DNA from: Lantana camara
Lineage: Eukaryota > Streptophyta > Magnoliopsida > Lamiales > Verbenaceae
DNA length: 64,000 bases
Reading direction: 5' to 3'
Assembly (NCBI GenBank): GCA_037501455.1
Contig: CM074865.1
Span: forward strand, 31,540,501-31,604,500
Shown: piece by piece, positions 1 through 64,000 of the stretch
How the letters are laid out: every line of letters starts with the position of its first letter
Position numbering within the stretch: position 1 is the first letter of the stretch
Notes under the pieces: model-generated
The model's input: only the letters and a program-made list of their open reading frames with translations
Database searches by the model: none
Told to the model about the DNA's origin: nothing
Program-made: the position numbers and the translations under genes

Positions 1-156
1 AAAAATCTATATGGAACAACCTCAGGGCTTTGTAGCACCGGGAACGGAAAATAAAGTGTGTAAGTTAGTCAAATCTCTGTATGGTCTGAAACAAGCACCA
101 AAACAGTGGCATCAGAAGTTTGGCACGGCTATCTTGAGTTTTGGATTCGAGTATTA
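1..156 (+). pseudogene. H0: Ty1/copia reverse transcriptase fragment (partial)
   Basis: An open frame through this stretch encodes the part of a copia reverse transcriptase that includes the conserved motif SLYGLKQAPKQW, preceded by MEQPQGF. This enzyme copies element RNA into DNA in the virus-like particle. There is no stop codon up to the point where the next element begins, so this piece is less decayed than the copia element F further right. It is cut on the left by the window edge and on the right by the LTR of element E, which interrupts the codons for FGFEYY. The motif is diagnostic for copia RT; the clade cannot be assigned from about 50 residues. Confidence 0.9.
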
Positions 157-3100
157 TGACGTCCTGAGTCTTCATACGTATAGGTATGACATCACGAGAG
201 TGTTACTTGCACTTTTAATTATTTAATTCATGCAATTATATGTTAATTTTAACGTTTATTTATTATTTGAAATTATATGAATTTGAAACGTTCTCGCTTC
301 TATGACTTCGTTTACAATCCGTTTATGCCCAAATTTAATTCTGATTTTAACTTGCTATGCATGATATATTTGAGTTTTGAACGTGTTTGTATGCTTGTTA
401 TATGTTTTCGAGTTTGTTTGTTAAGGTTTCGGATTTTATTTGTTTTAACGGGACTTAAAAGTGGGCTTAAGAGCATTTAGAGCACCTTCGGTTCTGGCCA
501 ACATAACTTGAGCTCGGGAATTCGGATTTGAATTCCATCACCAATGTTGGACTCATTTCGAAAATTCGGGTTCAATGGAACAAGCCTCATAATCTTCTAA
601 ACCCGTTTGGACCTCTGAAATTCCACCGAATTGAGTCGCGCCTATAGTACCACCTTAAACTAAATTGGACATATCTCACTCATTTCTCAACCAAATAATC
701 CCAAACTTGGACCCACATCTTTATAACTTATTCCACTTTCATCCCATACCATCTCCATTTCATGAACACATATTTATGTTCTTCATCTCCTTGTGGTCAT
801 TTTAAGCTATGAATGGTAGATTTTCATCCATGTTTGACAATGATATGAGATAATGAATGAATAGTTAGGGCTTTGTTAGAATTCTTGAATCTATGCTTCT
901 CTTTGAGTTATTTGTTGGATTGAAGTTTGTATGTTGATCATTTATGCCTCTTTATTGCATTTATGGAATTGAAATTCATGGTGGTTGAGGTATTAGTGAT
1001 ATGCCATTAGAGGAGCTTGAATTTCTTGAAGTTGAAGAAGCATGTATGATGAACCTTTGCCTTCCATCTCTTGAAAGTTTAATGTATGTGATTATGTGGA
1101 GAATTTGCTGCCATTTTCTTGTCTAATTTATGCCTTATATGTTGTGTATTTGCTACCTTGGTTGCTGCCATCCTTGCCCTGTTTTCCCACGCCAAGAGCT
1201 ACTGCTGTTGCTGTATTTGTTTCGCAAGGCAGAACTGCTGTTATTTTCCCGCGTACATGTTGTGCATTCGAATTATTGGAAAAAAATAGACACGGCCAGG
1301 TCCCAATTGAACTGAAACATAACAAGGTCGTGTCCTACTCTTGTTCTTGTTTTTTTAATTAAAATTTGTGTGACACGGCCGCGTCATGTGAGTGCAGCGG
1401 TGGTGGTTGTTTCTTCTTCTCGTTACCTATTCAAAAGAACTCCGATTGACCTAAATATTTAGCCACAAATACCTTTTGAAGTCTAGAACATTCTACAATT
1501 GGAATCACCTTAAAATTTGTTGTTTTTTGTGAGATATAATTGATCCATTTTGGCATCGCCACTTCACCGAAAATCTACTTTCGTTCCATTTCAAGCTTAC
1601 ACAATTTTCACATCTCTTTTAACCATGATTCAAGCCATATATCATTGGAAATATATGATTGTCTAGTTTCATATCCAACAAACAAAAATTAATTCAAACT
1701 TCTAGAACTCAAGATATTCCCATTTTTCTACAACTTACACATTTTCGAAAACTGTCAGCTTTTAGTCTCTTGACTTTAGTATGTGATTTCATTGATCTCT
1801 TTTGCCCCAAACTTGTATTTATGATGTTAATGACTTTTTTAATAATGCGTTATGATATTTTTATAAATATTATGGCTTGATTCTTGATGTGTAAACGTGA
1901 CTCTTATGCATAAATGTTTAAGTGCTACAATGTGACCTTGTTTGCAGTTATTGCATTCTTTATGTGTTTAATGAATTCCTTTCACCTCTAATTGATTCTT
2001 ATGCATTGTTAACATGTACTATAACCTATTGAACATTTAAAGAACGAACGATATGGAATGAACGAATGATAATGAATGAGCACGATCTATTTGTGTAATA
2101 AGTGAATAAATCATTTATGTGTCTAAGTGGCATTAATTGTGCACATGAACATCTTCATAGCACATTGTTATATCTTATGCATGTCATATCTTATTAATGC
2201 GTTTTCGTGCGTCATATATGGTTCATTTGGAGTCTTGAGTCTCACAAACGTACCGTGTTATCTTTTGTACAGTTTTCTCCAGGGCGGAGACCTGACGGGT
2301 TCATAGGCTGTCTTCAAGTCTTTCTTTACATTTTTTTTCTTGTTCGATAAGGTGAAGTCAGGTGGGTTTCTCTTCTATTAGATAACTCTAACCCGATATA
2401 TTCCAACGTGCAAGATTTCAGTCAAAGTATATATATATATATATCGAGTCTTAGAGTCAATGATTTCACGTTAAAACCCTTTTCTTTCAAATGAATCCTT
2501 ACCTAATGTTTTGGCGAGATCAGTGATCACAATGAATGGGGGCCTTGGGACTAAGTGTACGTGGCTATCCGGGGAAGCAAGGGCTCACGGTAAACCCCGT
2601 GCACTAGTTCCAACACAATGACGATGTTACCGACCCTCGCTAGGAGATTAGCGAGGAATGGGAATTGGGATTTTAGGGCTTCATGGACCCCTCTAGCCAT
2701 AATGAATGGGTGGACGGTGCTTTGGCCGAGTCCGTCCACTAACTGGAGGAAAAAGGTGTAATGGAGTATGCATGAATGAATGATTATGAACGAATGAATG
2801 AATGTTGTGTGATCACTAATGAATGAATGAATGGATAATGCACACACGAGGTGAAGGTTGGAGAATTCGCCCACTGGCCGGGCTCATGTAATGGCCTAAT
2901 GAACGAATAATAAAAATTTATTGTTGTAATCCCGCGTGTTATTTTCTTTGTTTTAACCAACTTGGGAAATATTTCAAAACCTCGCACGGGATTATAACTT
3001 ACATGCGTGTGTGTTTAAATTCCGAATTATTAATGTATAAGCCCTGTTTTATACCCACCAATCTCTTAAAGACTGGACCCGGTTTGTTTTAGTTTTTCTT

Positions 3101-3183
3101 GCAGGTTTTGGAGTGCTAGGCAGGGTTTCAAGCCCGTAGAGTCTTAGTATAGGCAATATGGCATCACGCGCTCGGTCTCTACA
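157..3183 (+). mobile_element. 5' LTR of gypsy-type element E
   Basis: This 3.03-kb LTR starts TGACGTCC, a worn form of the TGTAACGTCC start seen in related LTRs, and ends CTCTACA just before a primer-binding site. Its middle holds degenerate dyads of the GACACGG type (about 1287-1395). An AT microsatellite lies near 2428-2445. A pyrimidine-rich tract and TTGCAG acceptor end at 3104. Unlike its relatives, it seems to have lost the splice donor: the sequence runs from CATGAACA into CATATTTATG where G3 keeps the AAGGTAAGT donor. The 3' LTR lies outside the window. The likely target duplication is TATTA (152-156). Confidence 0.85.
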
Positions 3184-3226
3184 TCCTTAAGTGGTACAGA
3201 GCTCCAAGTTACAAAGCCGGAGTTCT
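3184..3226 (+). other. Primer-binding site and adjoining hairpin of element E
   Basis: TGGTACAGAGC at 3192-3202 is a one-base-deleted form of the initiator tRNA-Met primer site TGGTATCAGAGC, eight bases after the LTR end. The stretch 3198-3226 can fold with AGAGCTCC pairing to GGAGTTCT, one G-U pair included. The missing T suggests the element is no longer replication-competent. Confidence 0.8.
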
Positions 3227-4665
3227 CGTGTCGTGTTGGGTCAGTTTAGGTCGTACGGCATAGGAAGAACTTGTCAACGTGTGCATTGCATTGATTTTCA
3301 TTGTTAAGTGTCATGAATTGTTGGAAAATTACTTGTTATACGTGATTTACTTTTAATTTTGTTGCTTTATGTGATGCACTTTGCATTTAATATGCATTGG
3401 TTGATTTAAATATGTGCTATAAGCATATACTAATCCAAATACATCTACACTCGAGTTGAGTGTTTGCTTGTAGATTGTTTTCACGCTATCAAAGCTACTA
3501 TCAACTTCAACCACAAGTTCCTTTTATCAAACCAATGAAGAGATTATGGAGTCATCGGGATTTAGAAGTTAGGTGTTGAATCTTCATGGCTTACAAAATA
3601 TTATCAACGTAGGTACATCGTGGGGGCCCAAATCACTAACTTAAAGGATAGGCGAGACAATGGGAGAGGCGTGGAAACTTCTCATCATCAAATTATGGAG
3701 ATACTTAATGTAAGATCGAACCACTCAAAGCTCATCACCAAGACCTTCGAGGTTGAATTAATTGATTAAAATAGAAGGCAAAATTTGGGGAAGTTCAAGG
3801 ATAACATCCGGTTCGAATCTAGATCTAAGGCGTATCAAAAGCCTCCTAACTAAGAGGTATGGAATGGAGAGTGTCAATCATGTGGATTCATAACGGGGCC
3901 AAGTAAGGAAGTTTAATTGATGTAACAACTACCGTAAACTAACGAGTGGACATGAAGTCGAGATACAAAAAGGAGTTGAAGGAATTCGAGTTGTATCATC
4001 TTCTTGGAACTTCGGGAAACACCTTGATACCAGGAAGCAAATAAGAATTGGAAAGCATACCAATGACCGAACAAGGCTCAACCTTACAACTTATGTTCAC
4101 AGCATCAAGATCCGAGGCCAGGATGCCATGCCATGTTCATTGCATTCATGGCACGTACATCATACATTGCATTGATATATTTTGATTTTATTTTATGTAC
4201 TTTAACATTGTGTTGTTATCCGCGTTGCATGTTTTAATGTGAAATACGTGCTTTATAATATTGGCATTTTAACCCGACATGCATTATTTTAGTGTTTACT
4301 TGTTAAGATGCCTTCCCCGTGTGATACTTCAGCTACTACTTCAATCAAAGTTCTACCGAACCGAATTGAAGAAGAACATTTTGGAGATGGGGCTAAGACA
4401 TAAATGAAAATGGGGTTTCAGAGATTAAGAGTTGGAGTTGGCTTCGGTTGTTCGGATCGAACAAGAAAAGAGAATGGAATTCTGGACTTCAAGAAGATTA
4501 GAAGAGAATTTGGGAAAGCAAAGGATTCAGGATGTTATTTCAATCAATCACTTCAAAGTTAATGTCATACTCTGAACACATTTCCTAACTAGAATTGCTA
4601 GTTTCAAGTAGATCAAGAATTCGATTGTGAGATGATAGATAGAGTTCGACCTGGGAAGGCAAAAT

Positions 4666-4686
4666 TCTTAAGGGGGAGAGCACGAC
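4666..4686 (+). other. Internal polypurine motif of element E
   Basis: TTAAGGGGGAGAGCACGACC lies about 1.48 kb after the primer site. The start resembles the polypurine tract that precedes the 3' LTR of element C, but here no LTR follows. Element B carries the same motif at an equal distance from its primer site. Confidence 0.55.
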
Positions 4687-5165
4687 CTAGAGATAAACTT
4701 GAATTTAAGGTTGTGCTCGAAAAAGTATTTTAGTAGGAACAAGGGAAATGCAAACCATGGGAGACGTGACAGCCCTGACGAAGGTGATAGGAAAAGAATA
4801 AGATGGTCTTATCAGTTAAACCGTCAAGGTGAAAGTTAAGCCACTAGGTTCGGATTGAAGATTGCTACGGGGTATTGAAGAGATTGGTTCATGGGCATTC
4901 ATATGTACGGAATTCAAATACCGAAGATGATGGTATTATCAGGAAACTTCTGATGGACCTTTAAATTAGTTTTGAGGAAGGGAAGCTTGATCAAGTTATC
5001 ACATTTAAAGATGATGTTAATGAATTCCAGTTAACCAAGACTTCAACAAGGAACTAAACTAGGTTATTTAAGAGAAATTATGCATTCACTGTCCTAGGGA
5101 TACTAAGATGGAGTTACCGCTCGATTCGTTGTCACTTCTTTTTACTATGCTTCCTTAGCAACTAC

Positions 5166-5284
5166 TGTGGGGAATAGTACCCTAGAAAGCCGATTCGTCG
5201 TAATCTGCTTTAGGACTTTCCTTATGTCACAGACAATATTTGAATAATACACGATTGATTATTATCATAGGCAAACACTTCTTT
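5166..5284 (+). mobile_element. F 5' LTR, first segment
   Basis: These 119 bases match the start of the 3' LTR at 24784-24903. About 780 bases that follow in the 3' LTR are missing here. Homology resumes at 11298 on the far side of G1, so the missing block was lost together with the left end of G1. Confidence 0.9.
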
Positions 5285-7621
5285 AGCGTGGAAGCAAAAA
5301 AACCAACAACAACAATTAGCGGAAGCAATTGAATCAACATGCAGAACAGGTGACGGGTTCAACTAACATAGATACCTAGTCCCGAATATCAATCCATAAT
5401 CCAGCATAATAAAACAGCATAAGTATCATCAATTATCCAACATCATCCAAATACTAGCATACTAACCGCACACGGGTTCAAGTCTAAGTAAAGCATAAAA
5501 CATAATCTCCAAGTGTGAAACATAAATACATAACATAAGCAGAGTATGAGACAAATGCATCCTAACACCACTAGACTGACAAGTGTGACTCAGAAGACTC
5601 ACTTCCGCCTAGCTCAAGCCAAAAGAACCTGCAACTAAAAGATAAAATGAGGGGTCAGTCAACTGACAGAGTGAGGGGGCTAACGCACACCCACACACTA
5701 AATATAGATAGAGCATAGCACATAACAGAAGGGTGGACTCATGAACCGGGTATAAGGGTTTACATACCAAAACATTTGAAAACAAACTTATATTTATACT
5801 TAGAAAGTATTTTCAAAAACCTTATTCCAATTCATGAATCCCATAACAGATCATAACATATGCTCGGCGAGTACGAGCTTCCAACCTTTACTCCTCATAT
5901 CAGAACAAAACAGAAATACAGAATTAAATCCAGCCTCAACTCCGGTGATGGAAGAGCCTCGCGTTGGCCCTAACCATCCAGAACAAACATATCACAAGGG
6001 GTTGAGAAACTACAAGTGTCCTCCCCGGCTTTTTACACCGAAGGCTCAAAGTATCATGCCTCCCCTATCTCCCTGAGTCGCACAATGATACTTCAAATGG
6101 AGACTATGCACAGGCCGAGCCCCGACGGCCCTAACCGTCCCGGGGATTCCTTACCCATAGCTCCTCGGATCCATAAACAAACAGACAGATAGATGCCAAT
6201 ATTTTATGGCCAACTCGCTACAGAAATATAACATATCATAATTTTCCAAAATAGCTTACATCTACCTTATTACTTAATTTCCAAAAACCAAGGATGGTCT
6301 ACAAGGCCATAATCATATCATATCCAACACATATCTAATTGTATATAGTATATAACTGCATTCAAGGATTGAAATCATCATATTAAGGTCATAGGTCGCT
6401 TAACTATACAAAAATCCTAAACCTCACCTTGTGCTTGAAGAAAAGTGAGTGGAAACCGGACACCACTAAGCCTCGGGCTCACCGCTACCAAAGTCCTCTG
6501 TAACAAGCAAACATACAAAAAGCCCAAGACTTAGACTCTATATGAACCAACTAAGACGCACAGCAACATATAATCAAGTATGAAATGCATCATGGAATGA
6601 TATGTATCACATAGGTCAAGTAGCATAACATAAGACAAGTACTCATACGAATTTATTCAATTAAATGAAGTACTATCATCTAAGAATGCAATTGAAGTCA
6701 TATCATAACATATAATTTATATAACGATTCAAAAGAATCAAGTAAACACGAAAAGGCATGCATAAAAGTGTCACAGTAGCCTGGGAATGGCCATTCCCAT
6801 GCATAACATAGCATGGGAACGATCCTTCCCAAAACCACTGTAACGTCCCACTCGTCCGGCCATTCCAGGTACGCTTTTACGAGAGAGTTCTTTGCGCTTT
6901 TAATTATTTAATTATGCGATTATGTGTTATTTTAATGCCAATGTGATTATTTGTAATTAATTGTAAATTATTTGTTTAACTTATAACTTGGGTTTTACGT
7001 TTATGTACGCGTGTCTTGTAATTTGCTCCATACGTGCCCGAATTTAATTCTGTTTCTTGTGAATTTTTGATATATGTGAACTACGTAAGTTATGAATGTG
7101 ATTATGTGCTCGTTGTATGTTTTGGAGTTCATTTGTTGTGGTTTTTGACCGTCGGTACTTGACGGGGCTTTTAAGGGACCTAAAGGAGCTAACTCGTTTC
7201 AGCACACCTTGGGTTCCGGAAGGCGTAACTTGAGATCGGGAATTCAAATTTGAATTCCGGAAGTGGCGTAGGACTCATAATGAAGAATGGAAGATAGAAA
7301 AATTGGCCTCACATTTTTCTAAGCCCGTTTGATACTTCGATTTTTGCCCAAAACGCACCCATTGTGACATATTCACCACACTTGCCCGTTTTGCTCATAA
7401 CCGACCCGTTTCTTATCCGAATCGACCCGTTTTTTAGCTCATGTGACCCTTATTCAACACTCTATCCATCCATACCTCTCTAATTTCGGACCACCAGCCA
7501 AGGAAAGCAAGAAAGGGCAGAAAACGAGAGGAAAAAGGAAGAAAAGAGAAGAGGAGCTGGCACTATTCACAACTTGGAGTTTCTTGCTCATTAAACCTCT
7601 GATTCGCCTCAAATTCGAAAG

Positions 7622-9778
7622 GTGAGTACATATTTGTGATCTCCATCTCGTTAGCTTTCTTTTGCATATGATTTTGTCCATTTTCTTGAAGTTTAGTGCA
7701 TGTTATGATCATTGATATGAATAGTTAGGTTATAAGAGTGATTTGATGAGTTCTTCCATTTCTTAGGGGCATTTCTTGAATTAATGAGTGTTATGTGATC
7801 TACATGACTTGTATAATTCATTTCTAAGCTTGAATTTTGATGAACTCCATGAAAGCTTGATGAATGATTGAATTTGTGCATCTCTTGCCTTCATTCTTGT
7901 TGCTCCTTTGTCTGTTCGTGTTTGGTGGTTGTTGTGTGATGTTTTTGCTAGTGTTTCCTTGTCTGTTGGCTGCCTTTAGTGCTGTGTACGAGCCCTTGCT
8001 GCTGCTACCATGGAAATGAAGGAACAGAGCTGCTGCTGCGCGAGGAAGATGATGATTTGCGCTCGTTAACGGGCGTTAACCCGTGGAAGCTTTGTGGGGG
8101 TAACGCCCCACGGGTTAACACCCGTTACCCCCATAGCTGCTAGAGACCTTTGCCTCCTGACCTTGTTAACGGGGGTTAACCCCTTTTGCCTTGGGTTTGT
8201 TAACCCCCATTACCCCCTCTCTTTTGATGTGTGTTTCGTGTGTTATGTTTGTTTTGTTTCCGGTTTTATTTCGTTCGTTTCTTGCTTCGTTTATGTTAGT
8301 ATATGATATGTTTAATTAATTATTTTAATTTTATGGCCTTGTTTAATTAGTGTAAATGTGACGTACGTGCATGAACATTTAATTGCCCCGTGTGAAGCTT
8401 TCTTGCATTCTTTTGCCTTGTTTATGTAATTCAAACATATGAGTGCTTGTTATATGTTATAATATGACATGTTATGATTCTTATATTCAATTTATGTAGT
8501 AATTCGATGCTCTTACGTGTAATAGATGACTTGATAGCTCTAGTTGCTCTCTAACGTACGTGTTTGATTGAATACCTTATTTCTTTGCCTCATGCGATAT
8601 CTCTTTGATTCTTTTATGATATGAATGATTTGTTAACGCATTATATAACGTGTTTTGTGTATTGCATGAAGTTTGTGAACTTGTTTGACGTGAAATATGT
8701 GAATTATGATTTGATATGATCTAATATGAACTCATGTGATCTAAGTGCTAATTCATCTCAATCTTTACGCATCATTAGCATCCATATGCATAGGCCACGA
8801 GTCTATTTGGTTTTAGGTTTGCCCCATGGTTGAAGAGGTGGTCTCTTAGAAGGGTTTGAGTTTGTTTTGTCGGTTTGGTCGGCAAGGTGAGGTTTCTTTC
8901 TTTTAGTTATCACGACCTACAACCCTAATTGTGTTTTAAGCCCGCATGTGACCTATCTATACGTATATGCATATAGATACATGTTTGATATGCATTTTTT
9001 AGGAATTGGCCCTTTTGTTATAAAACATTTGAAAAATGCTTTTATGTATAAGTAAGCTATATTTTCGTTCCTTTGTTTGAAAAAGGGTTGGGGTATGTGT
9101 GTGATAAGCTTCAGCGAGATTGGCTTTGAAAGATAAGCCTTTTTATAAGCGTGATAAATGTGCGTGATTTTTGTGTTGGGCCCCGGAGTTTTGTACAAAG
9201 GAGCCCCGGGACGGCGTCGGGCCGTCGAGTTACTCCCGAGTATGGTCTCCACTTCGATAGGATCAACCCGAAACCCACTAGGAGGTTAGTGGGGGACAGA
9301 ATCCTTGGGCGTGAGTGTCATGAAACTCACGACCCTGACGTATAAGCGTGATAGATGTGAAGGGTGGCCACCCTTCCATGCCCCGGAGAAGAGGTATGTG
9401 TATGTGTTTGCTTTATGCCTTCGTTTGTGTTAAGTTCGGAGTTTTGCGTTGTGAAGGAGGATGGTTGTGCACTCGTACTCGCCGAGTGGTGCGTGTGTGT
9501 TTTGCTTTCGCCTATGGTTCTTGGAACGGGAGCAGATTTTCAATTAGTAAAATTGGTTGATTTTCGCCTTCGGCCCTAAACCTTTTCTATATATATATTA
9601 TCACGTGTTAAAATGTTTTGGATTGCAAAAACCACGCCTGGTTCATGAACACTCTATGTTTTGTATATGCTATGCTCTATATTTATGTACGGGTGCGTGT
9701 GTTAGCCCCCTCACCAATCTTTAGGACTGACCCCTCTTTGTTGTTTTCTTTTCCCACTTTGTTTTTTTGAGTTTGCAG
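7622..9778 (+). other. Predicted intron inside the G1n LTR
   Basis: Donor AAAG|GTGAGT, GACTGACCCC about 55 bases before the acceptor, and a T-rich tract ending in TTTGCAG|GTG. The exon-like stretch before the donor is purine-rich. Length 2,157 bp. Confidence 0.5.
8066..8215. repeat. Dyad cluster in the G1n LTR
   Basis: Variants of GTTAACGGGNGTTAAC occur several times, mixed with the inverse form GGGGTTAAC/GTTAACCCC. It lies 445 bases after the donor, the same place as the clusters of the other families. Confidence 0.8.
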
Positions 9779-11297
9779 GTGCAGGTCTTCGGTTCGTGCT
9801 AGGCGGTGGTCTTTGACTTTGAGTCATTCGAGTTTGTTAGAGGAGTCTTTTGCATCCTTGCATCTTTACTTTCCATTTTTGGTACTATGTATAAATATGG
9901 TACTACGTATAAATATGTATAAGTATGGTACTATGTGTAAGCTTTGTATGAATTATGATTCATTTGGCCTTGGATAGGCATAACATGTATAATTTGTATT
10001 AATGTTGGCAAATATGCTTCTTCATTTGCTTTTGTTTCTTTACGCACTCTAAATAAGGGTTTAGACCGCCTAGCTAGCGTGTGGGTTTCTGTTTGTCTCC
10101 GTTCGCCGTAGCTTGGTGCGGGTGCGGAGTTTCCATTTCGTTACTCACATTGGGCTATGGGGCGGGGGGATGTGGTGCCCTTCGCTCCGGGGTGTTACAT
10201 CCCTAAAACCACCCTAGCGAAGCTGGGAACAGCCGTTCCCAGCACAAGGCATAAATGGGACCAGTCCTTCCCATTTTCGATGATGACATTAGCCCTAGAC
10301 GGGAAGGGCCGTCCCGGCCTCAAGGCCAAAGTGGGAACGGCCGTTCCGGCCAAATCTGGGCGTCTGTCTAGTGCAAAAACAAGCAAGCTACGGGAAGAAC
10401 ATTTCAAAGGCCAAAAATGGCGGATTTCACCCAAAACAACCGTCAAAATTCCACGAAATTCATACATATGATCACATAAATCATGCTTAGCATATATTCA
10501 AGCTCAAGAACTCATGGAACCATCAATCAAGGCATAATCATCAAGTTGGGTCAAGAGTTCATATTTCACAATATCTCATCAAATCATCTCATCTAATCAG
10601 TTTCATGCTAAGATTCAAAGATAGAAATGAAATTCACACCAAGAGAAATTCGTTTCTTACCTTAGCTCTTGAAATGATGAAGAAACGAGAGATATATGAG
10701 CTCTTGAAAGTGTGAGAAAGCCTTAGATCTTCATCCTTCTTTGAAGCTCTCCATGGATGATATGTCTTGTGTGAAATGAAGTTTGAAATGAAGCTAGGTT
10801 AGGGTTTCCAAGATATAATATTAAAGCTAAAGGCTTTATTAGGATTTGGGCTCAAATAAATGACTTCCGACCCAATAGGTCAAAACTAAAAGGTTTAAGG
10901 TCCAAACGACTTCCGAAAAATATGAAATCAATTCCATTGGATCCAAATCACCGAATCGAGTCCAATGGTGGTGTCAGAATTCGAATTCGAATTCCCGAGC
11001 TCATATCTGTTCCAAACGCACCCAAAGTTACCTAATTTAAATTAGGCTCAAAACTTCCAAAAATTGCAAATAGGCCCAAGTCCTATTTTAAAATCAACTC
11101 CAACATTTACATTAAATTCATTCAAGTTATAAATCATGTCAATTCATAAAATTCTAAATATGCACTTAAATCAATTTAAATCACATAAACATCATAGTTA
11201 GAAATTAGACACATACTAAAGATGTAAATCACGTAAATGCATAAATAAACACTCTCGTGACTTCATACCTGTATGGACTATCGGACGGGACGTCACA

Positions 11298-11888
11298 GAT
11301 CTTACCTCACAGATGTCATTGACTAAGAGATTCTTTCGAATATATCTTCATTGTTCTGGTAGGGGTCACACACCTGCTGCTAGACTATGGTTGTGTGATC
11401 TGCGAACTAATAAAGCGTATTAGTCTTACTGCTAACTGAAAATGAACCTAGGGGGTCACACACAAATGCCAGATTCAAAGGGTATTGAATGAAAGATCAA
11501 ATAGTTGATCGAAACGAGACCACACGTGTAATGTACATGTATGGCACGTGAGCTCGAGTTGGGCGTATGGTCCGATTGAGAAATTGGACCATATGTTAAT
11601 TAATTGGAGAATTAATTATAAAGTCCAAGTATAATTAATTAAGAGAATTAATTATAAATCCCTAATATAATTAATTAGGAGAATTAATTATAAAGCCAAA
11701 TAAAATTAATTAGAGAATTAATTTTAGCTCGTTAGAATTAATTAGAGAATTAGTTCTAAAACCCTACATGGAATTAAGTAGAGAATTAATTCTAAGTGTT
11801 TAAGTATTTAATTATTTAGTTATTCTAATTTGATTAGAATAAATAAATAAATAAATATTAAATATGTTCTATTTATTATTCTAGTAAA
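11298..11888 (+). mobile_element. F 5' LTR, second segment with AT-rich tandem repeats
   Basis: The first 60 bases match the 3' LTR at 25683-25750. Between about 11594 and 11800 the sequence repeats an imperfect 30-40 bp unit centred on AATTAATTAGAGAATTAATT, at least six times. The last five bases, GTAAA, are the left copy of the target duplication of G2. Confidence 0.85.
11594..11800. repeat. Imperfect AT-rich tandem repeat in the F LTR
   Basis: Each unit holds an inverted pair of AATTAATT around GAGA or AGAG, followed by TATAAA or similar and a short variable spacer. It lies upstream of the TATA box at 14724 once G2 is removed, so it falls in the U3 promoter region of F. An enhancer-like role is possible but only inferred from position. 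Confidence 0.7.
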
Positions 11889-14526
11889 TGTAGCACCCTT
11901 TACACGTGGAGGCGCCACACCCCCGCACTATAGGTCAATCCACATACGAAACAGGCAATCCGTACATGAACTAACCTATAGCGAACGGGTGACAATGCAA
12001 TAAACGATAAGCTAGGCGGGATTAACTTAAACATGCAATGAAATAAAGCGGAAGCATAAACTAAGTTCCAGCAAATGTTTCCATTTATCATGTCAGGATA
12101 TTTCTCACTTACCAAATAAAATATGTTCCAATTTCTCATATCAATACATTATCATCCCCAACTATAAAACAATAGCATTAACCATAATTTCATAAGTAAC
12201 AACAATTAACCAAATACACGAACCATGGTTGACTCGACTACAAGAACTGGACTCAACGCGACTCGACTCGACTCCCGCCTAGCGTGCACCTGCAATAACC
12301 TGAAAGGTGGAGGCTTCAGTCTATGAAGACCGAGTGAGGGGTTTAAATACATATTAGCGCAGATAACATGCAAGTTATATTCTCGGGTAAAGATTTGTAA
12401 AAGATAATATATAAGTTCAATAATACCGTAGCTTCACCCGAGAATACAACTATCAATATTAAAGACTTTGTTCCTATTCATGCAATCAATACATGGCCCC
12501 GGCGAGTGAGGGCGGTCTCCAACCTTACTCCAAATGTACATGAAAATGCTTGCTTGATTGTTAGACAATAAGTGATCATGCAATTCAATTATCGTGCAAT
12601 CGTGCAATAGTGTAAACAAGGAGCACATTCATGGTATGGAAATCATGCAATAACCCGAGGACAATCCGCGGTGCCGGACCCGTCCCCAGTCTCCTTCTTC
12701 CTCCGGTTGATGATGGGATTGCAAGGCCCTATCATCCATGCGTGTTGAGCAGAGGGTACATGAATCCCTAAGCCCAGAGCTCCTTCCTCCACTAACCTCC
12801 TAACGGATTCAGGGGTGACCCCAAATGTGGTGAGGATAGCGCCAGAGTTACCCGTCAGCCCTTGCTTTCACGGTTGGCTCTAGTCACTACCCTCGGGCCC
12901 AACGTGAACGGTCATGCTACTCGCCTAAACATGCACGAAACATGGCTTGCTTGCTTGCTTTCTTTCATGTACATGACTTGAAATGAAAAGTGACTTTATA
13001 AAATTATAACTATAATTACCTTTGGCCGAAAGAACACATAAGGGCATACGGGTTCTATATAACTAGCAATTAAACCTCACCTGACAGGCGACACACGACT
13101 CGTGAATGCGTGAACGTGCTCATGATCCACAATCTCCGCCCTGGAGAATAACTGGACAAGAAACGGGACAATGTACGTGCATGAGACCACTATTCAAGCA
13201 TATTATTTCATATAAGACGCACGGCCTGATCAAGTACGTGACATCATGCAATAAACAATGTAGCATGTAAATATCATGTTTTGGCATGTAATCATTCATA
13301 TAATAACAATTTGGGGTCAAATAAATCATTGGATCATAGTGCTAAAATTTACATTTTATGCAGAAAGTTTCTGCACTTCCAGGGGTATGGGAACGGCCAT
13401 TCCAGGTTTTAGTACAAAATGGGAAAAGCCGTTCCCCCACTCCCAAACTGCTCCGTCTGTGAGACAAAGTGGGAACGGTCGTTCCCGTCCTCGCCGCCAA
13501 GCATATGACTCAAACATGGGAACGGCCGTTCCCCAAAACAACTGGGAACGGGAAGGGCCGTTCCCGTTACGCAGACAGTCCAGAAACAGGGGAGAAGAAT
13601 AGAGGAGCTACGGATCAAGCTCCAAACCAACCCAACCACTTATAATTCAATTCCACAAGCTAGAATTCATGAAGGAAAATATGTATACATGCTTGAGAAG
13701 CAATAATACTCAATATAAACACATAATTCACGTCTAATCATCAAGAATCATCATATCAAGCTTATATATTAACTTGGCATATAACTCCATAATTCTTAAT
13801 ATTTATGCATGAATTTCAAGCCTAAAGCTCAGAATCATAATTCTAACATCATATAAGCAAGTTATTACATGGAAATCATAACCCTAGCTTCACCTATTCA
13901 TCCAAGAATTACCCATGATCTTCATGTTTACCTTGGAAGAAAGAAATGGAGTGATATGAGGTGATGATGATGATGATGATGCCTCAAAGCTACCCAACCC
14001 TTCAATTCTTAGATGAAAATGATGAATTCTCTCTTCCTTCTTGAGTGATGATGGTTCGGTGAGAAAGAGAGCAAATGTGTTGGATGATTATGATGAAAAT
14101 GAGATGAATGGAAGCTTGAGGAAGCATATAACGTGATATATTTTGACAAAATGGAATATTTATGATTAGATCCTCCAAGTTCATAAGTTATGCAATTAAG
14201 TATGTCAAGTTTGGAAAATGATCAATTTAGTCCAAAAGATTTTCATGCAATTTAGTCCTTAAATAAAAGGAAATGAGCAATTAAGGACAATTATGCAATT
14301 AATACAAATTGGACAATTAATTCATGTAACAAATTCATTCCATTTATACAATAATTCTCAAGTTGACACATATTTCATATATTTTCACGTATTCATGTCG
14401 AAAGACAATTTATAAAATTAATATAACACGTATAAAGTGAATAAACAAAATAATAAAATAAAATCCTAATGCTCGAAACTCACACGTGTCGAGCGTACCT
14501 GACTGTCTGAAAATCGGGGCGTTACA
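11889..14526 (-). mobile_element. G2: solo gypsy LTR, minus orientation
   Basis: In window orientation it starts TGTAGCACCC and ends GGGCGTTACA, 2,638 bp. It is flanked by perfect copies of GTAAA (11884-11888 and 14527-14531), so it is a solo LTR left by recombination between two LTRs. It is a diverged relative of the C LTR (same length class and shared starts). On the minus strand it has a donor AAG|GTAAAC at 13931, dyads of GGGAACGG type at 13385-13570, and an acceptor CTTTCAG at 12300. No protein coding was found. Confidence 0.93.
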
Positions 14527-15140
14527 GTAAATATTAATTCTACTATGATTAGAATAAATATTATTGGAATAAGATATTTGATTATTATTATTGGAATATT
14601 TTTCTGGAAGAATAATATCTTATCTAGGTAAGAGATTATTACTTGGAGAGAAAGAAAGAAAATAGAAGTAAAGTCAAAGTTGGAATCCAATTCCAATTAG
14701 GGTTTGGAGGTTCGAATCCTAGGCTATAAATAAGCCCAGGGGTTCAATTTTTTCCTCTTACGCTTGACATGGGGATCACATCCAAACTACGGCTTCATGA
14801 TGGGAGAATTCTCTTGCTCTCTTTCTTCTCGTTTTGTTTCTTTCTTTATACATGTCATAGTACTAGCATGCTCACTCATATGATTTGAATCTAGGACTGG
14901 TATGGATTATTACTCTAGAGGAAACCTACTATGGAATCTAGTAGAAAGAATCTTTTGAGGGACGAGGTTGCCATTACCATATGAAGCACGTTTGAGGGCG
15001 GCTCAAAACGTGTCAAGAAAGAGTCGATTCTTGTAAGTTCTTGAGTCCCTAATATTGGAAATAGAAATTGCAAGTCCGATATTGCTTTTTGGAAAAAAAA
15101 ATTAATTCCGCTGCGCTTTCTGATCGTGTTTTTCCCAACA
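14527..15140 (+). mobile_element. F 5' LTR, third segment with promoter and LTR end
   Basis: It resumes after the second GTAAA copy and runs to the LTR terminus TTCCCAACA, the inverted complement of the LTR start TGTTGGGAA. It carries the TATA box at 14724-14731. No 3' LTR counterpart is available in the window because D cuts that LTR at 25755. Confidence 0.9.
14724..14731 (+). promoter_or_regulatory. TATA box of copia element F
   Basis: TATAAATA sits in the F LTR about 410 bases before the LTR end, followed by a pyrimidine-rich stretch about 30 bases downstream where transcription could begin (near 14750-14760). Its match to plant TATA consensus and its place in the LTR support it as the element promoter. 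Confidence 0.7.
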
Positions 15141-15167
15141 AGTGGTATCAGAGCCACCTTGCAAGGT
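15141..15167 (+). other. Primer-binding site of copia element F
   Basis: TGGTATCAGAGCCA at 15143-15156 is fully complementary to the 3' end of plant initiator tRNA-Met and lies two bases past the LTR. A perfect 12-base palindrome, ACCTTGCAAGGT (15156-15167), follows and overlaps it by one base. Confidence 0.93.
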
Positions 15168-15399
15168 CTATTTCTAATCTATCTTCTTTTAATTGAATTT
15201 TTGAGAAATTCTTGAATTTAAGTTACAGTTAAGTATTCTTCAATTGGTTTCGTAATCTGAGCTTTTGAATCTGAGAGCTTTCTTGAAAATTTGAGAAAAA
15301 GGGTTTACTAAAATTTTATTAAAATCATTTTATTTTAGATTAATTAAAATCGTGATTTTAATTTCTTAATTTAAATAAAAAAATTTCTAAAAAATTTAC

Positions 15400-15725
15400 A
15401 CGAAAATCGGTGCAGGACACGAGGACCAAGGGAGTTCGCCGCTCGTCATTTCCGCACGCGAACAGGTCGAGTCGGAGGTCGAAAACGGCACAACGATCGC
15501 GTCGGGTATAGCTGGGCAGTAGGAGGCTGCCTAATCCCGTCAGCGGCGCACGCAGAAGCCTTGCTCCACGCAGGGACGCGCGCACACAGGCAGCCGCCTG
15601 CCGTCGGGCTGCTCCTTCCTGCGCGCGTGCCTGTTGCGCGGATTGCGCTGCTGCGCGCGTGTCCTGCCTGCCTGTGCGGGCTGTGCGCACGCCATGCGCG
15701 CACGCGTGCGGGTATACGCCTCTCG
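15400..15725. other. GC- and CpG-rich island in the F leader
   Basis: About 320 bases rich in CG, GCGCGC and CTGCCTGC runs stand in the middle of an AT-rich leader. Open frames on both strands here translate to Ala/Arg-rich low-complexity peptides, which I read as a by-product of composition, not genes. Most old plant retroelements lose CpG through methylation and deamination, so its survival in a decayed element is unusual. Confidence 0.7.
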
Positions 15726-17480
15726 ATACGAAATTTCGTGTTTTTGGCCCAAATTTTATTTTAATATTATTTTAAAATTATTTTTAACTAAAAATATTTT
15801 ATTTTTGAAATAAAATTGTAAATTTGGGAATTTTAGGAATTAATGTCAGATTTAATTTTTCTGGAAAATTAATATTATTATTTTTGAAATAATAATTTTA
15901 TAAAATTGTTAATTTTGAATTAACTTGAATTTTCTCAGATTTGAGGTTTTGATTTTGAAAAATATTCTTGAAGAAGAAACTGTTTTCAGATTACTTTGAG
16001 TTAGTAGAACTTAAAGTTAAGGGAATTTTAAATTTATTGGTAAATTTAAGTTCTTGCAATTTTAGAATATTAGGCGATCATGGGTTTAGTCTTGTGGATA
16101 TTTTAATTTATGCACATGGATGGTTTAAATTTGGGGTTGGAGCCCCATAGTTGTGTTTTTCAATTGGGGTCGGTACCCCACTTATGTACGTACTGTTATA
16201 TGTTTATTATTTGGCTTTCCATATTACTGTTTTTGAGGACAGGGTATGCCCCGTGTATTTTTCTATGGCCAATATGAAGATTGAGCCATATTATTTTATG
16301 CAAAAAGTGTAGATTTTAGAAAGTGAAGTTTTTATTTTACTTTGGAGATTTGCACCTAGGGAGTAAGATTGATCCACACAATAAAGTAACGAGGCCATGA
16401 AGTGAAGACCCCTCAAAATGTTAGGAGGGTTTCTATTATTGTAATAGATAGGGCATCGTTTTATTTCCAATTCCCTTATGTGATTTAAACTGTTTTATGT
16501 GGCATGTATGTTAGAACTTGTGATTGTGGAGTGGCTCCCACATATCACGCATAAGATAGGAAAACCCATGATCATCTCATATTAGTATCATGCTAGGACA
16601 TGTTATCAGCTAATTGCTTATGTGTAATGCATTTATGTGAAACTGCATTAAACATGACTAATTAAAATGGATAACTATACATGTTGGTGATGTCAAAACT
16701 GGACAACTCTCCAGTATTCGAAAATCCCATAAATATTAAGCAACCTCGAAAAGTAGGTATTTTGTATAAAGTGAAAACTTTGAATAAAATTCCTAGCATT
16801 CCATCAATAGGCTTTAAGTTTAATAGGGGAGCATAGTTGTTGTCTATGAGTCGTGGGGTGGCTATGTGAAACCTATTAGTTCTTAGTTTCCTCATTGATT
16901 ACTTTATGTAATTAATATTTCATGTTTATTTTGGAATGGGTGATGTCCGCAAGTCGTGGGTCGTTCCGGACTAAGTTTAATCATGATCTTATGATTGATG
17001 GGTTCTGCTTAACGCCTAAGTAAATATGGATGTGGCATGAGTCGTGGGTCCATATTGAAAGATGGGTGATGCAAAAATATTACTAAGAGTTCCATAGTGA
17101 TGGAATTGGCAAGTCGTACCTACCTACGGTTTTATTGAGGATGTCCGCGAGTCGTGGGTCCAAGATAAAGTGCTTGGGATCTTAGTACCCATTGGGAAAA
17201 CAAGTTTCTTCTAAGATCATTGGGATTTTAAGATCTTCTAAAAACAGTGGGAGCTACATATGACAAAAGACCTAAATCCTATGTATTACGTTATTTTTCA
17301 ACATGCTCACATTTTCTCTGCTTAGTATTTAGGTTGTAGTTCTGTGATTCTCTACAATATGAAAAGCAAACCCATTCGTATCCATCCTTAAGTCAAACAA
17401 GTTGACTAAGTCCTAACTAACTTTAATTGGCTTTGAATCCTAAAATTCATTTTTGATTCCGAAAAGAGAAAAGTGTTCTC
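15726..17480 (+). other. Long untranslated leader of F
   Basis: No gene is seen. The stretch holds two adjacent GGGG/CCCC hairpin-forming segments (about 16131-16148 and 16165-16180). It also has a third weaker one near 16243 and the GTCGTGGGTC repeat region listed separately. The leader of more than 2 kb before gag is long for a copia element. Confidence 0.6.
16847..17161 (+). repeat. Short dispersed repeat GTCGTGGGTC in the F leader
   Basis: The motif or a close variant occurs five times, near 16850, 16952, 17041, 17112 and 17151, at decreasing spacing. Two copies are preceded by GATGTCCGC. The flanking sequence also shares GATGGGTGATG words, so this looks like an eroded tandem repeat. Confidence 0.65.
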
Positions 17481-18100
17481 TATAGGGCGAAGTTTTCACT
17501 TACAAAAATTCGACCCGGGCCTAAAGAGAAGCAATCTAAAGTGGATGGATTTTTCCAACCATTTAAGAGCAATTGTACCTCATAAATATGTTATAAGGTA
17601 TAACATTATGGAATTGTTCCATACTCCAAATGAGGAAACAAGTGCATGAACATGGACTAAAAGGTGTTATTTGATGACCTCCTAGCCACGATCATTTAAT
17701 TAAAAATGGAGTTCTTGATGCACTAATTGCTCTCATTGCTTCCACCATCATTCAACCTCTTTATACTCAACTAAAATGATTATTGTAGCATAGTTAATCA
17801 TTTAGTTGATAATGGTTGAGAGCATCCTTAAGCAGGAATAAAAGGTTAAGATGGTTAAATCTTCTTCTAAACCACTAAGGTAAAGGCTTGAATGCCTTCA
17901 AGAAGAATAAACCCTTAAAGCCCGATGGAGGGGGAGTAAAGGGACACGTCCAAAAGACTTTAAAGATCATATAAGGACGTTTACTTCTATAGTAGCAAAT
18001 AAGGACTTTGAAAGGGAACTGCAAAGAGTATGGGTACTCTGATAAGTTATCTCGTTTAGTAATTCTAAAAGGATTAGAATTCACATGTCTTGAGTTGATT
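17480..18100 (+). pseudogene. F gag remnant (copia nucleocapsid region)
   Basis: The reading is broken by many stops and shifts. Around 17990-18030 the translated words KGNCKEYG resemble the end of a copia zinc knuckle (GHWKRNCKEYL-like). The region lies between the long leader and the integrase remnant, as expected for gag. The RNA-packaging protein cannot be produced. Confidence in gag rests mainly on order and on this one motif. Confidence 0.5.
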
Positions 18101-18149
18101 TTGCATAATCCGCTATGCAAAAACTCAAAGTACTAATGTTTTGAACATA

Positions 18150-18795
18150 AACAAGATAACAAAAGTAAGTGAGATGAAAAAGTTTTGAATTACTTAAGCA
18201 CGTTAAGACACGAAAGGATTAGTGAGTTAGACATCTTAGGATCATTCTACGAAAATAAACCTAGAGAGTTAACTTCCTGTGAATCCTAACTTAGGGAAAA
18301 TGTTCCCAAAATCTAGTTTATGTGAAACATGGAACATACCGAAGTTGTAATGGGTTTCGATCCATACTGATGTTTACCTATTGCTCAGTGTAAGCACTAG
18401 AAATAATCATCAGTTTAATCAATATGAATGAGTGTACTTGTTGAAGTACAAATTCGAAACTTATATGAAATTCCTTGAATTTCAAAAGGAGGTTAGAAAC
18501 CGAAGTAGTCAAAGTTATAAACAACTCGATCTGATCGAGATGGAAAATACCTTAGTGACTAATTCCTTTGTCATCTTAGAGTTAATAGGGTTGCCTCTCA
18601 GTAAACTTATTCGAGAACACCTTAGTGTTTTTGAATGAAGGATAAAACATTATAGGATATGGTTCGTTCTATAGCAAGCTTTATTGACTTACATTCATTC
18701 TAGGAATAAACCCCTCGAATATGTAGTTAGAGATTTTGAATCTAGTACCTTCCAAAACCCAGTTCCTTAATTACACTACGAAATGTGGCATTCAA
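18150..18795 (+). pseudogene. F integrase remnant, first part
   Basis: The frame at 18432-18638 reads YLLKYKFETYMKFLEFQKEV, which aligns with the copia integrase core just before the RSDRGGEY motif. That motif is partly visible as LDLIEMEN in the same frame. Upstream, around 18195-18235, a decayed match to the HKRLGH zinc-binding region precedes it, and after 18640 words resembling the MVRSM...LPISFWG stretch follow. Integrase would join element DNA to the host chromosome. Multiple stops and shifts show it is dead. G3 interrupts it after 18795. Confidence 0.75.
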
Positions 18796-19899
18796 TGTAA
18801 CATCCCGATCGTTCGGATTTCCAGGTACGCCGTAACGAAAGGGTTTTTGTGCTTTAAATTATCTAAGTACGTATTTGAATGTTATTTTAATGCTTTTATG
18901 ATTATTTGAATTTAAATGAAATTAATTGTTTATATTCATGAACTTTGAATTTTAAACGTTTAAGTTTCGTATGCTCGTAATTTGCTCGTTATGTGCCGGA
19001 ATTCAATTCCGATTTTTGTGAAATTTTGGTATGCGTGATATATGTGAGTTATGAATGTGTTTTCATGCTCGTTTTAAGTTTTCGTGTTCGTTTGTCGAGG
19101 TTTTAAACCTTTGGTATTTGACAAGGGACATGAGGGCCTAATTAGTTTTAGCGCGCCTCTTGTTCCAGAGGCCATAACTTGAGCTAGGGAATTCGGATTC
19201 GAATTCTGGAAGATGCATTGGATTCGTAATGAAGAGATGAAGCCAAGGAACCTGATTTGGTATTTTTCTAAGCCCATTTGGACCCTCGTTTTTTGCCCGG
19301 AACGAACAGCTTGCGCCAAAGCCACCATCTTTGACTAGTCTTACACTTGTGGGGCTAATTCAACCATGCTCAAGCCTAACCCTTGATATCTTGACTTGAG
19401 TTAAGTCTCTCCCTCTCCCTTATCAGCTGAAAACCGAGCCAAACCCCCCTCTTTTTGTGCTGCAACTGACCGAGAATGGAGAAAAGAGAAGAGAAGAAGA
19501 AGCCCCTCATCCATGTCTTGAGATTTTGAAGACAATCTTCTCCATACTTCATGAACTCTTAAAGGTAAGTATATTTATGTATTCTTCTCTCTGATATGCT
19601 TCATTTGATCCTTGAAATCCATGATTTAATTCAGATTTAGTAAGGGTATGGAAGCTTGCATGAATAGTTAGGGTTAGCTCATATTTTTGAATCCATGGCT
19701 TAGCTTAAGTTTGGGGCTGAATTGGTGCATGATTGGTGATTATATGAACTTCTTTGCTTCCATTCTTGATCTATACTTCACGATATATGTGTTAGGGTTG
19801 ATTCTCCATTGATAACATGATTTAAACCTTGAGTTTTTGGCCATCAAACTTGAAAACCGAACTGCTGCAAATCTGCTCTTTTTCACAGGACTGCTGTCA

Positions 19900-20750
19900 C
19901 GTTTTTTAGACCAAATGTTGGAATTCTTGCATCCAATTTCATGTGTTAATGCTTGGTTATGTGTTACACATGTTTCTTTATAAATATGCTCGGTTTTTCC
20001 TTGAAAACCTTGGTTTATATGATGAGTTTTGAGCTTAAAAACTGTTGCAAAAATCTGCTCGCCCGTATGAACTACTATTAGGATTTTTGGTTTGGTTTGA
20101 TGATCTCTTGTGCTTATTTTCGTGTGAAATTGCATGGACATGAAGTATATGAGTTGTTCTACATGTTAGCTAAGTTTCCTTAAGCTTTTATGCCCCTTTT
20201 CAGCTGTATATATGAGTTAGAATATGACTTGTTTTCATGCCTTTCTTGCATCAGTTTTGTGTGGCTGTTTTGGGGTGCTAAAGCTGATCATATGAACTTA
20301 TTATGCTCCATTTTGGATACTTAACTGATAGTACATGATGTTTGGATGATTTTCTCTTAAGATCCTTTGATGAAATTATGAGTTTTTGAGCCCCAAACCT
20401 AGGTTAGAAATCTGCTCCCCTGTTTTGGAACTGCTGTGACGTTTTGTGCCTTGTTGCTTGAGTTAATGGAGTCCAATTCGTGTGAATTTGCATGGAGATG
20501 TTGTACACTAATTGCTTTACATGTTAACCTTTCTCTTTCAAGCTTTTAGATCCATTTTCAGCTCCTAAATCGAAACATGAGGCCTGCTTGTATGCTACAT
20601 GCAAACTGATCTGCCGCTGTTGCATTTTGTGATTAGTTGGTGGTTCTAATGTGCTCCAATTTGTGTCAATTTGCATATACATGTATTATTTGAGTAGCTT
20701 AGCATGTTAGCATTTAGTTCCCAAGCTTTTAACTCCTAACTCAGCCCCTA
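19900..20750 (+). repeat. Imperfect internal tandem repeat of the G3 LTR
   Basis: Three to four units share the order of words: a CCAATT..GTGTGAATTTGCATGGACATG segment, then ACATGTTAGC, then AAGCTTTTA with CAGCTCC or CAGCCCC. Unit copies lie near 20080-20200, 20460-20560 and 20650-20745, with a weaker one near 19920. They lie between the donor and the palindrome cluster. Confidence 0.6.
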
Positions 20751-20994
20751 AGTTGGTGATCATAGCATGAATGCATGGTATGCTCTTCTTTGTTCGATTT
20801 TCGTTTCTTGATTTGAATGATCTTTGTTGCTTCATTCTTTGGCCTTTTAATGTGATTCTTTTGTGTATATTTCATGCATGTTATGTATGTGTTTGAGACC
20901 TAAGAAATTCCCCAAGAGCTACTCCCGAAATGCCCTGTTTTTGCCCTTGAAAATGTTGCTGCGCCAAAAACGGATTTTTTTGGAAAAATGAACT

Positions 20995-21125
20995 GGACAC
21001 GGCCGTGTCCAATTTGTACTGATTCTTGACACGGCCGTGTCAAGATCTCGACTTGGGCATCTGATTTAATTAAATTCGGACACGGCCGTGTCCGTTTCCT
21101 TTGAGTTTTGGACATGGTCGTGTCA
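20995..21125. repeat. Palindrome cluster in the G3 LTR
   Basis: There are three perfect palindromes: GGACACGGCCGTGTCC (20995-21010), a 20-base one with arms CTTGACACGG (21025-21044) and an 18-base one with arms CGGACACGG (21077-21094). A decayed fourth lies at 21112-21125. The core is constant, and the outer bases differ but remain symmetric. Confidence 0.95.
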
Positions 21126-22961
21126 TGTGTCACGATAGTGCCCCGGGGGAGTTTCTTTCATCATTTCGTTGCTTTTAATTGCTTTCTCTTGTCCCGTTTG
21201 TGGCCTATTTGCAATGTTAGCTTAATTTATTATGTGTTAACTTATGTATTATGAATTTATGATTTGATTTATGTGCTCGTTTTCGAATTATGGCTTCATA
21301 TGTGCGATATGCTCCTTTAACGTGCGTTTATGACCTTCTGTCTTGTTTTTATACCTTGCATGATCAATCGTTGCTCTTTATATGATATTAATGCTTTGAT
21401 AACATGTTGTATGATATGATATGTGTGTTATATGGAACTTGTGAATTCGTTTAGTATGATTTATGAGATTTACGGTTTAATATAAACTCGTATGCATTAT
21501 ATGTCAATTTGTTAAGCTTCATACGCAGCACTTGCATTCATATGCATTCGCCGAGCGTCAATATGGTTCATTTTGAGTCTAAGTTTGCCTCTTGCTCTTT
21601 GCTTTGCTCTTAGGTTCGTTCCGATGTGAGGAAGTGGTTCGTTTGACTCCTTTTGGCCCGTTTTGTCCGGTTTGGTCGACAACGTGAGGTTTTCTTTCCT
21701 TTTAGTTATGATGACCTAAAACCCTATTTGTATTTCGAACCCGCATGCGATATATATATGTATATATATATAGATATGTGTTTTGATATGTATTTTGTGG
21801 GTTTTGTCCCGTTTGTCAAGAGGCTTTGAAAACGCTTTTATATGTATCTAAGATCTATTTTCGTTTACTTTGTTAAGCTTTGATAAGTGTGTGGGAGTAT
21901 AAGCATGGTATGACTTATGAATAAGCTTCGTCTGGTAAGTGTGATAAGTATAAGAATATATGTGTGTTATATGTGTGATGGGCCCCGGAGTTGTGGGTAA
22001 GGGAGACCCGAGACGACCATGGGGTCACCGGTTACGACCCCTGTGCACTTCTCCACCAACGGGAAACTTAGTTCTCCTATGCCGACGGAGCGCATTTTGG
22101 CTGGCCGTCGAACGAACCGGGCGGGATCCTCCGGTTCACAAGTTTCGTTCTGTGGTGGGTTGAGAGAGGCACCTCTCTTCCCCAAATGGTGTGGAGGTGG
22201 GATTGATTTATGATTCGTTTTGTGTTTCGCTTCGCCTTTGTTTCTGGAGTAAGTGGGTTGGATTTAAGCTTTCGGTTCGTTATGTTTCGTTTATGGTTGT
22301 GCAACGGGGGCGGATTTCTAAACTCTAAAACTTGACTGAATTTGGCCTTCGACCCCAAACTTCTTTCTTTATATATATTACCACGGTTTAAATGTTTTAG
22401 AATGCAAAAACCGTGCCCGGTTCATGAACCCTTTCAGCTTTGTATATGCTTTGCTCTTATGTATATGTATGGGTGCGTGTGTTAGCCCCCTCACCAGTCT
22501 CTAGGACTGACACTCGTTATTTCTATCGTTTTCCCCCTTTTTGTTTGAGTTTGCAGGTATTCGTTCTGAGGAGTTGGAGCTAGGCGGTTGTCTTTGAGTC
22601 TTGGTTTTGGGTAGCTTAAGTCATGCATTGTACTTTGTTTCCTTTATGCATTTTGCTAAGTCACGTTATATGTATAATTTGTGACTTAAATTCGAAATTG
22701 TAAAGGTTTGTATAACTTGAATCATATTTTTGATATGTCTCGAGTATGTTTATTTGTTTTGTGAGTTTCTGGTGCTTCCGCATTCGCTATTTGTTTTTAT
22801 TGCGCGCTCTGAGTAGGGTCTAGACCGCCTAGCTTAGGTTTGAATTTTGTTGGTCACCCGTTCGCCATGGCTTGATACGTGGACGGAGTCTCCATTTCGT
22901 TTCACGTGTTGAGCTATGGTACGGGGGATGTGGCGGCCTTCGCTCGGGGTGTCACATTCAA

Positions 22962-23940
22962 TAGTTCCCTAATTATTCTTTTCAAAGAATTTAGGGTAAT
23001 CCTCTTAAGTGAAGAGGATAGTGGGAGATAAGCTTGAAATGAGTTCAAGTTTACTCAACAGTATAGAATATTGTTTCTGCAATTCTCTTGAACAAAAGTT
23101 GTTTGTTTCAAGAAATGTACCTTTCTTAAGGAATCGTTCCTATAAGAGAAGAAAGGCAAGCAAGCAGACCTCAAAGAAATTTGAGGATGAGCACCCCATA
23201 CCACATATAGAATAAACGAGCTCATCTGATAAAACTTAACCAAATTTTAGAGTAAGTATGTGTGTGAAACGTTCCTCTCATAATGCATTCAGAACGCATT
23301 CCTAGTAAGCATAAGAATTACTTATGAGGAGTCACAATCAGATTGGCAATCTGAGTAGTGTAAGCAAGCCTTGAAATCCAATATGGATTCCATATATTCA
23401 AACCAAGTTTGGACCTTGGTTGATCCACCTGATAGGATCAAGCTCATAGAGCTTCGAGTAAATGGAAAGCATTACAAAATTTTGACGGTTGAAATGCAAA
23501 AGTCCAGTTGGATTTTGTTTACCATATCTGCATATTCTGACTATAAGATATGATAAATAAATGTGAGAACCGTCTTCCTCAATAAGAGATTGAAAGAGAT
23601 AAAAATATGGTATTTCTATCAATCTCATATTTAGTGGGAGTACGCATAAAGTATACAAACCCCAAAGTCAATCTGTAGATTGATAAAGGCTTCTAGGAGT
23701 TAGAGAATTCGATTCCATAAGGTAGTCAAAATCATTTGACTCAAGATGAAAGTCGAATAACTCTCAAAAAAACGTGTGATAGTTGGTGATTTTAGCTTCA
23801 ACTTTTGGTACTTTAGATATGACATCGTTCTCATTAGGAATGAAAAGGATGACATGAAAGTTACCAAAATCTTGTTTAGGAAACAGTTTGACATGAAAGA
23901 TCTTTGTGATAAATCATAAATTCTCAACTTGAGATCTATA
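22962..23940 (+). pseudogene. F remnant: integrase C-terminus and reverse transcriptase
   Basis: The reading resumes in the copia region between integrase and RT (QKLFVSRNVPFL, 23095 onward). RT begins with MDSIYSNQVWTLVDPP near 23380. Later fragments show IVLIRNE, where functional copies have a YVDD catalytic box, and KQFDMKDL near 23880. The catalytic aspartates are therefore not recognisable. Stops and frameshifts occur throughout, so no enzyme can be made. Confidence 0.8.
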
Positions 23941-24089
23941 GAGATTGATCTAAGAGAATAAATGGATTGTCACAAACGAGTACATAACCACGGTACTAAA
24001 ATAGTTTAGTATAGACAAATGGAACATCTCTTTTGAAGAGTATGTGTCCTAAGATAACTTTAAGTAAGTTAGAATATCTAAAAACCCCT

Positions 24090-24770
24090 TTAAGTGAAAG
24101 GGTGCATAATGTATGCAATGTTATGTACTAGACTTGATATGGCGCAACACTAAGTGTAGTGGGCCGAATCTAATATGACCTTCGAGAAGGTCACTGGGTT
24201 GCTGTAAAATATACCCTCAAAGTACTTTAGACGAAATGAGGATATCTTTATAGAGCCCAGAAAGATCATATCGTTAGAAGGATAATTTGATGTAATCGTT
24301 GCATCAAAGATAGATGATTGTAAATCATTAAAAGGATACAAATTCTACCTAGATGGCAAAACAACATGTTGGAAAGGCGTTCCAAGAACGGTGTTGCAAA
24401 TCTCAACTATTGTAGTTGAGAACTTAGCCGTATTAAATACCGCTAAGTTCATTGTTTGGGTAAGAAACTCCATCTAACTAGTTAGATGAAGTTCCTAGCA
24501 TGAAACAACTCTATTATCATATTGTATGATTAAATGGGTGGTTTCTCAATTAAGAGAACGAAGACCTCACCAAGAGACCGAACACATGATTACGAACACT
24601 TGATAAGGAATCACTTGATAAGGAAAATGTGTTTCCTTAGAGATGTGTAAATAAAAGGGTCACATCAGCAGAGAACATAGCCGATCCACTTTGAAAATGC
24701 CCAAAGTCAATAGGCTCTCAAAGTGCATCTTAAGAAGATGGGACTTAGAGTACCTAAATGGCTTTTACGG
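24090..24770 (+). pseudogene. F RNase H remnant
   Basis: Translated words YAMLCTRLDMA (24105-24140) and a later ENIADPL (near 24675) match the conserved start and end of copia RNase H. This domain would remove the RNA strand during replication. Stops break every frame. Its position directly before the polypurine tract and the 3' LTR is as expected. Confidence 0.75.
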
Positions 24771-24783
24771 GCAAGTGGGAGAT
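24771..24783 (+). other. Polypurine tract of F
   Basis: GCAAGTGGGAGAT directly precedes the 3' LTR start TGTTGGGAA and matches the usual copia plus-strand primer. Confidence 0.85.
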
Positions 24784-25755
24784 TGTTGGGAATAGTACCC
24801 TAGAAAGCCCATTTGTCATAATCTGCTTTAGGACTTTCCTTATGTCACAGACAATCTTTGAATAATACACGATTGATTATTATCATATGCAAACACTTCT
24901 TTATATGCAATACCTGTTTTTGTGTGTTTCCATTATGTGCGCATGTATTAGAACTCCCCTAATCCATAAGGCTGTTAAGGACTTTGTCATTAGGTGAATG
25001 ACACATGAAATAAGCCCTAACTTAAGGCCGGATTAGAAACCACTCCAAGTTGATGAGTCCAACAAACAGTGGAAGTGTTGATTAGGCTCGATTGAGACTT
25101 GCTCGTGGGATTACGTCCTTAAGAAGGATCATCCTTTTTCATGGGGTGTAAAGTGCATAAGTTGATGTGTAAGCAATACATGCGGGTGGTCGTTATTAGA
25201 ACGAGTGCACTGAGGTGTCCCGCGTGAGAAGATTCCTAAATAGGAAAGGAAGTTTCCACTTCAAGAAGAGAAAACTACCAGATTAGGAAATATCTCACAG
25301 GTCAATGGCGTGATTAAAGTAATCCTTTGACTTGAGATTCCATTGATGTTTTGTGAGCTAACTATGTAGTCTTTGGTATAAGCTTTAAAGGATGCCTCAT
25401 GAGACAACTGATTCAAGGCTTATGCTGGGGCTGCACAAGTGGCACATGGAAGCATATGAGAATCAACAAAGGACCTACACTTGCTTTAAGATCTCTTATT
25501 GCATTAGTCGTTCATATGCCATCCTAAACCCTTGGCCAAGGTAGTGGATCAAGACATCAAGAAAAGAGTTTATTGGATTGAAATCAAATGGATATGAAAT
25601 GAACTTAGCTTTAAGATTGAGATTAGTAGGCTCTCATTAATCCCATACCCTAGATCTTAATCGAGAGATGGATTGGTAGGAGGATCTTACCTCACAGATG
25701 TCATTGATTGAAAGGTTCTTTCGAATATATATTCATTGTTCGGGTAGGGGTCAAA
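24784..25755 (+). mobile_element. F 3' LTR, truncated by D
   Basis: These 972 bases start TGTTGGGAATAG and match the 5' LTR segments at 5166-5284 and 11298-11356. They end where the LTR of D begins. The last five bases, TCAAA, are the probable left target duplication of D; the right copy lies outside the window. Confidence 0.92.
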
Positions 25756-26978
25756 TGTAACATCCCGAATTTTTGGCTATACAGGTACGCCGTATCGAGA
25801 GTGTTATGTGCGCGTTTAATTATTTATTTATGTCTTTAAATGTTTATTTAATTGCTTTTGTGCCTATTTGAATCTCTACATGTATTATTTGTTACGTTTT
25901 AATACGCATTTGAACGTTTTGCCCCCGTTTCATCCCTTTCTTGATCCGCGTATCCCCGTATATGCTCCTAATTTGGTGATTACGTGTTATGTATAAAATA
26001 CATGTTATAAGAACTTTTTTATGTACCCGTTATATATTTTTGAATTTTTTTGACGTGGTCACGGACCATTTTTATGATTTTAGGGATTCAAGGGCTTAAC
26101 TAGCTTTAGTGCACCTCGTGTTCCGGAAGGCATAACTTGAGCTAGGGAATTCGGATTCGAATTTTGGAAGAAGCGTCGGATTCATAATGAAGAAAGGAAG
26201 TCAAGGATTCTAACTTTGTATTTTTCTAAGCCCGTTTGGATCCCCGTATTTCGCCCATAATGAGCCTCGCGTGCATTTTTTACCCCTTTGCTCTAAAATG
26301 ACCATATCCTCCTCATTTGTTGACCAAATTAAGTCATCCTTGGGCCCACTTTCTCCTCACTTAATCCCTTTCCTCTCCTTTACCTCTTCATTTTGTTTTT
26401 CAATAGAAAAAAGGGAGAGAAGCAACAGGCAACCGAGATAGAAGAAGGAAGGAGGAAGCACTATTACATTTTCACTTTGTAAGCTCGTTTCTCATCCGAT
26501 TCGGCTCAAATTTGTAAGGTAAGTCCGAATTTGTGTCCTCCATATTCTCCTCTTTATTTTAAGTCCAATCTTACTGAATTTCATGGAGTATTTTGCATGC
26601 TTTGGCTGACTTGATGAATAGTAAAGGTTATGAATATATTTGAAGATTTCTTGTCATTCTTTGAACCAATTCTTGAGTTAAAGCTAGTTTATGACCCTAA
26701 GGCCTTCTCCTATTTTTTCACGAAGTGATTTCGTGATAAGTTGCTGAAAATTAAACTACTATTAATGAATTTTCATGAAGCTTGAGCTTGAAGATGATGT
26801 TTGATCCCTTGTCTTTAATCTTGTTTCCTCCTTGTTTGTGGTGTTTGTGGCTGCTATTTTGTGTTTATTTTTGCATTTTTTCATGCCCTTTTCATGCCTG
26901 GAGTTGCTGCTTTAGTGTTGTTGCTTTGGATATGACGAACAGGGGAGAGGGATGCAGATTTCGGGACTGCTGCAAGCA

Positions 26979-27125
26979 GTCGCGGCCGTGACCATTCTCA
27001 GGGCATTTTGGGTCATGGCCGCGACTGAAAAATGGCCTATCTTCAAGCTACAATAGTGGAGGCCTGGTGTTGCTGTTGGTGGTCGCGGCCGTGACCATTT
27101 TCTGCCTAAAATCAGTCACGACAGT
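26979..27125. repeat. Dyad cluster in the D LTR
   Basis: GTCGCGGCCGTGAC (26979) and its near-inverse GGTCATGGCCGCGACTG (about 27012) can pair over 17 bases with one mismatch. Further copies are GGTCGCGGCCGTGACC (about 27083) and a decayed GTCACGACAGTGAC. Confidence 0.88.
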
Positions 27126-27400
27126 GACCCTCTTTGTGACTTAGTTCGAGTTGTTGTTTTGTGTTGCGTGATTTTCGTTTCGTTTGTGTTTTTCGTGAAC
27201 TTCTTTATCTTTTTTTACTTCTTATATGTTGTATACTTGATGAATTATGTGATACCTGATCTGTTATGAATTTATTATGTGAATTCGATGTTTTTATACG
27301 CATTATATGACCTAATATGTGATATGTGTCCTTTAACGCGCATGAATGACTCTAACTTTCATTAAAGTACCTCGTTTGATAATTTCTTGCCTTTTGTAGG

Positions 27401-27712
27401 ATATACATGTATGGGAAAATTTCAAAAATGGTATACCATCTGCACCCATTTTGCAAGATTGGTACACCAACTATTCCGGTGGCAAATCGACCCCATATAT
27501 ATAAAAAAGTTGCAATTTTATGCAAAATAGTCCGGAAAACCACTTCGCTTTCATCAAAACCAATCTGATGTGTATTTGAGTCCTACATGTGCAAAATGAG
27601 CTTGCCACATCACATTCATTTACCAAATTGCAGCTTAAGTGGATCATAATCATAATAAGCATTTTTAATCTCATTAGTATTTAAAATAAATTTGACAAAG
27701 TAAGAAATAATT

Positions 27713-27762
<50 letters not shown>

Positions 27763-27822
27763 TAAAAATACATAAAATAAAAAACTTAAAATAATATGTT
27801 TTATAATATCTAATTATTTTCA
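27401..27822. mobile_element. Possible small insertion (MITE-like) in the D LTR
   Basis: This AT-rich block interrupts sequence that is otherwise continuous in related LTRs such as G3. Its right part has a perfect 14-bp inverted repeat, AAATAATTAGATAT (27705-27718) and its complement (27806-27819), around a (TA)n run of about 45 bases. The left part is unrelated to the other LTRs. A miniature inverted-repeat element or composite insertion is likely. I could not define exact ends or a target duplication. Confidence 0.45.
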
Positions 27823-28164
27823 CAGGTGTTATGTGTGTTATATGAAACTCATGAAGTCATTTAACATAATTTGTGAGACTTAAAACTTGTTAAGAATTTG
27901 CATGCATTAAATGACATCTCATTATATTTCTTATACATAATTTGCATTCATATGCATATGCCGAGCGTTTAATTGGTTCATCTTGAGTCTAAGTTTGTCT
28001 TTCGTCTTTGTTTTGTTCAGAGGTTTGTCCCGAGGGAAAGGAGATGGTCACTTAGGTGTCATTTGGCTTGTTTTGCTCGAGTTGGTAGACAAGGTGAGGT
28101 TTCGTTCTTTTTAGTTAATATGACCTACAACCCTACCCGAATTTTAAGCCCTGCATGCTACTAC

Positions 28165-28214
<50 letters not shown>
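28165..28214. repeat. (TA)n microsatellite in the D LTR
   Basis: A run of about 25 TA units lies at a place where the other LTRs of the group carry shorter TA runs (for example 2428 in E, 21748 in G3 and 30698 in A). The site therefore seems prone to TA growth across families. Confidence 0.9.
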
Positions 28215-28218
<4 letters not shown>

Positions 28219-29446
28219 TTAGATATGTGTTTGTTATGTATTTTGTGGGAATTGGCCCTTTTGTTATGAAATCTATTGAAAAGCGTTTCATATATCGTAA
28301 GATATATTTTCGTTCGTTTATTTTGAAAAGCGTTGGTGTGTGTGACTTTAGAACTAGCGAGATTTTTTACTTTTAAATATAAGTCGTAAAATTATGAAAT
28401 CTCGAAAATTATGATTTATGACTTACGAATTACGAATTGGGCCCCGGAGAAGTGGTATATGATCTCGGGTCGGCCATGGGGTCGCCGAGCTCTCTCATCA
28501 ACACGACTCTAATTATATAGAGAAATTCACCCAACCTTGGGAGGTCGAGGGGAGGTGATTTCTTGAGAACCGGTGGTTAATCCCCGTCGGGGAGCGGGTA
28601 GGATCCCCCGACTCAAACATTATAACGAGAGAACGAGGCTGAGAGGACGTCATCTTATCCCCAAACGGCGAAGGTTGGATTGTTTATGAACTTTGCTTTT
28701 TTTGATTTCGATTATGATATGAAAGGAGTTAGGTTGGTTAGAAACTCGATCTCGTCGAGTTCTTTGATTTTGATTATGTTTGTGGTTTGTGAAACGGGAG
28801 TGGATTTACAATTTCTAAAACTTGGTTATCTTGGGCTTTTGGCCATAAATCTTTTCTATATTTAGTATCACGGACATAAATGTTTTAGATTGCAAAAACC
28901 ACGCCCTGGTTCATGAACTTTTAAATTTGAATATGCTCTGTTCTTATATTACGTATGTGTGAGTGTGTTAGCCCCCTCACCAGCCTTTAGGACTGACCTC
29001 TCCTCGTTGTTTTCTTTTTTCCCCTTTTTGTCTCTTGAGTTGCAGGTGCGGGTCGTCTGTTCGAGCTAGGCGGCGGTCTTTTATTTTGGGTTGTTCGAGT
29101 TCTTAGTAGAGTCCTTTGCATACTTCGCATCTTTATTTATGAATTTTGGAATTACGTATAAGATATGTTTTAAAATTTGAACTTTGGAATTTGTATGAAT
29201 TAATTTGGTCGGTTTGGGCTTAGCATGTATAACTTGATTTATTGTATCCCTAATATAATAGCATGTATGTTTGCATATTTGAAATCCTGGTGCTTTCGCA
29301 TGTGTATTTGTTTATTTCGCGTACTCTGTTTTAGGGTTTAGGCTGTCTACCCACCATAGCTTGGTGCGTGTGAGGAGTTTCTATTCCATTACACGTGTCG
29401 GGCTATGGTACGGGGGATGTAGTGCTCTTCGCTCCGGGGTGCTACA

Positions 29447-29476
29447 TGTAGCACCCTAACCCCAGGGCACTACATC
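29447..29476 (-). mobile_element. C 3' LTR, terminal 30 bases (left of A)
   Basis: These bases equal the first 30 of the 5' LTR copy at 59842-59871. The last five, ACATC, are the left target duplication of A; the right copy is at 52406-52410. Confidence 0.93.
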
Positions 29477-29928
29477 TGTAGCACCCGGGACGATAGGTGC
29501 CACATCCCCCGCACAATGAGTCTAGTCCACACATGAAATGGATAGTCCAAGCATGAACCGGACTCATAGCGAACGGGAGACAAAATAAAAACAACCTTGC
29601 TAGGCGGAATCTAACCCCATACCAAATAACTCAAGAAAAAAACCAAATGTGCAATGCGGAAGCAATAACATATAATTCATACTTTTCAACAATTACTACA
29701 AGTCCAACAATTCCAATACATAATTTAAATCCATCATGCATCCTAACAACGGGTTCAGCTAAACATGCAACCTGTCCCGAATCAATAATCAACAATGAAT
29801 CATAGTTGGCACGAAGGCCCAATTACGTCAGGAGATACAATTATAACATATCAATATGAAATGTGACTCGAGTGTACAAGTGTGACTCGATCAAGAATGC
29901 AATGACTCGACTCCCGCCTAGCCAAAAC

Positions 29929-32087
29929 CTGCAAGAACTGAGAAGTGGGAAAGAGGGGTCAGTCTCTAAAAGACTGAGTGAGCAGGAGCTATACATGTAT
30001 ATAAAAACATGCACATGCTGGTCATAAATCCCGAGCAAAGTTTTATTTAAAGTTAGTTTCCACGAGGGCAATAAAAGGACTAAGCAATGCTCGGGTTTTA
30101 CGACTAATTCATATTAAATTCATTAAGTTCATAATTAATATATAAACATAATGGCTCGGCGAGTGAGCGTGCATAATCTCCAACCAAACTCTGACCGTGT
30201 ACGACAAATATCATTAATACATTGAATATGCGATCATGCAATATATATAATACAAACAAGTCATATAACATAACATAAGACATAGTCGTTTGGGCAATCC
30301 GTGTCTCGGCCTTCCCGCACGGTGCATAACAATCATAATCATAAAATAAGTTCCAACCTTCTTCCTCCGGGTGATGGCCGGGTGATCGGCACGAACCATC
30401 CATGCATGGACCAAAAGGGTTTCATGACTCCCCTAGTGGCACTCAGCGTCCATTCCTCGCTAACTCCTAACGAGGTCCGGTTACGCCGTTAATATAATCG
30501 AATCAGCACATGGGATCACCGTCGGCCCTTGCCTCCCCGGATAGCCACATGTACTAATTCCTGGGCCCGTGAACATATCATACATACGTAATCTCACCAA
30601 AACATATCAGTTCATGTGAAACATATCATATTTCATAATTCATTAGAAAAGGGTTTACTCGATCATAAATTACTCGAGGACTCTACTTTGAATATATCAT
30701 ATATATATTTATAAGGCTTTGGCCAAACCTTTTCAATAAGGGTTGTAGGGTTTGATATGTAACTAGAACGAAAACACCCTCACCTGGAAGATGACGATAC
30801 AAGCTAGGCCGTGAGCCTATCGATCACGATATCTCCACCCTGGAGATGAACTGTACAAGAGAAAGACATAATGTGTACTCGTGAGAAACGACTCAATATG
30901 AAACCAATTAGGACGCACGGCATTAACATGAGGTGTTCGTGAAATGCTATGTCATGTTTCAATATACAATAGATCATAAGATGTCATGAGTTGATGTGAT
31001 TCATGTTCATACACACCAATAAAGCCATTTAGACACATACATGTTTTAATCATTCAATTCATAATATATTACAATACATGTTAACAATGCATAAGGATCA
31101 ATTAGGCATTTATATAATTCATATAAGTCACATAAGGGGTCGAGGAAGTGCAAGAAAGGCGATAGAACGAGTTTTGGCAAAGTTTAGCAAAAGTTAGGAA
31201 AAGTTGACAATTGTCGGAAATGCGCAAGCTGTAGAAAAATGGGTATTTCTTGAGTTTGGGGAATTGGAATTATGTTTTGCTTGTTGGAGGTGAAACTAGA
31301 CCCATAGATGTTTTCAAGGATATGTGGCAGGAATCACGGTTCAAAGCAAGGTGAAAATGGCGTAGGTTTGAAGTTTGGGCCAATGTAGAAGTTTGGTGAA
31401 GTGGCGACACAATTTTAAAACAATCATAACTCACAATTGAGAAAACATATCGAGTTGATTCCAATTGGAGGATGTGCTAGACTTCAAGATTTTTCCGCGG
31501 GTTCAAAAATCAGGTTAATCCGAGTTCGTATGAGGGTAAACGGGACAAAACAATCTCAGTCAGACAACAGGGGAGGATCCAAAGTTTCTGCCTCAAATCC
31601 ACCCCCGTGGATTTTTCCAAAAGGAAAAATCCACCCTCGCGGATTTAGGTCAGTGGCGAAAATCACACAACAAATAGGGAAAAACTCATGCTAAACCATA
31701 TAAACATCAAATTAACACACGTAGGTAAGTTAAGGTAGCAAGAATTCATGCATTTCAAGTCAATTAATGGTCCAAAGTTGCAACAACTCATGCAAGGAAT
31801 GAATATGGAGCAAGCTCAAGCAATACTTCAATTTCATAGTTGGCAAAATCATGAATCCTAATCCAACAACCAAAGCAAGTTCATACATGTCAAAAATGAT
31901 GTCTTAGGAGCAATATACATACTTCATACCAAAAGAATCCACAAGGAAGCAAGCTAGAATTCATCAATTCTTCCCAAACCCTTACTATTCACCCCATATG
32001 CCAATACATGCTCATCACTTGGAGAAATCATGCAAACCTTAACTCAAAATGACTATCAGGAGATGTACATCACAAATATGGTCTTAC
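29929..32087 (-). other. Predicted intron inside the A 3' LTR
   Basis: Read on the minus strand: donor AAAG|GTAAGA at 32087, GACTGACCCC followed by a C/T tract, and acceptor TTGCAG|GTT ending at 29929. Length 2,159 bp. Confidence 0.5.
31595..31646. repeat. Dyad cluster in the A LTR
   Basis: Two near-palindromes, each starting AAATCC and ending GGATTT, stand head to head. Between them GTGGATTTTTCC (31607-31618) and its complement (31623-31634) form perfect 12-bp arms around a 4-base loop. The 5' LTR copies (about 42353 and 51185) keep only one of the two palindromes. Confidence 0.85.
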
Positions 32088-32841
32088 CTTTCAATTTGGA
32101 GGAGAAATGGAGGGGGTATGAGCTCAAATACCCGAGGGTTGAATAGTTCTCCTTCTTCCTTCCTCTTTCCTTCTTTCTTCTTCTTTCTCTCTCCATTTTG
32201 GCTGAGTTTGGTGAGTGAGAGGGGGTTTGGTTCGGTGGGGGAGCTGATATGGGGGAGAGAGAGAGTGTGCAAGTGGGTATAGGTCAATGGTTAGGGTCTA
32301 GGTACATTAGGATAGGTCCGTGAACGTGAAATAGCTATTATTTGTCATTTTTGGCGCAAGGGGCTTGTTTCGGTTAAAATTTGGCAAATCAAATAATCTT
32401 AGAAAAATATGAGGCTTGTCCCATTGTCTCCGATCCGTCGATCCGGATTCAATGGAGGTGACAGAACTCGATTCCGAGTTCCCGAGCTCAAGATATGCCG
32501 CCCGGAACACAAGGTGCGCTAAATGCTCTTTAGCCCCCTTTTCGGTTCCGATTACACAAAAGAATCCAAAACTCACACATACGAGAATAAAATCATGCAA
32601 CGAGCATATAAACATAATCATAAGTCACATAATTCACTCATGCTAAGTTTCCACGAAAAACAGTGGAATCAAATTGAAACGGTATCAAACATAAACACAC
32701 ATGCTCAAACGTCTCAAGAATTCACAATCAATTAATAAAATCAATAAAAGAAATAATATTGAAGCATATATCATTAATTAAATTGCGCACATTGGTAACA
32801 AATACGTCATGCTCAAACCTCTGAAAAACTGGGGCGTTACA

Positions 32842-32858
32842 ACCTCACCCCCTTAAAA
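32842..32858 (-). other. Polypurine tract of A
   Basis: Read on the minus strand, TTTTTAAGGGGGTGAGGT immediately precedes the LTR start TGTAACGCCCC, the right form for plus-strand priming. Confidence 0.85.
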
Positions 32859-32900
32859 AGAATTCGTCCTCGGATTCACTACAACCTATTCAAACAAAAA

Positions 32901-33098
32901 GAGAACTCAGTCTCTCGAAAACAACAAAGAGAAAGCCCCGTCTCTGAGACAACAAGGAGAGAACCCCATCCCTCAAATAACAAAGAGAGAGCCCCGTCTC
33001 TGAAACAACAAGGAGAGAACCCCGTCTCTCAAAAAACAAAGAGAGAGCCCCGTCTCTGAAACAACAAGGAGAGAACCCCGTCTCTCAAACAACAAAGC
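32901..33098. repeat. 28-bp tandem repeat in the A interior, about seven units
   Basis: Units follow the pattern GAGAGARCCCCGTCTCT then a 10-11 base AAACAACAA tail. Alternate units differ in a consistent way (CTCAAAC against CTGAAAC), so a 56-bp higher-order unit is likely. Each unit can form a small AGAGA/TCTCT hairpin with a C-rich loop. It ends about 50 bases from the polypurine tract. Confidence 0.9.
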
Positions 33099-36000
33099 AA
33101 GGAAGTCTCCAATACTCCCGAGCCACACAACCCAAACAGAAACATCAAAGAGCAAACATCAAACATGAGGCAACAGAATCAATTACAACAGTTGAAATCA
33201 TGTAAGACACAAAAGACAGAGCAATATTTATAAAGTAAGCACATAAGTCATTGATCATGCAAAGCAATTATCACGACAGGAAAATAAGGTACACGTCATC
33301 AAATTTATTTGAATTGCAATTGCATGTATGTATATGCCATGAATGTTTCCTATACCGTTCACCGAAGCAATGAGGTTGAAAGTTGATAATTCATAATGCG
33401 GTAGGAGGCTCCGATTTGGCTCTTGATTAATTCTTGGAATTCCCTTTGCTCGTAGTATTAAGCTTTGAAATCCTCGGCGTGTTGACATCGAAAGAACTAC
33501 CCCATTCCCATTCCATAGGAAGTCCTTATCCACGAATCATACTCGAACTTTACTCAAATTCTCGAATTTATTCTCTCGCCGAAATAGCATCCTCAACTTG
33601 CCTCGGAAAACATTTGAAAAGCCGGTAACCTATCTTGATTAAATCATAGTATCCCTTCCCACAACCAATTGTATTAATCCTCACTAAATCAATCACAAAT
33701 TATAGTGATTGGATTGATTCTTGTTATTCACTACCTTTCTTAACCCCTCGTCTTCAAGTCAGGGAACACGGTAATCCAATTATAATCCCTTCCACGATTA
33801 ACCTCACAATTTCTATCACTTAAAATTTTGACATGGTAGCAAGTGCTAATCCTTCTTATGAATCCTTCCTCATCTCTTGCCATGGTAATTCTTCCTTCTC
33901 TTTGAACGGTAGTGATACATCCAGTTTTGATCCATTTACTCCTTTACACTTAGTCCACACAATTTCACCATCTCTACTTCCCGATTTCCCTCAACTTAAT
34001 ATCCTTGGAAGTCTTCATAGAAGAATGACCGACAACTCGGTGAAGTTTGTATGTCGTGTTATCCACATTCCTTCAATACTTAGTGATGTCTTTTGCTATT
34101 CTCTCGAATTACTTCCTCTTCAATCTTTATACATACATTTTATCTCTTTTCCTTTTATTCACCCCTAGAATTCTTTCGTTGAGGACTTAGTTAACTTAGG
34201 AGTGGTTACCATCATCTTCAAGCATGACGATTCGATCGAGTTTTCCTTTTTACCAAAGCTATTCTCAGAATCCCTTAGAAATTCCCTGATAATATCATCA
34301 TTTTCAGTATTTGTATCCCATATACACGACTGGCCCATGAATCTATTTGTAAAGATGCGTTTGGTTCCGGCTCCTTTAATTCCCTAGGGTCCAATTCAAG
34401 TCCTTCCATAATTGCTCCCTACTATTCCTTTCTCCTTAACTTCTTTTGAGTCATCATGGAAAATCAACCAGTACATAGTTAGATCTTAATTTGTTGGGTG
34501 TCATCCGAGCTCCTCCAACACTCGATCGAAATTATCCTCTAGGGGCACCATCACGAATTGTGCCAATCTGATTCGGTTCCTTTTCTTTTGAGTTGACATA
34601 ATGGTCCCGCGGAAGCTCCTCTATAATTCCACCATCTTCAGAGTATGATACCCGATTCTATAGAAAACCCACTATTTCAAACTCTATCCACATTCGTTTT
34701 GCCGAACATCCTAATCTCCTTCAACTGAGTAACTCTAGCTAAGAAATGGTTTGGTGAGTTACTCACATGAAATCAAGACGTTTAAATTGGAATAACATCC
34801 ACTCTATTTTATCCCCAACTTCTATCTTTCCGGATCTTATTGCAATCCGGAACTCTCCTCTCTTTTCTCATTTGATTCAAATAATTCCAAATCCATTCCA
34901 ACCCTTAATCTCTAAAATTTAACTTTCATTTCCAGCATCTCCCTATCACCCAAAAAATTTCCTTTTTGACCCGCTTCGGTAGAGCTTCAGTAAGGATTCG
35001 GTTGAATTAATAGTTGAGGCATTACATTGATAGAGTATCCTAACAAGTAAACATTCAAACAACGCATGTTGGGTTAGAATGTTCAATGCGTGCAGCACAT
35101 ATTTCAACCAAGGAGATGCAACATCCAATCATTGATTACAATATTAAAACACATAGGTAGGAATTTAAATAAGTAAATTACAAGTATGATGCACGTGCTA
35201 TGAATGCATTGAACCTGTCACCATCATGATGGATTTTAGTACGATATCTCATCCCTTGATTCCAATCCACGTGCATATTAATCATTGATGATACTTCCCA
35301 TCCTTGCTTGCTTCTTGATATCACCGTGTTCCAAAATTCCAAGAAGTTGATGCGATTTGAATTCTTCGAGACTCCTGGCTATCTTTGCTTTGCATCCATT
35401 TGTTAATCCTCAATTGCAACCGTATCTCCCAAGCTTCTTGACTTGACTCCTTTTTGTAAAATCCTACAATTAACGGCTCTCCACTCTTTTCATCTTAGTT
35501 GAGTCGAAGCCTCCAACACATCTTGCATTTGGTCCTTTCAAGCTTCCCAATTTGACCTTCCAATTGCTCAACCATCTCGAACTCGGAGGTCTCAACAGTG
35601 GACCTTGGAGATTTTGATCTCGTATTGAACGCCTTTATAATTGGGTGGTAAGAAGTTCCACATCCATCTTGTTGTCTCACAACTCCCTTAAATTAGAAAT
35701 TTTGAGTCTCCACCATACTTGTACTTTGATAATCTTCAAGGTTTGTAAAAAGGATGAAATTGATGAACCTTCCCATGATCCAAGCTTCCTATTACCTTCC
35801 TCTCATGATATCGAGCCATGATATGAAATTCCATTTGGCAAGCCGCGAAAATTAAACACCTAGCCTTCAATTCATTTTTTGCTCCCATAATCCCTCCGTC
35901 GATCTAGTAGAAGTAACTTGTAGTTGAAATAGGTTGTAGCTTGATTGACATGATTACAATCTATAATCAAAATTCAACTCAAATATATATGTATGTCGGT

Positions 36001-36210
36001 TAGGATATGCTTATGGCACATAGTTGAATCAATGAAAGCACACTAAATGCAAAATGCAATACCAAAGTAATGAGATTAATATTAAGTTATGTATATCGAA
36101 CAATCTCAACAATTAGCAGCAAATAACAATAAAAGCCAATGCAATGCATACGTTGACAAGTTGTTCCTATGCCGCACGACCTAAACTGACTCAATCACGA
36201 CACTAGAACA

Positions 36211-36246
36211 CCGGTTTTGCAACCGGGCTCTGATACCACTTAAGGA
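36211..36246 (-). other. Primer-binding site and hairpin of A
   Basis: On the minus strand, TGGTATCAGAGCC (36226-36238) lies eight bases past the LTR end and matches initiator tRNA-Met. The next bases, CCGGTTGCAAAACCGG, form a perfect 6-bp stem with a GCAA loop that overlaps the last base of the site. Confidence 0.93.
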
Positions 36247-37578
36247 TGTAGCACCCGGGACGATAGGTACCACATCCCCCGCACTATGAGTGTAGTCCAC
36301 ACATGAAATGGATAGTCCAAGCATGAACCGGACTCAAAGCGAACGGGAGACAAAATAAAAACAACCTTGCTAGGCGGAATCTAACCCCATACCAAATAAC
36401 TCAAGAAAAAAACCAAATGTGCAATGCGGAAGCAATAACATATAATTCATACTTTTCAACAATTACTACAAGTCCAACAATTCCAATACATAATTTAAAT
36501 CCATCATGCATCCTAATAACGGGTTCAGCTAAACATGCAACCTGTCCCGAATCAATAATCAACAATGAATCATAGTTGGCACGCAGGCCCAATTACGTCA
36601 GGAGATACAATTATAACATATCAATATGAAATGTGACTCGAGTGTACAAGTGTGACTCGATCAAGAATGTAATGACTCGACTCCCGCCTAGCCAAAACCT
36701 GCAAGAACTGAGAAGTGGGAAAGAGGGGTCAGTCTCTAGAAGACTGAGTGAGCAGGAGCTATACATGTATATAAAAACATGCACATGCAGGTCATAAATC
36801 CCGAGTAAAGTTTTATTTAAAGTTAGTTCCCACGAGGTCAATAAAAGGACTAAGCAATGCTCGGGTTTTACGACTAATTCATATTAAATTCATTAAGTTC
36901 ATAATTCATACATAAACATAATGGCTCGGCGAGTGAGCGTGCATAATCTCCAACCAAACTCCGACCGTGTACGACAAATATCATTAATACATTGAATATA
37001 TGATCATGCAATATATATAATACAAACAAGTCATATAACATAACATAAGACATAGTCGTTTGGGCAATCCGTGTCTCGGCCTTCCAGCACGGTGCATAAC
37101 AATCATAATCATAAAATAAGTTCCAACCTTCTTCCTCCGGGTGATGGCCGGGTGATCCGCACGAACCATCCATGCATGGACCAAAAGGGTTTCATGACTC
37201 CCCTAGTGGCACTCAGCGTCCATTTCTCGCTAACTCCTAACGAGGTCCGGTTACGCCGTTAATATAATGGAATCAGCACATGGGATCACCGTCCCCTTGC
37301 CTCCCCGGATAGCCACATGTATTAATTCCTGGGCCCGTGAACAAATCATACATACGTAATCTCACCAAAACATATCAGTTCATGTGAAACATATCATATT
37401 TCATAATTCATTAGAAAAGGGTTTACTCGATCATAAATTACTCGAGGACTCTACTTTGAAAATATCATATATATATTTATAAGGCTTTGGCCAAAGCTTT
37501 TCAATAAGGGTTGTAGCGTTTGATATGTAACTAAAATGAAAACACCCTCACCTGGAAGATGATGATACAAGCTAGGCC
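36247..37578 (-). mobile_element. A 5' LTR, left segment
   Basis: It matches 29477-30800 of the 3' LTR closely. It ends with AGGCC (37574-37578), the left target duplication of B. Confidence 0.93.
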
Positions 37579-40500
37579 TGTAGCACCCCGCACGTGAGGC
37601 ACCACATCCCCCGCACTATGGCTCAACACGAGTAACGAAACAGTAACTCCGCACCCGTATCAAACCACAGCGAACGGGAGACAAACATAAAACCTTCCTA
37701 AGCCAGGCGGAGCTAGACCCTGTAATGACAACCAATCCACAAAGTATAATGCATTTCAAAGCTAAAGTTCAATCATACAAACCATAAGTAGGATTTGGGC
37801 TCTTCAGGCCTCTTTTACAACATAACAAAACCCAGTAAAGTCAATTCAATAACAGTTACATAATTATTCAAGTTCATGATACCGCAGAATCGATACAGAC
37901 ATAAATCCAATACATGAATGAGTGCAAAGACTCTCCTAACCTAACTCGACCAACTTAAAACTCCAAGACCTCCGCCTAGCCCGAAACTCCAAAGATCAAA
38001 CCTGCACACTAAAAGATTGGGGAAGGAAAGGGGTCAGTCTCTAGAAGACTGAGTGAGCAGGAGCGATACATATAAATATAAAACATGCACATGCAAATCA
38101 TAAATCCCGAGCAAGGTTTTATTTGAAATTGATCCCCACTAAGGTACGAAAATAGATAAACAATGCTCGAACTTTACGACTAGAACATATTAAATTCATT
38201 ACATTTATAAATCATACATAAATATAAGGCTCGGCGAGTGAGCGTGCATCATCTCCAACCAACTCCGACCGTGTACGACAAATATCATCAATATATTGAT
38301 TAGGCGATCATGCAATATCTCATAATACACACAGACCATAAATCATGTCCTAAAGATATGGTTTGGGCAATCCGATGCCCGGCCTTCCCGCACCGTGCCT
38401 ATCAATCAATAATCAATCAGTCAATCAATCATTTTCAATCATAAAAAAGTTCCAACCTTCTTCCTCCGGGTTGGTGGTGGGTTTGCAAGACCCGACCACC
38501 CGATCATTGGCCAAAAGGGGTTACATGACTCCCCAGATGGCACTCAGTCTCCCTTTCCCCGCCAATCTCCTGACGAGGTCCGGTACCGCTGTATATAAGT
38601 TGGGACTAGTATATGGGATCCCCGTCAGCCCTTGCTTCCTCGGTTAGCCACATATACTAAGTCCCGGGGCCCGTGAATATAAAGTATTTGCATAATCTCG
38701 CCAAAACATATTAATACATACATAGAATACATACTATAAGAAATCATACCTTACCGTGTAATTCGGCATATGCTATATACGTACCTCTCCGTGTCATCCA
38801 AATCCATAGCTAGCATGAAGACACACGGTTTGGAGCATAGCCTCATTACAAAACCATTTTTGAGCTTGTATACGCTCGTAGTTATAACTCAGAAGAATTT
38901 ACTCGATAACTTCATTTGAAAACCATATATATATAATCATAAGGTTTTTGGCCAAAGCTTTTCATATAAGGGTTGTAGGGTTTGTTACATAGCTAAAACA
39001 AAAACCACCCTCACCTTAACCGTGAAGAAACAAGGATCGAGCACCAAGTGCCTGAACGATCAAAAGCTCTCCACCCTGGAGACAAACTGTACAAAAGACC
39101 ACAAGACGTGTTCGTGAGACTCAAGACTCTAAATGAACCATATATGACGCACGGCAATGCACAAGCATGATATGAAGGCATAAGGATCATATTAAGTCAT
39201 GAAAACCATATAACCAATTCATTCACTTGTTCAATCATAAATCATTCAATTAATACTTCCAATCCAATAATTCAAGAATCCAAATAAGAGCATAGAACAT
39301 GTTCAAGCTCTTCCATAATACTACCACATACTTCAAATTACATAAGATAGCATATATCCAAGGTTTGACAACAAGAAGAAGTTATATGATATAGTAATTA
39401 AGTGGTGCGATTCATAAACGACATATAAATACACACAAACGGCATTACGTAAAAGCATGCCTATAACACATCCAAATATCATGAAATTGCACCATAATAC
39501 TCCTAACACATAACCAAACAAGTTCATAGTTTAACACAAAAGGAGATAAAGTCATTAAGAAGGTGAAACGAATCAAAACCCGAAGAGAAAACAACAAAGA
39601 CTGCACATGGGAAGTGACACGGGGGTGTCACCAACCCTTGCCCAACTGAGCCACGGGCGTGGCTCAGTACAGAGCTGCCCAGAAGGTGTGACACGCCCGT
39701 GTCTCTCTCTTATGAGTAAATGAGACACGGGGGTGTCACGGTACAGAACTAAATCACACGTAAAATTTTACTGGCAAAACTGAACTCATACAAATTCAAT
39801 CCAAAGGCATACCAAATGAACTCCAAATGCTCTGAAACTTAATATGCAACATATTTGGCATGTTATGAACATTTTTCATTTAGAGTGTAAAAGCTAAATC
39901 ACACGTTAAGATCATCAAAACCGTGAAACAAAACTGGGTCGCTACAATCGGACATATGAGCCCTAATGATTCTATCATGCCTTGATCAAGTACTTAGGGC
40001 TTGAATTTGGATCTGAAACTTTGGGGAATGCATGCTAACATACCAAACAACTAATATACATCATATATATGCAAAATGGTACCATTTAAAGCACATTAGG
40101 AGGACCAACAACTCACCAAACACAACAGCAACAAATCTGTCATGAAGCATGCATAAAACAGGCCATGTATTTCGATTTTAAGGCTTCAAATGGATCCAAA
40201 TACTTAAAGCATGAATGCTAACATATAGAACAATAAGTATACATCAACTCCATGCATTTTCACACGAAATGGAGGCCATATGATCATGCAACAACACCAA
40301 ATTTCACACAGCAGTCACAAAACAGGGGAGGCAGTTTGAACATCAAGTTTGGAGCTCTATATCTCATAATTTCATAAAAGGGTCAAGAGATGAAATCCTC
40401 CTAACATCATATACTATCAGTTAGGAAAGAAATAAGCCAAGAAACAAGTTCATATGATCACATATAAGCAAGAAGTTCAGCCACACAACCATATAGGTCA

Positions 40501-41558
40501 CAAGAGCAAAAATCCCTAAAAGTTCATACCAATCTCATAATACAAACCCTAATCAAATCTGATCCAAATCATGTTTTAAATAGATGAAATGAAGCATAAT
40601 AGAGTAGAGAAGACATAAATATTCATACCTTGAAGTTTTGGTGAAAGAAGGAAGTGATTTGAGCTCAAAATCACAAGATTGGCCAAGTTTTCCCCTCTTC
40701 TCCTCTATCTCTCTCTCTCGATCAGTAGCTGCAGAAATGAGGGAGATATGGTTCGGTTTTTGCAGCTTAAGGGGAAGAGAAAGGGTTAACTCAAGGTACA
40801 AGAGTCAAGGTTAAGGTTTGGTTAGGTTAAGGAGTGTTATGGGGTCCCACCATGAAGACTAGTCAACCAAAGGAGCTCTTCTTGCACGAGTTGTCCGTTA
40901 CGGTTGGATTTCGGAGGTCTTAATGATTTCAAAAAGGTATGAGGCTTGTTCCATTGTCTCCGAATCGTCGATACGAAGGCAACGGAGGTGTCGGAATTCG
41001 AATCCGAAATCCCGAGCTCAAGATATCACGCACGGAACCAAGGGTGCGCTAATTGCTCGTTAGCCCCCGACTTGGTTCCAAAAATCAAAATAAATTCATA
41101 AACACGTCAAATAAATCCGAAAACATAAACCGAGCATATAGGCATGTTCATAACACATATATTTACGACATATTAAATTTTCACGCCAATCCAGTATCAT
41201 TTCATATATGAACGAAGCACAAATAGAACACTCATGCGCATGAACGAATTCATATTGTTATAAATTAATTACTAAAACTTAAATTACATATTAAATAAAT
41301 TTAAAGCCAACTTATAACATGTTGAAATTAATTAAAGAAATTTACCGAAACAATTAGGGTACGTGAAACCTCAATTAAGAAATTAAACACCAAATATCAA
41401 AGTAAAATAAAATGAATTAAATTAAAATAGAAATAGTTTATAGTTTGAATCAAATATAAACATTTATAAACAATTATTCATATGATTAAATAATTAAATC
41501 GCGCAATTTATAAACAATTACGTCACATTATCTGAGACTGAAAAACTGGGGCGTTACA
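37579..41558 (-). mobile_element. B, copy 1: solo LTR
   Basis: It runs from TGTAGCACCCCG to GGGCGTTACA, 3,980 bp, with perfect AGGCC copies on both sides (37574-37578 and 41559-41563) inside the A LTR. It is nearly identical to 46412-50391; I noted five substitutions by eye. On the minus strand there is a donor AAG|GTATGA at 40628, long repeated units at about 39780-40320, a dyad cluster at 39614-39736 and an acceptor GTGCAG at 38002. Short frames here are not genes. Confidence 0.93.
39614..39736. repeat. Dyad cluster in B (copy 1)
   Basis: Four dyads lie at 39614-39631, 39646-39667, 39690-39703 and 39723-39736. The first has arms GTGACAC/GTGTCAC. The second has 10-bp arms CTGAGCCACG/CGTGGCTCAG. 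The third has arms GACACG/CGTGTC and the fourth GACAC/GTGTC. The arms differ between dyads but each stays self-complementary. The same set recurs in copy 2 at 48447-48569. Confidence 0.9.
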
Positions 41559-41563
41559 AGGCC

Positions 41564-43573
41564 GTGAGCCTATCGATCACCATATCTCCACCCTGGAGAT
41601 GAACTGTACAAGAGAAAGACATAATGTGTACTCGTGAGAAACGACTCAATATGAAACCAATTAGGACGCACGGCATTAACATGAGGTGTTCATGAAATGC
41701 TATGTCATGTTTCAATATACAATAGATCATAAGATGTCATGAGTTGATGTGATTCATGTTCATACACACCAATAAAGCCATTTAGACACATACATGTTTT
41801 AATCATTCAATTCATAATATATTACAATACATGTTAACAATGCATAAGGATCAATTAGGCATTTATATAATGCATATAAGTTACATAAGGGGTCGAGGAA
41901 GTGCAAGAAAGGCGATAGAACGAGTTTTGGCAAAGTTTAGCAAAAGTTAGGAAAAGTTGACAATTGTCGGAAATGCGCAAGCTGTAGAAAAATGGGTATT
42001 TCTTGAGTTTGAGAAATTGGAATTACGTTTTGCTTGTTGGAAGTGAAACTAGACGCATAGATGTTTTCAAGGATATGTGGCACGAATCACGGTTCAAAGC
42101 AAGGTGAAAATGGCGTAGGTTTGAAGTTTGGGCCAATGTAGAAGTTCGGTGAAGTGGTGACACAATTTTAAAACAATCATAACTCACAATTGAGAAAAAA
42201 TATCGAGTTGATTCCAATTGGAGGATGTGCTAGACTTCAAGAGGTTTCCACGGGTTTAAAAATCAGGTTAATCTGAGTTTGTATGAGGGTAAACGGGACA
42301 AAACAATCTCAGTTAGAAAACAGGGGAGGATCCAAAGTTTCTGCCTCAAATCCACCCTCGCGGATTTAGGTCAGTGGCGAAAAACACACAACAAACAGGG
42401 CAAAACTCATGCTAAACCATATAAACATCAAATTAACACACATAGGTAAGTTAAGGTAGCAAGAATTCATGCATTTCAAGCCAATTAATGGTCCAAAGTT
42501 GCAACAACTCTTGCAAGGAATGAATATGGAGCAAGCTCAAGCAATACTTCAATTTCATAATTGGCAAAATCATGAATCCTAATCCAACAACCAAAGCAAG
42601 TTCATACATGTCAAAAATGATGTCTTAGGAGCAATGTACATACTTCATACCAAAAGAATCCACAAGGAAGCAAGCTAGAATTCATCAATTCTTCCCAAAC
42701 CCTCACTATTCACCCCATATGCCAATACATGCTCATCACTTGGAGAAATCATGCAAACCTTAACTCAAAATGACTATGAGGAGATGTGCATCACAAATAT
42801 GGTCTTACCTTTCAATTTGGAGGAGAAATGGGGGGGGGGGGGGGGTATGAGCTCAAATACCCAAGGGTTGAATAGTTCTCCTTCTTCCTTCTTCTTTCCT
42901 TCTTTCTTCTTCTTTCTCTCTCCATTTTGGCTGAGTTTGGTGAGTGAGAGGGGGTTTGGTTCGGTGGGGGGGCTGATATGGGGGAGAGAGAGAGTGTGCA
43001 AGTGGGTATAGGTCAATGGTTAGGGTCTAGGTACGTTAGGATAGGTCCGTGAACGTGAAATAGCTATTATTTGTCATTTTTGGCGCAAGGGGCTTGTTTC
43101 GGTTAAAATTTGGCAAATCAAATAATCTTAGAAAAATATGAGGCTTGTCCCATTGTCTCCGATTCGTCGATCCGGATTCAATGGAGGTGACGGAACTCGA
43201 TTCCGAGTTCCCGAGCTCAAGATATGCCGCCCGGAACACAAGGTGCGCTAAATACTCTTTAGCCCCCTTTTCGGTTCCGATTACACAAAAGAATCCAAAA
43301 CTCACACATACGAGAATAAAATCATGCAACGAGCATATAAACATAATCATAAGTCACATAATTCACTCATGCTAAGTTTCCACGAAAAACAGAATTCGAA
43401 TCAAATAGAAACGGTATCAAACATAAACACACATGCTCAAACGTCTCAAGAATTCACAATCAATTAATAAAATCAATAAAAGAAATAATATTGAAGCATA
43501 TATCATTAATTAAATTGCGTACATTGGTAACAAATACGTCATGCTCAAACCTCTGAAAAACTGGGGCGTTACA
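41564..43573 (-). mobile_element. A 5' LTR, right segment (copy 1)
   Basis: It matches 30800-32841 of the 3' LTR apart from a 32-bp loss at the dyads and a G run expanded to 16 (42830-42845). It ends in GGGCGTTACA, followed by ACATC (43574-43578). It is almost identical to 50397-52405. Confidence 0.93.
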
Positions 43574-43790
43574 ACATCCCCAGCACTATAGCCTCGATCC
43601 ACATACGAAATGGAAAATCCGTACATAAAGCAAAACTATAGCGAACGGGTGACGATTAAAAAAACGACGAGCTAGGCGGGACACTCCCCAACATAATTCA
43701 ACCAAAACATGAATATAAAAGCGGAAGCAATAAATCATGCATACATATAGATACCATATTTACCGAATAGATATATATAGGTACCCAAAT
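43574..43790 (-). mobile_element. Duplicated fragment of the C LTR ending at a junction
   Basis: These bases equal 52406-52615 of the true C LTR. At about 43784-43792 the match breaks off and the interior of B begins. Both sides share the word CAAATTTA at the break, so the junction could have formed through a microhomology of about 8 bp. Confidence 0.88.
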
Positions 43791-44930
43791 TTAAAATCAC
43801 GAAAATCACCCAAAGCAAGTAAGAAGCGTCGCCCACATTGATATTCAATTACTCCAAGTAATTTAACATATTACAGATCATAGTACCTAGCATAAAAATT
43901 ATAAAAGTTAAATTTGCATGGATGCATGTATCATGAATGCTATAAATACCGTTTACCGTAGTTGCGAGAATTCAGATTTGCGAGTTGTCGTTGACCAAGG
44001 TATGATCTGTCCTAAATGTAACTCGGTGCCCAACTTGTCTTGAACCTTTTTAAGGATCATATTCTTAAATCCCTTCCGACTTGTACTGTTTCCAGTCTTC
44101 ACCATTTCCCCGCAATCCTCATTCGCCCAACCAACTTCTTTTAAATTAACCGAATTTGACTTCCCGAATACCCTTAGATCATCTGTCTCGAAGTTAGACC
44201 CATAGCCACTACCTTACTCATATCAAAGTTTAAAATACCCTCGAGAATAACTACCTCTGACCACCTTGACGATTCAATCCCTACCTTGAAGTATTCGTCA
44301 TTAGGATCGACATTAACACGAATCCTTTTCCATCTTCCGCGCATATTATCCATTTATTCCCTTTAACCCCTTAAGGTTACATTCGGCATCAGGCCCCACA
44401 TTTCTTGTATTGAAGATAGAATGTTCTTGATGATTCTTGTCGTTTGATGTAAATCCTCCAATGGTCACCCTTTTCCGGTTTGGTTTCTTCTTAGATTTCC
44501 TTCCAAAGTATCGGGGAACTAACCGAGGACTTGATAATAGTGTCATTATTGAACCCCCTCTTTGTACCCTATTGGATTACTCATGATCGCCATCATTCCA
44601 TCATACGCCAACTTGATTCGACACTCTCTCTTGTCAATTCTGACTTAGGAGTTTCCAGACGCTCCCTTATAGTTCTGTTATCCCCAGATCCATGTTCCAT
44701 ACATAGGAATATTCTCCAAGACATTTCCTTTATACCTAATGAGGGACTCTAACCCGACTTAAGTAACTTAACTCTCCTTAACTCTCCTCTTAACAGCTTA
44801 ACCATTCAAGCCGTCTTGTTTATTTCTGATCATCACTAATGGGACTCCCAGGTCTTCCTTGATTTGCAATTTCGTTATTCTTACTGAAATATTTCTTCGA
44901 GCACCATTTCAATCGTCCAATTTGTTCCTC

Positions 44931-44955
44931 GGTCGTGCTCTCCCCCTTAAATTTC
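44931..44955 (-). other. Internal polypurine motif of B
   Basis: On the minus strand it reads TTTAAGGGGGAGAGCACGAC, about 1.45 kb from the primer site. E carries the same word at 1.48 kb, and homology continues for about 100 bases after it in both. Confidence 0.6.
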
Positions 44956-46375
44956 TGTTGTCCCGGGTTGAACTCCACCAGTTCTTCTTTTATCGAAACT
45001 CTTGGTGAGTAAATCCCACTAGGTGGAGTTTAACTGATATAGAAATCAAAGATTTGGCTTTTCAACTCCTTCCCTAGTTCTCTTGGTGTCCGAAACTCCT
45101 TTCTTAATCTTGTCCGGAACTCGAGTCTCACTTCTCCTTCTGAATTCTTGTTTCCGTTAACCTATCCTTTAATAGAAGTTCTTATTTCCCAATTGTCTTT
45201 CTTGTCATGTGCCACGCCACTATTTCCTTTCCCTTAACTCAGATATGGTTCGAGAGAGGATATACTTGACAATTGAGGTGCCAGATTTTCCTATCAAGTA
45301 AACACTAAAATGCATGTCGGGTAAAGATGGCAATGCATGTGGCACGTTTTCACCAAGCAATTATACCACACATTAGCGCAACAAAACCAATTAGAAATGC
45401 ACGAATAACATAAGAGCAAGAGAATAAATAATTAATGCAAAATATGATGCAGGTGCTATGAATGCTTTGGAACCTGTCACCAATGAGGTAAGTAGTTAAC
45501 TCGACAGCTTTTCCGTGTTACTCCAAGTCCCGCGGTTACTTTGACTTGATAATTATTCCTTGCCTTTCCCACGGTCTTCAAGATTCCCATGCATCTTTAT
45601 AAATCAACTTGTATCTTCCACTTCCAAGGAGTTAACATCCAATCTATTCTCTAAATTCGACCTTTACTTCCCATCGTCGTCTCAATCAAGAATCCCTTGT
45701 GAGTTCAATTCACCTCCAACTGCTTACATTCGAGTGCATGATTTCCTTGCAAGGAGTGATTGCCTTTCTTTACCATTTCCATTTGTTGCTTCATATCTTC
45801 CATTTTACTTCACAACATGGCAATTCAACTTGGTTTTTAGAAAAAAAAACTCATCTCCCAATCCACACCTTGTTTAAGATTCCCGTGACGATTGTTTATG
45901 AGTTTCCCATCACGATCGACATCCAGAGCATCCAAGTCCAACTCTTCCCGGTCTTGACTTCGACAGACTTGATTTTTAATTCACTAGGCTTAATCAGAAA
46001 TCCTTGACTCTAACTCCATTTGGGAAGTCTCACATCTCTAATTCTCTACGCTCTTCTCAAAGTATCCTACCCATCTTCCATATCTCAGAAAGGTTTGCAA
46101 TCAATCTTCTTTGTCCTAGAACTTGGCCGTGGTTTGATATTATCTCCATAACCTATAAATCACAACGTATTTCAAGAGTAGATGCATGCGATTAGTGCAT
46201 GCTCATGACACATTTTCGACAATTAATGCAAAAATCCTTATGTAAATGCAACAGATAGTCCAACGAAATTCAAAAAGGAAAACCAAGTTCATGTTCAAGA
46301 TCGATGCAATGCACACGTTGTCATATAGTCCCTAAGCCGTACGACCTAGACTGACTCACACACGACACGAGAACA

Positions 46376-46411
46376 CCGGTTTTGCAACCGGGCTCTGATA
46401 CCACTTATGGA
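46376..46411 (-). other. Primer-binding site and hairpin of B
   Basis: On the minus strand TGGTATCAGAGCC (46391-46403) follows the LTR by eight bases. CCGGTTGCAAAACCGG (46376-46391) forms the same 6-bp stem with GCAA loop as in A. Confidence 0.93.
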
Positions 46412-49400
46412 TGTAGCACCCCGCACGTGAGGCACCACATCCCCCGCACTATGGCTCAACACGAGTAACGAAACAGTAACTCCGCACCCGTATCAAACCA
46501 CAGCGAACGGGAGACAAACATAAAACCTTCCTAAGCCAGGCGGAGCTAGACCCTGTAATGACAACCAATCCACAAAGTATAATGCATTTCAAAGCTAAAG
46601 TTCAATCATACAAACCATAAGTAGGATTTGGGCTCTTCAGGCCTCTTTTACAACATAACAAAACCCAGTAAAGTCAATTCAATAACAGTTACATAATTAT
46701 TCAAGTTCATGATACCGCAGAATCGATACAGACATAAATCCAATACATGAATGAGTGCAAAGACTCTCCTAACCTAACTCGACCAACTTAAAACTCCAAG
46801 ACCTCCGCCTAGCCCGAAACTCCAAAGATCAAACCTGCACACTAAAAGATTGGGGAAGGAAAGGGGTCAGTCTCTAGAAGACTGAGTGAGCAGGAGCGAT
46901 ACATATAAATATAAAACATGCACATGCAAATCATAAATCCCGAGCAAGGTTTTATTTGAAATTGATCCCCACTAAGGTACGAAAATAGATAAACAATGCT
47001 CGAACTTTACGACTAGAACATATTAAATTCATTACATTTATAAATCATACATAAATATAAGGCTCGGCGAGTGAGCGTGCATCATCTCCAACCAACTCCG
47101 ACCGTGTACGACAAATATCATCAATATATTGATTAGGCGATCATGCAATATCTCATAATACATACAGACCATAAATCATGTCCTAAAGATATGGTTTGGG
47201 CAATCCGATGCCCGGCCTTCCCGCACCGTGCCTATCAATCAATAATCAATCAGTCAATCAATCATTTTCAATCATAAAAAAGTTCCAACCTTCTTCCTCC
47301 GGGTTGGTGGTGGGTTTGCAAGACCCGACCACCCGATCATTGGCCAAAAGGGGTTACATGACTCCCCAGATGGCACTCAGTCTCCCTTTCCCCGCCAATC
47401 TCCTGACGAGGTCCGGTACCGCTGTATATAAGTTGGGACTAGTATATGGGATCCCCGTCAGCCCTTGCTTCCTCGGTTAGCCACATATACTAAGTCCCGG
47501 GGCCCGTGAATATAAAGTATTTGCATAATCTCGCCAAAACATATTAATACATACATAGAATACATACTATAAGAAATCATACCTTACCGTGTAATTCGGC
47601 ATATGCTATATACGTACCTCTCCGTGTCATCCAAATCCATAGCTAGCATGAAGACACACGGTTTGGAGCATAGCCTCATTACAAAACCATTTTTGAGCTT
47701 GTATACGCTCGTAGTTATAACTCAGAAGAATTTACTCGATAACTTCATTTGAAAACCATATATATATAATCATAAGGTTTTTGGCCAAAGCTTTTCATAT
47801 AAGGGTTGTAGGGTTTGTTACATAGCTAAAACAAAAACCACCCTCACCTTAACCGTGAAGAAACAAGGATCGAGCACCAAGTGCCTGAACGATCAAAAGC
47901 TCTCCACCCTGGAGACAAACTGTACAAAAGACCACAAGACGTGTTCGTGAGACTCAAGACTCTAAATGAACCATATATGACGCACGGCAATGCACAAGCA
48001 TGATATGAAGGCATAAGGATCATATTAAGTCATGAAAACCATATAACCAATTCATTCACTTGTTCAATCATAAATCATTCAATTAATACTTCCAATCCAA
48101 TAATTCAAGAATCCAAATAAGAGCATAGAACATGTTCAAGCTCTTCCATAATACTACCACATACTTCACATTACATAAGATAGCATATATCCAAGGTTTG
48201 ACAACAAGAAGAAGTTATATGATATAGTAATTAAGTGGTGCGATTCATAAACGACATATAAATACACACAAACGGCATTACGTAAAAGCATGCCTATAAC
48301 ACATCCAAATATCATGAAATTGCACCATAATACTCCTAACACATAACCAAACAAGTTCATAGTTTAACACAAAAGGAGATAAAGTCATTAAGAAGGTGAA
48401 ACGAATCAAAACCCGAAGAGAAAACAACAAAGACTGCACATGGGAAGTGACACGGGGGTGTCACCAACCCTTGCCCAACTGAGCCACGGGCGTGGCTCAG
48501 TACAGAGCTGCCCAGAAGGTGTGACACGCCCGTGTCTCTCTCTTATGAGTAAATGAGACACGGGGGTGTCACGGTACAGAACTAAATCACACGTAAAATT
48601 TTACTGGCAAAACTGAACTCATACAAATTCAATCCAAAGGCATACCAAATGAACTCCAAATGCTCTGAAACTTAATATGCAACATATTTGGCATGTTATG
48701 AACATTTTTCATTTAGAGTGAAAAAGCTAAATCACACGTTAAGATCATCAAAACCGTGAAACAAAAATGGGTCGCTACAATCGGACATATGAGCCCTAAT
48801 GATTCTATCATGCCTTGATCAAGTACTTAGGGCTTGAATTTGGATCTGAAACTTTGGGGAATGCATGCTAACATACCAAACAACTAATATACATCATATA
48901 TATGCAAAATGGTACCATTTAAAGCACATTAGGAGGACCAACAACTCACCAAACACAACAGCAACAAATCTGTCATGAAGCATGCATAAAACAGGCCATG
49001 TATTTCGATTTTAAGGCTTCAAATGGATCCAAATACTTAAAGCATGAATGCTAACATATAGAACAATGAGTATACATCAACTCCATGCATTTTCACACGA
49101 AATGGAGGCCATATGATCATGCAACAACACCAAATTTCACACAGCAGTCACAAAACAGGGGAGGCAGTTTGAACATCAAGTTTGGAGCTCTATATCTCAT
49201 AATTTCATAAAAGGGTCAAGAGATGAAATCCTCCTAACATCATATACTATCAGTTAGGAAAGAAATAAGCCAAGAAACAAGTTCATATGATCACATATAA
49301 GCAAGAAGTTCAGCCACACAACCATATAGGTCACAAGAGCAAAAATCCCTAAAAGTTCATACCAATCTCATAATACAAACCCTAATCAAATCTGATCCAA

Positions 49401-50391
49401 ATCATGTTTTAAATAGATGAAATGAAGCATAATAGAGTAGAGAAGACATAAATATTCATACCTTGAAGTTTTGGTGAAAGAAGGAAGTGATTTGAGCTCA
49501 AAATCACAAGATTGGCCAAGTTTTCCCCTCTTCTCCTCTATCTCTCTCTCTCGATCAGTAGCTGCAGAAATGAGGGAGATATGGTTCGGTTTTTGCAGCT
49601 TAAGGGGAAGAGAAAGGGTTAACTCAAGGTACAAGAGTCAAGGTTAAGGTTTGGTTAGGTTAAGGAGTGTTATGGGGTCCCACCATGAAGACTAGTCAAC
49701 CAAAGGAGCTCTTCTTGCACGAGTTGTCCGTTACGGTTGGATTTCGGAGGTCTTAATGATTTCAAAAAGGTATGAGGCTTGTTCCATTGTCTCCGAATCG
49801 TCGATACGAAGGCAACGGAGGTGTCGGAATTCGAATCCGAAATCCCGAGCTCAAGATATCACGCACGGAACCAAGGGTGCGCTAATTGCTCGTTAGCCCC
49901 CGACTTGGTTCCAAAAATCAAAATAAATTCATAAACACGTCAAATAAATCCGAAAACATAAACCGAGCATATAGGCATGTTCATAACACATATATTTACG
50001 ACATATTAAATTTTCACGCCAATCCAGTATCATTTCATATATGAACGAAGCACAAATAGAACACTCATGCGCATGAACGAATTCATATTGTTATAAATTA
50101 ATTACTAAAACTTAAATTACATATTAAATAAATTTAAAGCCAACTTATAACATGTTGAAATTAATTAAAGAAATTTACCGAAACAATTAGGGTACGTGAA
50201 ACCTCAATTAAGAAATTAAACACCAAATATCAAAGTAAAATAAAATGAATTAAATTAAAATAGAAATAGTTTATAGTTTGAATCAAATATAAACATTTAT
50301 AAACAATTATTCATATGATTAAATAATTAAATCGCGCAATTTATAAACAATTACGTCACATTATCTGAGACTGAAAAACTGGGGCGTTACA
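46412..50391 (-). mobile_element. B, copy 2: 5' LTR
   Basis: A 3,980-bp LTR adjoining the primer site, nearly identical to the solo LTR at 37579-41558. The right side is followed by AGGCC (50392-50396), the target duplication in A. The minus-strand donor is at 49461 and the acceptor at 46835. Confidence 0.93.
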
Positions 50392-50396
50392 AGGCC

Positions 50397-52405
50397 GTGA
50401 GCCTATCGATCACCATATCTCCACCCTGGAGATGAACTGTACAAGAGAAAGACATAATGTGTACTCGTGAGAAACGACTCAATATGAAACCAATTAGGAC
50501 GCACGGCATTAACATGAGGTGTTCATGAAATGCTATGTCATGTTTCAATATACAATAGATCATAAGATGTCATGAGTTGATGTGATTCATGTTCATACAC
50601 ACCAATAAAGCCATTTAGACACATACATGTTTTAATCATTCAATTCATAATATATTACAATACATGTTAACAATGCATAAGGATCAATTAGGCATTTATA
50701 TAATGCATATAAGTTACATAAGGGGTCGAGGAAGTGCAAGAAAGGCGATAGAACGAGTTTTGGCAAAGTTTAGCAAAAGTTAGGAAAAGTTGACAATTGT
50801 CGGAAATGCGCAAGCTGTAGAAAAATGGGTATTTCTTGAGTTTGAGAAATTGGAATTACGTTTTGCTTGTTGGAAGTGAAACTAGACGCATAGATGTTTT
50901 CAAGGATATGTGGCACGAATCACGGTTCAAAGCAAGGTGAAAATGGCGTAGGTTTGAAGTTTGGGCCAATGTAGAAGTTCGGTGAAGTGGTGACACAATT
51001 TTAAAACAATCATAACTCACAATTGAGAAAAAATATCGAGTTGATTCCAATTGGAGGATGTGCTAGACTTCAAGAGGTTTCCACGGGTTTAAAAATCAGG
51101 TTAATCTGAGTTTGTATGAGGGTAAACGGGACAAAACAATCTCAGTTAGAAAACAGGGGAGGATCCAAAGTTTCTGCCTCAAATCCACCCTCGCGGATTT
51201 AGGTCAGTGGCGAAAAACACACAACAAACAGGGCAAAACTCATGCTAAACCATATAAACATCAAATTAACACACATAGGTAAGTTAAGGTAGCAAGAATT
51301 CATGCATTTCAAGCCAATTAATGGTCCAAAGTTGCAACAACTCTTGCAAGGAATGAATATGGAGCAAGCTCAAGCAATACTTCAATTTCATAATTGGCAA
51401 AATCATGAATCCTAATCCAACAACCAAAGCAAGTTCATACATGTCAAAAATGATGTCTTAGGAGCAATGTACATACTTCATACCAAAAGAATCCACAAGG
51501 AAGCAAGCTAGAATTCATCAATTCTTCCCAAACCCTCACTATTCACCCCATATGCCAATACATGCTCATCACTTGGAGAAATCATGCAAACCTTAACTCA
51601 AAATGACTATGAGGAGATGTGCATCACAAATATGGTCTTACCTTTCAATTTGGAGGAGAAATGGGGGGGGGGGGGGGTATGAGCTCAAATACCCAAGGGT
51701 TGAATAGTTCTCCTTCTTCCTTCTTCTTTCCTTCTTTCTTCTTCTTTCTCTCTCCATTTTGGCTGAGTTTGGTGAGTGAGAGGGGGTTTGGTTCGGTGGG
51801 GGGGCTGATATGGGGGAGAGAGAGAGTGTGCAAGTGGGTATAGGTCAATGGTTAGGGTCTAGGTACGTTAGGATAGGTCCGTGAACGTGAAATAGCTATT
51901 ATTTGTCATTTTTGGCGCAAGGGGCTTGTTTCGGTTAAAATTTGGCAAATCAAATAATCTTAGAAAAATATGAGGCTTGTCCCATTGTCTCCGATTCGTC
52001 GATCCGGATTCAATGGAGGTGACGGAACTCGATTCCGAGTTCCCGAGCTCAAGATATGCCGCCCGGAACACAAGGTGCGCTAAATGCTCTTTAGCCCCCT
52101 TTTCGGTTCCGATTACACAAAAGAATCCAAAACTCACACATACGAGAATAAAATCATGCAACGAGCATATAAACATAATCATAAGTCACATAATTCACTC
52201 ATGCTAAGTTTCCACGAAAAACAGAATTCGAATCAAATAGAAACGGTATCAAACATAAACACACATGCTCAAACGTCTCAAGAATTCACAATCAATTAAT
52301 AAAATCAATAAAAGAAATAATATTGAAGCATATATCATTAATTAAATTGCGTACATTGGTAACAAATACGTCATGCTCAAACCTCTGAAAAACTGGGGCG
52401 TTACA
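50397..52405 (-). mobile_element. A 5' LTR, right segment (copy 2)
   Basis: It ends GGGCGTTACA and is followed by ACATC (52406-52410), which pairs with 29472-29476 as the target duplication of A. The G run here is 15 bases (51663-51677). Confidence 0.93.
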
Positions 52406-52410
52406 ACATC

Positions 52411-55037
52411 CCCAGCACTATAGCCTCGATCCACATACGAAATGGAAAATCCGTACATAAAGCAAAACTATAGCGAACGGGTGACGATTAAAAAAACGAC
52501 GAGCTAGGCGGGACACTCCCCAACATAATTCAACCAAAACATGAATATAAAAGCGGAAGCAATAAATCATGCATACATATAGATACCATATTTACCGAAT
52601 AGATATATATAGGTACCAAATTTAACTATCAATACATTATCATCTCCATATATTATATACATGCTAGAGTATTCAAAATGTAGCAATCATGATCATAACA
52701 TGGTATCTATCAAAAGTCTATACATGAAAGGTACACTGCTAGACCCGTGCAATGCAAGACTTGACCGGACTCCCGCCTAGCACGACCACGCTCTCAAGTA
52801 CCTGAAAAGTGAAGTATCAGTCTACCGAAGACTGAGTGAGGGCATTAAATATATATAACACACATCACATGCAAGTTGTAGCCTCGGGTGAAGGCTTGGT
52901 AAAGAAATAAATATATAGTTCAAGAAACCCGTTCTTTGCCCGAGATTACAACTAATCATTTTAACAGTTTAACTTGATCATTTCATGAACATGTGACCCC
53001 GGCGAGCAGGGGCGATTCTCCAACCTTTACACCAATCGTGAACAATACGTGCTTGCTTTATCAATTCAATACATGGTCATGCATTTTAATTTAGTGCTCA
53101 CATAGACAGTTTCATGCTTGAAATCATGCAATAATCCGAGGATAACCAGACATGCCGGATTAATCCCCAGTCTCCTTCTTCCTCCGGGTGATAGTGAGTT
53201 TGCAAGGCTCAACTATCCATGACATGTTGTGTGTAGGGGACATGACCCCTTAGACACGGAACTCCTTCCACCACTAATCTCCTAGTGGCTTCGGGGGTGA
53301 TCCCAACAATGTGAGGATAATTCAGGAGTTACCCGTCAGCCCTTGCTTTCCCGGTTGGCTCAAGAATTACCCTCGGGCCCACGTGCAATCATGTACTCGC
53401 CAAACTTGCTTGAAAATCATGACAATCATTGCTTGCATGCTTGAAACATTTATATTTTGGAAACGTTTATATTTATAATACGTTTTGGGCCGAAAGAACA
53501 CATCACGGTGGTAGGGTTCTATATACCTAAAGTAAAACCTCACCTTTTCTTACAAAATACAATGACGATATGCTCTACGAAGCCTGCTCCTCGTCCACAA
53601 CCTCGTGACCTGTGCAAACACGACGTGTATACGTGAGACATGACCTAAAATGGACCAAATATGACGAACGGCGGAAATGTAACGAGATAACGAGAAAAAT
53701 GCAATGTGGCATGATAACATGTTGTTTCAGTACATATTAGCACACATAACAGCAATTCGGGGTCAAAGAAGTCGTCGGATCGAGGGGCTATTTTCGTAAT
53801 TTTATGCAGAGAATTTTGTTCTGCAAGTCAGGTGGGAACGGCCGTTCCAGCTTCCGTTTGTAAATGGGAACGGTCGTTCCCATAAACCCCAAAATCGCGC
53901 CAACGATTTCCAATTTTAAAATGCGCTGAAGCTGGGAACGGCCCTTCCGGTACGCAGGCCAAAATGGGAACGGCCATTCCCAGTCTCGGCCACCTAATTC
54001 ATTTGAAAAGGTGGGAACGCCCGTTCCCACAATGCCTTGAGGCTGGGAACGGTCGTTCCCAGTTTCTGCAACTTACAAAACAGAGCAAAAATAGGGGATG
54101 CTCACGGGAAGGAACAACAACAATAACAAATCTCAAGTTTGATCAACAAAGGCCATAATTTTTGGTAATATGATGCATATATGTTCAAGAAATGATAACC
54201 TAACACTTAAACACTTAAAACATGAAATATCATCAAGAAATCAAAGTTCCAAGCTCATGCTCACTTTGATCATCCAAGCTCCATTTTCCAACAAATTCAT
54301 GAATAAATCATGCTATAATTCAATATAAGATCACATAATCATGCTCCCATCTATCAATAATCCATCTAGTACAACAAACTCAAACCCTAGTCATGTCTAA
54401 TATGATCAACATCATCAATTCATGCAAACCAACCTTGAAATGGAAAGAAATGAAGAAGATAGATGATGATGATGATGAACTCCCCAAAACTTGGCAAATT
54501 TCTTGATGAAATAGATGAAATCACTTCTTCCCCTTTTTCTTCTTGATGCCGAGAATGAAAGGAAGCAAACAAGTTGGGAGATTTTTGGATGAAATGAGAG
54601 TATGGAAGCTTGGAGATGCATATCACGTAACAACCACTTTTTGGAATGAGTGAAATGTCCAATTTTGCCAATTAATCCTCCAAGGATTCAAGTTATGCAA
54701 TTGAGTATATAAGTTTTGAAATATGCTCAATTAAGTCCTTAAAAGATTATGCAATTAAGTCCCCAGAATTTAAAGAAATATTCAACTAGGGACAATTTGG
54801 TAATTTGAAACGCTCCCGATTATGGTTTCATGCAATAAATATTTTTCCGTGTCATGAAATAATATTTTCAATGCTATGAATTCACATAATTCACAAAATA
54901 ATGTTTCATGAATTTTTATAAAAATATGAGATGCCACGTAAGCATATATTATGAAATTAAAGAATAAATAAATAAATCCTACGCTCAAAACTCACACGTG
55001 GCGTGCTTACCTGTTCATCCGGAACCGGGGCGTTACA
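52411..55037 (-). mobile_element. C 3' LTR, main segment
   Basis: It matches 59872-62498 along its length. The minus-strand LTR start TGTAACGCCCC is at 55037. The donor AAG|GTTGGT is at 54433, the dyads at 53832-54062, and the acceptor TTTTCAG at 52802. The dyads include arms GTGGGAACG/CGTTCCCAC and CTGGGAACG/CGTTCCCAG. Confidence 0.94.
53832..54062. repeat. Dyad cluster in the C 3' LTR
   Basis: Six units on the pattern GGGAACGNNCGTTCCC occur at about 53833, 53865, 53933, 53965, 54011 and 54043. Central bases vary (GC, GT, CC). Outer bases change together: GTGGG pairs with CCCAC in one and CTGGG with CCCAG in another. The 5' LTR copy carries the same set at about 61293-61522. Confidence 0.92.
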
Positions 55038-55052
55038 ACTCTCCCCCCCTTA
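55038..55052 (-). other. Polypurine tract of C
   Basis: Minus strand TAAGGGGGGAGAGT lies directly before the LTR start TGTAACGCCCC. It is the standard plus-strand primer of this element. Confidence 0.9.
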
Positions 55053-55076
55053 AAAGAATCTGGTCCCCAGATTCTC

Positions 55077-55880
55077 TTAGTCTTGAGTGAATAACTCCGG
55101 GTGGAACCGTTTCATTTTATCTTCTGTTTCCCACGTAGCTTCCTTGGTTTTGTCACTTCTCCACAACACTTTAACCATGGGAATCCTCCGATTTCTCAAT
55201 TCCTGAAATTTTCGATCCAAGATTCTAACCGGCCTCTGAACAAATGTCAAAATTGGTTCCAACTCAACTTCTTCCACGGGGAGAATCGTGGTCTCATCGG
55301 GGTAATATTTCCTTAATTGCGAAACATGAAACACGTTGTGAATCCCGGTAAGACTCGGTGGTAGGTCCAACCGATAGGCTACCTCGCCTATTCTTTCAAG
55401 AATTTCAAAGGGACCCAAATAACGAGGATTAAGCTTTCCTCCTTTCCCGATCCGGGTGAAACCTTTCCTTGGTGACACTTTCAAGAATACCCGGTCACCA
55501 ACTTCAAATTCTAGATCTCTCCAGCGTGTATCGGGATAGCTCTTTTGCCTATCTTTCGCGGCTTTCATCCGTTGTTGAATCACTTGGACTTTTCCAATCA
55601 TATCCTGAACGAACTTGGAAGATTTCTCAAATCTTTCACCTTTCTTTACCCCTTCTTGTTTCGACCATTTCCACTCTTCCAAGTCGAAGAATAACGGAGA
55701 TCGGCACTTTCTTCCATACAAAAGTTCATAAGGAGCCATCCCGATCGAAGCCTGAAAGCTATTATTATAAGCAAACTCAATCAAAGGAAGTTGTTCTTGC
55801 CAAGAATTCTGAAAATCTATCGCGCACGCCCGAAGAAGATCTTCCAAATATCTGATTAACCTTTCTATTTGACCGTCTGT
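55077..55880 (-). pseudogene. C integrase C-terminus with GPY/F module and chromodomain
   Basis: The Glu-bearing DGQIER motif opens this segment. Further on come the GPF module (NPRYLGPFEILERIG) and a C-terminal chromodomain (RILDRKFQELRNRRIPM, then VLWRSDKTKEATWE). Such domains in Tekay-group integrases lack some of the aromatic cage and are thought to guide insertion to heterochromatin. The frame is open from 55880 to the natural stop at 55077, 25 bases before the polypurine tract. Confidence 0.92.
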
Positions 55881-55883
55881 TTA

Positions 55884-57380
55884 CGGGTGAAATGATGTAC
55901 TGAACTTGAGCCTCGTTCCCAAAACGGCCTGCAACTCTTGCCACAACTTAGATGTAAACCTCGGGTCTCGGTCTGAAACTATACTCACCGGAATGCCATG
56001 AAGTCGGATAATCTCTCTGTTATAGATTTTAGCTAACTTTGGGATCTTATAAGACATCCGGACCGGTAGAAAGTGAGAAGACTTTGTAAATCTATCCACT
56101 ATTACCCAAATTCCATCAAACCCGCCTTTAACCTTTGGTACTCCGGAAACAAAGTCCATCGTTACTTGTTCCCACTTCCATTCAGGAATAGGTAACGGTT
56201 GTAGAAGTCCCGCGGGTTTTTGGTGCTCAACTTTCACTTTCTGACAAGTCAGGCAATGTTTCACATACTCAACCACGTCTCTTTTCATCCCGTTCCACCA
56301 ATAGTATTGCTTCAAATCCTTATACATTTTGTTTCCTCCTGGGTGGATGGAATATGCTGACTTGTGAGCTTCTTCGAGTAGAACCCGTTTCAATTCCTCA
56401 GGTACTGCTACTCTGTTTTTAAACCGAAGCAAACCGGTCTCATCAAACCCGAAAGGACTCTCCGGATCACCCTTAGCTTTACTTACAAGCTTCTGAACTT
56501 CCGGATCGTTATTCTGAGCCTCAAATAACCGATACTTCAATTCTGGCTGAATTGTGATATTGGAATCCCGAGCCTTTAACACAATTGGAGCAACTTCCTC
56601 ACTTTCCTTTATTTCCAAACTCGATACACTCTCCTTCCTGCTAAGTGCATCGGCGACCACATTAGCTTTTCCTGGATGATACTTGATCGTACAATCATAA
56701 TCTTCTAACTTTTCCATCCAACGCCGTTGCCTCATATTCAAGTCCTTCTGCGTGAATAAGTACTGGAGGCTCTTGTGGTCGGTGAAAATCTCAAAGGAAG
56801 TCCCGTAAAGATAATGTCTCCATTTCCCGAGAGCAAAAATCACCGCTGCAAGCTCCAGGTCGTGTGTAGGATAATTCTTTTCATATTCCTTTAGATTTCG
56901 AGAAGCATAAGCGATCACTTTTCCTTTCTGAGTCAAGACACAACCTAATCCTTCTTTAGAAGCATCTGTATGCACTGCATACTCCTCTGAACCCTCGGGA
57001 AGTGCCAACACCGGAGCTGAGACTAACTTTTCTTTTAAAAAGTTGAAGCTTTGATCACACTTCTCGTCCCAGACAAACTTGACATCTTTCTTTGTCAATC
57101 GGGTCAACGGTGCAGCAATCTTGGAAAAATCCTGAACGAACCTTCTGTAATACCCGGCCAATCCCAAGAAACTCCTAACTTCCGAGGCATTCTTTGGTTT
57201 CTCCCATTTCAGCACGGCCTCGATTTTCGAGGGGTCGACTTCCAAACCTTTACATGAAATCACATGTCCCAAGAAAGCAACCCAATCGATCTAAAATTCG
57301 CACTTACTGAATTTGGCAAACAACTGATGCTCTTTTAAAGTCTGAAGAACGAGCTTAAGATGCCTCGCGTGCTCCTCGGC
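55884..57380 (-). pseudogene. C RT thumb, RNase H and integrase core
   Basis: A TAG at 57291 splits the RT thumb from the rest. RNase H keeps its acidic residues in HTDAS, HDLEL, FTDHK and VVADAL. The integrase zinc finger H-H-C-C (HKSAYSIH, then CLTC) is intact. The first two catalytic aspartates lie in TMDF and VSDRD. A TAA at 55881 cuts the segment just before the third catalytic residue, the Glu of the DGQIER motif. The mature enzyme would process RNA/DNA hybrids and insert the element. Confidence 0.93.
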
Positions 57381-59267
57381 TTATTTTGAGAACAACAGAA
57401 TATCATCGATGAAAATCACCACAAACTTGTCGAGAAAAGGCCTGAAGATCCGGTGCATCATATCCATGAAAGCTGCAGGGGCATTAGTCAGCCCAAAAGG
57501 CATAACCACGAACTCGTAGTGCCCGTACCGAGTATTGAATCCCGTCTTAGGAATATCCTCTGCTCGGATTCGCAGCTGATAGTATCCCTGTCTCAAATCC
57601 AATTTTGAGTAGACTTTGGAACCCTGAAGTATATCGAATAACTCCTCGATATGTGGAAGGGGATACTTATTCTTGATAGTCATCTGGTTCAACTCCCTGT
57701 AATCGATGCACATTCTCAAAGTTCCGTCCTTTTTCTTTACAAATAACACCGGTGCTCCCCAAGGTGAAGAACTCGGCCGGATGTATCCAACTTCCAATAG
57801 TGCCTCAAGCTGAACTTTTAACTCTTTCAATTCGGCTGGAGCCATCCGGTACGGGGTCTTTGAATATGGCTCAGCATTCGGAAAAAGATCAATTACAAAC
57901 TCGATCTCTAGTTCAGGAGGCAAAGAATCCAACTTTTCTAGAAATACTTCGGGAAATTCCTTCACCACTTCTGTGTCTTCCAATTTCACCTGGTCTTTGG
58001 GCTTGTTCAAAATATAAGCAATGAACCCTGTAGCCCCGTCCTTGACTAATTTCTGAGCTTCTGAGAAAGAAAGTAGGGGTACCGTCTTCGAAGTACAACC
58101 CGTGAGAACATCTGAACCCAACTGCACCTTCTTGGCCCGAAAATCCACGGTAGCACAATGCCTGTATAACCAGTCTATCCCCAAAATAGACCCGTATCTC
58201 TCCATCGGCATCACAATAAAATCAGTCAAAAATTCCTTGCCTTCAATCACCACTGGACCATCCCTGTAGACCTGATCAGTCTCTCGCCTACTACCGAAAG
58301 GGGTACTATCTAAATAGCGCACAGAAGAGCACATAGTAGGCAACGATAATGTAATAGCACTAGAGTGCACAAGAAAGGAGTGTGTAGCTCCTGGATCAAA
58401 TAATGTATGGATGTTCATGCCATGGATACAAATGGTACCTTCAACTACCGCTGCAGGGTCCATCTCTGCATCCTGCTCCTCGCCAGCGAGTGCATAAGCC
58501 CGAGCTCTCACAAGTGGCCTCGGACCTGCAAGTGGTGGATCCCGACGATCCGGACAGCCATCTACCATGGGCTCGTCGCTCCCACAAATCAAACATAAGC
58601 CCAACCTCCGTCTGCAGTTATCATAGTTATGTGTAGAAAGCCCACAGAATCTGCAGCCCGGCTTCTGAGGTGGCTGTAGTGGTGCTGGAGCCCTTGGACC
58701 CTTCTGTGACGGTCCTGCAGTCTTAACCTTCTTCCCAGAGTCCCTCTGCGCTGGAGGTGCAGAGTAAATCATCGGCCTCTTTCCTGAGCTCGATCCCTGA
58801 CCCGCTCTCGAGCCCGAAGCCTGTCCAGTACGCTGAGTAGCCCTCCTAGCAATATCAGAATCCTCAACCTTTAGAGCCTTTGCGATAGCTTTAGCCCAGG
58901 TACTCGTATTAGCTGCTTTTAAGGCCTCCTGGATGTCTGGCCTGAGCCCCTGAACGAACTGCATTGCCTTGTGGAAATCATCATTCGCTATGTTGGGTGC
59001 ATAGCGAGAAAGTCTCTCAAACTCTGCAATATACTGCCCCACGGACCTTCCTCCCTATTTCAGCTCGGTAAACTCCCTCAATCTGCGAGTACGGGAAGCT
59101 GAAGGAATAAACTTGTTCTTAAACTCCCGTACAAAGATCTCCCAAGTGATATCTGTCCCTGCTGCCTCCAAGACGATCTGTGTGCTCTCCCACCAAGAAT
59201 AGGCCTCGCCTTGAATTAAAGTGAGTGTACAGCGAGCCTTCTCCTGAGTATCACAAGGGATGAGCTG
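57381..59267 (-). pseudogene. C Gag C-terminus, protease and reverse transcriptase
   Basis: After a TAG at 59055 the frame holds two zinc knuckles. The first is complete, [14 protein letters not shown] (58614-58655). The second (58554-58595) has proline where histidine should bind zinc. The protease site reads FDPGATHS at 58389-58397, where the family has D-S/T-G, so serine or threonine is replaced by proline and activity is unlikely. RT follows with [27 protein letters not shown] and the catalytic FIDD (57402-57413). A TAA stop ends the segment inside RT, just after LLFSK. Confidence 0.93.
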
Positions 59268-59270
59268 TCA

Positions 59271-59588
59271 GATCCTCTCGATCTCCTTCAGCCACATTTC
59301 TGCCTGTATATCGTCTCCCTTATAGAACTTCGGGGGACGCTGATTCTGGAACTCGCGCAAAATGGCAGAAATAGGGTTCTCCTGGTGTGCTACTGGCGCT
59401 GGTGGTGGTGGAGGAACCCTGTCCTGTAGTCTCTGATCAATTAGCCCCACTACCGCGTTCATAAAATCCTGAGGCTGTACCTGAGCAGGTGGAGGAGGAG
59501 GTGATCTCTCACGATGATGGTGGTGACGGCGATGATGATGATGCCTGTGTCTCGGACATCGGTCACGGTGATGTCTATCACGATCCAT
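59271..59588 (-). pseudogene. gag: C Gag, N-terminal part
   Basis: Gag would form the particle shell. The start ATG at 59588 lies about 250 bases after the primer site. The N-terminus is unusual: a stretch of some 25 residues almost wholly of His and Arg, with runs of four His. Two proline clusters follow (residues 30-35 and 60-65). The segment then enters the conserved Gag fold with PPKFYKGDDIQAEMWLKEI. A TGA stop follows ERI, where the fold should continue. Confidence 0.85.
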
Positions 59589-59841
59589 CCTGAGATCAAA
59601 TCACTACACATGCGTGGTTGGATTAATAAATGCAAATGTGTGCATATAATTCAATAATATCAATAACCCACATTCAAAGAAGATCAAATAACTCAATTAA
59701 CGCAAGAATTCAAGTCAATCAAGTAATTCAATGAAATGCAAACTCTCAAGTAACAAGTAATCCTATGCCGTGCGACCTAGACTTACTTGATATGACTCGA
59801 GAACCTCGGTTTTGCAACCGGGCTCTGATACCACCTGTAGA
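59589..59841 (-). other. C leader with primer-binding site and hairpin
   Basis: On the minus strand, TGGTATCAGAGCC (59821-59833) follows the LTR by eight bases. CGGTTGCAAAACCG forms a hairpin with a GCAA loop, with one mismatch before the stem continues (59804-59824). The 250-base leader to the Gag ATG shares its first 80 bases with A, B and E. Confidence 0.92.
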
Positions 59842-62498
59842 TGTAGCACCCTAACCCCAGGGCACTACATCCCCCGCACTATAGCCTCGATCCACATACG
59901 AATTGGAAAATCCGTACATAAACCAAAACTATAGCGAACGGGTGACAATTAAAAAAACGACGAGCTAGGCGGGACACTCCCCAACATAATTCAACCAAAA
60001 CATGAATATAAAAGTGGAAGCAATAAATCATGCATACATATAGATACCATATTTACCGAATAGATATATATAGGTACCAAATTTAACTATCAATACATTA
60101 TCATCTCCATATATTATATACATGCTAGAGTATTCAAAATGTAGCAATCATGATCATAACATGATATCTATCAAAAGTCTATACATGAAAGGTACACTGC
60201 TAGACCCGTGCAATGCAAGACTTGACCGGACTCCCGCCTAACACGACCACGCTCTCAAGTACCTGAAAAGTGAAGTATCAGTCTACCGTAGACTGAGTGA
60301 GGGCATTAAATATATATAACACACATCGCATGCAAGTTGTAGCCTCGGGTGAAGGCTTGGTAAAGAAATAAATATATAGTTCAAGAAACCCGTTCTTTGC
60401 ACGAGATTACAACTAATCATTTTAACAGTTTAACTTGATCATTTCATGAACATGTGACCCCGACGAGCAGGGGCGATTCTCCAACCTTTACACCAATCGT
60501 GAACAATACGTGCTTGCTTTATCAATTCAATACATGGTCATGCATTTTAATTTAGTGCTCACATAGACAGTTTCATGCTTGAAATCATGCAATAACCCGA
60601 GGATAACCCAACATGCCGGATTAATCCCCAGTCTCCTTCTTCCTCCGGGTGATAGTGAGTTTGCAAGGCTCAACTATCCACGACATGTTGTGTGTAGGGG
60701 ACATGACCCCTTAGACACGGAACTCCTTCCACCACTAATCTCCTAGTGGCTTCGGGGGTGATCCCAACAATGTGAGGATAATTCAGGAGTTACCCGTCAG
60801 CCCTTGCTTTCCTGGTTGGCTCAAGAATTACCCTCGGGCCCACGTGTAATCATGTACTCGCCAAACTTGCGTGAAAATCATGACAATCATTGCTTGCATG
60901 CTTGAAACATTTATATTTTGGAAACGTTTATATTTATAATACGTTTTGGGCCGAAAGAACTTATCACCGTGGTAGGGTTCTATATACCTAAAGTAAAACC
61001 TCACCTTTTCTTACAAAATACAATGAGGATATGCTCTACGGAGCCTGCTCCTCGTCCACAACCTTGTGACCTGTGCAAACACGACGTGTATACGTGAGAC
61101 ATGACCTAAAATGGACCAAATATGACGAACGGTGGAAATGTAACGAGATGACGAGGAAAATGCAATGTGGCATGATAACATGTTGTTTCAGTACATATTA
61201 GCACACATAACTGCAATTCAGGGTCAAAGAAGTCGTCGGATCGAGGGGCTATTTTCGTAATTTTATGCAGAGAATTTTGTTCTGCAAGTCAGGTGGGAAC
61301 GGTCGTTCCAGCTTCCGTTTGTAAATGGGAACGGTCGTTCCCATAAACCCCAAAATCGCGCCAACGATTTCTAATTTTAAAATGCGCTGAAGCTGGGAAC
61401 GGCCCTTCCGGTACGCAGGCCAAAATGGGAACGGCCATTCCCAGTCTCGGCCACCTAATTCATTTGAAAAGGTGGGAACGCCCGCTCCCACAATGCCTTG
61501 AGGCTGGGAACGGTCGTTCCCAGTTTCTGCAACTTACAAAACAGAGCAAAAATAGGGGATGCTCACGGGAAGGAACAACAACAATAACAAATCTCAAGTT
61601 TGATCAACAACGGCCATAATTTCTGGTAATATGATGCATATATGTTCAAGAAATGATAACCTAACACTTAAACATTTAAAACATGAAATATCATCAAGAA
61701 ATCAAAGTTCCAAGCTCATTCTCACTTTGATCATCCAAGCTCCATTTTCCAACAAATTCATGAATAAATCATGCCATAATTCAATATAAGATCACATAAT
61801 CATGCTCCCATCTATCAATAATCCATCTAGCACAACAAACTCAAACCCTAGTCATGTCTAATATGATCAACATCATCAATTCATGCAAACCAACCTTGAA
61901 ATGGAAAGAAATGAAGAAGATAGATGATGATGATGATGAACTCCCCAAAACTTGGCAAATTTCTTGATGAAATAGATGAAATCACTTCTTCCCCTTTTTC
62001 TTCTTGATGCCGAGAATGAAAGGAAGCAAACAAGTTGGGAGATTTTTGGATGAAATGAGAGTATGGAAGCTTGGAGATGCATATCACGTAACAACCACTT
62101 TTTGGAATGAGTGAAATGTCCAATTTTGCCAATTAATCCTCCAAGGATTCAAGTTATGCAATTGAGTATATAAGTTTTGAAATATGCTCAATTAAGTCCT
62201 TAAAAGATTATGCAATTAAGTCCCTAGAATTTAAAGAAATATTCAACTAGGGATAATTTGGTAATTTGAAACGCTCCCGATTATGGTTTCATGCAATAAA
62301 TATTTTTCCGTGTCATGAAATAATATTTTCAATGCTATGAATTCACATAATTCACAAAATAATGTTTCATGAATTTTTATAAAAATATGAGATGCCACGT
62401 AAGCATATATTATGAAATTAAAGAATAAGTAAATAAATCCTATGCTCAAAACTCACACGTGGCGTGCTTACCTGTTCATCCGGAACCGGGGCATTACA
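59842..62498 (-). mobile_element. C 5' LTR
   Basis: Complete, 2,657 bp, TGTAGCACCC to GGGCATTACA (the expected GCGTTACA has one G-to-A change). On the minus strand the purine-rich stretch with ATGATG runs is at 61910-62040, the donor AAG|GTTGGT at 61894, the dyad cluster at 61293-61522 and the acceptor TTTTCAG at 60263. It is followed by CTACA (62499-62503). Confidence 0.95.
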
Positions 62499-62503
62499 CT
62501 ACA

Positions 62504-62547
62504 TCCTAAAGTGGTATTAGAGTTCTTGGTTGTAAACCAGGAGCTCT
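62504..62547 (+). other. Primer-binding site and hairpin of D
   Basis: TGGTATTAGAG at 62512-62522 is a worn initiator tRNA-Met site, eight bases past the D LTR end once C and the extra CTACA are removed. The arms 62519-62531 and 62535-62547 pair along 13 bp with two G-U pairs and a GTA loop, the most complete form of the leader hairpin in the window. Confidence 0.85.
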
Positions 62548-62705
62548 AGTGTCGTGTCGGGTCTGTCTAGGTCGTTCGAGTTAGGATTATGTGCTTGTTT
62601 ACATTCATTCTCACTTTTATGTGAATTATTTGCATTAATTGTTCACAGGAACATGCACTAAACCCTGCACGCATCGATATTTTGGAATTATTTTTTTATT
62701 TTAGG

Positions 62706-63291
62706 ATGGCGTCTCAACACCAACATATGCCATCGAAAGAAGTACATGAGAAACAAGTAACCTCGAACTACAAGAAATTTAAAGAGTTTGATCCACTGAA
62801 ATGGTTTGGAGGTAACGATGTCGAGGCCAAGGAATGGATTTCCGAGATTACTTGGATTTGGGGTATACTTTCGGGGACGTTACAAGAGATGGTGATTTGC
62901 ACATCCCGTTTGCTCCGAGGCCCAGCTTCAAATGGCTTAAAGAAACGAGAATAAAATTTGAAGAATCCGGAGAAGATTTACGTGGGAGAACTTCATCCAG
63001 GAATTTTGCAACAAATATATTCCTCCAAGTGTGATAGTTAAATGACTTCGAGAATTTTTGGATTTTGAACAAGAATTGAAGATGTTAGACGATCTTATAT
63101 TGGAAATTGAAAGTTCAGGAGCCGACAAGGATTGCCCTAAAGTCCGTAGTTATATTCAAGGGCATAGGGATGGTGTTCAACAAATTTTTCAAGCCTCCCC
63201 GGTGCATCAATGGTCCGAGGAAGTTAGAAAGGCGGTTCAAGTGGAACCAGGTAACCAACGATTGAATTCTCACATCTCTTATGTGGGATAA
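62706..63291 (+). pseudogene. gag: D gag remnant
   Basis: ATG at 62706 opens a frame (MASQHQHMPSKEVH) that reaches the Gag core words KKFKEFDPLKWFGG and EAKEWISEI before a stop at 62952. Similarity continues in other frames: ENFIQEFCNKYIPPSV near 62980-63035, then LREFLDFEQELKM and on to a stop at 63289. At least two frameshifts and one stop separate the pieces. Gag would package the RNA, but this copy cannot make it. The similarity to Gag is by motif order and needs a profile search for proof. Confidence 0.75.
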
Positions 63292-63432
63292 GGGTCGAAT
63301 TCGGGTTCAAGCAAGAGACCCATGTCATTCGAGAAATCTCAACAGTTTCAAGATGTCGACGATACCAAGAAGAAGAAGAAGCTTCGATTACTAAAGTTGG
63401 ATTCGATGACTTCCCCAATGGAATCGATCTAA

Positions 63433-63534
63433 TGTTCGTATTGCCAAGGTCCGAATCATACATAAGAGGCTTATAGGAAAAAGTACGGTAGATGCTTCAA
63501 GTGCAAAGAATCGGGACATTTAGTGAATGGTTGT
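63433..63534 (+). pseudogene. D Gag zinc knuckles (decayed)
   Basis: One frame reads CSYCQGPNHT, a stop, then further residues and CFKCKESGHLVNGC (63493-63534), a complete CX2CX4HX4C nucleocapsid knuckle. The first knuckle lacks its last cysteine and contains a stop. It sits after the Gag core of D, as expected. Confidence 0.75.
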
Positions 63535-64000
63535 CTGAAGAATAAGAATCTGAAGCCAACGAAGAGCCGTGGTTCCAAGACATCAAGTCAAGTCTGAGTT
63601 AAAGATAGTGAAGATGAAGAATTTGATGCCGAGTTTGACACTACCGCCATGGTGAAAGGTACACGAGGCATTCATGGCATCTCATGCATGCATCTTTTAT
63701 TTTATTTCGGGGAAACCCATTTGCTTGATTTGTTTCTCTTCCTTATTGCTTCTTGTTACTTATTTTTGTTACGCTTGTTGTTTTCTCTTACTTGAACTCT
63801 TTTCTTGTAGAGAGTTAGTGAGTTAAGTGCCCGAAAGTGTTGGTGAGTTGTGAGGGTCAAGGTTTCCAGGTGGACTTTTGAAGGCGCCTTGTTCTTGTTG
63901 AGGTAAGGGGTTACCTTAAGGTGTGGGTTAGTTGTTCGAGTGTTGTGCCGAGTTGTTGGTTGCTTTTAGGAGGTCCAGTTGGGGCTCAACGATATTCTCG
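63535..64000 (+). mobile_element. D interior, no recognisable gene
   Basis: After the knuckles, no protease or RT motif appears within the window. A patch at 63665-63710 (GGCATTCATGGCATCTCATG) resembles the E interior near 4130-4200. The element continues past the window edge. Confidence 0.55.

Follow-up and report, generated by a model that had tools for sequence, protein, structure and literature searches.

Twin-paired dyad clusters in long terminal repeats of Lantana camara retrotransposons as possible arrays of paired DNA sites

Do the short dyad-symmetric motifs that are clustered at a similar place in otherwise different long terminal repeats (LTRs) of Lantana camara act as protein-binding sites on DNA, as hairpins in RNA, or are they traces of a mutational process? 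The question was raised by a window of 64 kb, which is the whole stretch of DNA analysed here (C11:31540501-31604500 of a 1.27-Gb assembly) and which is composed of LTR retrotransposons nested in one another; all related sequences used for comparison came from the same genome. A first-pass annotation of this window had described the clusters and had left a dimeric binding site, an RNA hairpin and template switching side by side as explanations. The arrays are better organised than seen there: they are widespread, and their dyads are paired as twins with a narrow pitch, the main new point, which that annotation had overlooked.

The host elements were characterised by their coding regions and LTR landmarks. 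Element C is located on the minus strand with LTRs at about 52403-55037 and 59843-62498, and its pol region (55077..59054, minus strand) comprises three open frames with protease, reverse transcriptase (RT), RNase H, integrase, SH3_Tf2-1 and chromodomain, RT and RNase H preceding the integrase. The chromodomain match (PF00385, E 1.3e-05) is just above the cut-off with 25.5 bits vs 25.1, and the named entries among the best 120 matches listed for the element C proteins were all from plants. The window LTRs start with TGTA, mostly TGTAAC, and their ends are GTGCTACA or GTGTTACA-like; in A, B and C the 5' LTR is followed by the primer site TGGTATCAGAGC. The dyad-bearing elements are here called putative Ty3/gypsy chromoviruses, the chromodomain having been examined in element C only, and the style of LTR end and primer binding site (PBS) would suit the Tekay/Del clade. 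Nine LTRs were delimited in the window (C twice, B twice, G2, A, G1n, G3 and E2), of which the G3 LTR (18796..22957, plus strand, 3' end approximate) starts with TGTAACATCCC and was defined by LTR end motifs and by similarity to the G1n and E2 LTRs. Seven LTRs have predicted splice donors, at LTR positions 595-930, of which the donors in C and G2 are less standard, and donor-like AAG/GTAAG words sit at homologous places of the window LTRs. Acceptor-like TTGTACAG blocks are found at about 1380-2820 of the window LTRs, in several of them downstream of the clusters. With a predicted donor before and an acceptor-like block after the clusters the arrays would therefore be intronic, and the donor- and acceptor-like words suggest an intron inside the LTRs. 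The motif TATAAATA is located downstream of the cluster in C and A, a TATA box shared across all window LTRs was not found, and neither tRNAs nor RNA families were found within the 64 kb.

All nine window LTRs contain a cluster, and the family-specific words named by the first-pass annotation were all recovered. In the G3 LTR (20994..21124, plus strand) the word is GACAC-GGCC-GTGTC, with dyads at 20996, 21028, 21079 and 21111 and start-to-start distances of 32, 51 and 32; three dyads are perfect (TGGACACGGCCGTGTCCA at 20994-21011, TCTTGACACGGCCGTGTCAAGA at 21024-21045 and CGGACACGGCCGTGTCCG at 21077-21094) and the fourth (21111-21124) is decayed. The word GGGAAC..GTTCCC is used by C, G2 and H1. 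Six dyads of this type, arranged as three twins (32, 32, 32), are located at 53834..54062 in the C 3' LTR (minus strand), the same array is present at 61295..61523 in the C 5' LTR (minus strand), two twins at 32 form the G2 cluster (13389..13568, minus strand), and the H1 cluster, with the word GGGAAT/GGGAAC, consists of a left part (6782..6830) and a right part (10222..10347), both given without strand and separated by the G1n LTR. The latter (6839-10199) was apparently inserted inside the dyad array of the H1 LTR, and no clean target duplication was seen at the H1/G1n junctions; its own cluster (8065..8214, plus strand) has the word GTTAAC and spacings of 49, 51 and 34. The solo LTR B carries the word GACAC/GCCAC (39614..39737, minus strand) with the sense centres CCCC, GGGC, GCCC and CCCC spaced 34, 40 and 34. 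A second copy of this cluster (48447..48570, minus strand) lies in an 8.8-kb direct duplication (37563-43794 / 46396-52625, 6,232 bp at 99.8% identity), which includes the solo LTR B, itself inserted into an A LTR with the 5-bp target duplication AGGCC. The A LTR cluster (31595..31646, minus strand) is composed of two AAATCC(A/G)C..GTGGATTT dyads at a distance of 32 bp, separated by a spacer that is itself palindromic, and the A word in the form named earlier, AAATCCAC..GTGGATTT, is present in the window. In the E2 LTR (25756-29446, plus strand), previously termed D, the cluster at 26979..27095 has the word GTCGCGGCCGTGAC at 26979, 27012 (minus strand, one mismatch) and 27082 with spacings of 33 and 70, and the cluster previously termed E (1289..1385, given without strand) consists of decayed GACAC dyads spaced 32 and 51.

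The clusters start at LTR position 955-2195, i.e. at 0.33-0.53 of the LTR (seven LTRs). With cluster starts set by hand and donors predicted, the distance from donor to cluster was 365 for C, 360 for G2, 436 for A, 441 for G1n and 457 for E2/D, in agreement with the earlier statement that the clusters of the short LTRs start about 360-455 bases behind the donor; B (888) and G3 (1426) differ. Dyads with six perfect arm pairs numbered 28 in the window vs 6.25 +- 2.4 (largest value 11) in 20 dinucleotide shuffles, and by hand count 18 of them lie inside the LTR clusters and 10 elsewhere, the latter number being slightly above the shuffled level.

Genome-wide, exact occurrences amounted to 9,342 for GACACGGCCGTGTC, 28,765 for GACACGGGGGTGTC (14,362 forward and 14,403 reverse) and 15,128 for GGGAACGGCCGTTCCC, while the backwards-read control gave 0 in each case. 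The LTR-end/PBS junction pattern was present at 11,547 + 11,676 places (control 0). From this list 40 of the first 42 junctions were taken in list order, two tandem neighbours being skipped, and the segment from -2700 to -1200 relative to the junction was analysed. At least two perfect dyads 20-130 bp apart were found in 26 of the 40 LTRs vs 2 of 800 shuffled segments, a count that includes L062, whose dyads do not resemble a family array. Altogether 115 dyads were detected, about 10 being expected, and 61 of the 115 are located between -1800 and -1600. The remaining 14 LTRs comprise 7 with unclustered dyads and 7 without any perfect dyad, and by this strict test not all LTRs outside the window carry a cluster. 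Looser matching added arrays in 8 LTRs (L073, L077, L078, L081, L086, L087, L088 and L089), and by eye, with looser matching and without a shuffle control, an array was counted in 33 of 40. Since some of the 40 LTRs are close relatives, such as L095 and L096 with one and the same array, the number of families is smaller than 40. Clusters were also present in two of 20 places of 3 kb, at fixed positions on C2-C10, that served as a second sample. Dyad clusters in LTRs are real and occur genome-wide. They contain 2-8 dyads each, some LTRs have two arrays, and further words of the junction sample were GTACCC/CTCCCC (L074, L077, L078, L087), GGTCGC (L076) and GTGACAC (L061, L090). Eight LTRs (L058, L059, L065, L066, L069, L075, L093 and L097) hold two arrays with the words GGGAAC and AATCCAC, as though they had acquired another address.

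The dyads are often paired as twins with centres 31-34 bp apart, and at least one twin was found for each of nine words, four of which (D, CACAC, GGTCGC and G1n) show it at one locus each, with lags of 33, 32, 33 and 34, respectively. Successive lags of the GACAC word were counted in the window and in 33 loci that had been selected through this word; of the 140, 72 were exactly 32 and 45 more were 51-54. Lags of 31-33 made up 64 of 112 in GGGAAC arrays, the remainder being 26-99; the A-type showed a lag of 31-33 in all 11 loci with at least two A-type dyads, and the B-type a lag of 34 in 17 of 18 fetched loci, the exception being L107 with two dyads 73 apart. The GTACCC twin has a lag of 32 in L087, and in L074 it occurs together with CTCCCC. 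Irrespective of the word, 35 of the 91 lags in the 40 junction LTRs were 31-34, about 4 being expected if lags of 15-110 were equally likely. As lags of 31-34 recur across words, the arrays are built from units of two dyads separated by about three helical turns. The gaps between twin units vary widely, and the idea that all gaps are helically phased was dropped, since neither 47 (GGGAAC) nor 34/40 (B) is in phase. Twin spacing could in part have been inherited from one ancestral array.

This organisation leads to the reading to which we give about an even chance, namely that the dyads would be DNA sites for protein dimers, set in pairs and grouped in arrays, with template switching as a helper process. 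Each dyad, with arms of 4-8 bp and a GC-rich tetranucleotide centre, would bind a protein dimer, and the dyads of a twin, about three helical turns apart, would hold one dimer each, both facing the same side of the helix. Against it count the B and G1n twins at 34 and not 32, gaps such as 47 that are out of helical phase, and the many G3-type dyads without a paired outermost base.

The same palindromes might instead be RNA hairpins, in which case an intronic array, present only in unspliced genomic RNA, would offer four-base loops for packaging, dimerisation or intron retention, or give rise to host small RNAs. Such a role would suit the predicted intron location, as the clusters of several LTRs lie between a predicted donor and acceptor-like blocks, as well as the maintained arm complementarity around a four-base centre. 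Moreover, the cluster was the 150-nt window of lowest energy in five of seven window LTRs and the second in the other two. Low energy is uninformative for distinguishing RNA from DNA because a palindrome gives low energy anyway, and by z-score the A cluster ranked only sixth within the A LTR. With respect to mismatches on the sense strand, all families together had 42 G.T vs 36 A.C (distinct arm pairs), so no general wobble bias was observed; in the A-type G.T prevails (9 vs 2 distinct, 37 vs 3 in all), as would be expected of hairpins, whereas the G3-type leans to A.C (13 G.T vs 17 A.C distinct, 22 vs 64 in all). The A-type is the sole family with a hairpin-like signal: in its 11 loci the right arm GTGGATT is near-constant and the left-arm variants mostly retain G.U in sense. 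A k3 strand bias of the GGGAAC word (6 T.G, 2 C.A) was considered as a hairpin signal and rejected, as it is not general and the all-family count is flat. Hairpins need neither a fixed pitch of 31-34 bp nor a conserved word, and many centres (GGCC) are palindromic themselves. The flat G.T/A.C count together with the twin pitch therefore favours DNA sites, and we regard the hairpin explanation as unlikely. Of the two functions proposed by the first-pass annotation, the DNA site is thus the better supported one, by twin spacing, word conservation and the repetition of the word between unrelated spacers, while the hairpin finds no general support in the mismatch count, the A-type excepted.

Word conservation was assessed within clusters and within families. 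Dyads of the same cluster had an arm identity of.679, and the 12 bp after each dyad were at chance level with.258 (27 clusters). In the C-family alignment A1 (16 aligned clusters) pairwise identity was.938 for arms,.860 for centres,.710 for twin spacers and.635 for other spacers. The arms being far above the spacers, the word is conserved inside the family beyond the demand of pairing itself; between families the arms differ yet remain complementary. The earlier statement that symmetry is kept while sequence turns over consequently describes the comparison between families and hardly that within them.

The proposed comparison of arm complementarity with shuffled controls was carried out for A1 and for the B-type alignment A2 (5 sequences); shared descent is not fully corrected for in these shuffles nor in the arm swaps described below. 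Nine cells of A1 were changed on both sides vs 3.6 +- 1.6 in shuffles (1/500 as high), and its covariation score was.051 vs.038 (5/500). The covariation score of A2 was.178 vs.106 +-.021 (1/500), with slid versions reaching at most.091. Unremarkable against shuffles were both-sides-changed pairs and the number of pair types in A1 (5 vs 2.9, 49/500, and 16 further types vs 16.6, 383/500) as well as in A2 (5 vs 3.9, 157/500, and 8 vs 8.9, 430/500). Paired change is clearest in B-type dyad 3 (TGAGCCAC/GTGGCTCA, CGAGACAC/GTGTCTCG and CGTGACAC/GTGTCACG), in which three pairs are variable and both arms have changed in each. In B-type dyad 2 the outer pairing is lost in 3 of 5 sequences. For 39 TAC-flanked B-type dyads, 89 of 117 outer bases matched their own arm, the mean of 10,000 arm swaps being 65.1 and the maximum 80. 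The G3-type figures, obtained from 119 dyads including 19 stray matches (hand count) and the B and E clusters of the window, showed no gain for the outermost GACAC pair (own-arm match.613 vs.607 swapped) and a modest one for the next three pairs (.361/.249,.479/.332 and.345/.240). Co-variation of the arms, as claimed initially, is therefore seen for some outer pairs, whereas the word of the C family is conserved and the outermost G3 pair does not co-vary.

These data also bear on the possibility that a single ancestral palindrome grew in tandem into a cluster and then decayed neutrally, in which case co-variation would reflect CpG decay (CG to TG or CA) of longer palindromes. Whole-unit duplication is visible in some clusters (L090, 88.7% self-match), several outer-base alternatives of the G3-type are TG/CA and may be read as CpG decay of longer palindromes, and the T-A/C-G alternation at k10 in B-type dyad 3 could be CpG decay on both arms. 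The changes from A-T to T-A and from C-G to A-T in the same dyad are not CpG decay, the sequence following the dyads is at chance level within clusters, and the arms of the C family are more conserved than its spacers. Tandem growth with neutral decay is in our opinion very improbable.

The centres of the B-type dyads provide a further observation. Homologous dyads with intact arms differ by a GGGC/GCCC or GGGG/CCCC centre, for example in L112 vs L101 (.773 identity), in L115 vs L110 (.613; L115 is among the loci picked for mixed orientation) and in B vs L050. The 87 sense centres, tallied in 23 loci of which 18 were picked by the GGGG/CCCC word, were GGGG (43), GGGC (19), GCCC (12), CCCC (9), GGGT (3) and GGTC (1); as L100, L113 and L115 were picked for holding the word in both orientations, this tally leans to flips. 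A one-step inversion of the spacer by template switching would suffice for the flipped centres, and template switching is their presumed source. The available portions of PMC8604942 and PMC8794818 describe how template switching homogenises inverted repeats and inverts their spacers, and according to the latter paired changes plus loop inversion are very rare together. The B-type dyads resemble the events described there in arm copying and centre flips; these sources, as far as available, concern a mutational process and not an element, and array and spacing are not predicted by it.

Template switching in replication or reverse transcription, by which quasi-palindromes are born and homogenised, might even account for the dyads without any function. 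This would agree with the B-type centres, most of which belong to one of two words or its reverse complement while intermediates are scarce, the pattern expected of spacer inversion, and with the three paired changes within B-type dyad 3. It leaves unexplained the pitch of 31-34 bp, and the dyads are confined to one place of the LTR, the 10 outside clusters comparing with an expectation of 6.25 for the window as a whole; the internal region of element C contains none of the 28, and another listing has two there with odd-sized centres. In addition, the same word recurs between unrelated spacers, the C-family words are conserved above their spacers (without correction for descent), and GGGAAC-family centres are strongly oriented (GACC 30 vs GGTC 2), so flips are rare in that family. 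We consider the functionless form improbable. Template switching, as brought up by the first-pass annotation, is retained as a helper process behind the double-arm changes and flipped B-type centres.

According to the reading preferred here, that of paired dimer-binding sites, the dyads would act in cis as DNA sites within LTRs of chromodomain Ty3/gypsy retrotransposons. Behind the predicted splice donor, one to about four twins would make up an array resembling an enhancer, with one word per family and sometimes two arrays with two words. A change of the bound factor, or of its specificity, would be the reason why words differ between families, and template switching at the palindromes would occasionally copy arm onto arm and flip the centre, so that symmetry could survive the drift of the word. 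We know of no plant factor that fits all dyad words.

The first-pass annotation knew of no named element of this kind. A close analogue exists in the LTR repeated motifs (RM) of Sireviruses, which belong to Ty1/copia (Bousios et al. 2010, PMC2829016). In the available text of that study RM are palindromic, clustered in the LTR and have one word per element, mostly with a CGG-CCG core that is lacking in one of 13 motifs; they occur in 8-32 copies per element, the cluster starts 200-400 bp into the LTR, forms a CpG island and lies upstream of a conserved TATA box, and RM are termed Sirevirus specific, being absent from the classic (Ty1/copia) comparison set. Compared with RM as outlined in those passages, the Lantana arrays are alike in being short palindromes clustered in LTRs with words private to the elements. 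The CGG-CCG core is present in GGCC words and absent from the B-type GGGG/CCCC centres, the A-type and G1n. In five of seven LTRs (A and G3 excepted) the cluster is overlapped by a stretch resembling a CpG island, defined by 200-bp windows with a GC content of at least.5 and a CpG o/e of at least.6; such stretches also occur elsewhere in six of seven. Unlike RM in the same passages, the arrays have Ty3/gypsy chromovirus hosts, judging from the pol of element C, show twins, contain few dyads per LTR (2-8 per cluster), and start a third to half into the LTR behind the predicted donor. As host lineage and position differ, they are not filed as members of the Sirevirus RM. A 2016 system, as described in the available part of PMC10760457, likewise has palindrome clusters in LTRs with strong predicted structure; maize Ty3/RLG elements are stated there to be generally without an obvious miRNA-like structure peak, whereas the Ty3/gypsy LTRs studied here show a structure peak at the cluster.

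Among the literature matches listed, whose coverage excludes most subscription papers, no description of twin dyads in Ty3/gypsy LTRs was found. The matches listed for six dyad words, as far as their text was available, concern antibodies, Castleman disease, fly intestine and phage display, and a search of viral contigs for the twin pattern gave 0 matches. PMC6911290 was rejected as a precedent, as its available text concerns palindromes at insertion sites; in PMC11963269 the word searched for occurs only in the references, and in PMC3601003 it is absent from the main text.

On a more tentative level, it is possible, though we would doubt it at present, that the twin dyad, seated in an intron of the LTR, is an undescribed regulatory architecture of plant chromovirus LTRs, in which the family-private word would serve as a lock-and-key address for the family's own dimeric factor and template switching would let new addresses arise intact. 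Tens of thousands of exact dyads are present in one genome; if protein-bound, they would be a large store of ready-made paired sites, and the arrays would be a natural experiment in the change of a symmetric binding word. The sharp pitch of 31-34 bp renders the DNA-site and hairpin readings directly testable, and the flipped centres are a chance to watch template switching in transposons.

Two minor observations concern tandem arrangements. At 32893-33097 a 28/56 bp tandem repeat was found, the unit of which contains an imperfect dyad AGAGA..CCCCGTCTCT. Additionally, three identical LTR-end/PBS junctions at C1:1434026, 1441393 and 1448810 are located about 7.4 kb apart, like tandem elements.
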